Assembly (NCBI GenBank): GCA_029776255.1
Contig: JAKOTN010000045.1
Coordinates: 1 to 58,302 of the forward strand
From: Pseudomonadota bacterium
Lineage (GTDB): Bacteria > Pseudomonadota > Gammaproteobacteria > Burkholderiales > Rhodocyclaceae
Reading direction: 5' to 3'
Length of the DNA: 58,302 nt
The notes below the pieces were generated by a model that was not told where the DNA came from, searched no databases, and saw only the letters and a list, made by a program, of their open reading frames with translations. This document shows positions 1 to 58,302 of the stretch, piece by piece (position 1 is the first letter of the stretch; each line of letters begins with the position of its first letter). The position numbers and the translations under genes are program-made.

Positions 1-38
1 CAGCGTTTAATCTGAGCCAGGATCAAACTCTTCAGTTA
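1..38 (-). rRNA. 16S rRNA gene, 5' end only (partial)
   Basis: Read on the minus strand, this segment carries the universal 5' block of bacterial 16S rRNA, including the AGAGTTTGATCCTGGCTCAG primer site. The gene runs leftward off the window, so only the first few tens of bases are present. The mature 5' end is placed near 38 by aligning the TGAAGAG element with other 16S genes and could be off by a few bases. Two strong promoters and a boxA-like site lie upstream on the same strand. Confidence 0.95.
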
Positions 39-189
39 AAATCCTTGAAACTCTCGCTCGACGTTCTTCACACTAACCCAAATCCCTTCAGGCTAGCTTC
101 TTTACTTCCGTGCGAGTTCTCCATCTCTTCGATAACCCGCTCACGCAAATTATCACCAGACCAAAAACCCACACCTATCGGTCGTCTCA

Positions 190-200
190 TTTTTAAAGAA
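190..200 (-). promoter_or_regulatory. boxA-like antitermination site in the rRNA leader
   Basis: The minus strand reads TTCTTTAAAAA here, close to the boxA element of rRNA leaders bound by NusB/NusE. It lies between the proximal promoter (255-282) and the 16S 5' end, which is where boxA is expected. The assignment is by sequence resemblance and position only. Confidence 0.5.
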
Positions 201-254
201 CCGCAGTCGCTTGGCAAGCCGAACTGTTTGCTGCCAGAGCAGCGAGAGGGGCGC

Positions 255-282
255 ATTATACAGTCGTTTTCGGTAGCGTCAA
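255..282 (-). promoter_or_regulatory. rRNA operon promoter, proximal
   Basis: On the minus strand a TTGACG -35 box (277-282) and a perfect TATAAT -10 box (255-260) are separated by 16 bases. It points at the 16S gene about 215 bases away. It is the second of two tandem promoters, the usual arrangement for bacterial rRNA operons. Confidence 0.85.
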
Positions 283-411
283 CACCTGCCAATCACATTT
301 TCCCGAAAACCGCCCGCCTGCTTTCCTCAACTGCATTTGCTACCTGAACGCCGCTTTAACACAATGATTTTCAATTGCTTTTCATGTCGTCGCCAGCAGC
401 GAAGGAGCCGA

Positions 412-439
412 ATTATACAGTGCTCCACGGTTGAGTCAA
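412..439 (-). promoter_or_regulatory. rRNA operon promoter, distal
   Basis: On the minus strand a TTGACT -35 box (434-439) and a perfect TATAAT -10 box (412-417) are separated by 16 bases, the same geometry as the promoter at 255-282. The sequence around both -10 boxes is also alike (CTGTATAAT). This suggests tandem duplication of the promoter. Confidence 0.85.
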
Positions 440-639
440 CAGTCTGTTCGCCCATTTGTGAGATATTCGACAAACAGAGGGATGTCGCCAGACGTTAATG
501 CTCCGACGGATACGCATGGATCATCAATTCAGTACCGCTGGGGACACAAAATGGCGGTGAGGCGACAGATCCAGATGCGGTCACGCGATTGCCTGCATAC
601 TCTCGCCTATCCATTGCGAGAACGATTGGGGACAACATC

Positions 640-2592
640 ATGCGCAGCAAGATCGTAACCGCCGACGAGGCGATTGCCCTGATTCGGGATGGCGATACCC
701 TGGCTAGCACCGGGTTCGTCCAGACGGGCTTCGCCGAGGCATTGCTGTCGGCGCTGGAGCGGCGCTTCCTTGCCACCGGCAGCCCTAGAAATCTGGCCTT
801 GTTCGCCGCTGCCGGACAGGGCGATGGCAAGACCCTGGGACTCAATCACCTGGGGCACGAAGGCTTGTTGCGCCGGGTGGTGGCCGGCCACTGGGGCCGC
901 ATGCCGAGGGTCGCGCAACTGGCGCTCGACAATCGCATCCAGGCGTATAACCTGCCGCAAGGCATCATCTGCCAGCTGTTCCGGGATCTGGCCTCGGGCA
1001 AGCCGGGCACTTTTTCCAAGGTCGGACTGCACACGTTTGTCGATCCGCGCTACGACGGTGGCCGGGTCAATGCCACCACCACCAAGGATATCGTCAATCT
1101 CGTCGACGTCGCGGGTGATGAATGGCTTTTCTACAAGGTGGGGACGGTCAATGTTGCTTTCGTGCGCGGCACGACGGCCGACACTTTCGGCAACATCACC
1201 ATGGAGCGCGAGGCGCTGACCCTCAACAATCTCGCCATGGCCATGGCGGCCAAGAACAGCAACGGAATCGTGATCGCCCAGGTCGAACGGATCGCGGAAC
1301 GTAACGGGCTGCCGCCGCGACAGGTAAAAATTCCCGGAATTCTGGTCGATTGCGTGGTGGTGGCGGAACCGGCGCAGCACATGCAAACCCTGGCCACCCC
1401 GTATAACGCCGCCTATGCCGGCGAGTTCCGGGTTCCCGCCGCCAGTCTGGTGTCGACGCCCTTGAGCGAGCGCAAGATCATCGCCCGTCGCGCCGCCTTC
1501 GAATTGCCGCCCAACGGCATCATCAATCTGGGCGTCGGCATGCCCGAGGGCGTGGCGACAGTCGCCAACGAGGAACGGATTGCGCATCTGCTGACGCTGA
1601 CGGTCGAATCCGGCCTGATCGGCGGCATTCCCGCCACCGGGGGGAATTTCGGCACCGGGGTCAACATGGACGCGGTAATCGACGAGAACCAGCAATTCGA
1701 TTTCTACGATGGCGGTGGCCTGGACATGGCCTGTCTTGGCATGGCCGAATGCGACGCCCTCGGCAATGTCAATGTCAGCCGCTTCGGCGGTCGCCTGACC
1801 GGCGCCGGCGGTTTCATCAACATCAGCCAGAACGCCCGTCTGGTGGTTTTCGTCGGCACCTTCACCGGCAGCGGTCTCAAGGTGGACGTCAATGACGGCA
1901 AGCTACGGATCGTTCAGGAAGGTCGACAGCGAAAATTCGTCAAACAGGTTGGGCAAATCACCTTCAACGGCCAGTACGCCTATGATCGCGGCAAGCCCGT
2001 TTATTACGTCACCGAACGCTGCGTGTTCCGGCGGGTCCGGCGGGGACTGGCGCTGATCGAGGTGGCGCCCGGAATCGAGGTGGCGCGGGACATTCTGCCG
2101 CACATGGATTTCGAGCCGATCGTCGGCGAATACGGCGAGATGGATGCGCGGATCTTCAATGCCAACCCAATGGGCCTGGTGGCCGAGTTGCTCAACCTCT
2201 CGCTCCCTGAGCGAGTCATTTACGACCCGGATCGCAATATCCTGTTCCTCAATTTCGAGGGCATGCATGTCCGCGGCCCCGACGACGTGCAGGCGATCTG
2301 GGATATCTGCGAATTGCGCTGTCGGGCGGCCGGCAAGCGGGTCGGCGTGATCATCAACTACGACCGCTTCCGGATCAACCAGGACATGTACGACGCTTAC
2401 GCCGAGATGGACCGCTACTTTCTGGACAACTATTTCAGCCAGATCACGCGCTACGCCACCAGCGCCTTCCTGCGCGCCAAGCTGGGTGAAGCCTTCTCCG
2501 CGCGCAGCATCGCACCCCACATTTTCGAACGCCGTGAAGAAGCGCAAGCGTTTCTGGCCGGACGCAACGGCGAGGACGGCCGGCGAACGTGA
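640..2592 (+). CDS. Acyl-CoA:acetate/3-ketoacid CoA-transferase, long form
   Basis: A family I CoA-transferase carrying the alpha-like and beta-like halves in one chain, as in the E. coli YdiF group. It would transfer CoA between short-chain acyl groups and acetate or 3-ketoacids in the cytoplasm. The first about 270 residues form the alpha-like domain. The beta-like domain follows, with the ESGLIGG segment holding the likely catalytic glutamate (around residue 325) and a glycine-rich GGNFGTG turn. At 650 residues it exceeds the about 530 typical of YdiF; the extra about 120 C-terminal residues (after DFEPIVGEY) form a separate domain with no motif I recognise. I chose the ATG at 640 because homology starts at MRSKIVTADEA; an in-frame start 51 bases upstream is less likely. 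It stands alone and converges with glrR. The exact substrate is not known. Confidence 0.85.
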   Translation: MRSKIVTADEAIALIRDGDTLASTGFVQTGFAEALLSALERRFLATGSPRNLALFAAAGQGDGKTLGLNHLGHEGLLRRVVAGHWGRMPRVAQLALDNRIQAYNLPQGIICQLFRDLASGKPGTFSKVGLHTFVDPRYDGGRVNATTTKDIVNLVDVAGDEWLFYKVGTVNVAFVRGTTADTFGNITMEREALTLNNLAMAMAAKNSNGIVIAQVERIAERNGLPPRQVKIPGILVDCVVVAEPAQHMQTLATPYNAAYAGEFRVPAASLVSTPLSERKIIARRAAFELPPNGIINLGVGMPEGVATVANEERIAHLLTLTVESGLIGGIPATGGNFGTGVNMDAVIDENQQFDFYDGGGLDMACLGMAECDALGNVNVSRFGGRLTGAGGFINISQNARLVVFVGTFTGSGLKVDVNDGKLRIVQEGRQRKFVKQVGQITFNGQYAYDRGKPVYYVTERCVFRRVRRGLALIEVAPGIEVARDILPHMDFEPIVGEYGEMDARIFNANPMGLVAELLNLSLPERVIYDPDRNILFLNFEGMHVRGPDDVQAIWDICELRCRAAGKRVGVIINYDRFRINQDMYDAYAEMDRYFLDNYFSQITRYATSAFLRAKLGEAFSARSIAPHIFERREEAQAFLAGRNGEDGRRT

Positions 2593-2705
2593 ATCGCGGA
2601 TCGTCGCCAGAGGCACGAACGAGGCTTCACGCCGATGCGGCCACTCACCGGCGACATGCGACCTTTCGGGCAAGAAATGCGCCGCCCGGCACGGGTCGAC
2701 GACAA

Positions 2706-4085
2706 TCAGCGATCGTCGCCCTCCTCGCGGAACATGCTCGGTGTTAATTCGTGCTTCTGTAGCAGCCGATAAAACTCGGTGCGGTTGCGTTCGGCGATGC
2801 GCGCCGCGTCGGCAACGTTGCCATCGGTCAGTTTCAGCAGTTGCACCAGATAGCTGCGCTCGAAACGCTGCTTGGCTTCGGCATACGACAAGGCCTCCAG
2901 GGTCGGCTGGCGGAGCGCGCGCTGAATCAACGGCAAGCCGATCAATGGCGTGGTCGTCAAGGCACACGCCTGTTCGACGACATTGAACAACTGGCGGATA
3001 TTTCCCGGCCAGGCGGCGCCGGTGAGCGCGGCGAGCGCTTCCGGTGCGACGCCGACGATTCCTTTGTCGTATTTCCCGACCAATTGCGCGATGAAGTGCG
3101 CGGTCAGCAAGGGAATATCCTCCCGTCGCTCCTCCAGGCGCGGCAGGATCAAGGTGACGACGTCCAGACGGTAGTAAAGATCCTCGCGAAAGCGTCCTTC
3201 AGCCAGCGCCACCTCCAGATCGCGGTGAGTGGCCGACAGCACTCGCACATCGACCGGCTCGGCGCGGGTAGCGCCTACCGGTCGCACGGCTTTCTCCTGT
3301 AGCACGCGCAGCAGTTTGACTTGCAGCGCCAACGGCATGTCGCCGATTTCGTCGAGGAACAGTGTCCCGCCATCGGCCGCCTTGAACAGGCCGTTATGTT
3401 CGTTGACGGCGCCGGTGAAGGCGCCCCGGGCATGCCCGAACAACTCCGATTCCAGCAATTGTTCCGGAATGGCGCCACAGTTGATGGCCACGAACGGTGC
3501 CTTGGCACGCGGACTGGCGCGATGAATGGCGCGAGCCAGCACTTCCTTGCCAGTGCCGCTCTCACCGCGGATCAGGACGCTGGCGTCCGACGCGGCAACC
3601 ACCCGAGCCTCTTCCAGCAATTCGGCCATCCGGCTGCTGCGAAAGACGATCCCTTCCCGCCACGCCTCGCCGTCACCACTTTCCCGCCCGCCGCCAGGCA
3701 AGGACAATTGCAGCGCCTGCTGTATTTTGTCGAGCAGGATTTTGCTGTCGAAAGGTTTGGTCAGGTAGCCGAAAACGCCTTGCGACATGGCTTGCACGGC
3801 ATCGGGAATCGTCCCGTGCGCGGTCAACAATATCACCGGCAAGGTCGGCAAGCTTCGACGGATGTCTTCAAACAGCGCCAGGCCGTCCTTCCCCGGCAAA
3901 CGGATATCGCTGATCACCAGTCGCGGCGGCGCGACGGCAATCCGCGCCAGTCCTTCCTCGGCGGAACTGGCCGTCGACACCCGGTAGCCGCACGCGTGCA
4001 GACGCATCGCCAGCAAGCGCAGCAAATGCTGATCGTCGTCGACAATCAGGATGTGGGCGGCGTCGGAACCGGCGCTGGTGTTCAT
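2706..4085 (-). CDS. glrR: Sigma-54-dependent response regulator, GlrR type
   Basis: NtrC-family regulator of 459 residues. The receiver domain occupies residues 10-125, with phospho-acceptor Asp60 in ISDIRLPG. The AAA+ domain (about 145-385) has the Walker A GESGTGKE, the GAFTGA loop that contacts sigma-54, and the LFLDEIGDM Walker B. A C-terminal Fis-type helix-turn-helix ([17 protein letters not shown]) binds DNA. It is the last gene of a leftward operon with qseG and glrK; its ATG overlaps the qseG stop by 4 bases. This order (glrK-qseG-glrR) matches the enterobacterial GlrK/GlrR system, which responds to envelope stress and activates small-RNA promoters. The targets in this organism are unknown. 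Confidence 0.88.
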
Positions 4086-4645
4086 CGCGGGCTTGCCGCC
4101 GGTTTCCCGCCAAGCTTGGAGCGTAGCGGGATCGAGTGCTCGATGTTGGCCATGGCGTCGAGTTTTTCCTGAATTTCGTCGCCCCGGCGCTGACTGTCTT
4201 TCAACTGCTGGGTAAGTTTTTCGTTCTGGAATTCAAGCTTCTGCTTCTCCTGTTCGAGCTTCAGCCGCTCTTGATATTGCTGCGCCAAAGCCCGCGCCAG
4301 GGGGTGAAGGCTGACCGATTCCGGCGCGTTCGTTTTCAACACGCCGTCCAGCAGCGCAATCGCGCGCGCGAGATCCGCCGTGCCACGCGACTGGGCAAGC
4401 AGCATGGCCTGACGGACATGCGTCGAGGGCGTCTGCCGAACCATCGTCAAGACCTTGCGTTCGCGCGCCAGCTCCGGCGGTGACAAACGTTGCAGCAGTT
4501 GCAGATAACCGAGCACCGGCAGCATCGCCGTCTCGTCGACCGGCGACACCGCCTTGCGCGCCGCCGATTCCTCCGCCGGTTGCCCGGCGCACGCTCCAAG
4601 TAGAGCGGCGACCAGCGGCGGCAGCCAGCGCCATTCACGCCGCAC
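4082..4645 (-). CDS. qseG: QseG-like lipoprotein of the GlrK/GlrR system
   Basis: A 187-residue putative outer-membrane lipoprotein. The N-terminus (MRREWRWLPPLVAALLGAC) is a signal peptide ending in a lipobox, with Cys19 as the lipidation site. The middle contains MLPVLGYLQLLQRL, typical of the QseG/YfhG family. Residues about 120-165 are a charged predicted coiled coil rich in Glu, Lys and Gln. It overlaps glrK upstream by 11 bases and glrR downstream by 4 bases, so the three are almost certainly cotranslated. In E. coli QseG binds and stimulates the sensor kinase; the same role is inferred here from gene order and architecture. Confidence 0.75.
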   Translation of the reverse strand: MRREWRWLPPLVAALLGACAGQPAEESAARKAVSPVDETAMLPVLGYLQLLQRLSPPELARERKVLTMVRQTPSTHVRQAMLLAQSRGTADLARAIALLDGVLKTNAPESVSLHPLARALAQQYQERLKLEQEKQKLEFQNEKLTQQLKDSQRRGDEIQEKLDAMANIEHSIPLRSKLGGKPAASPR

Positions 4646-6041
4646 GGGGCACCTCGATCTGAAAATTGGCGCCGGACGCCTGCCCCGGAATCAGCTGTAC
4701 CCGTCCCCCCATCGCGGTCGCCAGCTCGCGGACGATCGACAGCCCAACGCCACTGCCCTGCCTGGGCGCCGGCGCCGCGCGGCGCCCCTGGACGAATGGC
4801 TCGAAAATCCGCTCCGCATCTTCCTCGGCAACCCCGGCCCCTTGATCGAGGCAAGCGATGTTGACCACTTCGCCGGAAAGAGTGGCCGTCAGCCAGATGG
4901 CGCCTCCTTCCGGGCTGAAATCGATGGCATTGGAAAGCAAGTTGTCGACCGCCACCTGCAATTTTTCGCCATCCAGCACCTGCCGACCGGCTGGCGCGTC
5001 GCAAAACACACTCAGGCGGCGCGCCTGTATTTGCAGTTCGCGCCCGCGCACCACTTCGGCCAGCAATTGGCCGAGATGCACCGGGCGGTACCGCAAACGA
5101 CGGGCGTCGAAAGCCGCGGCATTCAGCCGCAACAGACTTTCGATATGTCCTTGCAGGGTCATCACGTTGTGCTGCAGGATTTCCACCACCTCTCTCTGCG
5201 TGCCGTCCAGCGGCCCGACCACTTGCTCCTGCAACAAGGCAATTCCCTCTCGCAGGGCGGTCAGCGGCGTTTTCAGTTCGTGCGAGACATGGCGCAGGGT
5301 CTGTTCGCGCTCCGCCTCCAGATCGGCCAGACGCCGCCGCAACCAGTCCAGGCGACGCCCCACGACGCGAAGGTCGGCCGGCCCGCGCACCGTGACCGTT
5401 TCGTCGAAGCGGCTTTCTCCCAGACGGGCGATAGCCCGTTCGAGCGCGCCGACCGGCCGCGACAGCCACCAACTCATCGCCAGCGCCACCAGAAAGGCGC
5501 CGGCCACCGCGGTCGCCAGCACGCTGGCAAGACGTAGTCGGCTGGCATCCAACTCGGCCAGCACCTCGGCGTTGCGCGTGTCGATCCAGCGCCGCCCCTT
5601 GTGCGCCAATTCGCCGTTGATTTCGGCCAGACGACTGAATAACGCCGTCAGCGCCACGGGCGGCGGCGATTGGTGCACGCTTCGCGCCAGTTCGCCCACC
5701 GTTCTCCGCCAGTCGCCCGGCGACTGCCCCAGAAACTCGCCGGGAATCGCTTCCAGATGGTCGACCGCCACCATCGCCCGCGCGACGTTCTCGTCGAAGC
5801 GTCCCAACAGGCCGGCATTCCCGATCACCATGAACTGCCGCGCGCTGCGCTCGAGATCGATGCTGCGATCGGCGAGTTCCTGGATCGAGGCGCTTAGTTG
5901 CAAGGCCTGCTCGTTGCCTTGCTGATTCCGCTCGACGAATTGTTCCAGCAACAACCAGCTGCGGATCGCCACCCAGCCCAATAGCAGCGCGATCAGCAAA
6001 AACCCGGCCAACATACTCTGGCGAAAGGAAATTCGGATCAT
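4635..6041 (-). CDS. glrK: Sensor histidine kinase, GlrK (QseE) type
   Basis: Inner-membrane kinase of 468 residues and first gene of the glrK-qseG-glrR operon. Transmembrane segments lie at about 8-28 and 175-195, enclosing a helical periplasmic sensor region of about 145 residues. A HAMP linker follows at about 195-245. The HisKA motif HVSHELKTPLTALREG places the phospho-acceptor at His254. The C-terminal ATPase has the N box (VDNLLSNAIDFSPEGG), the G1 box (LDQGAGV) and the G2 box (GSGVGLSIV). It should phosphorylate GlrR. The first codon is ATG at 6041. A TAGACT hexamer sits close upstream but I cannot pair it with a good -35. Confidence 0.87.
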   Translation of the reverse strand: MIRISFRQSMLAGFLLIALLLGWVAIRSWLLLEQFVERNQQGNEQALQLSASIQELADRSIDLERSARQFMVIGNAGLLGRFDENVARAMVAVDHLEAIPGEFLGQSPGDWRRTVGELARSVHQSPPPVALTALFSRLAEINGELAHKGRRWIDTRNAEVLAELDASRLRLASVLATAVAGAFLVALAMSWWLSRPVGALERAIARLGESRFDETVTVRGPADLRVVGRRLDWLRRRLADLEAEREQTLRHVSHELKTPLTALREGIALLQEQVVGPLDGTQREVVEILQHNVMTLQGHIESLLRLNAAAFDARRLRYRPVHLGQLLAEVVRGRELQIQARRLSVFCDAPAGRQVLDGEKLQVAVDNLLSNAIDFSPEGGAIWLTATLSGEVVNIACLDQGAGVAEEDAERIFEPFVQGRRAAPAPRQGSGVGLSIVRELATAMGGRVQLIPGQASGANFQIEVPRAA

Positions 6042-6315
6042 GATCGCGCAAGTCTAGCAGTCCGCGACACCGGATGTGTCGACCACGCCGGGCGCTCCGC
6101 CAATGTCGCCATGTAGCGACAGCGCAAGTGTCTGAGCCATTGAGGATAATCGACATCGACGGCGAATCGCGTCGCTTTTTCACGACAAAACAAGGGCAAA
6201 TCTTACGGATCGAAACAAAGAAACGCTTCCAACCCTATATTTTATAACCAAATAAATTTCTGGCACGGATCTCGCTTTGCCCTCGACGACTTCCAACCCC
6301 AGAGAGCAAAACCAT

Positions 6316-6957
6316 ATGTTCAGCAAATCTCCCATTCTTGGTCGCAACGAATCCACCACCCCGCCCGAAACCAAACGGGCGATCCCTTCTCCGGCCAGCG
6401 CCGAGATCAAGCCAGCGATGATCGATCCGGAAGTCGCCGTCGGCAAGAGTTTCCCGGCCCCGCGTGTTCCGCCGCCGTTGACGGTTGGACAAACCCTGGC
6501 GCGCCCGCTTGCCCAGGCCGCGGTCGTCGCGACGTCGGCGTCGGCATCGACCGCCGGCAAAACGGCGTCGGCCAACGATCCGGTGGTGGGCGCCCATCTG
6601 ATCGTCGGCCCCGAGGTCAAGCTCAAGGGCGCCGAAATCCTGAATTGCGACACCCTGGTCGTTGAAGGCCGCGTCGAAGCGACCATGGACAGCCGGATCA
6701 TCCGCATCGCCGAAAACGGCGCGTTTATCGGCAAGGTCAGCATCGATACCGCGGAGATCCACGGCACTTTCGAGGGGGACCTGACCGCGCGTAGCCAACT
6801 GGTGATTCATTCGACCGGCAAGGTGCACGGAACGGTGCGCTATGGCCGGCTGATCGCCGAGGACGGTTGCGAACTAGGCGGTCATGTCGCCCCCCTCGCC
6901 GCCAACGTCGTACCGGACACCGGAACGGAAGTCGCCGCGTTTCCCAAGGCGGTTTAA
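6316..6957 (+). CDS. Bactofilin family protein (polymer-forming cytoskeletal protein)
   Basis: A 213-residue protein with a disordered, Pro/Ala-rich N-terminus (1-90) and a bactofilin core (about 95-190). The core is a right-handed beta-helix made of repeated short strands with conserved Gly, seen in VVGAHLIVGPEVKLKG, LVVEGRVEATMDSR and VHGTVRYGRLIAEDG. Bactofilins polymerise without nucleotide and act in cell shape, polarity or as scaffolds near the membrane. I chose ATG 6316, preceded by an AGAGAG sequence 10 bases upstream; an in-frame ATG 39 bases earlier lacks support. The next gene begins 12 bases after the stop with an AAGGAG ribosome site overlapping this gene's end, so the two form an operon. 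Confidence 0.85.
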   Translation: MFSKSPILGRNESTTPPETKRAIPSPASAEIKPAMIDPEVAVGKSFPAPRVPPPLTVGQTLARPLAQAAVVATSASASTAGKTASANDPVVGAHLIVGPEVKLKGAEILNCDTLVVEGRVEATMDSRIIRIAENGAFIGKVSIDTAEIHGTFEGDLTARSQLVIHSTGKVHGTVRYGRLIAEDGCELGGHVAPLAANVVPDTGTEVAAFPKAV

Positions 6958-6969
6958 GGAGCGGCGAAA

Positions 6970-7656
6970 ATGCGGATTGCCTTTTACAACGATAAACAGC
7001 GGGATTGGGAAATCGACTGGACGCAAGAAGCCCCTTCGCCTTGTTCCACCTCCCGACCCTGCCCACAAAACCCCGCCCCGCGGCCAAGTCCGCTACAACT
7101 TCAACCGCCGCCGCACGGCTACGATATCCGTCCGGCACGCACCCCCCGGCAATTGGCGCAGGCCCTCGAACTGGTCCGGCGAATGTACGCCTGGCGCGGC
7201 TACAGCGTGACGGCGACACTGCCGGCGTTCGACGATCCCAATCGGTTGACCCTCGTCGCCTGGCAGGCCGGCGAAGTGGCGGCAACCCTCACCATCGGAC
7301 GAGACTCTCCCGACGGCCTGCTGGCGGATGCGCTGTACCGCGACGAACTCGGCGCGCTGCGGGCGCGCGGTCGGGTTGTGTGCGAAGTGACGCGGCTGGC
7401 GGTCAATCCCGATCTGCGGTCCGCGAACCTGCTCGGCGACCTGTTCAAGGCAGCCCTGCGGTTTGGGCAGGAACGGTTCACCGCCAGCGATGTGATCGTC
7501 GAAATCAACCCGCGCCATCTCAATTACTACCGGCGCCGGTACGGTTTCCGGCAAATCGGCGCCATCAAGCCCTGTCCACGCGTCGATGCCCCGGCGGTTC
7601 TCCTGCACCAGGCAACGGACGGCATGCACCTGGCGCCGCGTTCGCCACGCCGTTGA
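6970..7656 (+). CDS. GNAT-fold acyltransferase, FeeM (N-acyl amino acid synthase)-like
   Basis: A 228-residue protein. After a Pro-rich N-terminus (about 20-50), residues about 55-210 match the FeeM/N-acyl amino acid synthase branch of the GNAT fold, which is also related to acyl-homoserine lactone synthases. Segments supporting this are the LVRRMYAWRGY start, the VCEVTRLAVNPDLRSANLL central strand and loop, and VIVEINPRHLNYYRRRYGF near the end. Such enzymes join a fatty acyl chain from acyl carrier protein to an amino acid. The family call comes from these segments; the substrate is not deducible. A strong AAGGAG ribosome site lies 9 bases before ATG 6970, and the gene is coupled to the bactofilin gene. 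Confidence 0.65.
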   Translation: MRIAFYNDKQRDWEIDWTQEAPSPCSTSRPCPQNPAPRPSPLQLQPPPHGYDIRPARTPRQLAQALELVRRMYAWRGYSVTATLPAFDDPNRLTLVAWQAGEVAATLTIGRDSPDGLLADALYRDELGALRARGRVVCEVTRLAVNPDLRSANLLGDLFKAALRFGQERFTASDVIVEINPRHLNYYRRRYGFRQIGAIKPCPRVDAPAVLLHQATDGMHLAPRSPRR

Positions 7657-7708
7657 TCCGGACCGGCGCCAATCGACGGCTCGCTGTCCGTTCCATCGCC
7701 GGTTGTGC

Positions 7709-7737
7709 TTGGGCTTCGGCCCACCGGGGATTAGACT
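7709..7737 (+). promoter_or_regulatory. Candidate promoter of the sigma-factor operon
   Basis: TTGGGC (7709-7714) and TAGACT (7732-7737) are 17 bases apart. The predicted transcription start, about 7 bases past the -10, would coincide with the ATG at 7744, which would make the message leaderless. The -35 is a poor match, so the call is tentative. Confidence 0.4.
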
Positions 7738-7743
7738 GCGAAC

Positions 7744-8334
7744 ATGCACGGCGACTGGAACGACGAACGATTGATGCTGGCCTACCGGACCGGCGATACC
7801 GAGGCGTTCACTGCCTTGTATCGCCGCCATCGCGGCCCGCTTTATCGCTACATGTTGCAACAGTGCGGCAACGCCGGCGTCGCCGAGGAGCTTTATCAGG
7901 ACGTCTGGATCAAGGTGGTGAACGCGCGCGCCGCGTATGAACCGCTGGCGCGCTTCACCACCTGGCTGTACCGGATCGCCCATCATCGCCTGATCGACCA
8001 CTACCGCCAGCATGCCCGGCATCTGCTGACGCAGTTCGCGCCCGATGTCGTCGGCGACGAGGCGGACGGCGCCGACGATTTGCTCGCCGGCCTGCCGGCG
8101 CCGGGCCACGAGACACCGCATGTCCTGCACGAGCGCCGGCACGTGGCGCGGCGCATCGACCAGGCGCTGGCGGCGCTGCCAGCGGCACAGCGGGAAGTGT
8201 TCATGATGGCGGAAGAAGGAGGACTAACCCTGGAGGAAATCGCCTCGGCCACCGACTGCGGCCGCGAAACAGTCAAAAGCCGGTTGCGTTACGCGCTGAA
8301 CAAACTTCGTCCCGCCCTGCAGGATCTGCTATGA
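7744..8334 (+). CDS. ECF-type sigma factor (sigma-70 family)
   Basis: A 196-residue RNA polymerase sigma factor. Region 2 spans about 12-85 (TEAFTALYRRHRGPLYRYML, then YQDVWIKV and ARFTTWLYRIAHHRLIDHYR, the -10-binding helix). Region 4 spans about 135-190 (ALAALPAAQREVFMMAEEGGLTLEEIA, followed by a recognition helix GRETVKSRLRYALNKLR). Regions 1 and 3 are missing, as in the ECF class. It is followed by a membrane protein whose ATG overlaps the stop by 4 bases, the usual position of an anti-sigma factor. No clear ribosome site precedes the ATG. The stimulus is unknown. Confidence 0.88.
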   Translation: MHGDWNDERLMLAYRTGDTEAFTALYRRHRGPLYRYMLQQCGNAGVAEELYQDVWIKVVNARAAYEPLARFTTWLYRIAHHRLIDHYRQHARHLLTQFAPDVVGDEADGADDLLAGLPAPGHETPHVLHERRHVARRIDQALAALPAAQREVFMMAEEGGLTLEEIASATDCGRETVKSRLRYALNKLRPALQDLL

Positions 8335-9224
8335 CCGAACCCCGTCAGGATCTGCCCACCGACCCGCCGCTCTCCCGCTTGTACCGGCAGCTGGCCACCG
8401 CCGAACCACCGGCTGCCGTGGACCAGCATCTGCTCGCCGTCGCCCACGCCGCGATCGCCCCGGAAGCAAGACCGTCGGCGAGCCGTTCTTGGTGGCCTCG
8501 CTGGCGTACGCCACTGACGCTGGCCACCACCCTACTCATTACCTTGAGCCTGACCGTGCTGCACGAACGGCAACCCGCGGACGCGCCGCCACCGGACAGC
8601 CCACGACCGGCGTCCGATCAGATCCAGGCGCCACCCCAGGCACGGCAAGAACCCGAACCCTCACAACCTGCCACCGCCGCGCCGGCAAGAAAGCCGAGCA
8701 TGGAACGGCCGAAGGCGCCGTCTGCCACCGTCAAGCAGGAAGCGGCCGAGGCGCCGATCGCCCCACACATCGCCAACCCCTTCCCGACCCAGCCGGTGGA
8801 GACTAAGCGCCAGTCGATGACGACGCCGTCGGCAACGGTTTACGACAGCGCAACAAGCGGCCCCGCGGCCGCATCCGCCGCCTCTCCGGTGGCTGTCCTG
8901 CCCTCCGCCCCGGTCGCGGCCTCATCGCCCGCCCCGGTCGCGGTACCGGCCCCACTCACCGCGCCAGCCGCCGCACCCGCCCCACGCGCGGTCGGCGGCA
9001 GCGGCGACCGGCTCCGCACGACGCCATCGGTGGCTGAAAGCGCCATGCCGGCACTGGCCAAGTCGCGAGGCGAGTCCCTGGGCGCCACCCGGCCGGCGGA
9101 AAGTTGGCTTGAGGAAATCCGCGCCTTGCGTCGCGACGGCAAAACCGACGAAGCGGCGAAACAATTGCGCGAGTTCCGCCGCGCCTACCCCGACTTTCCA
9201 TTGCCGGAAGACCTTCGACCCTGA
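8331..9224 (+). CDS. Pro/Ala-rich single-pass membrane protein, candidate anti-sigma factor
   Basis: A 297-residue protein translationally coupled to the ECF sigma gene (ATGA overlap). Residues 1-55 are probably cytoplasmic and include a short helical segment (PPLSRLYRQLATAEPP) that could contact the sigma factor. One transmembrane helix lies at about 60-80. Residues 85-255 are low complexity, dominated by Pro, Ala and Ser, as expected for an extended periplasmic linker. The last about 40 residues form a compact conserved-looking unit (WLEEIRALRRDGKTDEA followed by a Pro-rich LPEDL end). The anti-sigma role is inferred from position and topology only; no zinc-binding anti-sigma motif is visible. 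Confidence 0.6.
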   Translation: MTEPRQDLPTDPPLSRLYRQLATAEPPAAVDQHLLAVAHAAIAPEARPSASRSWWPRWRTPLTLATTLLITLSLTVLHERQPADAPPPDSPRPASDQIQAPPQARQEPEPSQPATAAPARKPSMERPKAPSATVKQEAAEAPIAPHIANPFPTQPVETKRQSMTTPSATVYDSATSGPAAASAASPVAVLPSAPVAASSPAPVAVPAPLTAPAAAPAPRAVGGSGDRLRTTPSVAESAMPALAKSRGESLGATRPAESWLEEIRALRRDGKTDEAAKQLREFRRAYPDFPLPEDLRP

Positions 9225-9314
9225 TTTCCCGCCCGTCTGCCCGCCCGCCCGACCCCATTTGCCGACAACGCGCGTTTACACGATCACCCATCCACATTCC
9301 GCCAGGAGATCGCC

Positions 9315-10115
9315 ATGAAAACGCTCGCCGCGCTGCTCGCCACCCTTCTTTTCACCAGCCACCCCGGCGTCGCCGAGGCCGCCGCGCTGCTCGACCTCGA
9401 CATCGTCGACCGCGGCACCGGCCAGACGCTGGACGTTTACCGTCACCACGGCCGGCTTTACGTCGTCGGCACGCCCGGCAACCGTTACGCGGTGGTGATG
9501 CGCAACAAAACCGCCGGCCGCCTGCTGACCGTGCTCTCGGTCGACGGACTCAACGCCTTGAACGGCCAAACCGCCGCCACGGCGCAATCCGGATACGTTC
9601 TCTCGCCGTGGCAATCGGCGGAAATCGCCGGCTGGCGCAAGAGCATGGACGATGTCGCCGCGTTCTACTTCACCAGTGTCGCCGACAGCTATGCCGGCCG
9701 CACCGACCGGCCACGGAACGTCGGCGTCATCGGGGTCGCCGTCTATCGGGAAGCCGTGCCGCCGCTCCCCTCGCCGCCAGTCGTCATGTCGCCGCGCACG
9801 CACGATTCGGCCAACGTGGCCGAGAGCGCCGCGCCAGCCAGCGCCCCGCTCCGACCGAGAGAAACCGGTGCCGATCAATCCCTGTCCGCCCGGGCGGAAA
9901 AACGTCTCGGCACCGGTCATGGCGAACGCATCGATTCGCCGACGCAGTACACCGACTTTCGCCGCGCCGGCGACGCGCCGGCGGAGATCGTCGCCATTTA
10001 TTACGACAGCCATGCCAATCTGCTGGCCAAGGGCGTCATTCCGCCGTCCAGACCGCCCGTGTCGCCTGCTCCCAACCCCTTCCCGGGCGGCTTCACCCCC
10101 GATCCTCGCCGCTGA
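9315..10115 (+). CDS. Exported protein of the sigma-factor operon, function unknown
   Basis: A 266-residue protein with a clear signal peptide (MKTLAALLATLLFTSHPGVAEA). Residues 25-145 form a folded domain with beta-rich segments such as GQTLDVYRHHGRLYVVGTPG and YVLSPWQSAEIAGWRKSM. The rest is Pro/Ala/Ser-rich. It begins 90 bases after the candidate anti-sigma gene with a good AGGAG ribosome site and probably belongs to the same transcript. The N-terminal domain resembles conserved uncharacterised exported proteins found next to ECF sigma factors in other betaproteobacteria. A role in envelope sensing is possible but unproven. Confidence 0.65.
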   Translation: MKTLAALLATLLFTSHPGVAEAAALLDLDIVDRGTGQTLDVYRHHGRLYVVGTPGNRYAVVMRNKTAGRLLTVLSVDGLNALNGQTAATAQSGYVLSPWQSAEIAGWRKSMDDVAAFYFTSVADSYAGRTDRPRNVGVIGVAVYREAVPPLPSPPVVMSPRTHDSANVAESAAPASAPLRPRETGADQSLSARAEKRLGTGHGERIDSPTQYTDFRRAGDAPAEIVAIYYDSHANLLAKGVIPPSRPPVSPAPNPFPGGFTPDPRR

Positions 10116-10159
10116 GGCGCCCGCGCCGACGCCGGCGCGACCGGCACGGACGGGTATAA

Positions 10160-12811
<2,652 letters not shown>

Positions 12812-12833
12812 AACCCTGACAAGGAAACTCCCG

Positions 12834-13352
12834 ATGCGCACCGTGCTTTCGTCGATTCCGTCCCTCGCGCTGGCCCTGTCCGTTACCGCCATCGCCGCCT
12901 GCGGCTTTCAGTTGCGCGGTGCCTACACGCTACCCTACGAAAGCCTGTACCTGGAGATGCCCGCCTTTTCGGTGGTCGGCGCCAACCTGAAGCGCACCAT
13001 CCGCGCCTCCGGATCGACGCGGCTGGCACTCACCGCCAGCGATGCCGATGCGGTCTTCCGGCCGGGCACCGAGTATCGGGACCGCGTCATTCTCTCGGTC
13101 TCCGGCACCGGCCGCATCAGCGAATTGCGTCTGCGTTACCTGTTCAACTACCAGGTCACCGACAAAAAAGGGCTCAATTTGATACCGCCAACCAGTATCG
13201 AAATCATTCGCGACCTGACTTACGACGATTCCAACATTCTGGCCAAACAGCAGGAAGAGGCGCTGCTCTGGCAAGACATGGAAAACGATCTGGTGCAGCA
13301 GTTGATGCGTCGTCTGGCGGCCGTCAAGCCGCAACCGCCAGTCGTCGACTAG
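12834..13352 (+). CDS. lptE: LPS-assembly lipoprotein LptE
   Basis: A 172-residue outer-membrane lipoprotein that plugs the LptD barrel and helps insert lipopolysaccharide. The signal peptide ends in an AIAAC lipobox, followed by the diagnostic GFQLRG start of the mature protein. The body alternates beta-strands with the long C-terminal helix (AKQQEEALLWQDMENDLVQQ). I chose ATG 12834, which has an AAGGAAA ribosome site; an in-frame GTG at 12798 inside the leuS end is unlikely. It lies 22 bases after leuS and 12 bases before holA. Confidence 0.93.
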   Translation: MRTVLSSIPSLALALSVTAIAACGFQLRGAYTLPYESLYLEMPAFSVVGANLKRTIRASGSTRLALTASDADAVFRPGTEYRDRVILSVSGTGRISELRLRYLFNYQVTDKKGLNLIPPTSIEIIRDLTYDDSNILAKQQEEALLWQDMENDLVQQLMRRLAAVKPQPPVVD

Positions 13353-13364
13353 TCGCCGCCCCGC

Positions 13365-14366
13365 ATGCAGATCAAGGGCGAACAGCTCGCCGGCCATCTC
13401 CAACGCGAGCTGCAACCGGTTTACCTGGTGCATGGCGACGAGCCGCTGTTGGTCATCGAGGCGGCGGACGCCATTCGCGCCGCCGCCAAACAGCGCGGTT
13501 TCGACGAGCGCGACGTGCTGACCGCCATGACCGGCTTCAACTGGAACGATCTTTACCACGCGGCCGGTAGCCTGTCGCTGTTCGGCGGGCGCAAAGTGAT
13601 CGATCTGCGCATACCCGGCGGCAAACCTGGCCGCGACGGCAGCGCGGCGCTACAGGACTATTGCGCGCGCCCGTCGCCCGATTCGCTGCTGCTGGTCACG
13701 GTCAACGGCCTGGACTGGAAAGAGGAAAAAGCCGCCTGGGTCAGCGCCCTCGCCGCCGCCGGAGTGGTGGTCAAACCAATGCCACCCACTATCGCCGAAT
13801 TGCCGGCGTGGCTGGCCGGTCGTCTGCGACGGCAGCGGCAAAGCGCCGACGCGGAGGGCTTGCGGTTCATCGCCGACCGGGTCGAAGGAAACCTGCTGGC
13901 CGCACACCAGGAAATTCTCAAGCTCGGCGTCCTGTTCCCCCAGGGCGCCCTGCATCTCGACCAAATCCGCGACGCGGTACTCAATGTCGCCCGCTACAAT
14001 CTCGATGGACTGCGCGAAGCCTTGCTCGCCGGCGATGTCGCGCGTCTGGCCCGCACGCTCGACGGCCTGCGGCAGGAAGGCGAGGCACCGCTACTGGTGC
14101 TATGGGCGATGACCGAGGAAGTGCGCGCCCTGGCGGAGATCAGCGCCGGACTTGAAAATCGTCAGCCGCTGGAGATGCTGCTGAAAAGCGCCCGAGTCTG
14201 GGGCACCCGTCAGCTGTTGATCAAACGTGCGCTGAAAAGGGTGACCCGCCAGCGCGCCACTTCGGCGCTGGCCACCGCCGCGCGGATCGACCGCATGATC
14301 AAGGGTCTGGACACCGGCGACGTGTGGAATGAATTCCGCCGGCTCGGATTAAGCATCGCCGCCTGA
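13365..14366 (+). CDS. holA: DNA polymerase III delta subunit
   Basis: A 333-residue clamp-loader subunit that opens the beta sliding clamp. The N-terminal part shows the family start (QPVYLVHGDEPLLVIEA) and a degenerate P-loop region. The C-terminal collar domain is visible in LLVLWAMTEEVRALAEI and KGLDTGDVWNEFRRL. It assembles with tau/gamma (the dnaX product at 24446-26158) and delta prime. It is the last gene of the leuS-lptE-holA unit and converges with a small Cys-rich protein gene. Confidence 0.95.
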   Translation: MQIKGEQLAGHLQRELQPVYLVHGDEPLLVIEAADAIRAAAKQRGFDERDVLTAMTGFNWNDLYHAAGSLSLFGGRKVIDLRIPGGKPGRDGSAALQDYCARPSPDSLLLVTVNGLDWKEEKAAWVSALAAAGVVVKPMPPTIAELPAWLAGRLRRQRQSADAEGLRFIADRVEGNLLAAHQEILKLGVLFPQGALHLDQIRDAVLNVARYNLDGLREALLAGDVARLARTLDGLRQEGEAPLLVLWAMTEEVRALAEISAGLENRQPLEMLLKSARVWGTRQLLIKRALKRVTRQRATSALATAARIDRMIKGLDTGDVWNEFRRLGLSIAA

Positions 14367-14380
14367 AAGCGGCACGCGAT

Positions 14381-14608
14381 TCATGAATCGCCGAGCGGCT
14401 CGTCCGGCGCCAGATGCTCCCACAGGCACGCGCTGCCGTGCCGCAAATCGCTGAGCGCAGAACTGACCTTGCTCTGCACCAGACATTCGCCCCGACAATC
14501 TTCCTCGACCACCACCAAACGTAATTCGGAATCGACGCGGCGATGACCATCCCAGAAACTGCAGGTCGCACAAATTTTTACTTCGGCAGGGACAATCAGT
14601 TTTTTCAT
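14381..14608 (-). CDS. Small Cys-rich protein of unknown function
   Basis: A 75-residue protein with seven features worth noting in two blocks: ICATCSFWDG (two Cys in a CxxC) and EEDCRGECLVQ (two more Cys), followed by GSACLW near the C-terminus. The spacing suggests a metal or disulfide site. The coding pattern looks real: charged and hydrophobic residues are balanced and it sits cleanly between holA and proA without overlap. The start is ATG 14608; a TTG two codons upstream (14614) is possible. I do not recognise the family for certain and give no function. Confidence 0.55.
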   Translation of the reverse strand: MKKLIVPAEVKICATCSFWDGHRRVDSELRLVVVEEDCRGECLVQSKVSSALSDLRHGSACLWEHLAPDEPLGDS

Positions 14609-14717
14609 CTTCAAACGACCAGGAAACCGGAAAAAAATGGCGACGCTCGCGGCAGGAGCGATGCGACGAAGACAACTGCCTACTGCACTCAGAGTGTACT
14701 CGTTTACAGTAGTTCCG

Positions 14718-14748
14718 TTGACGGCGGCGAACGATCGATGACTATAAT
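14718..14748 (+). promoter_or_regulatory. Candidate proA promoter
   Basis: TTGACG (14718-14723) and a perfect TATAAT (14743-14748) lie 19 bases apart, upstream of proA. The spacing is longer than optimal, so activity may be modest or assisted. Confidence 0.55.
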
Positions 14749-14775
14749 CGAACCTCTGGGAAAGTGAGACGCCTC

Positions 14776-16032
14776 ATGGACATCGCCCACTACATGCAGA
14801 CCGTCGGACACAACGCTCGCCACGCTTCGCGGGCGATGGCGCGCGCCGACAGCAACGCCAAGAACAGCGCCTTGCGCGCCATCGCCGCCGCCATCCGCCG
14901 CGACGCCGACGGGTTGGTCGCCGCCAATCAGCGCGATCTGAACGCGGCGCGCGCCGCTGGTCTGGAGGCGGCACTGCTTGATCGCCTGACTCTCACCCCC
15001 AAGGGCGTGGCGGCGATGGCTGAAGGTGTCGAGCAAGTGGCCTCGCTACCCGACCCGGTCGGCGAGATCAGCGACCTGAAGTTCCGGCCGAGCGGTATTC
15101 AAGTGGGCCGGATGCGTGTGCCGCTTGGCGTCATTGGCATCATCTACGAGGCGCGGCCGAACGTGACCGCCGACGCGGCCGCCCTCTGTCTCAAATCGGG
15201 CAACGCCTCGATTCTGCGCGGTGGTTCCGAAGCCCTTCACTGCAATCAGGCCATCGCCGCGTTGGTGCACGAAGGATTGGCCTGCGCCGGTTTGCCCGCC
15301 GACGCGGTGCAAGTGATCGGCACCACGGATCGCGCGGCCGTCGGGCATCTGATCACCATGCGCGACAATGTCGACGTGATTGTCCCGCGCGGTGGCAAGG
15401 GCTTGATCGCCCGCCTGCTCGCCGAATCGCGCGTGCCGATGATTCAACACCTCGACGGGAACTGCCATGTTTATCTGGACGACACCGCCGATCCAGACAA
15501 GGCTTCGCGCATCGTTGAAAACGCCAAGACGCAACGCTACGGCACCTGCAACACCGCCGAGTCGCTGCTGGTTGCCCGCGCCGTTGCCGCCAACCTGCTG
15601 CCACCGATCGCCGCGATGTTGTCCGGCAAGGGCGTGGAGATGCGGGGATGCCCGGAAACCTTGTCCATCATCGCCCAGGCGAGGCCGGCCAGCGAGGAGG
15701 ACTACGCCATGGAGTTCCTGGCGCCGGTGATTTCGATCAAGATTGTCGACGGGATAAACGAGGCCATCGAGCACATCAATCGTTACGGCTCGCATCACAC
15801 CGACGCCATCGTCACCGAAAACCACGCGGCGGCGATGCGCTTTTTGCGCGAAGTCGACTCCGCCTCGGTAATGATCAACGCCTCGACACGCTTTGCCGAT
15901 GGTTTTGAATACGGCCTTGGCGCTGAAATCGGTATTTCGACAGATAAGATTCACGCCCGCGGCCCTGTCGGTCTGGAAGGATTGACCAGCCAGAAATGGG
16001 TCGTATTTGGTAACGGCGAAGTGCGCGCTTGA
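14776..16032 (+). CDS. proA: Gamma-glutamyl phosphate reductase
   Basis: NADPH-dependent enzyme of proline biosynthesis that reduces gamma-glutamyl phosphate to glutamate semialdehyde. The 418-residue length is standard. Characteristic segments are [20 protein letters not shown], the cofactor region [23 protein letters not shown], and the active-site cysteine in [16 protein letters not shown]. The C-terminus ends with [17 protein letters not shown] and [13 protein letters not shown], typical of ProA. The start is ATG 14776, preceded by GTGAGA. No proB is present in the window. Confidence 0.96.
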
Positions 16033-16090
16033 TCCTCATCGTCAAGCGCGCAACAGACCACTCTCCATTCGCACCACAAAGGGGACTTCC

Positions 16091-16663
16091 ATGAAACGAC
16101 TACTGCTGGCCCTACTTACCGCGGCTTCGATCAATCTGGCCTTGGCCGTCGAAATCGGTGGTGTCAAGTTTGACGACAAAACCCGCGTCGGCGCGAGCGA
16201 AACGGTGATCAACGGCGCCGGCATACGCAAGAAGGCTTTTTTCAAGGTGTACGCGATCGCGCTGTATTTGCCTGAAAAACGAACCGCCGCCGAGGGGGTA
16301 TTCACCGCCAAGGGCGCCAAGCGCGTTTCGATCGCGACATTGCGCGACCTCTCGGCGAAACAATTCGTCGAGGGTCTACAGGAAGGCGTCGCCGCCAATC
16401 ACTCGGACACGGAGAAGGCGGCCTTGAAAGACCGCATGCAGCAGTTGTCCGACACCATGCTGGCCATCGGCGAAGCCAAGCAGGGTACCACGGTGCTGAT
16501 TGACTGGCTGCCGGAAAGCGGTACCCGGCTGACGGTCAACGGAAAAGTCATCGGCAAGGACATCGCCGGCGAGGATTTCTTCAAGGCCCTGCTGAAGATT
16601 TGGCTTGGCCAGAAACCGGTGCAGGACGACCTGAAACAAGCGCTGCTAGGCAAGGAGTCCTGA
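16091..16663 (+). CDS. Chalcone isomerase-like exported protein
   Basis: A 190-residue protein with a signal peptide (MKRLLLALLTAASINLALA) and a chalcone-isomerase-like fold: GGVKFDDKTRV, GAGIRKKAFFKVYAIALYL, and LIDWLPESGTRLTVNGK. Bacterial members are periplasmic and their role is not established; they lack evidence of flavonoid chemistry. The start is ATG 16091. The next gene, ogt, begins 2 bases after this stop and uses the AAGGAG at this gene's 3' end, so the two are coupled. Confidence 0.8.
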   Translation: MKRLLLALLTAASINLALAVEIGGVKFDDKTRVGASETVINGAGIRKKAFFKVYAIALYLPEKRTAAEGVFTAKGAKRVSIATLRDLSAKQFVEGLQEGVAANHSDTEKAALKDRMQQLSDTMLAIGEAKQGTTVLIDWLPESGTRLTVNGKVIGKDIAGEDFFKALLKIWLGQKPVQDDLKQALLGKES

Positions 16664-16665
16664 AA

Positions 16666-17169
16666 TTGACGACCGTGAACAAGACGGCCTCCGGTACGCC
16701 GGATAGTCCGGGTTATCAGGCGATCGTCGTCGCGCCCGGCTTCTGCGTGGGCATCCGTTGCGACGATGACGCGCTTTCACGCATTGTCTTCTTGCCGCCC
16801 GGCCCCGAAATCGCGCCGCAAAACAAGCTGGCCGACCAGGCGGCGCGGCAATTGGCCACTTATCTTGCCAACGCCGATGCCGCTTTCGACCTGCCCCTGC
16901 GCCCTTCCGGAACGCCGTTCCAGCGTCGCGTCTGGGAGCAGATCGCCGCCATTCCCACGCACCAGACACGCACCTATGGGGAAATCGCCAAAATCCTGGC
17001 CAATGCACCGCGCGCCGTTGGTCAAGCGTGCGGGGCGAATCCTTTCCCGGTGGTCGTTCCTTGCCACCGCGTACTCGCCAGCGGCGGCGGACTGGGCGGC
17101 TTCGCCCGTCAGAGCGGCGGTTTTCTTTTGGAAGTGAAGCGCTGGCTGCTGGCGCACGAGCATCGCTGA
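16666..17169 (+). CDS. ogt: Methylated-DNA--protein-cysteine methyltransferase
   Basis: Repairs O6-alkylguanine by transferring the alkyl group to its own cysteine. The active site PCHRVL is at about residue 130, preceded by the helix-turn-helix that inserts into DNA (PTHQTRTYGEIAKIL and APRAVGQACGANPFPVVV). It is 167 residues, the usual size for the Ogt type without an Ada domain. The start is taken as TTG 16666, because AAGGAG lies 9 bases before it; a GTG at 16675 is the alternative. xerD follows with a 1-base gap. Confidence 0.92.
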   Translation: MTTVNKTASGTPDSPGYQAIVVAPGFCVGIRCDDDALSRIVFLPPGPEIAPQNKLADQAARQLATYLANADAAFDLPLRPSGTPFQRRVWEQIAAIPTHQTRTYGEIAKILANAPRAVGQACGANPFPVVVPCHRVLASGGGLGGFARQSGGFLLEVKRWLLAHEHR

Positions 17170-17170
17170 G

Positions 17171-18088
17171 GTGGCGGTCCTGACCGCAAGCGCGGTGGCC
17201 GATCTGGACACGATCGACGCCTTTTGTGACACCTTGTGGCTGGAAGACGGTCTGGCCAAGGCCTCTCTGGCGAGCTACCGCAGCGACCTCACACAACTCG
17301 CCGCCTGGCTCCACGAAAACAAACTGGGGACCTTGTGCGCGCTCGACGACGCCACGCTCCTGCGTTTTGTGGCGCTGCTGTCGCAAAACTTGCGCGCGTC
17401 CTCACAGGCGCGTTACCTGTCCACCCTGCGCCGCTTCTACAAATATCTGATCGCGCGCGGCCAGCGCAACGACGATCCGACACTGAAAATCGCCATGCCG
17501 GCAATGCCCTCGCGGCTGCCGAAGGTGCTCTCGGAGTCGCAGGTCGAACGACTGCTGGCGGCACCGCCAAGCGACACGTGCCTTGGACAACGCGACCGGG
17601 CGATGCTCGAAACGCTCTACGCCACCGGCTTGCGCGTGTCGGAACTGGTCGGTCTGAAGATGCATGAACTCAGTCTCGACATGGGTATCGTGCGGGTGTT
17701 CGGCAAAGGTGGCAAGGAGCGCCTGGTGCCTCTCGGGGACGAAGCCAGCGACTGGCTGCGTCTTTACTTGTCCGACGGCCGGCCGGTGCTACTCGACGGA
17801 CGCCGCAGCGACGATTTGTTCGTCACCGCCCGAGGCGCGGCGATGAGCCGGCAGGCGTTTTGGCAATTGATCAAGCGTTACGCCTTGCTGGCCGACATCG
17901 ACCCGGCGCGGCTCTCGCCGCATGTCTTGCGGCATGCCTTCGCCACACACCTGCTCAATCATGGCGCCGACCTGCGCGTCGTGCAGCTATTGCTTGGCCA
18001 TGCGGATATTTCGACAACGCAGATTTACACGCACGTTGCCCGCGAGCGGCTGAAGAGTTTGCATGCCCAACATCACCCACGCGGCTGA
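17171..18088 (+). CDS. xerD: Site-specific tyrosine recombinase XerD
   Basis: Resolves chromosome dimers at dif together with XerC. The 305-residue protein has the N-terminal core-binding SAM-like domain (about 15-100: FCDTLWLEDGLAKASLASYRSDL) and the catalytic domain with all key residues: Arg in YATGLRVSELVGL, Lys in GKGGKERLVPLG, His-Leu-Arg in HVLRHAFATHLLNHGADLR, His in LGHADISTTQIYTHV, whose Tyr is the nucleophile. The start is GTG 17171, one base after the ogt stop. The tight ogt-xerD packing suggests one transcript. It converges with cobC. Confidence 0.93.
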   Translation: MAVLTASAVADLDTIDAFCDTLWLEDGLAKASLASYRSDLTQLAAWLHENKLGTLCALDDATLLRFVALLSQNLRASSQARYLSTLRRFYKYLIARGQRNDDPTLKIAMPAMPSRLPKVLSESQVERLLAAPPSDTCLGQRDRAMLETLYATGLRVSELVGLKMHELSLDMGIVRVFGKGGKERLVPLGDEASDWLRLYLSDGRPVLLDGRRSDDLFVTARGAAMSRQAFWQLIKRYALLADIDPARLSPHVLRHAFATHLLNHGADLRVVQLLLGHADISTTQIYTHVARERLKSLHAQHHPRG

Positions 18089-18148
18089 GCGCTGGCCGGC
18101 ACACACGCGAAACACTCGGTTTGGCAACGCCACGAACGGTTGCTCGTT

Positions 18149-18751
18149 TCAACGATTGAGATAGTGCAGACGGGCTGAGACTGACGCCGCGACCCCAAGG
18201 CACGCCTGATCGAATCCATCATCCAATCGGCGGTCGCCTGCCGGCGTCACTTCCAACAGGGACAAACCGGCAAAATCGAGCGGTAGTTGAATCCACCGAT
18301 CAAATGGCATTCGCAAGTAGTGCCCGAGAATCACGCGGATGACGCCCGCGTGTGCGACAAGCGCCAGATCCTCGTCTCGCACGCCGGAAATGCAATCGAT
18401 CACCCGCGCCTGCAAGGTCGCCAGCGACTCGCCGCCCGGCGGCGCGAACTGAGCGACATCGGTAGCCCAAACGTCGAGCAAGTGACGATCGATGCTCGCC
18501 CAAGGCACGCCCTCCCAGGCGCCAAACGAGATTTCCATCACACGACGATCAAAACGCGGCTGTGGATGCAATAACGCCGCCAAACGGCGGGCACGTTGCA
18601 AGGGGCTGGCAAGGACGGGTATCCCGGCCGGCAACAGCGAGCGAAGCCGCATCGCATGCGGTAACGGGTCTTCGGCCGCCACATCGAACTGCCCATAGCA
18701 AATACCGGAGGCCAGCAACGGTCGCGGATGCCGGATCAGGAAAAGTCGCAC
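18149..18751 (-). CDS. cobC: Alpha-ribazole phosphatase (histidine phosphatase family)
   Basis: Removes phosphate in the final lower-ligand assembly of cobalamin. The catalytic LIRHPRP motif lies at residues 4-10 (His in RHP, as in many CobC proteins), with a second histidine in VAHAGVIRVIL near residue 145 and the acid region MEISFGAWEG. The start is GTG 18751, inside the end of cobS, giving 200 residues and a 16-base overlap; a much longer frame extends upstream into cobS but its first part is antithetical to the family. Identity as CobC rather than another histidine phosphatase rests mainly on the cobS neighbour. Confidence 0.82.
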   Translation of the reverse strand: MRLFLIRHPRPLLASGICYGQFDVAAEDPLPHAMRLRSLLPAGIPVLASPLQRARRLAALLHPQPRFDRRVMEISFGAWEGVPWASIDRHLLDVWATDVAQFAPPGGESLATLQARVIDCISGVRDEDLALVAHAGVIRVILGHYLRMPFDRWIQLPLDFAGLSLLEVTPAGDRRLDDGFDQACLGVAASVSARLHYLNR

Positions 18752-19488
18752 AACATACCGCAATAAAATGCCATTTCGGAAAGCTGCTGCGTGGCGCCGA
18801 GACAGTCGCCGGTATAGCCGCCGATCTTTCGTCTGAACAAGCGGGCCAACCAAAGCGTCGCCAACACCGCGAACACAACGCCGCCCAGGACGTCCATCGT
18901 GGGCAAAAAACATAAGGGCAACCCAGCCGTGGCCCCGGCAAAGGCCAGTTCGAACCAACCGATTCGTGTCGCCAGCGGCTTGGCCTTGCCCTCGTCACGC
19001 ACATAGTCGAGCCCCCGCAGCAAAGTCGCGGCCGCGAAACGCGAGATGGCGTGCCCCGCGATTAATACCAAAGGAATTTCAACGGGATCGAACTCGATCA
19101 AGGCACAAAAGCGAGCGAGCAACAGCATGACCAAGGCAATTGCACCGAAACTGCCGATGCGCGAGTCTTTCATGATCGCCAGGATCCGCGCCTTCTCCCA
19201 TGCGCCGCCAAACCCATCGACCATGTCACTCCAGCCATCTTCGTGGAAGGCGCCGGTGACATAAAGCGAACTGGTCATCGCCGCCAGGACCGCCAAGGTG
19301 ATCGGCCAAAATTGCGCAAAAGACAGAAAAACGACGGCGGCGATGGTGCCGACCAGCAAACCGACCGTCGGAAAATAGCGAGTTGCCCGATCAAGGGCCT
19401 CGCTGCTGTGACCAACCCAGGACGGTACCGGCAGCCGCGTGAAAAATCGGACGGCGCCAAAAAAGTACTCGAGTTCCTGCTTAAGCAC
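18736..19488 (-). CDS. cobS: Adenosylcobinamide-GDP ribazoletransferase
   Basis: Inner-membrane enzyme joining adenosylcobinamide-GDP to alpha-ribazole in the last step of cobalamin assembly. It is a polytopic protein of about 250 residues with the family signatures FFTRLPVP at the N-terminus, the metal-binding GAFHEDGWSDMVDGFGG, KDSRIGSFGA, and GGYTGDCLGATQQLSE near the end. The start is GTG 19488, with GGGGAG 5 bases upstream; a GTG at 19494 is also in frame. It overlaps cobC. Only these two cobalamin genes are here, so the rest of the pathway must lie elsewhere or the cell salvages precursors. Confidence 0.93.
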   Translation of the reverse strand: MLKQELEYFFGAVRFFTRLPVPSWVGHSSEALDRATRYFPTVGLLVGTIAAVVFLSFAQFWPITLAVLAAMTSSLYVTGAFHEDGWSDMVDGFGGAWEKARILAIMKDSRIGSFGAIALVMLLLARFCALIEFDPVEIPLVLIAGHAISRFAAATLLRGLDYVRDEGKAKPLATRIGWFELAFAGATAGLPLCFLPTMDVLGGVVFAVLATLWLARLFRRKIGGYTGDCLGATQQLSEMAFYCGMLCDFS

Positions 19489-19586
19489 GTTCACTCCCCG
19501 ATAACGGCGCGCTTAAGACACTCCGAAACACCAGTGTCGGTAAAAAGAGAGATACATCGTGGCGCCAACCCGTCAAGGGCGGCTGC

Positions 19587-20018
19587 TCACTTGATGCGTT
19601 GCAACCGGGCGCGGCCGCTTGTTGATGGGGCGCTCGGTGGCTGCGGTTTTTCATCCGGCATCGCCACACCGCTCTGAGCGCCGTCGCCACCGGCGGTTAT
19701 CCCGGCGGCCTCTGGCTCAAAAGCCATTCCTGCGCCATTCTCTCGCGCATAAATGGCGGATACGTTGCCAATGGGGATATCTATGTCGCGCGCGACACCG
19801 CCAAAACGGGCCTGAAAGGAAATCCCCTCGTTACTGATGGCCAAGCGCCCAGTTGCTTCATAGCCAACATTCAGGACGATCTGTCCATCGCGAACATATT
19901 CTCGGGGGACGCGTGTGCGCGAATCGACAACGACCGCCAGATAAGGGGTGAACCCGTTGTCGCAGCACCACTGGTGAATGGCGCGAATCAAATAAGGCTT
20001 GGTGGACGGCAGTTCCAC
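19587..20018 (-). CDS. sspB: ClpXP protease specificity-enhancing factor SspB
   Basis: Adaptor that delivers ssrA-tagged and other proteins to ClpXP. The folded domain (1-105) shows the family pattern STKPYLIRAIHQWCCDNGFTPYL and VLNVGYEATGRLAISNEGISFQARFGG. A flexible Pro/Gly-rich tail follows, ending in a short basic ClpX-binding tip (GRARLQRIK). The start is GTG 20018 with AGGA 7 bases upstream. It lies 42 bases after sspA on the same strand, the conserved sspA-sspB pair. Confidence 0.92.
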   Translation of the reverse strand: MELPSTKPYLIRAIHQWCCDNGFTPYLAVVVDSRTRVPREYVRDGQIVLNVGYEATGRLAISNEGISFQARFGGVARDIDIPIGNVSAIYARENGAGMAFEPEAAGITAGGDGAQSGVAMPDEKPQPPSAPSTSGRARLQRIK

Positions 20019-20060
20019 GGAGATTCCTGTCTGGGGTGTTCGGAAATGAGGGCCTCGGGC

Positions 20061-20657
20061 CTATTTACGCATCGCTTTTTCGGAGGGCGTCAATGCATCG
20101 ATGAAGCCCTGGCGGCTGAAAATGCGCTCACCATATTTCATCAACGGCGCCGCCGTTCTGGGTAACTCGATTCCATAATGATCAAGTCGCCAAAGCAATG
20201 GGGCGATGGCAACGTCGAGCATGGAAAAGTCCTCGCCCAACATGTGCTTTTGTTTGACGAACACCGGCGCCATTTCGGTAAGGCGGTCGCGAATCTGCTG
20301 CCGCGACCGGTCGGCGTTCTTGCTGTTCTTTTCGAGCGGCTCGATATAGGAAAAAACTTCGCGCTCCATGGTGATCAGAAGCTGCCGCGCGCGCGCGCGC
20401 ATGATCGGGTCGGCGGGCATCAGCTGCGGGTGTGGAAAACGTTCGTCGATATACTCGTTGATGATGTTCGGCTCATACAGGATGAGGTCGCGCTCGACGA
20501 GCACGGGAACACGCCCGTAGGGATTGACAATGGCGATATCCTCGGCCTTGGCGAAAAGGTCGACATCGATCACCTGAAAATCCATCCCTTTTTCATACAG
20601 GACGATGCGGCAGCGGTGGCTGAACGGGCAGGTAGTTCCCGAATAAAGATTCATCAT
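20061..20657 (-). CDS. sspA: Stringent starvation protein A (glutathione S-transferase fold)
   Basis: RNA polymerase-associated protein with a thioredoxin-like N-terminal domain (LYSGTTCPFSHRCRIVL) and an all-helical C-terminal GST domain. It is 198 residues. The conserved loop for RNA polymerase and sigma-70 contact region (NPYGRVPVLVERDLILYEP) is present. It lies directly after petC in the same direction, an order seen in many betaproteobacteria. The start is ATG 20657, with GAGGG 8 bases upstream; a second ATG follows immediately. Confidence 0.93.
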   Translation of the reverse strand: MMNLYSGTTCPFSHRCRIVLYEKGMDFQVIDVDLFAKAEDIAIVNPYGRVPVLVERDLILYEPNIINEYIDERFPHPQLMPADPIMRARARQLLITMEREVFSYIEPLEKNSKNADRSRQQIRDRLTEMAPVFVKQKHMLGEDFSMLDVAIAPLLWRLDHYGIELPRTAAPLMKYGERIFSRQGFIDALTPSEKAMRK

Positions 20658-20758
20658 GGTCAATACCCTCAAAAACGAATCGGCATCGCCAAGGCTACGA
20701 GCGTTTTGGCGCTCTCGCCGGCGATGCCGCGGCCTGAAACCCGGCGATTACGCGTCGC

Positions 20759-21478
20759 TTACTTGACGTCTTTCCAAAACCGCTTCTTCATTGGATAGGC
20801 AACACAGAAGAGGACGGCCAGAAAACCCAACACACCGAAACCGAGTTGCTTGCGGAAGCCAGCACCCGGTTCGCCCGCCCAAACCAGGAAGCCCACCAAA
20901 TCAGCCACCTGTTTATTGTACTCTTCGGCAGACAGCTTGCCCGGCACGGACAGCTCCAGTTTGTGCTCCTTGTTCAAGATTTGCTGACCCTGCAACTCCC
21001 ACAAGACATGCGGCATGCCAACATTTTCGAAAACGGTGTTGTTCCAACCAGTGGGACGTTTCTGGTCGCGATAGAACGAGCGCAGATACGTATATAACCA
21101 GTCAGCACCGCTTGCCTCCTCCGACGCACGCGAGCGCGCAATCAAGGACAGGTCGGGCGGTGCGGCACCGAACCACAGCTTTTGCTCAGCGGGTTGAGCG
21201 GCCACGCGCATCTGTTCACCGATCTTTTCGGCGGTAAACATCAGATTGTCTTTGACTTGCTGTTCGGTCAGCCCAAGTTCAGTTAGGCGGTTATAGCGAA
21301 CATAGCTAAGGCCATGACAGTTCATGCAGTAATTGACGAAAGTCTTGGCGCCGCTTTGCAACGCCGCTTTGTCACCCTGCACGTCAGGCGCCTTGTCGAG
21401 ATGAATCCCGGCGCCACTTGCCAGAGCCACAGCCGGAGCGAAGAGCAATGCCGTAAGCAATTTTTTCATTTTGTGCAT
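20759..21478 (-). CDS. petC: Ubiquinol-cytochrome c reductase, cytochrome c1 subunit
   Basis: The c1 subunit of the bc1 complex, which passes electrons from the Rieske protein to soluble cytochrome c. A signal peptide covers residues 1-20. The heme c site CMNCH is at 51-55, and the axial Met region follows near VGMPHVL. One C-terminal transmembrane helix (about 213-231, FGVLGFLAVLFCVAYPM) anchors it with a basic tail. It is 239 residues and the last gene of petABC, 5 bases after petB. Confidence 0.95.
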   Translation of the reverse strand: MHKMKKLLTALLFAPAVALASGAGIHLDKAPDVQGDKAALQSGAKTFVNYCMNCHGLSYVRYNRLTELGLTEQQVKDNLMFTAEKIGEQMRVAAQPAEQKLWFGAAPPDLSLIARSRASEEASGADWLYTYLRSFYRDQKRPTGWNNTVFENVGMPHVLWELQGQQILNKEHKLELSVPGKLSAEEYNKQVADLVGFLVWAGEPGAGFRKQLGFGVLGFLAVLFCVAYPMKKRFWKDVK

Positions 21479-21482
21479 TCCT

Positions 21483-22802
21483 TTACATCGTCACACGGTC
21501 GGGTTCCGGCTTGTACTTGTCTATCTTCGACCACCACGGCATGGTCAGGAAGAAAAGAAAGTAAAAAGCGCTGAGAACCTGGGCTACCGGAGCACTCGGA
21601 ATGACGCCAAAGAAAGCATAGGAAGGCGGTTGCGTGCCAAGGAAACCAAGAATGGCGAAGGCGATCACGAAGAGCGTCAGCAAGGTCTTGAAAATCGGGC
21701 CACGATAACGGATCGATTTGACCGGGCTGCGATCCAGCCACGGTAGGAATGCCAGGATGACCACACCGGCCCCCATCGCCACGACGCCCCAGAACTTGGC
21801 GTCGATACCGAACAGCGGCCAAACCATGGCGCGCAGCAAGGAGTAATACGGCGTGAAATACCACACCGGCGCGATATGCGGCGGTGTCTTCAACGGATCG
21901 GCCGGAATGAAGTTGTTGTATTCGAGGAAGTAGCCGCCACCTTCGGGTGCGAAGAAGACGATGATCGAAAACACCATCAGGAACACCACCACACCGACGA
22001 TGTCCTTCACCGAGTAATACGGGTGGAAAGGAATGCCATCCAGCGGGATGCCATTGGCGTCCTTCTTCTTCTTGATCTCGACGCCGTCAGGGTTGTTCGA
22101 TCCGACTTCGTGCAATGCCAGAATGTGCGCGGCGACCAGACCGAGCAACACCAACGGCACGGCAATGACGTGGAAGGAGAAAAAGCGATTGAGCGTGGCA
22201 TCGCCGACGACGAAATCGCCGCGGATCCAGATTGACAAGGGCTCGCCGACCAACGGAATGGCGGAGAACAGATTGACGATCACCTGTGCGCCCCAGAAGG
22301 ACATCTGTCCCCAGGGCAAGAGATAACCCATGAAAGCCTCGGCCATCAGGCACAGAAAGATCAGGCAACCGAAAATCCAGATCAGTTCGCGTGGCTGGCG
22401 ATACGAGCCGTACAGCAAACCGCGAAACATGTGCAGGTAGACGACGATGAAAAACGCGGAGGCGCCGGTCGAATGCATGTAACGAATCAACCATCCCCAA
22501 GAGACATCGCGCATGATGTACTCGACGCTGGCGAAAGCCACCGGGATACCATTGGCGTTCAAGGAAGCATCCGGCTTGTAGTGCATGACCAAGAAAATGC
22601 CGGTGACAATCTGGATGACCAGCACCAGCATGGCCAACGAACCGAAAAAGTACCAAAAGTTGAAGTTCTTCGGAGCGTAGTATTCGGACAGGTGGCCGCG
22701 CCACATCGAGGTCGCCGGGAAACGGGCGTCAAACCACTCGAGCAGATTGCCTTGCAGGGAACCGTCCGACTTGTACTTTTCGAAACTGGTATTCGACGCC
22801 AT
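21483..22802 (-). CDS. petB: Ubiquinol-cytochrome c reductase, cytochrome b subunit
   Basis: Polytopic core of the bc1 complex with two b hemes and quinol sites. The 439-residue protein carries the heme-binding histidines in the second and fourth helices (RYMHSTGASAFFIVVYLHMFRGLLYGSY and FFSFHVIAVPLVLLGLVAAHILALH). The Qo-site motif appears as PEGGGY in place of the usual PEWY, so this site is atypical at the Trp position; the alignment should be checked because the surrounding text (FFAPEGGGYFLEYNNF) matches other betaproteobacterial proteins. It starts 3 bases after the petA stop, so translation is coupled. Confidence 0.94.
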   Translation of the reverse strand: MASNTSFEKYKSDGSLQGNLLEWFDARFPATSMWRGHLSEYYAPKNFNFWYFFGSLAMLVLVIQIVTGIFLVMHYKPDASLNANGIPVAFASVEYIMRDVSWGWLIRYMHSTGASAFFIVVYLHMFRGLLYGSYRQPRELIWIFGCLIFLCLMAEAFMGYLLPWGQMSFWGAQVIVNLFSAIPLVGEPLSIWIRGDFVVGDATLNRFFSFHVIAVPLVLLGLVAAHILALHEVGSNNPDGVEIKKKKDANGIPLDGIPFHPYYSVKDIVGVVVFLMVFSIIVFFAPEGGGYFLEYNNFIPADPLKTPPHIAPVWYFTPYYSLLRAMVWPLFGIDAKFWGVVAMGAGVVILAFLPWLDRSPVKSIRYRGPIFKTLLTLFVIAFAILGFLGTQPPSYAFFGVIPSAPVAQVLSAFYFLFFLTMPWWSKIDKYKPEPDRVTM

Positions 22803-22805
22803 TGC

Positions 22806-23399
22806 TTAAGCCCCCTTGTCTTCACCGATAAGAATGCGCGTATCCGACAAATATTTGTGCGGCGGCACCTCAAGATTGTCCGGCGCCGGCTTGTTCTTGA
22901 AGACACGACCCGCAAGATCGAAGGTCGAACCATGACAAGGACAAAGGAAACCGCCAAGCCACGCGCCGTCCATGCCTTCCTCGGCACCTTTCTTGAATTT
23001 CGACGATGGCGAACAACCCAGGTGAGTGCAAATGCCGACGGCCACCATGATCGCCGGCTTGATCGAGCGCGTCTCATTCTGGCAATAGCTTGGCTGCATT
23101 TTCTTTTCGGACTTCGGGTCAGCCACCGCATCGGCGAGTTTGGTCAGCGAATCGAGCATCTCCTTGCTGCGATTGATGATCCAGACCGGCTTGCCTCGCC
23201 ACTCGACGGTCATCATCTGACCCGGCTCCAGATTGCCAATCTCGACTTCGACCGGTGCTCCAGCCGCCTTGGCCCGCTCGGACGGCAGCATGCTGGAGAC
23301 GAACGGAACGAGCGCCGCCAAGGCTCCCACCCCGCCCACTGCAGCGGTCGCGACGACCAGTCGCCGCCTTCCGCAGTCCACTTTGCACTCATTGCTCAT
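22806..23399 (-). CDS. petA: Ubiquinol-cytochrome c reductase, Rieske iron-sulfur subunit
   Basis: The [2Fe-2S] subunit of the bc1 complex. It is 197 residues with a Tat-like N-terminus (GRRRLVVATAAVGGVGALAA) that also serves as membrane anchor. The cluster ligands are seen in CTHLGC (124-129) and CPCHGS (153-158). The start ATG 23399 gives the usual MSNE-type N-terminus. A TATAAT hexamer lies on the minus strand at 23451-23456, about 50 bases upstream, and is a likely -10 box for petABC-sspAB, although no good -35 pairs with it. Confidence 0.96.
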   Translation of the reverse strand: MSNECKVDCGRRRLVVATAAVGGVGALAALVPFVSSMLPSERAKAAGAPVEVEIGNLEPGQMMTVEWRGKPVWIINRSKEMLDSLTKLADAVADPKSEKKMQPSYCQNETRSIKPAIMVAVGICTHLGCSPSSKFKKGAEEGMDGAWLGGFLCPCHGSTFDLAGRVFKNKPAPDNLEVPPHKYLSDTRILIGEDKGA

Positions 23400-23499
23400 A
23401 GCGCTGATCCCTAGGACGTAATGAAAAGTTGGTACGAACAAAACCGGGGCATTATACGTCAATCTCATTGGGAAATGAGGCCGAAAAGCTCGCAAGACC

Positions 23500-24102
23500 T
23501 TACTCCGCAAGTGGTCGACGTTCACGCAGGGCTTGTGCCAAGGTTCCAGCATCGACATACTCGAGTTCACCGCCCACAGGTACGCCACGAGCGATTCGAG
23601 AGACCGTGACGCCATGATTTTTAAGCATTTCAGAAAGGTAGTGCGCGGTTGCTTCTCCTTCGTTGGTGTAGTTGGTGGCGACTATCACCTCCTGGACCAC
23701 CCCGTCGCACGCGCGCGCCAAAAGCCGGTCCAGACGCAGTTCGCGCGGGCCGATGCCATCCAGCGGCGACACCCGGCCCATCAGGACGTAATACAAGCCC
23801 GAATAGGCATGCGTCTGCTCCATCATATTCATATCCACCGGCGTTTCCACCACGCAGAGCAGACGCGCATCGCGCTTTCCCGACTCGCAGCGCCCGCAGA
23901 TTTCCGTTTCGGAGAAGGTGTTGCACAACCGACAATGCCGCAGAGCCTCCAGGGCGAGCAGCAAACCGTCGGCGAGGCGCCGAGCGCCGGAGCGGTCGTG
24001 CTGCATCAGATGATAAGCCATGCGTTGAGCAGACTTCGGACCGACCCCCGGCAAACATCGCAAAGCCTCGATCAAGGCCTCGAGACTTGACGGGGCGACC
24101 AT
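23500..24102 (-). CDS. recR: Recombination mediator protein RecR
   Basis: Works with RecF and RecO to load RecA at gaps. The 200-residue protein has the N-terminal helix-hairpin-helix ([27 protein letters not shown]), the C4 zinc finger ([16 protein letters not shown]) at about 55-70, and the Toprim domain ([16 protein letters not shown] and [11 protein letters not shown]). The ATG at 24102 overlaps the ybaB stop by one base (TGATG), so the pair is cotranslated. The dnaX-ybaB-recR order is widely conserved. Confidence 0.96.
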
Positions 24103-24425
24103 CAAAACGGCAATTTGAATCCGGGTGGCAAATTGAGACCGGCGGAAAAACCGGCCATGCGCTCCTGAGACGCCTCCTCGGCACGTCGAATACCGTCGTT
24201 GAGCGCGGCGGCGACCAAATCCTCAAGCATCTCGCGATCGTCCATCACCGAGGGATCGATGGCTACGCGGCGGACATGGTGCGCACAGGTCATCAACACC
24301 TTGACCATTCCCGCACCGGACTGCCCCTCGACCTCAAGTTGCGCGAGCTCATCCTGCGCCTTTTTCATGTTTTCCTGCATCAACTGGGCCTGTTTCATCA
24401 GGCCGGCGATTCCGCCTTTCATCAT
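24102..24425 (-). CDS. ybaB: Nucleoid-associated protein, YbaB/EbfC family
   Basis: A 107-residue DNA-binding protein that forms tweezer-like dimers. The family features are the Met/Gln-rich N-terminal helix ([20 protein letters not shown]), the beta core ([21 protein letters not shown]), and the C-terminal helical part ending in [12 protein letters not shown]. It is placed between dnaX (20 bases upstream) and recR, all transcribed leftward. Confidence 0.95.
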
Positions 24426-24445
24426 CTTGCGTGCCTCGATTGGAG

Positions 24446-26158
24446 TTAAACGGGTTGAATGGAAGATTCGATCAGCGTGGCGTCGAATATCTCGATGACT
24501 TCGCGCACGAAACTGTCCTTCTCGACCGAAGCGACAGCCTGATCCATACGCGCCTGCCGATCGCGCCGCATGGCGGCGGCAGGGGTATCGCCGGCAGCTG
24601 CGTCGAGTTCGATCGCCAGCGACACGGGCTTGCGGAAATAGTCCGTCAGCGCCTGCTGCAATTTGTCTTGCGCGGCCTTGATCAGCAAAGGGCGATGCAC
24701 GGGCGAAAGACGCAATACGAAACGCCCTTCGCCCCGGTCGTCCGCCGACCGATCACGCAGCGCACAGTGCTGCCCCAATTCGCGCGCCATGCCGGTAAGC
24801 TTGAGCTCCGACAGGATGGTGTGCCAATCGCTGGCCACGGTTTCGTTTCGCGACGACAGGGAAACCGTCGCGATGCTGCCCGGAGCAAGCGCCACCGACT
24901 GCTGCGACGCGTCAACACCCGCTACCGGCTTCCTCTCTGCTGCCCGCGCGGGTGTTGCCGCCCTTTCCCCCATCGGCGTCGCGGGCAAGCGGACGCCATC
25001 CGCTTTCGGCGGCACGCCCCGCGTTTCCCGCACTCCCGTGCCCACTCCCACGGCGTTCGCACGCGAATCGTCGTCTAGTGGGCGGAATGCGTGCAGGCGC
25101 AACAAGGTCATGACGAAGCCCGCTTGTTCGTCGGGGGCCAACGGCAATTCCTTGCGCCCGTGCACGGCAATTTGATACGCGAGTTGCACGAATTCGGGAT
25201 CGAACCGATCCGCGAGCGCCAGCAGTCGCTCGCGTTCCGGCGTATCGTCGGCGATCGATTGCGGCGCCAACTGGGCAATCTGGAGACGGGTCAACAAGCT
25301 GGCCATTTCCTGCAGAGCCGCGTCAAAAGACAGACTTCTCGCCGTCATTGCGTCGGCCACCCGCAACAAAGCCTCCGCGTCGCCAGCCAGCAGGGCATCG
25401 ACGATGGTAAACAAGTGGTCAAGATCGACCGCGCCCAACATCTCGCGCACCTGCGCCTCTTCAACGCGACCCGCCCCGTGCGCAATGGCCTGGTCGAGCA
25501 GCGATAACGCGTCGCGCATGCTGCCGGCCGCCGAACGGGCCAGCAGATTCAAGGCCCCGAGATCCGCGCCGATGGCCTCGACATCGAGAATATGTTTGAG
25601 GTGAGCGGCAATCAACGGCGGCGTCATCTGTTTGAGATTGAACTGCAGACAACGTGACAACACGGTCACCGGAATTTTCTGCGGATCGGTGGTCGCCAAA
25701 ATGAATTTGACGTGCGCCGGCGGCTCCTCGAGAGTTTTCAGCATCGCATTGAAGGCCGACGTGGACAGCATGTGCACTTCATCGATGACGTAGACTTTGA
25801 AACGTCCGCGGGTCGGCGCGTAAACTGCGTTTTCAAGCAGTTGCCGCATTTCATCGACCCGGGTATTGGTCGCCGCGTCCACTTCCAGAAGATCGACGAA
25901 GCGTCCAGCGTCAATCTCTCCACAAGCCGCACAGGCGCCGCATGGCGTGGCGCTGACACCGGTTTCGCAGTTCAAGGCCTTCGCAAGGATGCGCGCCAAG
26001 GTCGTTTTTCCGACACCTCGCGTACCGGTCAGGAGATAGGCGTGGTGCAAGCGCCCCTCGGTCAACGCATGCGTCAGAGCCCGAACCACATGCTCTTGCC
26101 CAACCAGGCTGGCGAACGTTCGCGGGCGCCATTTGCGCGCCAGAACTTGGTAACTCAT
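24446..26158 (-). CDS. dnaX: DNA polymerase III tau/gamma subunit
   Basis: Clamp-loader ATPase of 570 residues. It carries Walker [20 protein letters not shown] (about 45-63), a zinc module ([13 protein letters not shown]), Walker [10 protein letters not shown] and sensor 1 [16 protein letters not shown]. Domain III follows, then a Pro/Ala-rich linker and the tau-specific C-terminal region that contacts the polymerase core. I saw no A-rich slippery heptamer for gamma production, but this was checked only by eye. The gene is the first of dnaX-ybaB-recR and lies downstream of the 4.5S RNA gene on the same strand. Confidence 0.96.
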
Positions 26159-26281
26159 GGGCGGATTCTAGCAGATGGGATTGGCGGACCCGCCGGAGAT
26201 TTTCCCTGGGCAAATCGGCAGCGTTCATCGCCAATGCACGGAAAACGCAACCGGAAAACCCCGAAAAGGGTGATGAAGGGT

Positions 26282-26377
26282 GGCGAGCCTTACCCCCGGC
26301 ACTCACATCAGACGGCTGTGGCTGCTTCCTTCCGGACCTGACCAGGTTCACCATCCTGCGATGCGGGGAGACCCGCC
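26282..26377 (-). ncRNA. ffs: 4.5S RNA of the signal recognition particle
   Basis: Read on the minus strand, this segment contains the highly conserved SRP core: GGTCAGGTCCGGAAGGAAGC, including the GGAA tetraloop and both internal loops that bind Ffh. The ends pair (GGCGGGTC with GGCTCGCC, allowing wobble), giving a hairpin RNA of about 96 bases. A TAGGAT hexamer at 26385-26390 sits exactly where a -10 box would put the start at 26378. A short GC stem followed by TTTT near 26262-26272 may terminate it. The exact ends are approximate. Confidence 0.93.
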
Positions 26378-26589
26378 GGCAGCAATCCTAACACATCATC
26401 GGTGACCCGGAGGAATTTGCCTGACACAGCGTACCGAGGTCGCAAACGAGAACCTCGCCGTCGCGCCGCACCGGAATTCAGGTAAGAGGAGTCCGGCGCG
26501 AGCACTCGCCCTACAATCGCAAATAACTCTAAATCAAGCACGGAATCGACTAATCTATGACAATCACCAACGTGTTTTTGGGGGAGACA

Positions 26590-28695
26590 ATGGGGATATG
26601 TGCGCGCAAATGCGGTTGGGCACCGTGGGTGTTTTTGGGATTGGCATCGGCTGTCGCCATGCCGGCCGCACGGGCGGCGACCGACGACCCGTTCTTCGAT
26701 CTAGAACTCAAGGAAGTTCTCAATCTTGAGATCACGTCGGTATCGAAAAAACCCCAGACAGTGTCACAAGCGGCCGCCGCAGTGTTCGTGATCACTGCCG
26801 ACGACATCCGCCGCTCGGGTGCGACCGCCCTGCCGGACGTACTGCGCATGGCCCCGGGCATCCATGTCGGGCAAATCAGCGCGAACAGTTGGGCGGTCAG
26901 TTCCCGCGGCCCGAGCGGGCGGTTCACCAATAAGCTCCTGGTGCTGATGGACGGTCGCAGCGTCTATACGCCAATGTTTTCGGGCGTTTTCTGGGATGTG
27001 CAGGATACCGTGCTGGCCGATATCGAGCGTATCGAAATCATCCGCGGACCGGGCGCATCGCTGTGGGGCGCCAATGCGGTCGACGGGGTGATCAACATCA
27101 TCAGCAAATCGGCGGCGGCAACGCAAGGTGGCATGCTGACGGCGGGCGCGGGTAACGAAGAACGCGGTTTCGGCTCGCTTCGCTATGGCGGAAAAGTTGG
27201 CGACGTCGGTTACTGGCGCGCCTACGCCAAAGGCTTCGACCGCGATGGATCGCTCCTTGCAACCGACCATGCCGCCGGTAACGACAATTGGCGGCAACAG
27301 CGCGCGGGGTTTCGTACCGACCTCGCGCCGAGTGGAATCGATTCGGTGACTTTCCAGGGCGATGTATACGCCGGACGCTCCGGGGAGAACAGTCAACTGA
27401 ATTTCTTGACGCCGCCCTTTAACGCGATTGTCGGCACCTCCCAAAAAGTATCGGGCGGCAACATGCTTGGACGCTGGCAGCGGGAAGTCTCGGCCAGCGA
27501 TTCCTTTACCTTGCAGTCTTACATCGATCATACCGAGCGCGACTGGCCGGCGCATCTGAACGAAAAACGCACCACTTTCGATCTGGATTTCCAGTATCGG
27601 ACGCGCCGTTTCCAGAACCACGACCTGGTTTTCGGCGTCGGCTATCGCACGAGCCATGACATGACGAAAGCCTCCTACACCGGCGTTCCGGCGAACGCCT
27701 TACAATTCGCGACCTTGCATCCGGGGTCGGCGAGCCGAAAACTGCTCAGTGCTTTCGTACAGGACGACGTGACCCTGCTGCCCGAGAAATTGACTCTGAC
27801 GCTGGGCACCAAATTTGAACACAACGACTATACCGGCCTGGAAATACAACCCAACGCTCGTTTGCTGTGGACCCCGGTCGCCGACACCACGCTCTGGGGT
27901 TCGATTGCCCGCGCGGTGCGCACGCCAAGCCGCGTCGATCGCGGCGGCGCAGCCAATCAAGCCGTTTTCCCGCCCGCCTCGGAAAACAATCCGCTGCCGC
28001 TGCCGATCCTGGTTCAAGCCAAAGCGAATGTCGACTCGGAATCGGTCGTCGCTTATGAAATGGGCTGGAAACAACGCCTGACGCCAACCCTCAGCGTCGA
28101 CGCGGCCGTTTATTACAACAACTACGACAAACTGCGAACCGCGAAAATAAATACCACGCTCTGTCAGCCGGCCGGCATTCCGGTGTCGCTGGCGTGCTTC
28201 TTCCCGGTCCCCCAGTCTTACGTCCAGCAAATCGCATTCGCCGGCAACGATGCCAAGGCCAGCAGTCATGGCGTCGAATTGTCGGTCGACTGGCGCCCAC
28301 GATCCGATCTGCGCTTCCAGGCCTCCGCCTCCCAATTCACCATGCGCATGTCCGAAAAGGGAGAGGCGTTCGCGACCGATCTGAAAGGCAGCGTCCCGGA
28401 ATTTCGGGGTTCGCTGCGCATGGCCTGGAACCCCCGGCCTGACACCGATGTCGATTTGTGGCTGCGGCGAGTCGGGCATTTGCCGAATGTCGTTGAATCG
28501 AGTCGCCTGTCGGTTCCAGGCTATACGGAACTTGATCTACGCTTGGCGTGGCGACCGGTGAAAACCGTGGAATTGGCGATCATCGGACGCAATCTGCTGC
28601 ACAAACAACACCAAGAGTTCATCTCGGAGATTCTGGATATGCCGCCGATGTTGGTGCAGCGATCGATATTCGGGCAGGTCAACTGGAAATTCTGA
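26590..28695 (+). CDS. TonB-dependent outer-membrane receptor
   Basis: A 701-residue receptor. After a signal peptide (ending MPAARA), the short segment LEITSVSKKPQTVSQ resembles a TonB box region. The plug domain (about 45-165) contains DVLRMAPGIHVGQI, ISANSWAVSSRG and IERIEIIRGPGASLWGANAVDGVINI. The rest is a beta-barrel ending in a C-terminal aromatic (NWKF), the usual insertion signal. I chose ATG 26590, which has a strong GGGGGAG ribosome site 4-6 bases upstream, over an ATG at 26557. The next genes, a YfiR-type protein and a hybrid kinase, follow with 14- and 6-base gaps. This grouping suggests signalling rather than plain nutrient uptake; the ligand is unknown. Confidence 0.9.
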   Translation: MGICARKCGWAPWVFLGLASAVAMPAARAATDDPFFDLELKEVLNLEITSVSKKPQTVSQAAAAVFVITADDIRRSGATALPDVLRMAPGIHVGQISANSWAVSSRGPSGRFTNKLLVLMDGRSVYTPMFSGVFWDVQDTVLADIERIEIIRGPGASLWGANAVDGVINIISKSAAATQGGMLTAGAGNEERGFGSLRYGGKVGDVGYWRAYAKGFDRDGSLLATDHAAGNDNWRQQRAGFRTDLAPSGIDSVTFQGDVYAGRSGENSQLNFLTPPFNAIVGTSQKVSGGNMLGRWQREVSASDSFTLQSYIDHTERDWPAHLNEKRTTFDLDFQYRTRRFQNHDLVFGVGYRTSHDMTKASYTGVPANALQFATLHPGSASRKLLSAFVQDDVTLLPEKLTLTLGTKFEHNDYTGLEIQPNARLLWTPVADTTLWGSIARAVRTPSRVDRGGAANQAVFPPASENNPLPLPILVQAKANVDSESVVAYEMGWKQRLTPTLSVDAAVYYNNYDKLRTAKINTTLCQPAGIPVSLACFFPVPQSYVQQIAFAGNDAKASSHGVELSVDWRPRSDLRFQASASQFTMRMSEKGEAFATDLKGSVPEFRGSLRMAWNPRPDTDVDLWLRRVGHLPNVVESSRLSVPGYTELDLRLAWRPVKTVELAIIGRNLLHKQHQEFISEILDMPPMLVQRSIFGQVNWKF

Positions 28696-28709
28696 ACGAG
28701 TCGACCGCC

Positions 28710-29279
28710 ATGACCGGAGATTCAGGACTTTCCACACCGCCGCGCCTGTGGCTTTCCGTGCTCGTCATGCTCATTGGCATGATGTTGTCGCCCAAGGCGA
28801 CGATTGCGGAAACGGTCATTCAGCGCGAGGACCGGATCAAGGCGGCGCTGATTTTCAAGCTGGTCAAATTCGTCGAATGGCCCGCCACCGCCATGAACGG
28901 CAAGGACCCGATCCAGATTTGCGCCCTTGGCGACTCCAGAGTTGGCGAGGCGTTATCGGCGGTCGATGGCAAACCGACGCGGGACCGGCTGGCGCAGTTC
29001 CGCCGGATCGCCAGCCTCTCTCCCACCGAGTTCAAAGGGTGTCACGTTCTCTATGTTCCCAGCGCGGCACGAGAGCTCGGTGTAGGAGTACCATTCGCCT
29101 TGCGTGGGCGCAGCATCCTAACGGTCAGCGACGCGCCCGATTTCGCACGACGCGGCGGCATGGTCTGCCTGGGTCAAGGCGAGAACAAGCTGTCTTTCGA
29201 GATCAATCTGCGTAACACTCGTGAAGGTGGCCTGGAACCGGGAGCCCCACTACTGGAACTGGCAACGATTATCGAGTGA
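28710..29279 (+). CDS. YfiR family periplasmic protein
   Basis: A 189-residue protein with an N-terminal signal or anchor (about 14-33, LWLSVLVMLIGMMLSP). The YfiR/DUF4154 domain shows REDRIKAALIFKLVKFVEWP, ICALGDSRVGEAL, GCHVLYVPSAA, SILTVSDAPDFARRGGMVCL and KLSFEINLRNTREGGLEPGAPLLELA. In Pseudomonas YfiR restrains the diguanylate cyclase YfiN (TpbB). Here no cyclase is adjacent and the partner is probably the hybrid kinase that begins 6 bases downstream. The start is ATG 28710, 14 bases after the receptor gene. Confidence 0.85.
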   Translation: MTGDSGLSTPPRLWLSVLVMLIGMMLSPKATIAETVIQREDRIKAALIFKLVKFVEWPATAMNGKDPIQICALGDSRVGEALSAVDGKPTRDRLAQFRRIASLSPTEFKGCHVLYVPSAARELGVGVPFALRGRSILTVSDAPDFARRGGMVCLGQGENKLSFEINLRNTREGGLEPGAPLLELATIIE

Positions 29280-29285
29280 CTCCGC

Positions 29286-32200
29286 ATGGCTAAGGATTTC
29301 AGTACCTCCTCTTCCCCACTGTCGATCCGCGACAAATTGCAGCGACTGGTATGGCGGACGGTCGCCACCGCCCTGGCCGTCGTCGCTCTGGCCATGTTGA
29401 TGTTTCAAGTGTGGACCTTCAGGAACACCATGATCGAACGCTTGGCCGTGGTAGCGCAAATGATCGGCGTCAACACCACCGCCGCACTTGAATTCGACGA
29501 TTCGCGACAAGCCACCAAGCTCCTCGGCTCGTTGCAGGCTGAAAAAGACATCGCGGCGGTCACCGTTTATTCGATCGAACGGGAATTTTTCGCCGGCTAT
29601 GAGCAGGCGGGTCAAGGCAAAGTGTCTGGCACTCCCGGAGACCCGTGGCTTTTGCGCGGCATGGAAGGCCGCGTGCCCGCCTATCGCTTCCGGGTCGACG
29701 CCATTGAGTACCTGGCGCCGATCACCCTCCATCGGGAAACCATTGGTTACGTTTACCTGCGCGCCAGCCCGGAGCGCTTCTACACCCAATTTCTCGGCAG
29801 TGTCCTGCTCATTCTTGGCGTGACCCTGGCGTCCGGCTGGCTGGCGTTTTTCTGGGCCGCCCGCCTGCAACAGCGCATCATCGAACCCATCTTCCGCCTG
29901 GCCGATTCGATGCGCCGGGTAACCGAAGAGCAGAATTTCAGCCTCCGGGTGCCGAACGACGAGCAGGATGAAATCGGGCAATTGACAGCGGGGTTCAACG
30001 ACATGCTGGCGCAACTCGAAGAACGGGACAGCAACCTCGCCGAGCGCGGTCTGGAACTGGCCAAGACCAACCGCGATCTGGAAACGGCCGTTCAGGAGGC
30101 GAACGAGGCCAAGGCGAGCGCGGAACAAGCCAATCGGGCGAAATCGATGTTCCTGGCCAATATGAGCCACGAGATCCGTACGCCAATGAATGGCGTGCTG
30201 GGAATGACCGAGCTGTTGCTCGATTCGCCACTGGACGACGAACAGCGAGGATTCGCCCGCACCGCCCTGCGCTCCGGACAAGCTCTACTGGCCGTGATCA
30301 ACGACATTCTCGACTTTTCCAAAATCGAAGCCGGCAAGCTCGAACTGGACCCCGTCGATTTCCAGTTGCGCGATCTGGTGGAGGATGTAGCGGGCCTGTT
30401 CGCCGAACGAGCGCAAGGCAAGGGCCTGGAGATCAACACTCTCCTGCCGCCGGACATGCCACTGTGGGTACGCGGCGATTCCGGGCGTTTGCGGCAAATC
30501 TTGTCAAATTTGCTGAGCAACGCCGTCAAGTTCACCAGCCTGGGCGAAATCAACATTCGCGCCACCCAGGTCGAGTCGGGACCGGGCGGCGTCCTGCTGC
30601 GCTTCGAGGTCAGCGATAGCGGTTGCGGCATCCCGGAAAACAAGCTGGAGGCGGTTTTCGAGGAATTCGACCAAGGCGAATTGGGTACCGCGCGCCGCTA
30701 CGGCGGTACCGGTCTTGGCCTGGCCATCGTCCGTCGACTCAGCGAACTGATGGGCGGATCAGTGGGAGTCACCAGCCAGACCGGCGTTGGCAGCACGTTC
30801 TGGGTCACCGCGCGCTTCGAGGTCGTCGATGCCGAACTGCCCGGCGAGTGGGAAGAAGACGGCGACGGCTTGCGCGAACGCAGAGTGTTGTTGGTCGACG
30901 ACAACGCCACCAACCGCACCATTCTGCTCTACCACGTCATCGGATGGGGAATGTCGGCGGAATCGGCGGCCGACGGTGGCGAAGCACTCGAAAAACTGCG
31001 ACGAGCCGCCATGCTCGGCCGGCCTTACGATGTCGTTCTTATCGACATGTTGATGCCGGGACTCGATGGGGTCGAAGTCACCAGGCAACTACGCGCAGAC
31101 GCTCGACTCGCGGCAACCCGCGTGGTCATGCTGACTTCGATGAACCGGGCAAGTGCGACACACGCCGCGCATAACGCGGGGGTTGATCGCTACGTGGCCA
31201 AGCCGGTGCGCAAAGCGCAATTGTTCGGCAGCATGCGGGTCGCTCTGGGGCTGGTATCCGAACAAACGGAAATCGATTCCGGAACCGAGGAGGACCACGC
31301 CGCGCTTCTGGGGCTCAAGGTGCTATTGGTGGAGGACAATCCGGTCAACCAGGAAGTGGCGTGCATCAGCCTGCGTCGCCTGGGATGCCAGGTTGTCGTC
31401 GCCAGTGGCGGTCGCGAGGGCGTCGAAGCCGCCACCACGGACTCGTGCGACATCATTCTCATGGACTGCCAGATGCCCGAAGTTGACGGCTTCGAAGCCA
31501 CGCGACTCATCCGTGACTGGGAATCCAAACAGGCCATTCCCGGGCACCCCGCCCGGCGGATCCCCATCATCGCGCTGACCGCCAACGCCATGCGCGGCGA
31601 CCGCGAGGAATGTCTGGAAGCGGGCATGGACGATTATCTCTCCAAGCCGTTTGCCCGCCCCGCCCTGCAGGATGTACTCGAACGCTGGACTCGCCCGCTG
31701 ATGCCGCAGATACCGCCGCTGCCCATTGAACAGCGGACGCAGCCGGCGGAACCCCTAAAGGCGCCCGCTTTCGACCCGGCCGTGCTCGAATCTTTACGCG
31801 AGGCCGGAGGCGACGCTCTGGTCACTCGGGTAGTCAAGGTCTTCACCGACGGCACGCCGGGCAAAATAAATGAGATGCGCGCGGCCATCGCCGCCGGTGA
31901 CGGCTCCCGCCTGGCCGCCGCCAGCCACTACCTCAAGTCGGGCAGCGCCAATCTGGGATTGACATCGTTTTCGGAACTCACAAAAACACTGGAGCGCCTC
32001 GGCAAAGCAGGTGACATCGACGCGGCGGCAAAGGAAATACAGAATTTGGATCGGGAGTTCGCGGCGGCGATCAGGGGATTGAAACAAGCGACCGAAAGAG
32101 AAACGGCCAACGTGTCGCCAACACCTGCCAACGAAACCGAATTGGGAGAAGCATCGTTGGCAACGCCGACAGCATCGCAGAAAATACGACGCGCCCGCCT

Positions 32201-32588
32201 CCTCGTGGTGGACGACGATGCCTCGTTAAGGGCAATTGCCCGACACTGGTTGGGGACAGGCGGGTTCGAAGTCCTTGAGGCCGAGGACGGTTACTCGGGC
32301 CTGATGATTGCCGCTTCGCAAAAGCCGGACGCCGTACTGCTCGATGTCATGATGCCTGGGTTGAACGGATACGACGTCTGTGCGCAAATACGTGCCTTCC
32401 CGGATGGCGCGACGATTCCAATCGTCATGATGACCGGCCTCGACGATTATGCCTCGGTCGAACGTGCCTACGACGCCGGCGCCACCGACTATTCGCCCAA
32501 ACCGGTCAGCTGGGTATTGCTGCAACACCGCCTGCGCTATCTACTTCGTGACCGCCCGCTCATTTCGGCCACTGCCGGCAACTCCTGA
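29286..32588 (+). CDS. Hybrid sensor kinase with three receiver domains and an HPt domain
   Basis: An 1100-residue multi-domain kinase. Transmembrane helices at about 20-40 and 170-192 enclose a periplasmic or CHASE8-like sensor. Then come HAMP (about 195-245), a coiled coil, and HisKA with phospho-acceptor His295 (NMSHEIRTPMNGVLGM). The ATPase has LSNLLSNAVKF, DSGCGIP and GTGLGLAIV boxes. A first receiver (about 535-655, VLIDMLMPGLDG) and a second (about 675-805, ILMDCQMPEVDGFEA) are followed by an HPt domain (His in AASHYLKSGSANLGL) and a third receiver (about 970-1090, VLLDVMMPGLNGYDV). Signal flow is probably sensor to receiver to HPt to another receiver. No output domain exists in the chain, so a separate effector is expected. 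Confidence 0.9.
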   Translation: MAKDFSTSSSPLSIRDKLQRLVWRTVATALAVVALAMLMFQVWTFRNTMIERLAVVAQMIGVNTTAALEFDDSRQATKLLGSLQAEKDIAAVTVYSIEREFFAGYEQAGQGKVSGTPGDPWLLRGMEGRVPAYRFRVDAIEYLAPITLHRETIGYVYLRASPERFYTQFLGSVLLILGVTLASGWLAFFWAARLQQRIIEPIFRLADSMRRVTEEQNFSLRVPNDEQDEIGQLTAGFNDMLAQLEERDSNLAERGLELAKTNRDLETAVQEANEAKASAEQANRAKSMFLANMSHEIRTPMNGVLGMTELLLDSPLDDEQRGFARTALRSGQALLAVINDILDFSKIEAGKLELDPVDFQLRDLVEDVAGLFAERAQGKGLEINTLLPPDMPLWVRGDSGRLRQILSNLLSNAVKFTSLGEINIRATQVESGPGGVLLRFEVSDSGCGIPENKLEAVFEEFDQGELGTARRYGGTGLGLAIVRRLSELMGGSVGVTSQTGVGSTFWVTARFEVVDAELPGEWEEDGDGLRERRVLLVDDNATNRTILLYHVIGWGMSAESAADGGEALEKLRRAAMLGRPYDVVLIDMLMPGLDGVEVTRQLRADARLAATRVVMLTSMNRASATHAAHNAGVDRYVAKPVRKAQLFGSMRVALGLVSEQTEIDSGTEEDHAALLGLKVLLVEDNPVNQEVACISLRRLGCQVVVASGGREGVEAATTDSCDIILMDCQMPEVDGFEATRLIRDWESKQAIPGHPARRIPIIALTANAMRGDREECLEAGMDDYLSKPFARPALQDVLERWTRPLMPQIPPLPIEQRTQPAEPLKAPAFDPAVLESLREAGGDALVTRVVKVFTDGTPGKINEMRAAIAAGDGSRLAAASHYLKSGSANLGLTSFSELTKTLERLGKAGDIDAAAKEIQNLDREFAAAIRGLKQATERETANVSPTPANETELGEASLATPTASQKIRRARLLVVDDDASLRAIARHWLGTGGFEVLEAEDGYSGLMIAASQKPDAVLLDVMMPGLNGYDVCAQIRAFPDGATIPIVMMTGLDDYASVERAYDAGATDYSPKPVSWVLLQHRLRYLLRDRPLISATAGNS

Positions 32589-32935
32589 TCTGAAAAAAAA
32601 CGGTAGCAAAATCACGCCAAGCGGGCTACGCGACGCCTACGAGAAGTTTCGCATGGTCGCGAACGAGGGCTACCCGACGATCAACGTTCGCCGAGAATCA
32701 GCGCCTAGTGGTCTGACCAGGGCGGCAGACAGTCACCATGGTACATGCCAGAGGCACGCTATTTCGCGGCGACGGCACTAGCGGCGAAAGAATCGAATCA
32801 GCGGGAAATCGTGGGAGACGGCTGACCCAAGCAGAAAGGCGCTCAGTCTGGCCGAAGACAGCGGGAATTCAGCCCGACGAGAGGAGAATCTGGCAATACG
32901 AGGGTGAGTGACAACACATCTCAATGAACATCGCG
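32589..32935. other. Non-coding or decayed region after the hybrid kinase
   Basis: About 350 bases between the kinase stop and a small leftward gene. No open frame has convincing protein content. A stretch near 32610-32690 reads as LRDAYEKFRMVANEG followed by YPTINV, which looks like the tail of a lost protein, but I cannot name it. No promoter or terminator is clear. Confidence 0.4.
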
Positions 32936-33283
32936 TTACACCGCATGATGATGACCACTAAACAAACTGTTCAAATTCGCCTGCCATAACCTAACCAGAT
33001 TCTGGGTAGTGATCATGCTTAACTTGGAAATCCGATTCTGGTGGCGCCACATCCAGGACACACAGGTCCGACCGCCCACGGCCTCGCGAACAACCGAGCG
33101 ATTGCCTTCGGACTCCGCGAAATCGACGAACCGCTCGACGGCCAAACGGTAGTAGTCAGGGCTGTCGCAAGAACCGGTCAGCAATTCGGCTTCTCCAGCC
33201 GCGCGTCGCCAGAGCTTCAATGCGAGCTCTTCGCTGATGCCTGTTTTGTGGGCAATCCACGGAAGAATTTTAGGTGCTTTCAT
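32936..33283 (-). CDS. Small protein of unknown function
   Basis: A 115-residue protein. The start is ATG 33283, supported by AAAGGAG 8 bases upstream; a longer in-frame start is less likely. The N-terminal half (KAPKILPWIAHKTGISEELALKLW) looks like a compact helical unit, with a DSPDYYRLAVERFVDF segment following. The C-terminal half (WMWRHQNRISKLSMI, then LVRLWQANLNSLF) is Trp-rich and basic. Similar uncharacterised small proteins occur in related betaproteobacteria, as far as I can recall. It stands alone between two non-coding stretches. No function is proposed. Confidence 0.6.
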   Translation of the reverse strand: MKAPKILPWIAHKTGISEELALKLWRRAAGEAELLTGSCDSPDYYRLAVERFVDFAESEGNRSVVREAVGGRTCVSWMWRHQNRISKLSMITTQNLVRLWQANLNSLFSGHHHAV

Positions 33284-33832
33284 AGCTGTTACTCCTTTGT
33301 TACTGCCTGGACTCAACACAACGGATGCCGACGTTACCACGCAAGACCAGTCGTGTTGCAGTGCACAATCATTATATCGGTTTTTCTTACGAAAAGTTTA
33401 GTTCCATTCGCTGGAGCGATGCCGGGTCGCGTCCTGAGAACACAGCAGCGACCAAAAGTTTCTTCAGATTACGTTTTTGAACGCTCAACAACCACCACGG
33501 CAAACGCGCTAAAGAGTCATCTCCATGCTGCGACGCAATATTTTTTTCCTTGATCTAATTTCAGGTTAGCACCTTCTGGCCCTGTTTGCTGTGATGGAAT
33601 ACCTGAACCCGTGGATATCAAACAGCTATCGGTGTCAATATCTTCACGCATGAGATGGGAAAAAGCTGACGTTGCAAAACGACAACACTGGAAGCAAGCG
33701 TCACCCCCATCGCGGGTGAAAAATGGGCGTCAACTGCGCTGCCTCCGGGCCGGGTATACTTGGAATCTCCCCGGTTCGCCGCCGACGAGTTGATCGACGC
33801 TACCGAAAATCCGTTTCCGTGAGGTCTGAATC
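33284..33832. other. Non-coding region
   Basis: About 550 bases between the small leftward gene and the carbamoyltransferase gene. The left end holds the ribosome site of the small gene and probably its promoter. It is more AT-rich than its surroundings around 33355-33560. Short open frames here have no recognisable content. A TATACT hexamer near 33757 may be a -10 box for the carbamoyltransferase, but no -35 is convincing. Confidence 0.45.
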
Positions 33833-35608
33833 TTGGCATTGACTGTACTTGGACTGTCTGGCGCGCTGACCCACGACCCGTCGGCAGCGCTTTATATTGA
33901 CGGCAAACTGGTCGCGGCGGCGGAGGAGGAACGTTTCGTTCGCGACAAGCACGCCAAAAATCGCATGCCTTACGAGGCCGCCAAGTTCTGCTTGCAGTTC
34001 GCCGGCGTCAAGCCGGCCGAGGTGGACGCCGTCGCCATTCCGTTCGCACCGATCAGCCTCTCCGAACCGGCGCGCTGGCATTACGCCAAACGATACTGGT
34101 ATGCGCCGGATCGCGCGCTCGACGCCCTGCTCACCGGTAATCGGCGTTTCCACCGGTACCGTCGACGTATCGAATGGTGCCTGCTACAACTTGGCTTCGA
34201 CCTGAAAAAGACCGAGATCGTGCCGGTCGAGCACCATCTCGCGCATGCGGCGAGCGCCTACCACTGCTCCGGCTTCACGGAAAAGACCGCGATTCTCGGT
34301 ATTGACGGCAAAGGCGAATACGCCACCACTTTTTTTGGCTACGGCGAAAATGGCCGGATCCACAAAATCAAGGAATTTTACGATCCGGATTCGCTTGGCG
34401 GCCTTTACGGCGCCTTGACCGAATATCTGGGTTTCGAAATGCTCGACGGCGAGTATAAGGTGATGGGCATGGCGCCATACGGCGACGCCAGCCGCCACGA
34501 CTTCTCGCGTCTGGCCACCTTCGTCAACGGGGAATTGACGATCAATACCGACTACGCCAATGTGATTGGCTTTCGTCGCCACAAGGAGCGCGGCAAGGGC
34601 TACTACTTTTCGCCGAAGCTGATCGAGTGGCTGGGTCCGAAACGCTCTGGCGACAGTGCCGACGATCCCTATATCCACTACGCAGCGAGCATGCAGAAGC
34701 TCTTCGAGGATCTCTCGCTGCAGATGCTCGATTATTACCTCGGCGCCATTTTACGCGAGAGTGGTCGCCTGGCTTTTTCCGGCGGCGGCGCGCTGAACGT
34801 CAAGCTGAATCAGAAAATCATCGCTCGTCCGGACGTGCGCGAACTATTCGTCCAACCGGCCTCCGGCGACGCTGGCACGGCGGTCGGCGCGGCGGCCTAC
34901 GTGTCCGTCGCGCGCGGCGTGCCGGTCGAAAAGATGGAACATGTTTATCTCGGTCCGGCGTACAGCAACGAGGAGGTGATCGCCGCCTGCGCCGGCCACC
35001 CCGCCCGACCGGCATGGCGACACATCGACGAAGTGCCGCGCCGAATTGCCCGTCTACTGGCCGACGGCCACCCGGTGGCGTGGTTTCAGGGGCGAATGGA
35101 ATTTGGTCCGCGCGCGCTAGGAGGACGGTCGATTCTCGGCTGTCCCAGCGTGGCGGGCGTTGCCGACCGGATCAACGCCCAGATCAAGTTCCGCGAACGC
35201 TGGCGTCCTTTTTGCCCAAGCATGCTCGACAGTGTCGGCCCACAGATGCTCGGCAGCCCACATCCCGCGCCATTCATGACCTTCACTTTTGAAGTGGCGC
35301 CTGGCTGGAAGGAAAGAGTGCCGGAGGTGGTCCACGAAGATGGAACCTCGCGGGCGCAGGTGCTCAAGCGCGAGTACAACCCTCGCTATTACGACCTGAT
35401 GATCGAGCTGGAAAAAATCACTGGCAACGGCGTGGTACTGAACACCTCGCTCAACCGGCGTGGCGAGCCGATGATCTGTTCACCGACCGATGCCTTGAAC
35501 ATGTTCCACGGCTCCGACCTGCAATATCTGGTGATGGAAGACATCCTGGTAGTCAAGGACAACACCGATTTCGCGTTGGGATCGCCCCACGGCGAGGCGT
35601 CGGAATAG
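33833..35608 (+). CDS. Carbamoyltransferase, NodU/CmcH (TobZ) family
   Basis: A 591-residue enzyme that would transfer a carbamoyl group from carbamoyl phosphate, via carbamoyl-AMP, to a hydroxyl of a sugar or natural product. The N-terminal Kae1-like domain shows LGLSGALTHDPSAALYIDG, the metal-binding VEHHLAHAASAYHCSGF and ILGIDGKGEYATTF, and DGEYKVMGMAPYG. The C-terminal YrdC-like domain shows WFQGRMEFGPRALGGRSIL and FRERWRPFCPS. The start is TTG 33833, with GAGGT about 9 bases upstream; homology begins right there. It has no biosynthetic neighbours here, so the acceptor is unknown; a surface sugar is a reasonable guess. Confidence 0.88.
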   Translation: MALTVLGLSGALTHDPSAALYIDGKLVAAAEEERFVRDKHAKNRMPYEAAKFCLQFAGVKPAEVDAVAIPFAPISLSEPARWHYAKRYWYAPDRALDALLTGNRRFHRYRRRIEWCLLQLGFDLKKTEIVPVEHHLAHAASAYHCSGFTEKTAILGIDGKGEYATTFFGYGENGRIHKIKEFYDPDSLGGLYGALTEYLGFEMLDGEYKVMGMAPYGDASRHDFSRLATFVNGELTINTDYANVIGFRRHKERGKGYYFSPKLIEWLGPKRSGDSADDPYIHYAASMQKLFEDLSLQMLDYYLGAILRESGRLAFSGGGALNVKLNQKIIARPDVRELFVQPASGDAGTAVGAAAYVSVARGVPVEKMEHVYLGPAYSNEEVIAACAGHPARPAWRHIDEVPRRIARLLADGHPVAWFQGRMEFGPRALGGRSILGCPSVAGVADRINAQIKFRERWRPFCPSMLDSVGPQMLGSPHPAPFMTFTFEVAPGWKERVPEVVHEDGTSRAQVLKREYNPRYYDLMIELEKITGNGVVLNTSLNRRGEPMICSPTDALNMFHGSDLQYLVMEDILVVKDNTDFALGSPHGEASE

Positions 35609-35659
35609 GCGTTTCGCCGCTCCGGCACAGCGGCGAGGATAGCCGTTTTTAAGAGCCAA

Positions 35660-35688
35660 TTGACTCCGGCAGCGGCGCCAAGGATACT
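35660..35688 (+). promoter_or_regulatory. Candidate pgk-tpiA promoter
   Basis: TTGACT (35660-35665) and GATACT (35683-35688) are separated by 17 bases, upstream of pgk. This would leave an untranslated leader of about 155 bases. The call rests on sequence match alone. Confidence 0.5.
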
Positions 35689-35852
35689 TCGTCTGCGTGG
35701 TTGAAACGCCTTCCCTCATGCCCATTTTCTCACCGCATCGGCTAACAGGCACCTTGCGATGGGGAGTCGTTGTGCAGCCAGCACGGAGACACCATGCCCT
35801 TTTCCACCCGGATTCCGCACTTTACCGACAGTCACTCACTCACGAGGAAATC

Positions 35853-37109
35853 ATGTCCAAATTGTTCATCGAAGATCTCGCCCTCCAAGGCAAGCGCGCC
35901 CTGATCCGCGTCGATTTCAACGTCCCGCAAGACAAGGTCACCGGCGCGATCACCAATACCAAACGCATCGAAGCCGCCCTGCCGACCATTCAATACGCGC
36001 TCGATAAAGGCGCGGCCGTTATTCTGATGTCCCATCTCGGTCGTCCCGACGGCAAGGCGGTCGCCCAATACAGCCTGAAACCCGTGGCCACCGCCCTGGA
36101 GGGCCTGCTCGGCCGGCCGGTAAAGTTCCTTGAAGACTGCGTCGGCCCCGATGTCGAAGCCGCCTGCGCACGGATCAAGCCCGGCGAAGTCATTCTGCTC
36201 GAAAACCTCCGCTTCCATATCGAGGAAGAAGGCAAGGCCAGCGTCACCAACGCCGACGGCAGCGTTACCAAAGTCAAGGCCAGCCCGGAAAATGTCCAGG
36301 CATTCCGCGCCTCGTTGACCCGACTGGCCGACGTATATATCAACGACGCTTTCGGCACCGCCCATCGCGACCACTCGTCGATGACCGGCGTCCAGTTGCC
36401 CGAGCGTGCCGCCGGCTATTTGATGAACAAGGAACTGGCCGCTTTTTCCGCCGTGCTCGAATCGCCGAAACGTCCGCTGCTGGCCATTCTCGGCGGCGCC
36501 AAGGTCGCCGACAAGATTCAGTTGATCAACAACCTGCTCGACAAGGCCGATCAAATCATCATTGGCGGCGGCATGGCCTTCACCTTCAAGAAAATCATCT
36601 CGGGCATGCCGATCGGCAGTTCGCTGTTCGATGAAGAAGGCGCCAAGCTGGTCGAGGGCCTGATGGCCAAGGCCAAGGAAAAAGGCAAGCAAATTCTACT
36701 GCCGGTTGACTTCGTCACCGCCGACAAATTCGACGCCAACGCCAATACCGGTATCGGCAACGACGTCGATGGCATTCCCGACGGCTGGCTGGGCCTCGAC
36801 TGCGGCCCGGAGTCGAACCGCCTGTTCACCGATGCCATCATCAATGCCAAGACCATCATCTGGAACGGTCCGGCCGGCGTGTTCGAATTCGCCAAATTTG
36901 AAGCCGGCACCAAGGCGATGGCGGATGCGGTCGTCGCGGCCACGGCAGCGGGTGCGATCACCGTGATCGGCGGCGGCGATACCGCCACGGCCGCCAAGAA
37001 ATACGGCGCCGATAAAAAAGTGACGCACACCTCGACCGGCGGTGGCGCGTCGCTCGAATATCTCGAAGGCAAAATTCTCCCGGGCGTTGCCGCTCTCTCC
37101 GAGAAATAA
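35853..37109 (+). CDS. pgk: Phosphoglycerate kinase, long (eukaryote-like) form
   Basis: Glycolytic and gluconeogenic enzyme converting 1,3-bisphosphoglycerate and ADP to 3-phosphoglycerate and ATP. It is 418 residues, about 30 longer than E. coli PGK. The extra length is largely an insertion after [11 protein letters not shown] (about residues 125-148) that lines up with eukaryotic PGKs, as do [71 protein letters not shown] and WNGPAGVFE. The nucleotide loop [11 protein letters not shown] and [16 protein letters not shown] are intact. The start ATG 35853 has CGAGGAA just upstream. It pairs with tpiA 85 bases downstream. Confidence 0.95.
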
Positions 37110-37194
37110 GCCAAGCCGCCTCGGCCACACGGCCGGGGCTCCTCGCCCGTCAGCCTTATCAAGCCATCCCAAGCCACTCCACACGAGGAATACC

Positions 37195-37962
37195 ATGCGC
37201 AAAATCGTAATCGCCGGCAACTGGAAAATGAACAAGACTGTTGCCGAATCCGTCAAACTAGCCGCCGATGTCGTTGCCGCCGCCAAGAACATCAAGAACG
37301 TCGTCGTCGCCATTGCCCCAACCTACCTGGCGTTAGCCAAGGTGGCCGAAGTGATAAACGGCAGTAATGTCAAGTTGGCCGCCCAGGATGTGCACTGGGA
37401 AAACCAGGGCGCCTTCACCGGCAAGATCAGCGCCGACATGCTCAAGGAAATCGGCGTCGATTTCGTGATCATCGGCCACTCCGAGCAGCGCAGCTACTTT
37501 GGCGAAACCGACGAAACCGTGAACAAGAAGGTCAAGAAGGTTCAGTCGCTCGGCATGACGCCGATCATCTGCATCGGCGAAACGCTGGCCGAACGCCAGG
37601 GCGGGCAACTGGAAAGCGTGTTGACGCGACAAGTCACCGGTGCTTACGAGGGACTTTCCGGCGACGACGCACTGCGCACGGTGATCGCCTACGAGCCGGT
37701 CTGGGCGATTGGCACCGGCGTGACCGCCAGCGACGACGAAGCGCAACAGGCACACGCCTTCGTACGCAATCTCTTGGCCACACGCTTTGGCAATAGCGTC
37801 GCGCAATCGATTTCAATCCAGTATGGAGGCTCGATGAAGCCGGAAAATGCCGCCGGCCTCCTGGCACAGAAAGACATCGACGGTGGCCTAATCGGCGGCG
37901 CGGCGCTCAAGGCCGACAGTTTTCTGGGCATCGTCACCCCTGGCGAAACGCTCGACAAATAA
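37195..37962 (+). CDS. tpiA: Triosephosphate isomerase
   Basis: Interconverts dihydroxyacetone phosphate and glyceraldehyde 3-phosphate. The 255-residue protein has Asn and Lys in AGNWKMNKT (10-18), the catalytic His in IIGHSEQRSYFGE, the catalytic Glu in AYEPVWAIGTG, and the phosphate-binding IQYGGSMKP and GGLIGGAALK loops. The start ATG 37195 has a CGAGGAA ribosome site like that of pgk. It ends before a strong terminator at 37975-38007. In many betaproteobacteria tpiA instead precedes secG and the nuo operon, so this location is unusual. Confidence 0.95.
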   Translation: MRKIVIAGNWKMNKTVAESVKLAADVVAAAKNIKNVVVAIAPTYLALAKVAEVINGSNVKLAAQDVHWENQGAFTGKISADMLKEIGVDFVIIGHSEQRSYFGETDETVNKKVKKVQSLGMTPIICIGETLAERQGGQLESVLTRQVTGAYEGLSGDDALRTVIAYEPVWAIGTGVTASDDEAQQAHAFVRNLLATRFGNSVAQSISIQYGGSMKPENAAGLLAQKDIDGGLIGGAALKADSFLGIVTPGETLDK

Positions 37963-37974
37963 GCAGACCCACAG

Positions 37975-38007
37975 CGCGGCACCGTGAACGCGGTGTCGCG
38001 TTTTTTT
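37975..38007 (+). terminator. Rho-independent terminator of pgk-tpiA
   Basis: A 10-bp stem (CGCGGCACCG paired with CGGTGTCGCG, one G-U pair) with a 6-base loop is followed directly by seven T. It lies 13 bases after the tpiA stop. Confidence 0.9.
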
Positions 38008-38031
38008 CACCCCAATGCCAGCCGACGAGCA

Positions 38032-38904
38032 TCAGTAAGGACTGGCTTCGCCCGGTGGCCGGGTCTTGAAACGGCGGTGCACCCAATAATATTGTTCGGG
38101 CATCGTGCGCACCGCGGACTCGATCCAAGCGTTCATCCGCGCCGTATCGGCCTCGGCATCGTCGGTGGGAAAATCCAGCCACGGCTCACCGATCGTCACC
38201 ACGTAGCCCTTCCCCTCCGGCAGAATTCGCGTCACGCAAGGAACCACCGTGGCGCCCGCCAACCGTGCCAACCGGGACAAGCCGGCAATAGTCGCCGTCT
38301 GAACGCCAAAAAAAGGCACGAAAATTGAGTCGCGGCTGCGAAAATCCATATCCGGCAAATAGTAGAGCGGGCGTCCAGCCTTCATCGCCTTGACGCTGAC
38401 GCGAATGCTGTCCTGGCGCGAAAGCAACAATTGATCGCCGAAACGTTGACGGCCGCGTAACAACAAACGGTCGAAAACCGGGTTCGACTGCACCGCGTAA
38501 ATGCTGGCGCAATCGAAACGCATCGCAATTCCCGCCCCACCGGCATCCAAACCGACGAAATGCGGCGTCAGCATCAGTACCGGCCGACCGGCGTCCACCA
38601 GCATCCGTAACCGCTGCTCGCCCTCGACCGTCAGAAGCCTCGACAACCGCTCCGTGCGCGCCCACCACAAAAGCGAACGCTCCAGAATGCTGCGTGCCAG
38701 CACCTTGAAGTGCGCAACGGCCAAGCGTCGCCGTTGCTCATCATCGAGTTCCGGGAAGCACAGCCGCAAGTTAACCAAAACGACGTGTCGACGACCGCGA
38801 GCCACCCTGAAAAGTAGGCCACCCAGCGCATCCCCCATTCGCGCCAAAAGCGGCAACGGCAGAAAATGCAGCAGCCACAGTACGGCGACAAGCAGGCGAC
38901 TCAC
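38032..38904 (-). CDS. LpxL/HtrB-family lipid A (lysophospholipid) acyltransferase
   Basis: Membrane-bound enzyme that adds a secondary acyl chain to lipid A or a related lipid. The 290-residue protein has an N-terminal membrane anchor (about 5-25). The HX4D/E-type motif is read as TPHFVGLDAGG (His and Asp about residue 110-117), followed by the LYYLPDMDFRSRDSIFVPFFG and GATVVPCVTRILPEGKGY segments and the C-terminal PEQYYWVHRRFKTRP, a hallmark of the family. The start is GTG 38904. Which of LpxL, LpxM or a paralogue it is cannot be told. It faces the tpiA terminator convergently. Confidence 0.88.
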   Translation of the reverse strand: MSRLLVAVLWLLHFLPLPLLARMGDALGGLLFRVARGRRHVVLVNLRLCFPELDDEQRRRLAVAHFKVLARSILERSLLWWARTERLSRLLTVEGEQRLRMLVDAGRPVLMLTPHFVGLDAGGAGIAMRFDCASIYAVQSNPVFDRLLLRGRQRFGDQLLLSRQDSIRVSVKAMKAGRPLYYLPDMDFRSRDSIFVPFFGVQTATIAGLSRLARLAGATVVPCVTRILPEGKGYVVTIGEPWLDFPTDDAEADTARMNAWIESAVRTMPEQYYWVHRRFKTRPPGEASPY

Positions 38905-39223
38905 CGTCGCGCCACGCGCAAGACGGCTTGACGGTCGCCGAAACGGCGGGAAAAGAGGATCATGTTTGGGATTGACTGCCGGCGGCGCGGCGATGCTTGA
39001 AGAGAGTCGACGCCGTATTGTAGATCGTATCTTGTCGAAACGTCGATTCGTCTCCCAGTCCCCGAACCTACTCTTACATTCATTCCCACTTCCACGCCGT
39101 CAGCGAACGGAAACATCGATAGTCAGGCGAGCCGCCGTTGGAGCCTCCCGAATCCCGCTCGGCATCCCCACGGACAATACCGACCGGACGCGCTTCCGCT
39201 ATAATTGGCGCTTGAGGATTTTC
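38905..39223. other. Non-coding region before the tRNA-Thr gene
   Basis: About 320 bases with no gene I can support. It lies between the divergent acyltransferase and tRNA genes and should hold both promoters. A TATAAT hexamer at 39200-39205 is the likely -10 box for the tRNA; its -35 is not clear. Confidence 0.5.
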
Positions 39224-39297
39224 GCCCCCATAGCATGAAGGTCGTGCAGTTGATTTGTAATCATCAGGTGTTGGTTCGATTCCGACTGGGGGCACCA
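39224..39297 (+). tRNA. tRNA-Thr (anticodon TGT)
   Basis: The acceptor stem GCCCCCA pairs with TGGGGGC, followed by A and an encoded CCA end. The T-arm is GTTGG-TTCGATT-CCGAC. The anticodon loop TTTGTAA places TGT at positions 34-36, reading ACA (Thr). The D-arm GCAT-GAAGGTC-GTGC contains the GG pair. The gene is 74 bases with CCA, two shorter than usual for Thr, and the anticodon stem GTTGA/TCATC has one T-T mismatch. It is probably functional but slightly unusual. An integrase remnant begins 140 bases downstream. Confidence 0.85.
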
Positions 39298-39437
39298 TTT
39301 GGGGTTTTTTATTTCCACCAAACAACGGAAATTTTTAAAAACCAATAAGTTACAATCTTAAAAAATTTGCTTTTATTTGCCCACAAGGAAAAGCATGCAA
39401 AACTGACGACCACGCAAAAATTCCCCAAGGATTACGC

Positions 39438-39545
39438 ATGGCGTCAGTTAAACCGTATAGAGACAAGTGGCGGGCACAGCTATTTGTGGATGGCATCCGG
39501 GAGTCGCAGTGTTTCCGCACCAAGCGGGAAGCGGATGCATGGGCC
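39438..39545 (+). pseudogene. Phage-type integrase, N-terminal stub
   Basis: The first about 36 codons (MASVKPYRDKWRAQLFVDG and onward to TKREADAWA) match the N-terminal AP2-like or Arm-binding domain of phage and island integrases. The catalytic domain is missing: after about 39545 the frame runs into unrelated sequence that, in another frame, is an IS481 transposase piece. An integrase just downstream of a tRNA 3' end is the standard layout of an integrated island, so this is probably the scar of a lost element. Confidence 0.7.
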
Positions 39546-39559
39546 GTAGCGCTTGTCGG

Positions 39560-39721
39560 GCATTGCTGGTGGCCCTGCGTGACTACCGCGCGTTCGACAT
39601 CACCTGCCAGCGGGTATTGACCGACAACGGCGCCTGCTACAAATCTCGACGCTGCGCCCGCCTCTGTCAGCGCCTGGGGTTGCACCATCTGCGAACCAAG
39701 CCATACATTCCACAAACCAAC
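39560..39721 (+). mobile_element. IS481-family transposase fragment (copy A)
   Basis: About 54 codons in one frame match the central DDE (rve) domain of IS481-type transposases: ITCQRVLTDNGACYKSRR, followed by LCQRLGLHHLRTKPYIPQTN. The second catalytic Asp lies in LTDNG. Both ends are lost. A similar piece lies in the opposite orientation at 55200-55470. Confidence 0.75.
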
Positions 39722-39801
39722 ATGATGGTTTACGCACTTAGGCTATCCCAATGAAAAACGTCCATTGCCCGAGATAAGGCGATGACGATACCTTTCGGAG
39801 A

Positions 39802-39844
39802 CTCAAAAGAAAAAGCCGCGCTGAGCGCGGCTTTTTCTTTTGAG
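39802..39844. terminator. Bidirectional terminator downstream of aceA
   Basis: A perfect 19-bp inverted repeat with a 5-base loop (CTGAG). The inner stem is GC-rich (GCCGCG with CGCGGC) and the outer part is A-rich on the left and T-rich on the right. Either strand therefore gives a GC hairpin followed by a T run. It lies 13 bases past the aceA stop (leftward) and faces the mobile debris. Confidence 0.92.
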
Positions 39845-39857
39845 AACAGTTCTGGAA

Positions 39858-41156
39858 TTAATGGAACTGTTCTTCTTCCGTCGAACCGGTCAACGCTGTG
39901 ACCGACGAGGTGCCGCCCTGGATGACAGTGGTGACATCGTCGAAGTAACCCGTACCCACTTCCTGCTGATGCGAGACGAAAGTGTAGCCACGGTCGCGTG
40001 CCGCGAACTCCGGTTCCTGCACTTTTTCGACGTAGGCGGACATGCCGCGGGCGACGTAATCCTGTGCCAGATCGAACATGTGGTACCACATGTTGTGAAT
40101 GCCGGCCAAGGTGATGAACTGGTACTTGTAACCCATTGCCCCGAGTTCCTTCTGGAATTTGGCGATCGTGGCATCGTCCAGGTTTTTCTTCCAGTTGAAC
40201 GACGGCGAGCAGTTGTAAGCCAGCATTTTGCCGGGATGCTTGGCGTGAACCGCTTCGGCGAATTGCCGGGCGAACTCAAGATCCGGCGTGCCGGTTTCGC
40301 ACCAGACCAGATCCGCATAATCGGCGTAGGCAATTGCGCGCGAAATGGCTTGGTGAAGGCCCTTGCGAGTCTTGTAGAAGCCTTCGGAGGTGCGCTCGCC
40401 AGTGACGAAAGGCGTGTCGTTCGCGTCGCAATCCGACGTCAGCAGATCGGCGGCCTCGGCGTCGGTGCGAGCGATGACCAGCGTCGGAACGCCGCAGACA
40501 TCGGCGGCAAAACGAGCGGCGATCAGCTTCTGAACCGCTTCCTGGGTCGGAACGAGCACCTTGCCGCCCATGTGGCCGCACTTCTTGACCGACGCCAACT
40601 GGTCTTCCCAGTGCACACCGGCCGCGCCGGCGCGAATCATCGCCTTCATCAGTTCGAATGCGTTCAGAACACCGCCGAAACCGGCTTCGGCATCGGCGAC
40701 GATGGGCGCGAAGTAGTCGGTATAACCTTTGTCACCAGGGCCGATATCCTTGGAGAACTGAATCTCGTCGGCGCGGCGGAACGAATTATTGATCCGCTCA
40801 ACGACTTTTGGCACCGAATCAACCGGATACAACGATTGATCCGGGTACATCGCGGCGTAGGAGTTGTTATCGGCGGCGACCTGCCAGCCCGACAGGTAAA
40901 TCGCCTTGACGCCAGCCTTGACCTGCTGCATGGCCTGTCCGCCGGTCAGCGCGCCAAGACAATTGACGTAGGGTTCCGTGTTGACCAGATTCCACAATTT
41001 TTCCGCGCCACGCCGGGCGACGGTGTATTCGATCGGGAAGGAGCCGCGCAGGCGGACGACATCAGCGGCTGAGTAACCGCGTTTGATGCCCTTCCAACGG
41101 GGGTTTTCGGCCCAGTCTTTTTCCAGGTCGGCGATCTGCTGCTCTCTAGTGCTCAT
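39858..41156 (-). CDS. aceA: Isocitrate lyase
   Basis: Key enzyme of the glyoxylate cycle, splitting isocitrate to succinate and glyoxylate for growth on acetate or fatty acids. It is 432 residues. The catalytic signature [13 protein letters not shown] (Cys about residue 195) is intact, with upstream [10 protein letters not shown], the metal-binding ADAEAGFGG and [11 protein letters not shown], and the C-terminal NCSPSFNW. The promoter at 41262-41290 and a palindrome just upstream of it suggest regulated expression. Malate synthase is not in the window. Confidence 0.97.
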
Positions 41157-41261
41157 GAATTACCTCGCGAAAAATTACGACGTACGGTGGGGACGATGGC
41201 AAGTCCCGGGCGGAAAGCGGAAACATTTGTTAATCGTTTCCCGGGCCAACCAATGGCGAGA

Positions 41262-41290
41262 AGTATAGAGAGCTTTCCGTTGCCGGGCAA
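41262..41290 (-). promoter_or_regulatory. aceA promoter
   Basis: On the minus strand TTGCCC (41285-41290) and TATACT (41262-41267) are 17 bases apart, about 100 bases upstream of the aceA ATG. It is the best sigma-70-type match in the interval. Confidence 0.65.
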
Positions 41291-41293
41291 CAC

Positions 41294-41305
41294 TCTTATA
41301 TAAGA
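41294..41305. promoter_or_regulatory. Palindromic candidate regulator site upstream of the aceA promoter
   Basis: TCTTATATAAGA is a perfect 12-bp palindrome three bases upstream of the aceA -35 box. A second ATAAGA half-site follows at 41308-41313, eight bases away. The position fits an activator site. The protein that might bind is unknown. Confidence 0.45.
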
Positions 41306-41582
41306 CATAAGATATATTTTTTTACCATAAAAAACAACTTGTTAAATTAAATTTATCGTATCGCGAAAGGAAATTCTCACGAGTGAAATGCCAGGAGGCG
41401 TGTCCGATTGCGAAAAGAAGGCAACACCGTTGCGTTCCGGCAACCGGACGCCTGTCGGGAATGGGGCTGGCGGGTATTTCGTCCCTTCGGCGCTCCCGAT
41501 AGACGAACGGCGCCGGCGAAGCGTCGTTCGTTGCGTGTGGCGTGGGTATTTGGGCAGGTCCACACCACCAATTCCGGACGAA

Positions 41583-42035
41583 CTAAGGCTTTTGCATTCC
41601 GCCTTTCCGGTCGGAGGGGTGGCATGAACAGTCCTCTCCGGCGGCCGCTCGCGTCAGATTGCGCATGATTCCGCACTGACTGGCGTTTTGATTGGCACAG
41701 CAGGTCTCGCGCAAGGTGTGCAATTGCCGCTCAAGCACGTGCAGCGAGTCCAACTGCCGATGAATGCGCTCGATCTGTCGGTCGATCAAATGATTGATCT
41801 CGTCGCAGGCCAGTTCCGGATTGGCCTGAAAGCCGCGCAGCGCGCGGATGTCCGGCAGGCCCATGCCAAGCGAGCGGCAGTGGCGGATGAATTTGAGCTG
41901 CACCAGGTGGGCGTCGGTGTAGCAGCGATAGCCGTTTGCCTCGCGCGCGGGCCGGTCGAGCAATCCTTCGCGCTCGTAAAAACGCACCGTCTCCACGTCA
42001 CATTCGCCACGCTGGGCCAATTCCCCGATCCTCAT
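41583..42035 (-). CDS. cadR: MerR-family Cd(II)/Pb(II)-responsive regulator
   Basis: A 150-residue regulator. The winged helix (1-70) starts MRIGELAQRGECDVETVRFYEREGLL and continues with NGYRCYTDAHLVQLKFIRHCRSLGM. The dimer helix (about 75-110) is followed by the metal site: Cys in ELACDEIN (about 78) and C-terminal Cys in TCCANQNASQCGI, the pattern of CadR/PbrR. A second Cys/His group (EDCSCH) lies near the C-terminus. It is divergent from cadA; the operator at 42062-42078 lies in the cadA promoter. It should repress without metal and activate when Cd or Pb is bound. Confidence 0.9.
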   Translation of the reverse strand: MRIGELAQRGECDVETVRFYEREGLLDRPAREANGYRCYTDAHLVQLKFIRHCRSLGMGLPDIRALRGFQANPELACDEINHLIDRQIERIHRQLDSLHVLERQLHTLRETCCANQNASQCGIMRNLTRAAAGEDCSCHPSDRKGGMQKP

Positions 42036-42056
42036 TTTCTCACGCCCGAAAAATGC

Positions 42057-42087
42057 TTGACCCCGTACCGACTACGGGTTGTCGAAT
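42057..42087 (+). promoter_or_regulatory. cadA promoter with MerR-type dyad
   Basis: TTGACC (42057-42062) and TCGAAT (42082-42087) are 19 bases apart, the long spacing typical of MerR-controlled promoters. Within the spacer CCCGTA and TACGGG (42062-42067 and 42073-42078) form a dyad around CCGAC, the expected CadR operator. The cadA ATG is 30 bases downstream. Confidence 0.8.
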
Positions 42088-42116
42088 CATGGCACCGTTC
42101 CTCGAGATTTGTCACC

Positions 42117-44468
42117 ATGAATCATCCTCGCCAAATGTCGGACCCGTTTCCCGCCCCGGAAAATGCGCGGTGCGCCGAAACATGCGGGCACGCAAAGCGC
42201 CCGGACGAACGGCGGCACGTCGATCATCATTCGTCCCGTCACGATCAGTCCCACGATCACCATCATCATCCGCACGCCGACGCGTGCTGCGCCCATGGCA
42301 AGGACGCCGGCAAGGCGCTGGCGCCCGTCAGGCACGAGCCGCCGCCGGAAGGCGCCAGCCGGGTGCGCTACCGCATCGACAAAATGGACTGCCCAACTGA
42401 AGAGGCGCTGATCCGCCATCGGTTGGAACCGATGGCGGGAATCCTCCGGCTGGATTTCAATCTGCTGGGTCGGGAACTGACGGTACACCATCGTCTGGAC
42501 GATACCGTGCCGATCACCGACGCCTTGCAGGCCCTGGACATGGCGCCTCAACCGTTGCGAGACGGCGCGCCGGCCGCCGCCGTGCCACCGGCCTTGAGCG
42601 GCCGGCTGAAAGGTTTGCTGGTCGTCAGCGGCCTGGCGGCAGTCGGCGCCGAAGCCATCTCCTGGACCAGCGGCATTGACGACGCCTGGCCGGTAGTGAC
42701 CCTGGCCCTGCTTTCCATCCTGAGCGCCGGTCTGCCGACACTCAAGAAAGGCTGGATCGCGCTCAGGAATCTGACGTTGAACATCTATTTCCTGATGTCG
42801 CTGGCCGTTGCCGGGGCGCTCATCATCGGCAAGTGGCCGGAAGCCGCGATGGTGGTATTCCTGTTCGCCGTCGCCGAAGCCATCGAAGCGCTATCGCTGG
42901 AGCGGGCGCGCAAGGCGATCAAGGCGCTGACGGCGCTGGCGCCCGAAACCGCCGAGGTCAAGGTCGCGGAAGGCTGGCGGGAATACGCCGTGGCCGAGGT
43001 GCCGATCGCTTGCCGCATCCGCGTGCGGACCGGCGCCCGCGTGCCGCTCGACGCGCGGGTCGAATCCGGGCGTGCCGCGCTCGATCAGGCACCGATCACC
43101 GGCGAAAGCCTGCCGGTGGACAAAGGTCCCGGCGATACGCTCCACGCTGGCAGCATCGTCATCGACGGAGTGGTGGAAGCGACGGTGACGGCCGTCGCCG
43201 GCGACAGCACCCTGGCCCGTATCGCGACGGCGATTCAGGACGCACAATCGCAACGCGCGCCAACCCAGCGTTTCGTCGATCGGTTCGCCCGTTACTACAC
43301 CCCGGCGGTGGTGGCTTTGGCGATCTTGCTTGCCGTGCTCGGCCCGTTGCTGCTCAACGGAAATTGGGAGACGTGGCTTTATCAGGCGCTGGTGATGCTG
43401 GTGATCGCCTGCCCGTGCGCGCTGGTGATATCGACGCCGATCACGGTCGTCAGCGGCCTGGCGGCGGCGGCGCGGCACGGCATTCTGATCAAGGGCGGGA
43501 CGTACCTCGAAAAGGGTCGTTTGCTGAAAGCCGTCGCGCTCGACAAAACCGGCACGCTGACCGTGGGCAAACCCGCGCTGACCGACGCCGCCCCGTTTGG
43601 CGATCTGCCGTTGGAGCAAGCGCTGTTGATCGCCGCCAGCCTCGACGAACGCAGTACGCATCCTGTGGCGCAAGCGCTGGTCCGGGGATGGCGCGACCGA
43701 CAACCCGATGCGGCACTGCTGCCGGTCGAGGATTTCGGCGTACTCAGCGGCCATGGCGTCAAGGGTCGCATCGCCGGCCAGCCGTGGCATCTAGGGAATC
43801 ATCGCCTGGTGGAGGAATTGGGCATCTGCTCGCCGGAACTGGAAGCGCGGCTCGCCGTGCTGGAAAACGCCGGAAAAACCACCGCCATCCTGTGCGCGCC
43901 TGCCGGACCGGTCGCCATTTTCGCCGTCGCCGACACCGTTCGACCGGAGAGCCTGGCCGCCGTGACAGCCCTCCGGGCGCTGCACGTCGAACCGGTGATG
44001 CTGACCGGCGACAACCCGGCCACCGCGCGGGCCATCGCCAAGGCCCTGCGCATCGAGGACGCGCGCGGTAACCTGATGCCGGACGACAAACAAGCCGCTG
44101 TCGCCGAACTCGCAAACCGCCACGGTGCGGTGGGCATGGTCGGCGACGGCGTCAACGATGCGCCGGCGCTGGCGCGGGCCGACATTGGCTTCGCGATGGG
44201 CGCGGCCGGCACGGCCACCGCCCTGGAAACCGCCGACGTGGCGATCATGGATGACGACCCGCGCAAGATCGCCGACTTCATCCGCCTCAGTCGGCGCGCG
44301 GGATCGATCTTGCGGCAGAACATCGCGTTGGCGCTGGGAATAAAGATCGCATTTTTCGCCTTGGCCCTGGCGGGTCAGGCGACGCTGTGGATGGCGGTGT
44401 TCGCCGACATGGGCGCCAGCCTGCTGGTGGTCGCCAACGGGCTGCGCCTGCTGCGCAAGTGGACCTGA
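42117..44468 (+). CDS. cadA: Heavy-metal-translocating P1B-type ATPase (Cd/Zn/Pb)
   Basis: Efflux pump of 783 residues. The N-terminus is rich in His, Cys and Asp (about 35-65), followed by a heavy-metal-associated domain with MDCPTEE. Eight membrane segments are expected; the sixth carries the CPC motif (VIACPCALVIS). The phosphorylation site DKTGTLTVGKP, the TGES loop (PITGESLPVDKG), the nucleotide-binding GHGVKGRI and LTGDNPATARAIA, and the hinge GDGVNDAPALARADIGFAMG are all present. The start ATG 42117 was chosen because a promoter and operator lie just upstream and the reading frame before it covers them. It is controlled by the divergent cadR. Confidence 0.93.
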   Translation: MNHPRQMSDPFPAPENARCAETCGHAKRPDERRHVDHHSSRHDQSHDHHHHPHADACCAHGKDAGKALAPVRHEPPPEGASRVRYRIDKMDCPTEEALIRHRLEPMAGILRLDFNLLGRELTVHHRLDDTVPITDALQALDMAPQPLRDGAPAAAVPPALSGRLKGLLVVSGLAAVGAEAISWTSGIDDAWPVVTLALLSILSAGLPTLKKGWIALRNLTLNIYFLMSLAVAGALIIGKWPEAAMVVFLFAVAEAIEALSLERARKAIKALTALAPETAEVKVAEGWREYAVAEVPIACRIRVRTGARVPLDARVESGRAALDQAPITGESLPVDKGPGDTLHAGSIVIDGVVEATVTAVAGDSTLARIATAIQDAQSQRAPTQRFVDRFARYYTPAVVALAILLAVLGPLLLNGNWETWLYQALVMLVIACPCALVISTPITVVSGLAAAARHGILIKGGTYLEKGRLLKAVALDKTGTLTVGKPALTDAAPFGDLPLEQALLIAASLDERSTHPVAQALVRGWRDRQPDAALLPVEDFGVLSGHGVKGRIAGQPWHLGNHRLVEELGICSPELEARLAVLENAGKTTAILCAPAGPVAIFAVADTVRPESLAAVTALRALHVEPVMLTGDNPATARAIAKALRIEDARGNLMPDDKQAAVAELANRHGAVGMVGDGVNDAPALARADIGFAMGAAGTATALETADVAIMDDDPRKIADFIRLSRRAGSILRQNIALALGIKIAFFALALAGQATLWMAVFADMGASLLVVANGLRLLRKWT

Positions 44469-44495
44469 GCCGTGCGCGGCGGCTCCGCGCACGGC
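44469..44495. terminator. Strong hairpin between cadA and the cytochrome c gene
   Basis: A perfect 11-bp GC-rich stem (GCCGTGCGCGG with CCGCGCACGGC) and a 5-base loop starts directly after the cadA stop. No T run follows on the plus strand, so it may act as a transcript-end or stability hairpin rather than a classical terminator. Confidence 0.5.
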
Positions 44496-44547
44496 GAAAG
44501 AAACAGCCGGGCGATTAGCCCAGCCTCTCGCTGACGCGGAACTCGCT

Positions 44548-44940
44548 CTACTTCAATGCCAGCAAATAAGCGATCACATCGGCCCGTGCCGCCGCGTCGG
44601 CCAGGCCATCGTATTTCATCTTGCCGCCGGGAACGATCTTCTTCGGCGCGGCGATATAGGCGTCGATCCTGTCTGACGTCCAGACGATGCCGCTTTGCCT
44701 CATCGAATCGGAGTAGCCGGCGAAGTCGGCGACCGACGCCGCCTTGCGGCCGTTGACGCCGGTCAGCGTCGGCCCTTTCTTGTTTTTGCCCGGCACGGCG
44801 CTATGGCAATCGCCGCATTCCTCGGCAAACAGATCGGCACCGCGACGGGCGTCGCCCGCCGCCAACGCGTGCCCGGCGACGGCCAGCAGCAGACAACCGG
44901 CGACTAGCGCGCCGCGGCGGCGCATCGGTTCCATTATCAT
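44548..44940 (-). CDS. Periplasmic monoheme cytochrome c
   Basis: A 130-residue class I cytochrome c. A signal peptide ends around LAVAGHALA (residue 27). The heme site is CGDCH (42-46) and the axial Met is in PGGKMKYDGL (about 103). It resembles small cytochromes of the c2/c550 type that shuttle electrons in the periplasm. The start ATG 44940 has AAGGA 8 bases upstream. It lies 17 bases after the Cyc2-like gene on the same strand, so the two are probably one transcript and partners. Confidence 0.88.
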   Translation of the reverse strand: MIMEPMRRRGALVAGCLLLAVAGHALAAGDARRGADLFAEECGDCHSAVPGKNKKGPTLTGVNGRKAASVADFAGYSDSMRQSGIVWTSDRIDAYIAAPKKIVPGGKMKYDGLADAAARADVIAYLLALK

Positions 44941-44957
44941 GATTTGCGTCCTTTCCA

Positions 44958-46349
44958 TCAGATGGCGAGCCAAAGGAACAACATGGTCGTGTTGTTGGCG
45001 CTGGCCTTTCGGTCGACGCCATTCACCTCGTCGATATAGTGACTGCCGCCGTTGAAGCGACTGTAGCCGGTGTACTGCAACCCCAGGCGGGCGTTGGCCC
45101 ATGGCGCGCCCCATGAGCTTTCCTTGCCCCATGGCGTCCAGTCGGCTTGCAGGAGATAGCCGGCGGTATCCGGCTTGTTGTTGTACGAACTCGCGCCGTA
45201 CAGGCCACTGTCGGCACGACCGGTGGTCTTGAACAAACCGGCCGTCGCCCCCCAACTCTGGTTGTAGTGGTAGGAGGTGGCGACCCGGAAGTTGTTGAGC
45301 GTGTTGTTCTTGTTCTCCGAGGCGGCCAGCGTATCGAAGGTGTAGTTCAGTTTCTGCCATTCGCGCACATAGCTGGCGTTGACCGTGAAGATATGCTCGC
45401 GGTTGCCGAGGAACTGGTACGCGGCATCGACCCCGACATCGCGATAACGATCGGCCCGGCCCGGATCGTCTACGTTCTCGACGCGGGCATTGAAACCGAA
45501 CAGGCCAACCGAGAAATTGTCGCGCTTCATGTCCTTGAAGTAAGCCAGGCGCCAGTAGGTTCCCGGGCCGCTGAACTTTCCGGGATCGATGGCGCCGACG
45601 GCGACCTGACTGTTGTTCAGTTTGTTGGCCGTACTCTTGGACACCGAATTGTAAAGTCCCAGCTCGGCGTAGAAATTGTTGTCCCACAAGGTATAGGCGT
45701 TCAGGCCCAGTACGCTGCCGGCAAGATTCTCGACCAACGGCGAGGCGCCGGTACCGAAACCGAAGTCGGATGCCGTGTAGGGAAAGCGCCATTGGCCGAG
45801 CGTATTGAACGGATCGGTCAGCGTCGGGTTATTGTTGAACGACACGCCGAATACCCCTTCCTTGTCGCCAATCTTCAGCGCGCGGGCGTAACGGACGTCC
45901 AGCTGATCCAGCGACGACACGCGATCGACGCCGGAGTAGGTGGCTTGCACGAACGTGCCGATCGAATCGGTCAAGCGGCCGGCGAGAAACGCCGAGACTT
46001 CCTGCACCGCGGAGTTGTTGTTGCTGTTGAAATGCGCCGGTGCTTCCGGCAGGTCTTTCGCGGTACGCGTCCAGTTCATCACCGCCATCGCCGAAAGAGG
46101 CACCTTGCCGTCCTTGCCGTCGGTATCGGTATAGGCGCCGAGCTTGAATTTGACGCCATACGGTGTCAGTTGCGGCCCAAAACCGCCCACGTGGCACGCC
46201 GCGCAATCCGAACCCGTCTGCCGCGCATAACTCGGCACCGCCTCGGCCGGCGTGTTTAATGTCACGGCCAGCAGCACGCCGCCCGCCACGGCGGCCGACG
46301 CGAACAGCCGCCGCTTGATAGAGCCGATCATCGGCGAATTCCTGAACAT
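44958..46349 (-). CDS. Cyc2-like fused cytochrome c and outer-membrane porin
   Basis: A 463-residue protein. After a signal peptide (cleavage near TPAEA-V), the mature N-terminus reads VPSYARQTGSDCAACH, with heme site CAACH at 49-53, then PQLTPYGVKFKLGAYT. This matches the signature of Cyc2, the monoheme porin that oxidises Fe(II) outside the cell in iron-oxidising bacteria. The remaining about 390 residues are beta-rich, with alternating aromatic and polar residues and a C-terminal LFLWLAI strand, as for an outer-membrane barrel. The start ATG 46349 has GGAG 8 bases upstream. No metal specificity can be read from the sequence; related proteins also exist in organisms not known to oxidise iron. 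Confidence 0.7.
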   Translation of the reverse strand: MFRNSPMIGSIKRRLFASAAVAGGVLLAVTLNTPAEAVPSYARQTGSDCAACHVGGFGPQLTPYGVKFKLGAYTDTDGKDGKVPLSAMAVMNWTRTAKDLPEAPAHFNSNNNSAVQEVSAFLAGRLTDSIGTFVQATYSGVDRVSSLDQLDVRYARALKIGDKEGVFGVSFNNNPTLTDPFNTLGQWRFPYTASDFGFGTGASPLVENLAGSVLGLNAYTLWDNNFYAELGLYNSVSKSTANKLNNSQVAVGAIDPGKFSGPGTYWRLAYFKDMKRDNFSVGLFGFNARVENVDDPGRADRYRDVGVDAAYQFLGNREHIFTVNASYVREWQKLNYTFDTLAASENKNNTLNNFRVATSYHYNQSWGATAGLFKTTGRADSGLYGASSYNNKPDTAGYLLQADWTPWGKESSWGAPWANARLGLQYTGYSRFNGGSHYIDEVNGVDRKASANNTTMLFLWLAI

Positions 46350-46553
46350 CTTCCTTACTCCCTGCGAGTGACAACAACTCATGCGAAAGCGCTTGCCGAG
46401 GCAAAACGTTTCGCGCCCGCCGGTACTCTAGGGTGTCGACGCTTGCGAACACCTTACGAACTCAAGGAAATACCGATCGGGGTTTGCGCGTCAGGTCTTC
46501 GCAAGCTTGCGCGGCGCAAGATGCTGGCGCTCAACACTTGCGGAGAACTCCTG

Positions 46554-47147
46554 ATGACCTCACCATGGCAGCGCTTGCGCCCATCCGGGCAATGGGGCCG
46601 TTTTCTGGCGGTCGAGGCCGTGCTGCTGGTGCTGCTCGGCGGGCTGTTGTTCGCCGGCGGCAAGCTTGCCCTTGACCACACCAATACCCTGGAATTCTGC
46701 ACGTCCTGCCACGAAATGCGCGACAACAACTTCGAGGAATACAGCCATACCATCCATGCCCGCAACCGCACCGGCGTCAAGGCCACCTGTTCCGACTGCC
46801 ATGTACCGCACGAATTCGTCGACACCATGATCCGCAAGGCGCTGGCCGCCAACGATGTTTTCCAGCATTTCGCCGGACGCATCGACACGCCGGAGAAATT
46901 CGAGGAACACCGGCTCGAACTGGCCAAGCGGGTGTGGTTGCGGATGAAGACCAGCGACTCCCGCGAGTGTCGCAACTGCCACGACGTCGCCGCCATGTCA
47001 CCGGAAATGCAGGGCAAAACCGCCCAGAAACAGCACCGGCGGCTGAGCACCGGCGAAAAAACCTGCATCGACTGCCACTACGGCATCGCCCACAAGGAAC
47101 CGGCCGGCGGTGCCGAGCCCGAAGACGCGCTGACGGAACGGCCGTGA
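46554..47147 (+). CDS. NapC/NirT-family tetraheme cytochrome c
   Basis: A 197-residue inner-membrane quinol dehydrogenase. One N-terminal transmembrane helix (about 17-37) anchors it. Four heme sites are present: CTSCH (49-53), CSDCH (79-83), CRNCH (139-143) and CIDCH (171-175). The TSCHEMRDNNFEEYSHTIHARNR region is typical of NapC/NirT. It passes electrons between the quinone pool and periplasmic partners. No nitrate or nitrite reductase is near; instead it is divergent from the Cyc2-like and monoheme cytochrome genes, hinting at a different partner. The start ATG 46554 has GGAGA 8 bases upstream. Confidence 0.92.
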   Translation: MTSPWQRLRPSGQWGRFLAVEAVLLVLLGGLLFAGGKLALDHTNTLEFCTSCHEMRDNNFEEYSHTIHARNRTGVKATCSDCHVPHEFVDTMIRKALAANDVFQHFAGRIDTPEKFEEHRLELAKRVWLRMKTSDSRECRNCHDVAAMSPEMQGKTAQKQHRRLSTGEKTCIDCHYGIAHKEPAGGAEPEDALTERP

Positions 47148-47217
47148 CCGTAACACCCCGGACAATCGGCGATGCCTGTCACGCCTCCCCATTCCCTCAT
47201 GGAAAAACTTGATAGCC

Positions 47218-47886
47218 ATGCGCATTCTTGTCGTGGAAGACGATAACCTGGTCGCCAGCGGAATCAAACAGGGTTTGTCCCAGGCTGGCTACACCGTGGA
47301 CGTGGCCGATTCAGCCGAAGCGGCCGAAGATTCCTTGCGAAACGAAGCCTTCGATCTGGCGGTGGTGGACATCGGCCTGCCGCGAGCCGATGGCCTGACC
47401 CTCATCCGCCGCTTGCGTGAACAAGACAACCCCCTGCCGATTCTGGTGCTGACCGCTCGTGGCAGCATGGAGGACACCATCAGCGGCCTCGATGTCGGGG
47501 CCGACGATTACATGACCAAGCCTTTCCGCCTCCCGGAACTCAGCGCGCGAATCCGCGCCCTGATCCGCCGCTCGCATGCCATCGCCGATACCTGTCTGCA
47601 CCACAATGGTCTGACGCTGGACACCAACAGCCGTACCGCGACGCTCGGCGGCGCGCCACTCGAACTGACCAAGCGCGAGTGGGCCATTCTGGAAGCGCTG
47701 CTGATGGCCTCGCCAAACGTCGTCAGCAAGGACCGGCTGGTGCAGACGCTCGCCGGTTGGGACAAAGACATCACCCTCAATGCGATCGAAGTCTACGTTT
47801 CCCGCCTGCGCGCCAAGCTCGCCGAGGGATACATCGAAATTCGCACCGTTCGCGGCATCGGCTATCGCATCGATGCCCCCGCCTGA
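47218..47886 (+). CDS. OmpR/PhoB-family response regulator (TctD/QseB-like)
   Basis: A 222-residue regulator. The receiver domain (1-115) carries the acidic pocket VEDDN and phospho-acceptor Asp51 in VVDIGLPRADG, plus Thr in LTARG and Lys in MTKPFRLPEL. The winged-helix output domain (about 125-220) shows LELTKREWAILEALL and the recognition helix NAIEVYVSRLRAKL. It ends 14 bases inside the kinase gene. It lies 70 bases after the NapC/NirT gene on the same strand, so it may control the cytochrome locus. Confidence 0.9.
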   Translation: MRILVVEDDNLVASGIKQGLSQAGYTVDVADSAEAAEDSLRNEAFDLAVVDIGLPRADGLTLIRRLREQDNPLPILVLTARGSMEDTISGLDVGADDYMTKPFRLPELSARIRALIRRSHAIADTCLHHNGLTLDTNSRTATLGGAPLELTKREWAILEALLMASPNVVSKDRLVQTLAGWDKDITLNAIEVYVSRLRAKLAEGYIEIRTVRGIGYRIDAPA

Positions 47887-49318
47887 CTCCCCGGCAGCGC
47901 GCCCGGCGCCCAGTCTACGGCAACGACTGCTACTGGCGATTCTGTTGCCCATGGCGGCGGTTTTTGCCGTCAGCGTCTTTTTCGATTACCGTCTGGCCAA
48001 GGAAACCGCCGACGCCGCTTTCGATCAGTCGCTGACCGACGACGCCCTGGACATCGCTTCGCACATTCGGAACAGCGAAAACCTGCCGCTGCTCGAGCTT
48101 TCGGCCGAAGTGGAGACGATGCTGCGCAACGATGCCCCGGACAAGGTTTACTTCGCCGTCCGCGACAGCGCCGGGCAATTGCTGGCCGGCGACGCCGATC
48201 TGCCGGATTTTCCGGTTGCCGCCCACAAGCAGGCGGAATTCAAGGACAGCGCCTTTCGCGGCGAACCGACGCGCGTCGTGTTTTACAAGATTCGCTCGCC
48301 ACACGGCGACCTGACCATCACCGTCGCCGAAACCATCGTCAAGCGCAACGGCGCCAGCCGGACAATCCTGACCGCGATGATCCTGCCGACGCTGGCCGTC
48401 ATTCTGGCCACCTTCATGGCCGTCTATTTCGGCGTCAGAAAAGGACTGCGGCCGCTGGAGAACGTGGAAAAGGAAATCGCCACCCGCTCGCCGAGGGATT
48501 TACGCGAAATCGCCATCGACGCCACGCCACGCGAAATCCGGCCGATGCTGGCGCGCCTCAACGAACTGTTCGACCTGCTGCGCCTGGCCTCGGCGGCGCA
48601 ACAGCGCTTCCTGACCGACGCCGCCCATCAGTTACGCACCCCGCTGGCCGGCCTGCAGACCCAGATCGAACTGGCGACGGCCGAAGGACGCTTCCAGTCC
48701 GACCCCGAACGGCTGTCCCGGATCGAGGACGCCACCGAGCGCATCTCGCACCTGGTCGATCAACTGCTGACTTACGCCCGCGCCGAATCGAGCACGGCGG
48801 CGACGCAGATTTTCGAACCGGTCTCGCTGGCCGTGCTGGCCGAAAAAGCGGCGTCGATATTTCTCGACCGCGCCTTGGGCAAGAATATCGACCTCGGTTT
48901 CGAAATCGCGCCGGCGACGGTCGACGGCAGCCCCTGGATGCTGCGCGAAGCCTTGGCCAACATCATCGACAACGCCTTGCGCTACACCCCGGCGCATGGC
49001 GTGGTCACCGTGCGCAGCGGCATGCGCGGCGCCGCCGCCATCCTGGAAGTCGAAGACAACGGCGCGGGCATCCCGGCCGACGAACGCGAACGCGTTTTCG
49101 AACGCTTCTATCGTCGGCCCGGCTCCCCAAGCGGCGGTTGCGGCCTCGGCCTGGCCATCGTCCGCGAAATCGCCGCGCTGCACGGCGCCAGTGTCGAACT
49201 CGCCGATCCGCAAGGCACCACCGGCCTGCGCATCGCGCTGGTTTTTCCACGCGCCGGCGCTCCCGCTCACACCGATCCCCATCGCGGCATCGACTCCCCG
49301 GCGATGGAAAAACCGTAG
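47873..49318 (+). CDS. Sensor histidine kinase (TctE/QseC-like)
   Basis: A 481-residue kinase. The first membrane helix is at about 20-40 and the second about 168-190; between them is a two-component sensor kinase N-terminal (2CSK_N) domain with KETADAAFDQSLTDDALDIA. A HAMP-like linker leads to HisKA, with phospho-acceptor His252 in DAAHQLRTPLAGLQTQIE. The ATPase shows ANIIDNALRYTPAHG, EDNGAGIP and GGCGLGLAIVREIAALHG. The start ATG 47873 overlaps the regulator gene, consistent with coupling. The stimulus is unknown; such kinases often sense carboxylates or metals. Confidence 0.9.
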   Translation: MPPPDSPAARPAPSLRQRLLLAILLPMAAVFAVSVFFDYRLAKETADAAFDQSLTDDALDIASHIRNSENLPLLELSAEVETMLRNDAPDKVYFAVRDSAGQLLAGDADLPDFPVAAHKQAEFKDSAFRGEPTRVVFYKIRSPHGDLTITVAETIVKRNGASRTILTAMILPTLAVILATFMAVYFGVRKGLRPLENVEKEIATRSPRDLREIAIDATPREIRPMLARLNELFDLLRLASAAQQRFLTDAAHQLRTPLAGLQTQIELATAEGRFQSDPERLSRIEDATERISHLVDQLLTYARAESSTAATQIFEPVSLAVLAEKAASIFLDRALGKNIDLGFEIAPATVDGSPWMLREALANIIDNALRYTPAHGVVTVRSGMRGAAAILEVEDNGAGIPADERERVFERFYRRPGSPSGGCGLGLAIVREIAALHGASVELADPQGTTGLRIALVFPRAGAPAHTDPHRGIDSPAMEKP

Positions 49319-49585
49319 CGCCGGTGGGGCCTTAGGTTGCAGGGCGGAGATGACGTATTTCCCGCTGCATGCTTTTCCGCGTCAGCGCGCAATGGACGCG
49401 TGGCCATGCCAGCCACGGCTCATCGGCAGCCTCCGCATAGGGATCAGCGGCGAGCATAAAGTCGGAGCGTGCATTTCCCTGGGCGCCGCCGCGCTGAACG
49501 ACGGCCAAGCGTTCGCGCTAGAATTCCGGCTTTTGGCCGTCGCAAGGCTTTTCAAGCTTCTCGCGGCTCGCCGGTCGGAGATCCC

Positions 49586-50941
49586 ATGCCTATCGGAACC
49601 ATCGAATCGCTGGACCACGACGCACGGGGAATCGCCCGGCTGGACGGCAAAACGATTTTTGTCGAGGGCGCCCTGCCCGGCGAAACCGTCGAGTATGCGA
49701 GTTTCCGCCAAAAGCCGAGTTATGAAATCGCCCGCGCGCTGCGAATCCTCGAACATTCGCCGGCGCGGGTCACGCCGTCTTGCCCGCATTTCGGTATCTG
49801 CGGCGGTTGCAGCATGCAGCACCTCGATCCGGCGGCGCAGGTGGCGGCGAAACAGCGGCTGCTCGAGAACAATCTCTGGCATCTGGCGCGGATCAGGGCC
49901 GAGCAACTTTATGCGCCGATTCACGGGCCGGCGTGGGGCTACCGTTACCGCGCGCGCCTGTCGGTGCATTACGCAATCGCTCGCGGCGAGGCGCTGGTCG
50001 GTTTTCACGAAAAGAAAAGCAGTCATGTCGCCGATATGCGGCAATGCCGGATTTTGCCGCCGCACCTGTCGGCGCTGTTATTGCCGCTGCGGAAACTGGT
50101 CGGCGAGTTGTCGATCCGCGAACGACTGCCGCAAATCGAAATAGCGGTCGGCGGCCAAATCACCGCGCTGGTGCTGCGCATTCTCAAGCCACTCGTCGGT
50201 AGCGATGAAGCGCGGCTGCGCGCCTTTGCCGACCGTCACGGTGTGTTGATTTACCTGCAAGCGCAAGGGCCAGCCAGTGCCCGCCGCTTTCATCCGCCGG
50301 CGGGGCCGGGATTGTCGTATGCGCTGCCGGACTTTCAGATCGAACACCCGTTTTCGCCAACCGAGTTCACCCAGGTCAATCACGCCGTCAACCGCGTTTT
50401 GGTGCGGCGAGCGATGGCGCTGCTCAACCCGCGCCCGGGCGAACGCATCGCCGACATGTTCTGCGGTCTGGGCAATTTCACGCTGCCGATTGCCCGTTCC
50501 GGCGCGGACGTCGTCGGCATCGAAGGAAACGCCGAACTGGTGCGCCGCGCCAGTGCCAACGCCGCCGCCAACGGGCTGGCGAATCTCGCCACCTATCAGA
50601 CCGCTAATCTTTTCCAGGCGACGCCGGCAAGCATTTCCGCGCTGGGCCGTTTCGACAAAATGCTGCTCGACCCGCCACGCGAAGGCGCCGTCGAACTGAT
50701 CAAGGCGCTCGGCGACGACGGCCCGCGACGTCTCGTCTACATCTCGTGCAATCCCTCCACGCTGGCGCGCGACGCCGGAATTCTGGTCAAACAGCGCCAC
50801 TACCGCTTGCGCGGCGCCGGGGTGGTCAACATGTTCCCGCACACCTCGCACGTCGAGTCCATTGCTTTGTTCGAACGGGTAACCGGCGACATGATCGCAA
50901 GTCAGCCAGACATTGCCTCCCCGCGAATGGGTGCCGAATGA
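49586..50941 (+). CDS. rlmD: 23S rRNA (uracil-1939-C5)-methyltransferase
   Basis: A 451-residue radical-free SAM-dependent methyltransferase. An N-terminal TRAM domain ([21 protein letters not shown]) is followed by the [4Fe-4S] site ([14 protein letters not shown], with a further Cys near MRQC). The Rossmann core shows [30 protein letters not shown] and [10 protein letters not shown]. The catalytic Cys lies in [12 protein letters not shown] and the target-binding LLDPPREGA is present. The start ATG 49586 has CGGAGA close upstream. It overlaps lrgA by 4 bases. Confidence 0.93.
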
Positions 50942-51303
50942 TCGGCGCCATCACCCTGCTGCTGGTCTTTCAATTGACCGGCGAGGTGATCGCCCGTGGT
51001 TGGGGATTGCCGATTCCGGGACCGGTGATCGGCATGGCCTTGCTGTTCGCGGCGCTCGCTCTACGCGGCGCACCGCCCCCGGCGATCTTGCGCAACACCG
51101 CCCAAGGGTTGCTGCAACATCTTTCGCTGCTGTTCATTCCGGCTGGCACCGGCATCATGCTGCATTTTCGACGTCTTTCCGACGAATGGCTGCCGCTGTT
51201 GATTTCGCTGCTGGTCAGCACCGTCGTCACTCTCGCGGTGACGGCGCTGGTGCTGCGCTGGCTGGCCGGTCATGGCGACGACGCGTCGAAAAACCGGCCA
51301 TGA
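50938..51303 (+). CDS. lrgA: CidA/LrgA family (holin-like) protein
   Basis: A 121-residue protein with four predicted membrane segments ([20 protein letters not shown] is the first). The family marker [13 protein letters not shown] is present. In Staphylococcus LrgA and LrgB act against holin-driven murein hydrolase activity and in pyruvate uptake; the role in this organism is not known. It overlaps rlmD upstream and lrgB downstream (ATGA overlaps), so the three form an operon. Confidence 0.85.
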
Positions 51304-52019
51304 CGCCGAGGATCAACGAAATCTGGGTGTATCTGGCCACCTCGCCGCTGCTGGGTCTGACGCTGACCCTGCTTGCCTATCAGGGAGCGCGTTATGTCCA
51401 TCGGCGCTGCGGAGGCCATCCGCTGGCTAACCCGGTGCTGCTGGCGGTGAGCGCGCTCGTCGGCCTGCTGTGGCTGACGGACACGCCTTACCGCACCTAC
51501 TTCGACGGCGCGCAATTCGTTCACTTTCTGCTCGGGCCGGCGACCGTGGCGCTGGCCATTCCCTTGTATGCTCAACTGGACCTCCTGAAGCGAATGGCCT
51601 TGCCCTTGCTGGTCGCGCTGCTGATCGGCTCCTTGACCGCCGCCCTGTCGGCCATCGCCATCGGCGGAGTGTTGGGCGCCAGCAAGGCGACGCTGCTCTC
51701 GCTGGCCCCGAAGTCGGTGAGCACGCCGATTGCCATGGGCATTGCCGAGCGGCTTGGCGGTTTGCCCTCGCTGACCGCAGTCCTGGTGATTCTCACCGGC
51801 GTGCTCGGCGCGATTCTGGCGCGCTACGTCTACCGCGCCCTGCACATCGCCGATGACGCCCAGCGCGGCTTCGCCATCGGTATCGCCGCGCACGGCATCG
51901 GTACCGCGCGCGCTTTTCAGGAAAGCGAGCAGATGGGCGCGTTCGCGGCCCTGGCGATGGGTCTCAATGGCCTGACCACCGCGTTGCTGTTGCCGATGGT
52001 CATCCCGTGGTTCGTTTAG
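51300..52019 (+). CDS. lrgB: LrgB family membrane protein
   Basis: A 239-residue polytopic protein. The family motifs FLLGPATVALAIPLY, GVLGASKATLLSLAPKSVSTPIAM and IGIAAHGIGTARAFQE are intact. It is the partner of LrgA and probably functions with it. Its TAG stop lies directly against an IS481 fragment on the other strand, so the 3' end is the boundary of the scarred zone, but the coding sequence is complete. Confidence 0.9.
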   Translation: MTPRINEIWVYLATSPLLGLTLTLLAYQGARYVHRRCGGHPLANPVLLAVSALVGLLWLTDTPYRTYFDGAQFVHFLLGPATVALAIPLYAQLDLLKRMALPLLVALLIGSLTAALSAIAIGGVLGASKATLLSLAPKSVSTPIAMGIAERLGGLPSLTAVLVILTGVLGAILARYVYRALHIADDAQRGFAIGIAAHGIGTARAFQESEQMGAFAALAMGLNGLTTALLLPMVIPWFV

Positions 52020-52436
52020 CTGTAGATGCGCCCCACGCAAGTGGCCCACGTCGTAGGTATCCTGGCAAGCCAGATAGCCAGGATGCTTGCTCTCGACTTC
52101 TCCGTGGGCCTGCTTCTCTTCTCGCGCACGCTCCGGCGCATGCAACGGATCTTCCGTGAGGATCAGACCATCCTGCGCCACCTTGGCTGACAGCGCTCTC
52201 AATCGTTTGACAAAGGTCCCCAAGCCATGGCGCCGCCAGATGGAGCGCACCACCCCTCCGCTGGAGACGAACATGTTCCGCTCGCGCAAGTCGTCGGAAA
52301 TGCACAGTTGACCATAGGCGGGTTGTTCAATGACAAAGCGCACGACGGCTTCTTCAATTGCACGGTCCACACGGTTCTTCAAGACGGGTTTTTTGCAGAT
52401 GATCTCCATCAAGGCGGCTTCGCCGTCGTCCGGCAA
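52020..52436 (-). mobile_element. IS481-family transposase fragment (N-terminal part)
   Basis: About 139 codons match the N-terminal half of an IS481-type transposase. Segments are KKPVLKNRVDRAIEEAVV, a helix-turn-helix-like GVVRSIWRRHGLGTF, and KHPGYLACQDTYDVGHLRG, the start of the catalytic domain. The catalytic DDE core is gone and the sequence stops at the lrgB end; the upstream end is also lost. It is dead. It appears to belong to a different IS481 lineage from copies A and D. Confidence 0.8.
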
Positions 52437-52474
52437 GTTTAATGAAATATCAAATTAAGTTTTGATTAGTTCAC

Positions 52475-52777
52475 TTGATGAAGACGCTCGACATCCAGGC
52501 CAACACCAGCCGACGCAACCAGGCGCATCGCATCCATCCGCACCTGCTGCGAGATCTCATGATCGAGGATCCGAAACAGGACTGGGCCATGGATACAACC
52601 CACATCCCTAGGCGTCGTGACTTCGTCTATCTCAGCGCAGTCCTCGACTGGGCAAAGAACTATGCGACCGACTGGATGTGGGCCTACAATCACGGGCGCC
52701 CTAATATGACGCTTGGCGGCGTTACCCCGAAGCAGAAGACAGCCCTTACAACCTGCTCTACTTCTGACCGCTACTAA
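52475..52777 (+). mobile_element. IS3-family transposase fragment, internally deleted
   Basis: The open frame joins two parts of an IS3-type OrfB. The first (HPHLLRDLMIEDPKQDWAMD followed by TTHIP and FVYLSAVLDWA) is the start of the catalytic domain with the first Asp. The second (YATDWMWAYNHGRPNMTLGG and VTPKQ) is the C-terminus. Everything between, including the other two catalytic acids, is missing. The element is dead and its end abuts the PBP1A gene. Confidence 0.8.
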
Positions 52778-52841
52778 AAATCGGGGATCACTCCCCGGCA
52801 ATGTAATATTGTCAATTTTGCTTTTTGTTCTGGACGGCATT

Positions 52842-55142
52842 TTGTCTACTACTCGCCATTTCTTGCTTTATCCGATTGTTTTTATTGTCGGATTTATTCT
52901 GATAGCCATCGCCATGGTGGTGATCGTTCTCAGTTTGGTTTATCCGAACCTGCCGTCGCTGGAGATTCTCACTGATTATCGACCGAAAATGCCGTTGCAA
53001 ATCTACACGGCGGATGGCTATCTGCTTGGTGAATTTGGCGAAGAACGCAGAGCGGTTGTCAACATCCAAAACGTGCCGGAAATCATGAAACAGGCCATTT
53101 TGGCAGCAGAGGACGAGCGGTTTTATCAACATGGTGGTGTTGACACCCAGGGTGTCCTGCGCGCCGTGTATGCCAATTTGATTAGCGGCGCCAAGCGTCA
53201 GGGAGCATCGACGATCACGCAGCAAGTCGCCAAGAATTTCTTTCTGTCTTCCGAAAAAACGTACACGCGCAAGCTGTATGAAGCGCTGCTGTCGTTCAAG
53301 ATCGAAAGCAACCTCAGCAAAGATCAAATTTTAGAGCTTTATATTAATCAGATATTTCTTGGACAGCGGGCATACGGATTTGCCGCGGCTTCGCATATCT
53401 ATTTCGGCAAACCACTGAATGAGTTGTCGCTCGCGGAGGTCGCCATGTTGGCGGGTTTGCCGAAGGCACCCTCCGCGTTCAATCCGGTGGTGAACCCAAA
53501 GCGTGCCCGCATTCGTCAGCAGTATGTGTTGCACCGCATGCTTGAACTCGGCTTCATCAAACAGGAAGAGCACGACCAGGCGCTAGAGCAAGTGTTGGTT
53601 GTCAAGCGCGACAATGACGCGGCGCCCGTACATGCCGAGTACATCACTGAAATGGCCCGCCAGATCGCCGCCGAGAGTTTTCCTGATGATGTATACACCC
53701 GTGGCTTGCGGGTATATACCACGATTCGCTTGGCCGATCAGCAAGCCGCCTACAACAGTCTACGCCAAGGTTTAATGGAATATGATCGCCGGCATGGCTA
53801 TCGTGGCGCGGAGGCTTATGTCGATCTTGCCGACATAAAATCCGAGCAGGACGACGCCCTGGACGAATTGCTGCAGGATTATCAGGATGCCGAAGACTTG
53901 CATCCGGCAATCGTGCTGCAAGCCGACAATCGGAAGGTCCGCGCCTATCGTCGCGGTGGCGAGGTCGTGACCGTCAGCGGCGAAGGTTTGCGCTTCGCCG
54001 CGCGCATGCTCGACGACAAGGCACCAGCCAACAAGCGCTTGATTCGCGGCGCGGTAATTCGTATTCAAAGCGATGAGAAAAACGTTTGGCGCATTGTCCA
54101 GATGCCGGAAGTCGAGGGCGCCTTCCTGGCAGCCGATCCCCACGACGGCTCGATTCGCGCGCTGGTCGGCGGTTTCGACTTTAATCGCAACCAGTTTAAC
54201 CACGCGACACAGGCTTGGCGACAGCCAGGCTCCAGCTTCAAACCTTTCATCTATTCGGGCGCACTGGAGAAGGGATTCACGCCCGCCTCGATAATCGCCG
54301 ACGAGCCGATCAGTTTTCCGTCGGCGGTGACCGGTAGTCAAGTCTGGGAACCCAAGAACTATGACGGCCGCTATGAGGGGCCGATGCGCATGCGCACGGC
54401 GCTCGCCAAATCCAAGAACATGGTTTCGATTCGCCTATTGCAGGCCAGTGGCGTGCACTTCGTCCAAGATTACATTACGCGATTCGGCTTCGACGCTAAA
54501 AAACACCCGCCATATTTGACGATGGCACTCGGCGCGGGATCGGTAACACCGTGGCAAATGGTCAGCGCTTACGCTATTTTTGCCAACGGCGGTTACCGCA
54601 TTCGCCCTTACATCGTCAGCGAAATTCAGGATGACAAAAAAGTCGTTCTGGCGCGTGCGGAGCCGATTACCGCCGGCGACGAAAATCTTCGTGCCATTGA
54701 CCCGCGCAATGCGTATCTCATGGATAGCATGATGCGCGACGTAACCATTTACGGCACCGCCGCCCGTGCATCCGCCGCTCTCAAGCGTCGGGATCTTGCC
54801 GGCAAGACGGGAACCACCAACGAGCACGTTGACGCGTGGTTTTGCGGCTATCAACAAACGGTTGTCGGTTGCTCGTGGATCGGTTTCGACCAACCGAGAA
54901 ACCTGGGCCGAGGGGAAACAGGCGGTACGGCGGCCTTGCCGACGTGGATCGCTTACATGGCCAAGGTATTGAAGGATGTTCCCGAATCGTTCATGCCGGC
55001 ACCCGAGGGTTTGGTGGCTGTCGGATCCGGCCGAAGCAGTGGCGGAAAGGGGCCGGCGCAAGAGCTGTTCTACAAGGAAAACGTGCCCGCGGAAATCGAA
55101 CCGGAAACCTCGCAAGAAGACACCCCCCCGCCAGAAGACTGA
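52842..55142 (+). CDS. mrcA: Penicillin-binding protein 1A (bifunctional peptidoglycan synthase)
   Basis: Class A PBP with a glycosyltransferase and a transpeptidase domain. After an N-terminal transmembrane helix, the glycosyltransferase domain shows AAEDERFYQHGGVD, GASTITQQVAKNFFL and LELYINQIFLGQRAYG. The transpeptidase domain shows the nucleophile in QPGSSFKPFIYSGALE, SKN in ALAKSKNMVSIRLL and KTGTT in LAGKTGTTNEHVDAW. The C-terminus is acidic and Pro-rich. The true start is uncertain: the frame is open upstream into an IS3 fragment. I propose TTG 52842, which gives a normal 766-residue protein beginning just before the membrane helix; no start has a strong ribosome site. Confidence 0.9.
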   Translation: MSTTRHFLLYPIVFIVGFILIAIAMVVIVLSLVYPNLPSLEILTDYRPKMPLQIYTADGYLLGEFGEERRAVVNIQNVPEIMKQAILAAEDERFYQHGGVDTQGVLRAVYANLISGAKRQGASTITQQVAKNFFLSSEKTYTRKLYEALLSFKIESNLSKDQILELYINQIFLGQRAYGFAAASHIYFGKPLNELSLAEVAMLAGLPKAPSAFNPVVNPKRARIRQQYVLHRMLELGFIKQEEHDQALEQVLVVKRDNDAAPVHAEYITEMARQIAAESFPDDVYTRGLRVYTTIRLADQQAAYNSLRQGLMEYDRRHGYRGAEAYVDLADIKSEQDDALDELLQDYQDAEDLHPAIVLQADNRKVRAYRRGGEVVTVSGEGLRFAARMLDDKAPANKRLIRGAVIRIQSDEKNVWRIVQMPEVEGAFLAADPHDGSIRALVGGFDFNRNQFNHATQAWRQPGSSFKPFIYSGALEKGFTPASIIADEPISFPSAVTGSQVWEPKNYDGRYEGPMRMRTALAKSKNMVSIRLLQASGVHFVQDYITRFGFDAKKHPPYLTMALGAGSVTPWQMVSAYAIFANGGYRIRPYIVSEIQDDKKVVLARAEPITAGDENLRAIDPRNAYLMDSMMRDVTIYGTAARASAALKRRDLAGKTGTTNEHVDAWFCGYQQTVVGCSWIGFDQPRNLGRGETGGTAALPTWIAYMAKVLKDVPESFMPAPEGLVAVGSGRSSGGKGPAQELFYKENVPAEIEPETSQEDTPPPED

Positions 55143-55199
55143 GATTTCAGTTCAGAACGATACCTGCATCTCCCGAGGAATTTGTGTCGACGTTCAGAC

Positions 55200-55470
55200 T
55201 TGACCTGGCAGCGAGGCTGAGCGTGGAGGCTGGCGGATTGATGGCCCGTATGCCCATTCCCGCGAGTCGGTCTGGATGAAGCACTCTGCCTTGTCGTTGG
55301 TTTGTGGAATATTTGGTTTGGTTCGCGGATGGCCCGCCCCCAGGCGCCGACAGAGGCGGGCGAAGCGTCGGGATTTGTAGCGCAGGCACTTTCGTCGGTC
55401 AATTCCCGCCGGATGGTGATGTCGCCGAGCGCCATGTCGTGGCGTTCGTGATGGAGGTATCACCGCGACG
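55200..55470 (-). mobile_element. IS481-family transposase fragment (copy D)
   Basis: On the minus strand the frame reads KSRRFARLCRRLGAGHPRTK, then PNIPQTNDKAECFIQT and REWAYGPS, the C-terminal part of the DDE domain with the catalytic Glu in KAECF. The preceding LTDNGACY region is recognisable in DNA but broken by frameshifts. The overlapping part is close to copy A at 39560-39721, in the opposite orientation. It starts 58 bases after the PBP1A stop. Confidence 0.7.
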
Positions 55471-55542
55471 CTGGACATCCCCGGTGAAATGAACTCTCTA
55501 CTTCAATGGGCGCGGGAAATCGCCCGTCGAGAAGCCGAAGGC

Positions 55543-56582
55543 ATGAGCAGACACCGCCGCGACCACACAACCTCCTTCAAGGGCCAAAGTGGCGACTGCC
55601 GACCGCAAGGGCGACGAGATGCTGGTCGCGTTCGCGGAGACGGTCGACGCTCATCCGAATCAAACACGCCATGGAAGACGCAACCGCCGGAGAACGCCGC
55701 CGGCGTGTTCGCCACGGCGGCGAAGAAACAGGCGGCGTCGCCGGACTTGAAAGACTGGCACGCCACGAGCGGTCAGCAGGCGCTGGCGATTGATTTTTTG
55801 GCTGGCGCGCTCGGCCACATCGGCGATGCGCGCGTAACACGATGATCGACAAGACCCATGCCCTGCCTGTGGTCCGGCCAGTCCAGTGGCTGGAATTTTC
55901 CCTCTCTTCTGTCTCTTACCCGCCGCCGCCAATCCCCGAAGCCGATCGTCGATTGATGCGGCGGATCGATGAGCCGTATCTGGCGCATCCCTTTTCCGGG
56001 GCACGGATGCCGCGCGACCTCGTCATCGAGCGTCCGATTCAAGTCTGGGCCCTGGGTACGACGCTTATCCCCATGCCCCGAGGCTTCATCTCTCTGCGTG
56101 TCGTGCTCGACGGGGCCACCCGTCGTGTACCGAGCGGACGCCGGTCGAACAGGCAAGCGGCCGATCCCTGCGTCGATGCGTTGGAAGAGGCCTTCATGAA
56201 TAGGGTCGGCCGGAATCCTGAATACCGACCCAGGCAGCCAATTCACCCGTTCGGCCTTCATCGTCCTGCTTCAGGAGCACCGCATTGCGGTCCGCGTGGA
56301 GGCAAGGGCTGCTGCGGGATCATGTCGTCGTCGAGCGCCTCTGGAAATCGGTAAAGCACGGGGAGATATATTTGCACGGCGACGACAGTGTTTCCGAGGT
56401 CCGCCACGCACGGGCCCCCTTTATTTCGATTTCCACAATCGCCAGCGCCCGCTTCAACGCTTGACGGACAAACCAAGGCTACGGCTTACTTCAACCAGCC
56501 GCCGCTCGCCGCAGCGGCTTAACCCGCGGAGATATCACTTAAGAAAAGCAATTCTCTGTCCAACTGCGCGGAGCCACCTCTC
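55543..56582 (+). mobile_element. Decayed IS3-family element (orfA, orfB and right end)
   Basis: OrfA begins at ATG 55543 (MSRHRRDHTTSFK), then shifts frame (KAKVAT, later GDEMLVAFAETVDAHPNQ) and returns at NTPWKTQPPENAAGVFATAA. OrfB starts near 55842 (MIDKTHALPVV), keeps LRRIDE-like text, shows a deletion before the IERPIQVWALGTTLIPM segment, and has further frameshifts before VVERLWKSVKHGEIYLHGDD and TAYFNQPPLAAAA, ending with a stop at 56522. A sequence like an IS3 right terminal repeat (GCGCGGAGCCACCTC) lies at 56565-56580. At least four frameshifts or deletions make it non-functional. The left terminal repeat was not found. Confidence 0.8.
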
Positions 56583-56689
56583 CTCCAATTCTCCGGAAAA
56601 ACTCCCCGAGTAAACAACCTACTGAGATCACCGCTAGGTTGTAGTGTTTCCGATTGCCAGGCGAGAAAAAGGTCTGCCGGACGGCGTTT

Positions 56690-57319
56690 TCAGCTTTCGC
56701 CGGTCTCCGGCCAGCGTCTGACCACGCCCATTTGGAGAAGTAGTCGTAGCTGCTCGGCCAGCCCTTGTGCGTCAAGACGCTCGAACGCGTCGACACCGCC
56801 TTTCATATTGACGGCCATGCTGACCAGCGCATTGTAGTAATCGGCGGCGAATTCCAGTTGCACGTCGATTGGCAAGCTGCCGTAGTCCGCGCCATAGACC
56901 GTGGCGCACGCCGCAAGGCAGCGTTTCAGAAGCGGATAATCCAGCCCCATGCGTGCGCGAGTCGACACGTAGGCGTTGATCGGCGGTGAATTGAGGACCA
57001 GCGGTCGAGTTCCCGGAAGCGATTCATCGTTTGGGTGCAATGGCACGCGCTCCACCCGGGCACCACCTTGCTTTCGCCTTTCGCGGACGGGCGGCGTCTC
57101 GCCGCGTAATACCGCATCGATCATCAATTGCACCTCCGGTGGTGGGATGTATTCTCGCCGAACACCGCCGGGGCCTTTGCCCGGCTTCTCAACGACATCC
57201 CATTGTTCACGCGCAACCAGTTCATACCAGTTCTTTCTGGATGTCGGGAAGCCTGGCAATCGCAACTCCGCCAACTCGATCGCCGTGTAAGTGTTACTAG
57301 ACGTTACAGTTTTATCCAT
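56690..57319 (-). CDS. Mu-type DNA-binding domain protein (phage-like regulator)
   Basis: A 209-residue protein. Residues about 14-65 (LAELRLPGFPTSRKNWYELV and onward to KGPGGVRREYIPPPE) match the winged helix-turn-helix found at the N-terminus of Mu repressor and Mu transposase. The remainder is a helical region (about 115-200) with no transposase catalytic motif, so it is not MuA. Its upstream region contains four copies of a CGTTACAGTT-type site, one of them inside its own first codons, which suggests that it represses itself. It lies in DNA full of IS debris and is probably a remnant or a satellite of a transposable phage. Confidence 0.65.
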   Translation of the reverse strand: MDKTVTSSNTYTAIELAELRLPGFPTSRKNWYELVAREQWDVVEKPGKGPGGVRREYIPPPEVQLMIDAVLRGETPPVRERRKQGGARVERVPLHPNDESLPGTRPLVLNSPPINAYVSTRARMGLDYPLLKRCLAACATVYGADYGSLPIDVQLEFAADYYNALVSMAVNMKGGVDAFERLDAQGLAEQLRLLLQMGVVRRWPETGES

Positions 57320-57426
57320 AGCGTGACTGTTAACGGGGAAACAAACGCTTCAATATATTGCCAAACATCTAATTGACCCCTAAGAACTGTAACCGTTATT
57401 ATTGACACCGGTCAAACGTTACAGTT
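57302..57426. promoter_or_regulatory. Cluster of four repeated sites, likely operators for the Mu-like regulator
   Basis: CGTTACAGTT occurs at 57302-57311 and 57417-57426. Its reverse complement core AACTGTAAC occurs at 57375-57383, and a one-base variant, ACTGTTAACG, at 57326-57335. All lie within 125 bases upstream of, or at, the start of the leftward Mu-like gene (ATG at 57319). The spacing and mixed orientation fit a repressor-operator region with divergent promoters. Confidence 0.6.
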
Positions 57427-58103
57427 ACGATTCGTCCCTTATTTCAAGCGTTCGCTAAATTGACATGGCGAAAGAATTCATTCTGCAGAGTGACCATCCC
57501 CCGAGGTCCTTGGGGCTCGGTGGTGCTGATATGCACAGATTGAACATGGTCGTGGAAGCGGTGTCAGCGGCTGCCACCCTTTCCCGCGCGGAGTGTCATA
57601 TGAAAGCGCATCGCCATCACCGAGTCGTTCGCCGCCTGCGAACCAAAACAGTACGCCAAGTTGGCTTGGTCACCATGGAGGGCACCCATCGAGCAGCCCG
57701 TATCGCTCGAGAAACAGGTGCTGAGATCTGCCAGGGTGCGAATATCACACCACAAGCATGTGCCAAGGTCAATTTCGGGTTTCCCCATGGTCCGCTGTGG
57801 TGCGCTTTCGTATCGGCGACGAACTTTTCCATTTCAAATCAAAGTGACAACGTGCCAGCGAATTGCGGCTGTGTTTTTCTCCGCCACAGGCAACCGTCAC
57901 GCGCGGATGTGTCGTGAGTGATGGCGCTTACGCATGCGGAGAACCGCAAGTGTCGGCTTTCTTTACACAAGCCACCGACTGAAGGGCGGTGAACGAGCGC
58001 TCCGTGCGCGCAAGCGGTTGTTGCAATAGAATATGTTTATAATTGGCGCGACGTTTGCTTCCTTCTCTGTGTAAGGAAATGGTAGCTCGAATTTTGCCGA
58101 CAT
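57427..58103. other. Region of unclear content between the Mu-like regulator and an IS3 element
   Basis: About 680 bases. A rightward open frame (57465-57917, 150 codons) starts with MAKEFILQSDHPPRS just past the operator cluster, where a divergent phage early gene would lie, but its content (many His and Arg, no known motif) is not convincing and antisense frames are equally open. I see no other gene. A TTATAAT-like stretch near 58035-58042 may be a promoter. Confidence 0.35.
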
Positions 58104-58302
58104 TGAGCTTCCCCCGAAATTTCGTCTGCCAAGGGTGACCTAAAATTGTCGTCACTTTTGGAAGGCAGGAAATGAAGATACCGACGCAGGCATACACGAC
58201 CGAGTTCAAGGAACTGGCGGTCAAGCGCGTCAAGGACGGGCAAAGCGTAGGCATGGTTTGCAGGGAACTCGGGCTGAGCGACCAGACCTTGCGCAACTGG
58301 AT
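58104..58302 (+). mobile_element. IS3-family element, left end (partial)
   Basis: The element seems to start near 58104 with TGAGCTTCCCCCGAAA, resembling the left terminal repeats of IS3-type elements. The transposase OrfA follows at 58172 and runs off the window, so the right end and OrfB cannot be seen. Confidence 0.65.
58172..58302 (+). CDS. IS3-family transposase OrfA (partial, runs off the window)
   Basis: The 43 visible codons start MKIPTQAYTTEFKELAVKRV and include the helix-turn-helix SVGMVCRELGLSDQTLRNW, typical of IS3 OrfA (HTH_Tnp_1). The ATG 58172 has GGCAGGA just upstream. No frameshift or stop is present in the visible part, unlike the decayed IS3 copies to the left, so this one may be intact. 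Confidence 0.85.
   Translation, partial: MKIPTQAYTTEFKELAVKRVKDGQSVGMVCRELGLSDQTLRNW

Follow-up and report, generated by a model that had tools for sequence, protein, structure and literature searches.

A Cyc2-like cytochrome-porin locus with an apparently exchangeable quinone module, a candidate regulated electron conduit across the cell envelope

A five-gene locus on a contig of a Rhodocyclaceae genome probably encodes a regulated electron conduit across the cell envelope, in which a quinone module, a small cytochrome c, and an outer-membrane porin would act in series and be switched through a DNA box; we put the probability of this reading at roughly 60%. The locus lies on a stretch of 58,302 nucleotides, hereafter the window, which is part of a 3.79-Mb genome. 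What was computed directly comprises the genes, their recurrence in other genomes, the box, and a quinone module that is of one type or the other, never both, and appears to have been swapped; electron transfer, membrane location, haem position, operator function, and direction are what we infer from them. Specifically, an inner-membrane quinone module (a tetraheme protein here, a cytochrome b561 in most of the relatives found) would exchange electrons with quinone, the small, diffusible cytochrome c would ferry them across the periplasm, and the outer-membrane fused cytochrome-porin, with its haem at or in the barrel, would pass them through the outer membrane. A sensor kinase and a response regulator would switch the gene set via the 17-bp box located before the quinone module and the porin. 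In the outward order, electrons would run from quinol through the module, the cytochrome c, and the porin to an extracellular acceptor.

The five genes are real and lie where the initial annotation had placed them (Table 1). As described there, the gene of the monoheme cytochrome begins 17 bases past the porin stop codon on the same strand, and the tetraheme gene is divergent from the porin gene; it is followed by the response regulator gene and then by the overlapping sensor kinase gene. The annotated absence of a nearby terminal reductase also held, as none was recognised among the gene calls of the window, ten of which were checked against Pfam. The only other CXXCH gene among these calls encodes cytochrome c1 of the bc1 complex.

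Table 1. Features of the locus, with positions in the window
Feature	Position	Strand	Basis or remark
Fused cytochrome-porin (Cyc2-like), N-terminal single haem site, predicted 16-strand barrel	44958..46349	-	463 aa; structure model and profile comparison
Small class I cytochrome c (mitochondrial/c2/cy-like)	44548..44940	-	130 aa; PF00034; best solved relatives include cytochromes cy and c2
Tetraheme NapC/NirT-family protein, N-terminal hydrophobic stretch; presumed inner-membrane quinone module	46554..47147	+	197 aa; PF03264
OmpR-type response regulator	47218..47886	+	Pfam Response_reg/Trans_reg_C
Sensor histidine kinase, 2CSK_N sensor domain	47873..49318	+	Pfam 2CSK_N/HisKA/HATPase_c
Operator-like box CTTGCGAACACCTTACG	46442..46458	+	92 bases from porin start
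Operator-like box CTTGCGAAGACCTGACG, facing the first box	46489..46505	-	48 bases from tetraheme start
Divergent promoter region, porin/tetraheme intergenic, 204 bases	46350..46553	.	Gene coordinates

The porin has a signal-like N terminus, hydrophobic at its start and ending in AEA as read by eye, followed by the haem site AVPSYARQTGSDCAACH with the one CXXCH motif near the N terminus; the fusion of a putative signal peptide and a single haem site to a porin part, as initially described, is seen in the 463-residue product. Neither Pfam nor NCBIfam assigned a family. A structure model built from 56 aligned sequences (mean pLDDT, 85.9; pTM, 0.83) features a short helical haem region followed by 16 long strands; the haem would sit at or in the barrel. 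The best folds for the model in Foldseek are porins: among the best 50 matches listed, general porins such as OmpF match at 8 to 14% identity with target TM-scores of 0.41 to 0.62, and no solved Cyc2 is present. Plasmid-borne relatives were found in nine records from Acidithiobacillus ferrooxidans, Acidiphilium cryptum, Caballeronia, Methylocystis, and Polymorphobacter, with those of A. ferrooxidans and A. cryptum matching at 31.7% over 90% of the porin query. Profile comparison aligned 425 columns of the porin with a set headed by the plasmid protein of A. ferrooxidans, and 351 columns, at a probability of 99.5%, with a more distant set of seven. Matches to the porin occur in 44 of 274 sampled genomes of the class, grading from full-length to the haem region only. 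Judged from these comparisons, the porin is homologous to Cyc2-like proteins over its whole length; the Cyc2 likeness proposed initially thus agrees with both the 425-column profile match and the 16-strand model.

Criteria for Cyc2 given in the available text of Keffer et al. 2021 (PMC8406198) include the motif AXPXFAR[Q/K][T/Y] and a PXL sequence 4 residues after CXXCH. At 463 residues, with a 16-strand porin fused to a cytochrome in the model, the protein falls within the size set for such Cyc2 fusions, at least 365 residues. Its motif reads AVPSYARQT, with Tyr in place of the Phe of the strict form, and PQL begins 6 residues after the His (CAACHVGGFGPQL), a shift that corresponds to a two-residue insertion relative to loci L068, L069, and L071. 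A scan of 66 loci for [FY]ARQTG..C..CH yielded 60 frames, 39 with F and 21 with Y, and no such frame in L011, L031, L047, L055, L058, L060, and L063. Because of the Tyr-for-Phe replacement and the PXL sequence two residues further on, the porin is filed here, by its sequence, as Cyc2-like and not as Cyc2 proper.

For the small cytochrome, the nearest solved structures include cytochromes cy and c2. The tetraheme protein contains four CXXCH motifs, the first of which, CTSCHEM, fits CXXCHXM, and an N-terminal hydrophobic stretch read by eye; it matches PF03264 with an E value of 5.9e-66 and scores below the curated cut-offs for NapC (231.5 versus 310.6 for TIGR02161 and 201.2 versus 349 for PRK10617). 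The regulator has its best NCBIfam matches in PmrA, then TctD and QseB, and the kinase in QseC, all below cut-off. The label TctD/TctE-like initially given to this pair is therefore one near label among several; Pfam does identify a 2CSK_N sensor domain in the kinase. The motif ExxE binds metal in some sensors; by eye, none was seen in the sensor domain of the kinase.

The gene group recurs, whole or in part, in 65 further loci obtained from one scan of named genomes, and this recurrence rules out a chance neighbourhood; the 66 loci, including that of the window, are related by descent and therefore not independent. By record title, most of the 65 loci come from Betaproteobacteria, some come from Gammaproteobacteria, and one comes from a MAG labelled Chitinophaga. 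Locus L002 is from Candidatus Accumulibacter aalborgensis. By profile search, 64 of the 66 loci, all but L040 and L053, have a gene for a small cytochrome c close to the porin gene. A tetraheme gene is present in 15 loci (the window, L002 to L010, L020, L040, L049, L060, and L062), the labels of L020 and L040 resting on partial genes at contig ends, and a cytochrome b561 gene lies upstream of the porin gene on the same strand in 42, being a fragment at a contig end in L026; the four b561 proteins that were scanned all belong to PF01292. Tetraheme and b561 genes occur together in 0 of the 66 loci; in three of these, a second module could lie past a close contig end (upstream in L060, downstream in L023 and L047). 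Nine loci have neither module: five of these have less than 1 kb upstream of the porin gene (L011, L053, L057, L058, and L063), and four have full context (L019, L028, L059, and L061). The tetraheme gene is found in several positions. It is divergent from the porin gene in the window, L002 to L007, L010, and L062, downstream of porin and cytochrome genes in L008, L009, and L020, and directly after the porin gene in L049 and L060, where the cytochrome gene comes next, and in L040, where the contig ends. Uniqueness of the gene order to one genome, on which the initial annotation would have given up its proposal, was not what we found: the same five genes occur in the same divergent order in eight other loci (L002 to L007, L010, and L062). 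Since the porin is carried by 3 of 28 genomes of the window's genus and, at more than 600 bits, by 12 of 199 genomes of the family, the gene set is accessory.

NapC/NirT proteins and cytochromes b561 are unrelated families, both of which typically handle quinones. Porins of the tetraheme type fall at three distinct positions in a tree of 100 porins and again in one of 45; at two of these positions (Aquabacterium L040/L049 and Zoogloeaceae L020) they are nested in groups of the b561 type. The first tree comprises 100 of 118 frames, with 18 below 150 bits dropped, nine loci giving no frame, and L072 and the short loci L074 to L103 skipped as repeats of others; L057 is unlabelled in it, and loci with cut or unexamined context were counted as "none." The 45 sequences of the second tree were chosen by hand from those 100. 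A single clade of the 14 tetraheme-type porin rows was rejected (AU test, p = 6.8e-31), and the starred branches of the porin tree force three module changes.

The 13 linked tetrahemes, among them those of L049 and L060, group in a single clade (100/98) that excludes 31 other sampled NapC/NirT proteins of the family, one of which is a second NapC/NirT protein of the window's genome; the 31 are those from the best-scoring matches, lower-scoring ones being compared by score only, and the tree omits L020 (partial), L040 (partial, not extracted), and the duplicate L165. Consistently, the linked subfamily, at 272 to 461 bits, is found in three of 199 family genomes, all three with the porin, and among the matches listed for these genomes all other proteins reach at most 211 bits against the window's tetraheme. 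Diagnostic residues likewise set the linked tetrahemes apart from the sampled others. The initial annotation had considered that the tetraheme might be the dedicated NapC or NirT of an unlinked reductase; it falls in a subfamily apart from the 31 sampled proteins, and a stray NapC was rejected on the tree and the family-wide scores. Since the linked tetrahemes form one clade while the porins lie within b561-type groups, the Aquabacterium lineage appears to owe its tetraheme gene to a move into an operon of the b561 type. The partial tetraheme of L020, cut by the contig end, has K at position 86, where 12 of the 13 linked ones have H, and may represent a separate recruitment. Taken together, the trees suggest that the quinone module of the porin operon appears to have been swapped between tetraheme and b561. 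That two quinone-active families replace each other in the gene set is the strongest reason for tying the outer-membrane part to the quinone pool.

A second line of evidence is the box. In the nine divergent promoter regions (the window, L002 to L007, L010, and L062), two facing copies close to CTTGCGAANNCCTGACG lie 8 to 30 bases apart. Where a regulator and a kinase are encoded upstream in loci of the b561 type, many have one related box, CCTTCRRWNNCCTGACR, that separates the kinase gene from the b561 gene. An expression written to capture both forms of the 17-bp box matched 41 times within the 921,295 bases that the 65 loci span, compared with 0.4 expected from shuffles permuting two-base blocks (10 rounds); the expression was derived from these same sites, so that its specificity, and not its presence, is the evidence. 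All 41 matches lie within 400 bases upstream of a tetraheme, b561, or porin gene. The box is present in 33 of the 65 loci: among the 43 whose regulator is linked, 32 have it, and among the 22 without a linked regulator, 1 does. In this last locus, L033, the contig starts inside the kinase gene; 13 of the 22 have less than 3 kb on one side, and the nine with 3 kb on both sides contain no box. The 11 regulator-linked loci lacking it are L008, L009, L019, L028, L030 (which has a near variant), L043, L048, L050, L051, L056, and L059. Their regulators share 42 to 53% identity with that of the window, versus 49 to 81% for loci with the box, the two ranges overlapping.

Within the window's genome there are exactly two exact box matches, both at the locus; allowing two mismatches gives 16, the same number as in the reversed control. 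The b561-type pattern has 46 matches in 198 family genomes versus 7 in the reversed control, and it was rejected as a genome-wide marker because 41 of the 46 are not at porin loci; these 41 could mark further targets of regulators of this kind or a bias of composition. Among the 12 genomes with a porin of the clade, five (G303, G322, G367, G388, and G463) have the b561-type pattern at the porin locus and nowhere else, and the other seven have no b561-type match at the locus. The tetraheme form of the box occurs in G000, G352, and G387, with two b561-type matches elsewhere in G352; weaker variants are seen in G427 and G333, and no box was seen in G347 and G354. An RNA hairpin was considered for the inverted repeat and rejected: because the spacing of the arms varies from 8 to 30 bases in the nine loci and b561 loci have a lone arm, the boxes are read as DNA sites. 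OmpR-type boxes are direct hexamer repeats; a search of the nine regions for such repeats at spacings of 4 or 5 gave one exact pair only. We regard the box as a putative operator.

Both the module swap and the shared box favour the initial proposal of a chain of cytochromes under the control of the adjacent sensor; Fe(II) oxidation as such finds no support. Counting against the conduit are the four complete loci with neither module, the 11 regulator-linked loci that lack the box, the b561-type matches away from porin loci, and the presence of the porin in only 3 of 28 genomes of the genus. As to direction, outward flow is somewhat more likely than inward flow: quinol oxidation is what known NapC/NirT proteins carry out, and the small cytochrome resembles the high-potential cytochromes c2 and cy, so that electrons passing to it from quinol would run downhill. 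The presence of a NapC/NirT protein does not fix the direction, since ImoA, the NapC/NirT protein of Sideroxydans, oxidises quinol in Shewanella and is, in the available part of the source, proposed to reduce quinone, i.e., to work inward, in its native host (PMC13390432). A bolder version of the conduit, tentative and with the odds somewhat against it, is that one branch of the Cyc2 superfamily runs opposite to Cyc2 itself: sludge and freshwater heterotrophs would empty their quinone pool onto an acceptor outside the cell, using a quinol dehydrogenase that can be swapped, a small cytochrome c, and a porin with one haem, all under a dedicated two-component system and operator.

Of the alternatives, an inward conduit survives best and is, in our estimate, unlikely. 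The porin would take electrons from Fe(II) or another surface donor and hand them through the small cytochrome to terminal oxidases, and the tetraheme or b561 protein would feed part of them into the quinone pool. This last step, from a c2-type cytochrome c to ubiquinone, would be uphill, and we know of no energy coupling in tetraheme or b561 modules; furthermore, most named hosts of the porin clade are not, to our knowledge, iron oxidisers, and the published Cyc2 motif is not strictly matched. Inward flow is favoured by the Cyc2 of Mariprofundus, which oxidises Fe(II) and has a potential of 208 mV according to the available text (PMC8406198), and by the quinone reduction proposed for ImoA (PMC13390432). 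A distant Cyc2-like gene, L117, with a CoxA-type gene two frames away on the same strand, also points this way. It is improbable that the module and the cytochrome form a purely periplasmic branch, serving an oxidase, a peroxidase, or a stress reductase without extracellular exchange, with the porin-cytochrome sensing or protecting. NapC and b561 proteins usually do serve periplasmic enzymes, the small cytochrome is similar to cytochrome cy, which donates electrons to an oxidase, and some relatives have a two-haem cytochrome in place of either module; against this, no such enzyme was noticed recurring by eye among the neighbours at seven loci and then at five named loci, the small cytochrome is the porin's most constant partner (the porin itself being constant by locus selection), and porin and quinone module have one box-bearing promoter region in common. 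Finally, that the porin-cytochrome pair is the unit and the tetraheme or b561 gene and the two-component system are mere neighbours would suit the four complete loci with porin and small cytochrome and neither module, and the nine loci that have 3 kb on both sides and no linked regulator, but is highly improbable given that one module is present exclusively, the tetraheme in several gene orders, and that related boxes precede tetraheme, b561, and porin genes.

The porin clade ties Cyc2 homologues outside known iron oxidisers to a likely quinone module, a defined regulator, and a box. In the available sections of their paper, Keffer et al. 2021 state that verifying the function of Cyc2 still calls for much work, including in organisms for which no iron oxidation is known, and that further functions of Cyc2 are possible (PMC8406198). 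Function and inducing signal are testable genetically, as some host genera have strains not titled as MAGs (Thauera, Zoogloea, Ideonella, and Plasticicumulans). The exchange between NapC/NirT and b561 within one gene set is, moreover, natural evidence that both may serve a single outer-membrane partner in the same capacity.

The open-licence literature searched yielded no account of this gene set; the known systems closest to it are the following. With NapC of periplasmic nitrate reductase, the locus shares the PF03264 tetraheme family; it differs in that the linked tetrahemes form a clade separate from 31 sampled members of the NapC/NirT family, and in that no reductase was recognised beside the window's tetraheme gene. 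The MtoAB-MtoD-CymA/ImoA system of Sideroxydans lithotrophicus ES-1 likewise combines an outer-membrane conduit, a small periplasmic cytochrome, and a NapC/NirT tetraheme at the quinone pool. Its conduit consists of a decaheme cytochrome and a larger porin, whereas that of the window is a single-haem fusion, and no frame with more than four CXXCH motifs, as expected of a separate decaheme cytochrome of the MtrAB/MtoAB type, was found in loci L001 to L066. The idea of an interchange between b561 and CymA-type proteins has a precedent outside Cyc2: in the available text of He et al. 2017, a b561 fusion is proposed to take the place of CymA in one mto operon (PMC5566968). The same text lists Cyc2-like genes in Dechloromonas, Uliginosibacterium gangwonense, and Aquabacterium, taxa that overlap with ours (U. 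gangwonense DSM 18521, with two such genes, is the host of L041), and its available sections describe no Cyc2 operon with b561 or NapC/NirT, a regulator, or a box (PMC5566968). Cyc2 itself (A. ferrooxidans and Mariprofundus ferrooxydans PV-1; clusters 1 to 3) resembles the window's porin in the N-terminal single haem site fused to a 16-strand barrel, in a length of at least 365 residues, and in the small cytochrome c encoded nearby. The window's protein differs from it by Tyr for Phe in AXPXFAR and by a PXL sequence two residues further downstream; its clade is hosted mostly by organisms that we do not know as iron oxidisers, and its gene set adds a quinone module and a two-component system.

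In one locus (L138, genome G179), a NapC/NirT tetraheme cytochrome, an EB_dh protein (PF09459) carrying one CXXCH motif, a response regulator, and a kinase all lie in line with a distant Cyc2-like gene; this gene row follows the same logic as the window locus, using other parts. An EB_dh heme-type protein (PF09459) also comes after the second NapC/NirT tetraheme of the window's own genome (L199), and inspection by eye of 14 kb around that tetraheme revealed no recognizable nitrate reductase.

A third arrangement is found in loci L104, L105, L106, L019, and L059, where further cytochromes accompany the porin and the small cytochrome and where neither the tetraheme nor the b561 was found. Specifically, a PF00034 protein with two hemes is present in L104 and L059, L104 also encodes a cytochrome c' (PF01322), and L019 contains a frame with two hemes. 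Uliginosibacterium gangwonense (L041) possesses a pair of fused cytochrome-porins belonging to different clades within a span of 5 kb, and in a Methylotenera MAG (L061) a single split porin gene is shared by two frames.

Outside the porin loci, the b561-type pattern of the 17-bp operator-like box gave 41 matches in the family genomes, against 7 for the reversed control; these outlying matches may represent further regulator sites or compositional bias.

Within the window, the P-type ATPase divergent from a MerR regulator is presumably of the metal type. A gap of 79 bases separates the end of its gene from that of the small cytochrome, and a relative of the ATPase was encountered in only 1 of the 65 loci. 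The CHASE8 hybrid kinase that follows a TonB-dependent receptor is large and features three receiver stretches.

Positions of features in the window and in loci of other genomes or contigs
Location	Feature	Position	Strand	Basis
Window	TonB-dependent receptor, then CHASE8 hybrid kinase	26557-32588		
Window	Carbamoyltransferase (PF02543, PF16861)	33833-35608		
Window	MerR regulator and divergent P-type ATPase	41583-44468		
L199 (window's genome, contig C60)	Second tetraheme region	8000-9635		
L138 (G179)	Cyc2-like row	5173-10063		
L041 (U. gangwonense)	Two fused cytochrome-porins	8001-9296 and 11222-12589		
L061 (Methylotenera MAG)	Porin gene	8001-9340		
L136 (G197)	Cyc2-like gene and cytochromes	2836-6726		
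L117 (G263)	Cyc2-like gene and CoxA-type oxidase gene	2385-7848	same strand	motif-based

Two further Cyc2-like genes have other neighbors. In L136, a tetraheme and a single-heme cytochrome are located close to the Cyc2-like gene, together with another protein that we take to resemble the flavoprotein of sulfide dehydrogenase. In L117, motif-based assignment places a CoxA-type oxidase gene two frames from the Cyc2-like gene, both on one strand, a pairing which, at the level of motifs, recalls the rus operon.
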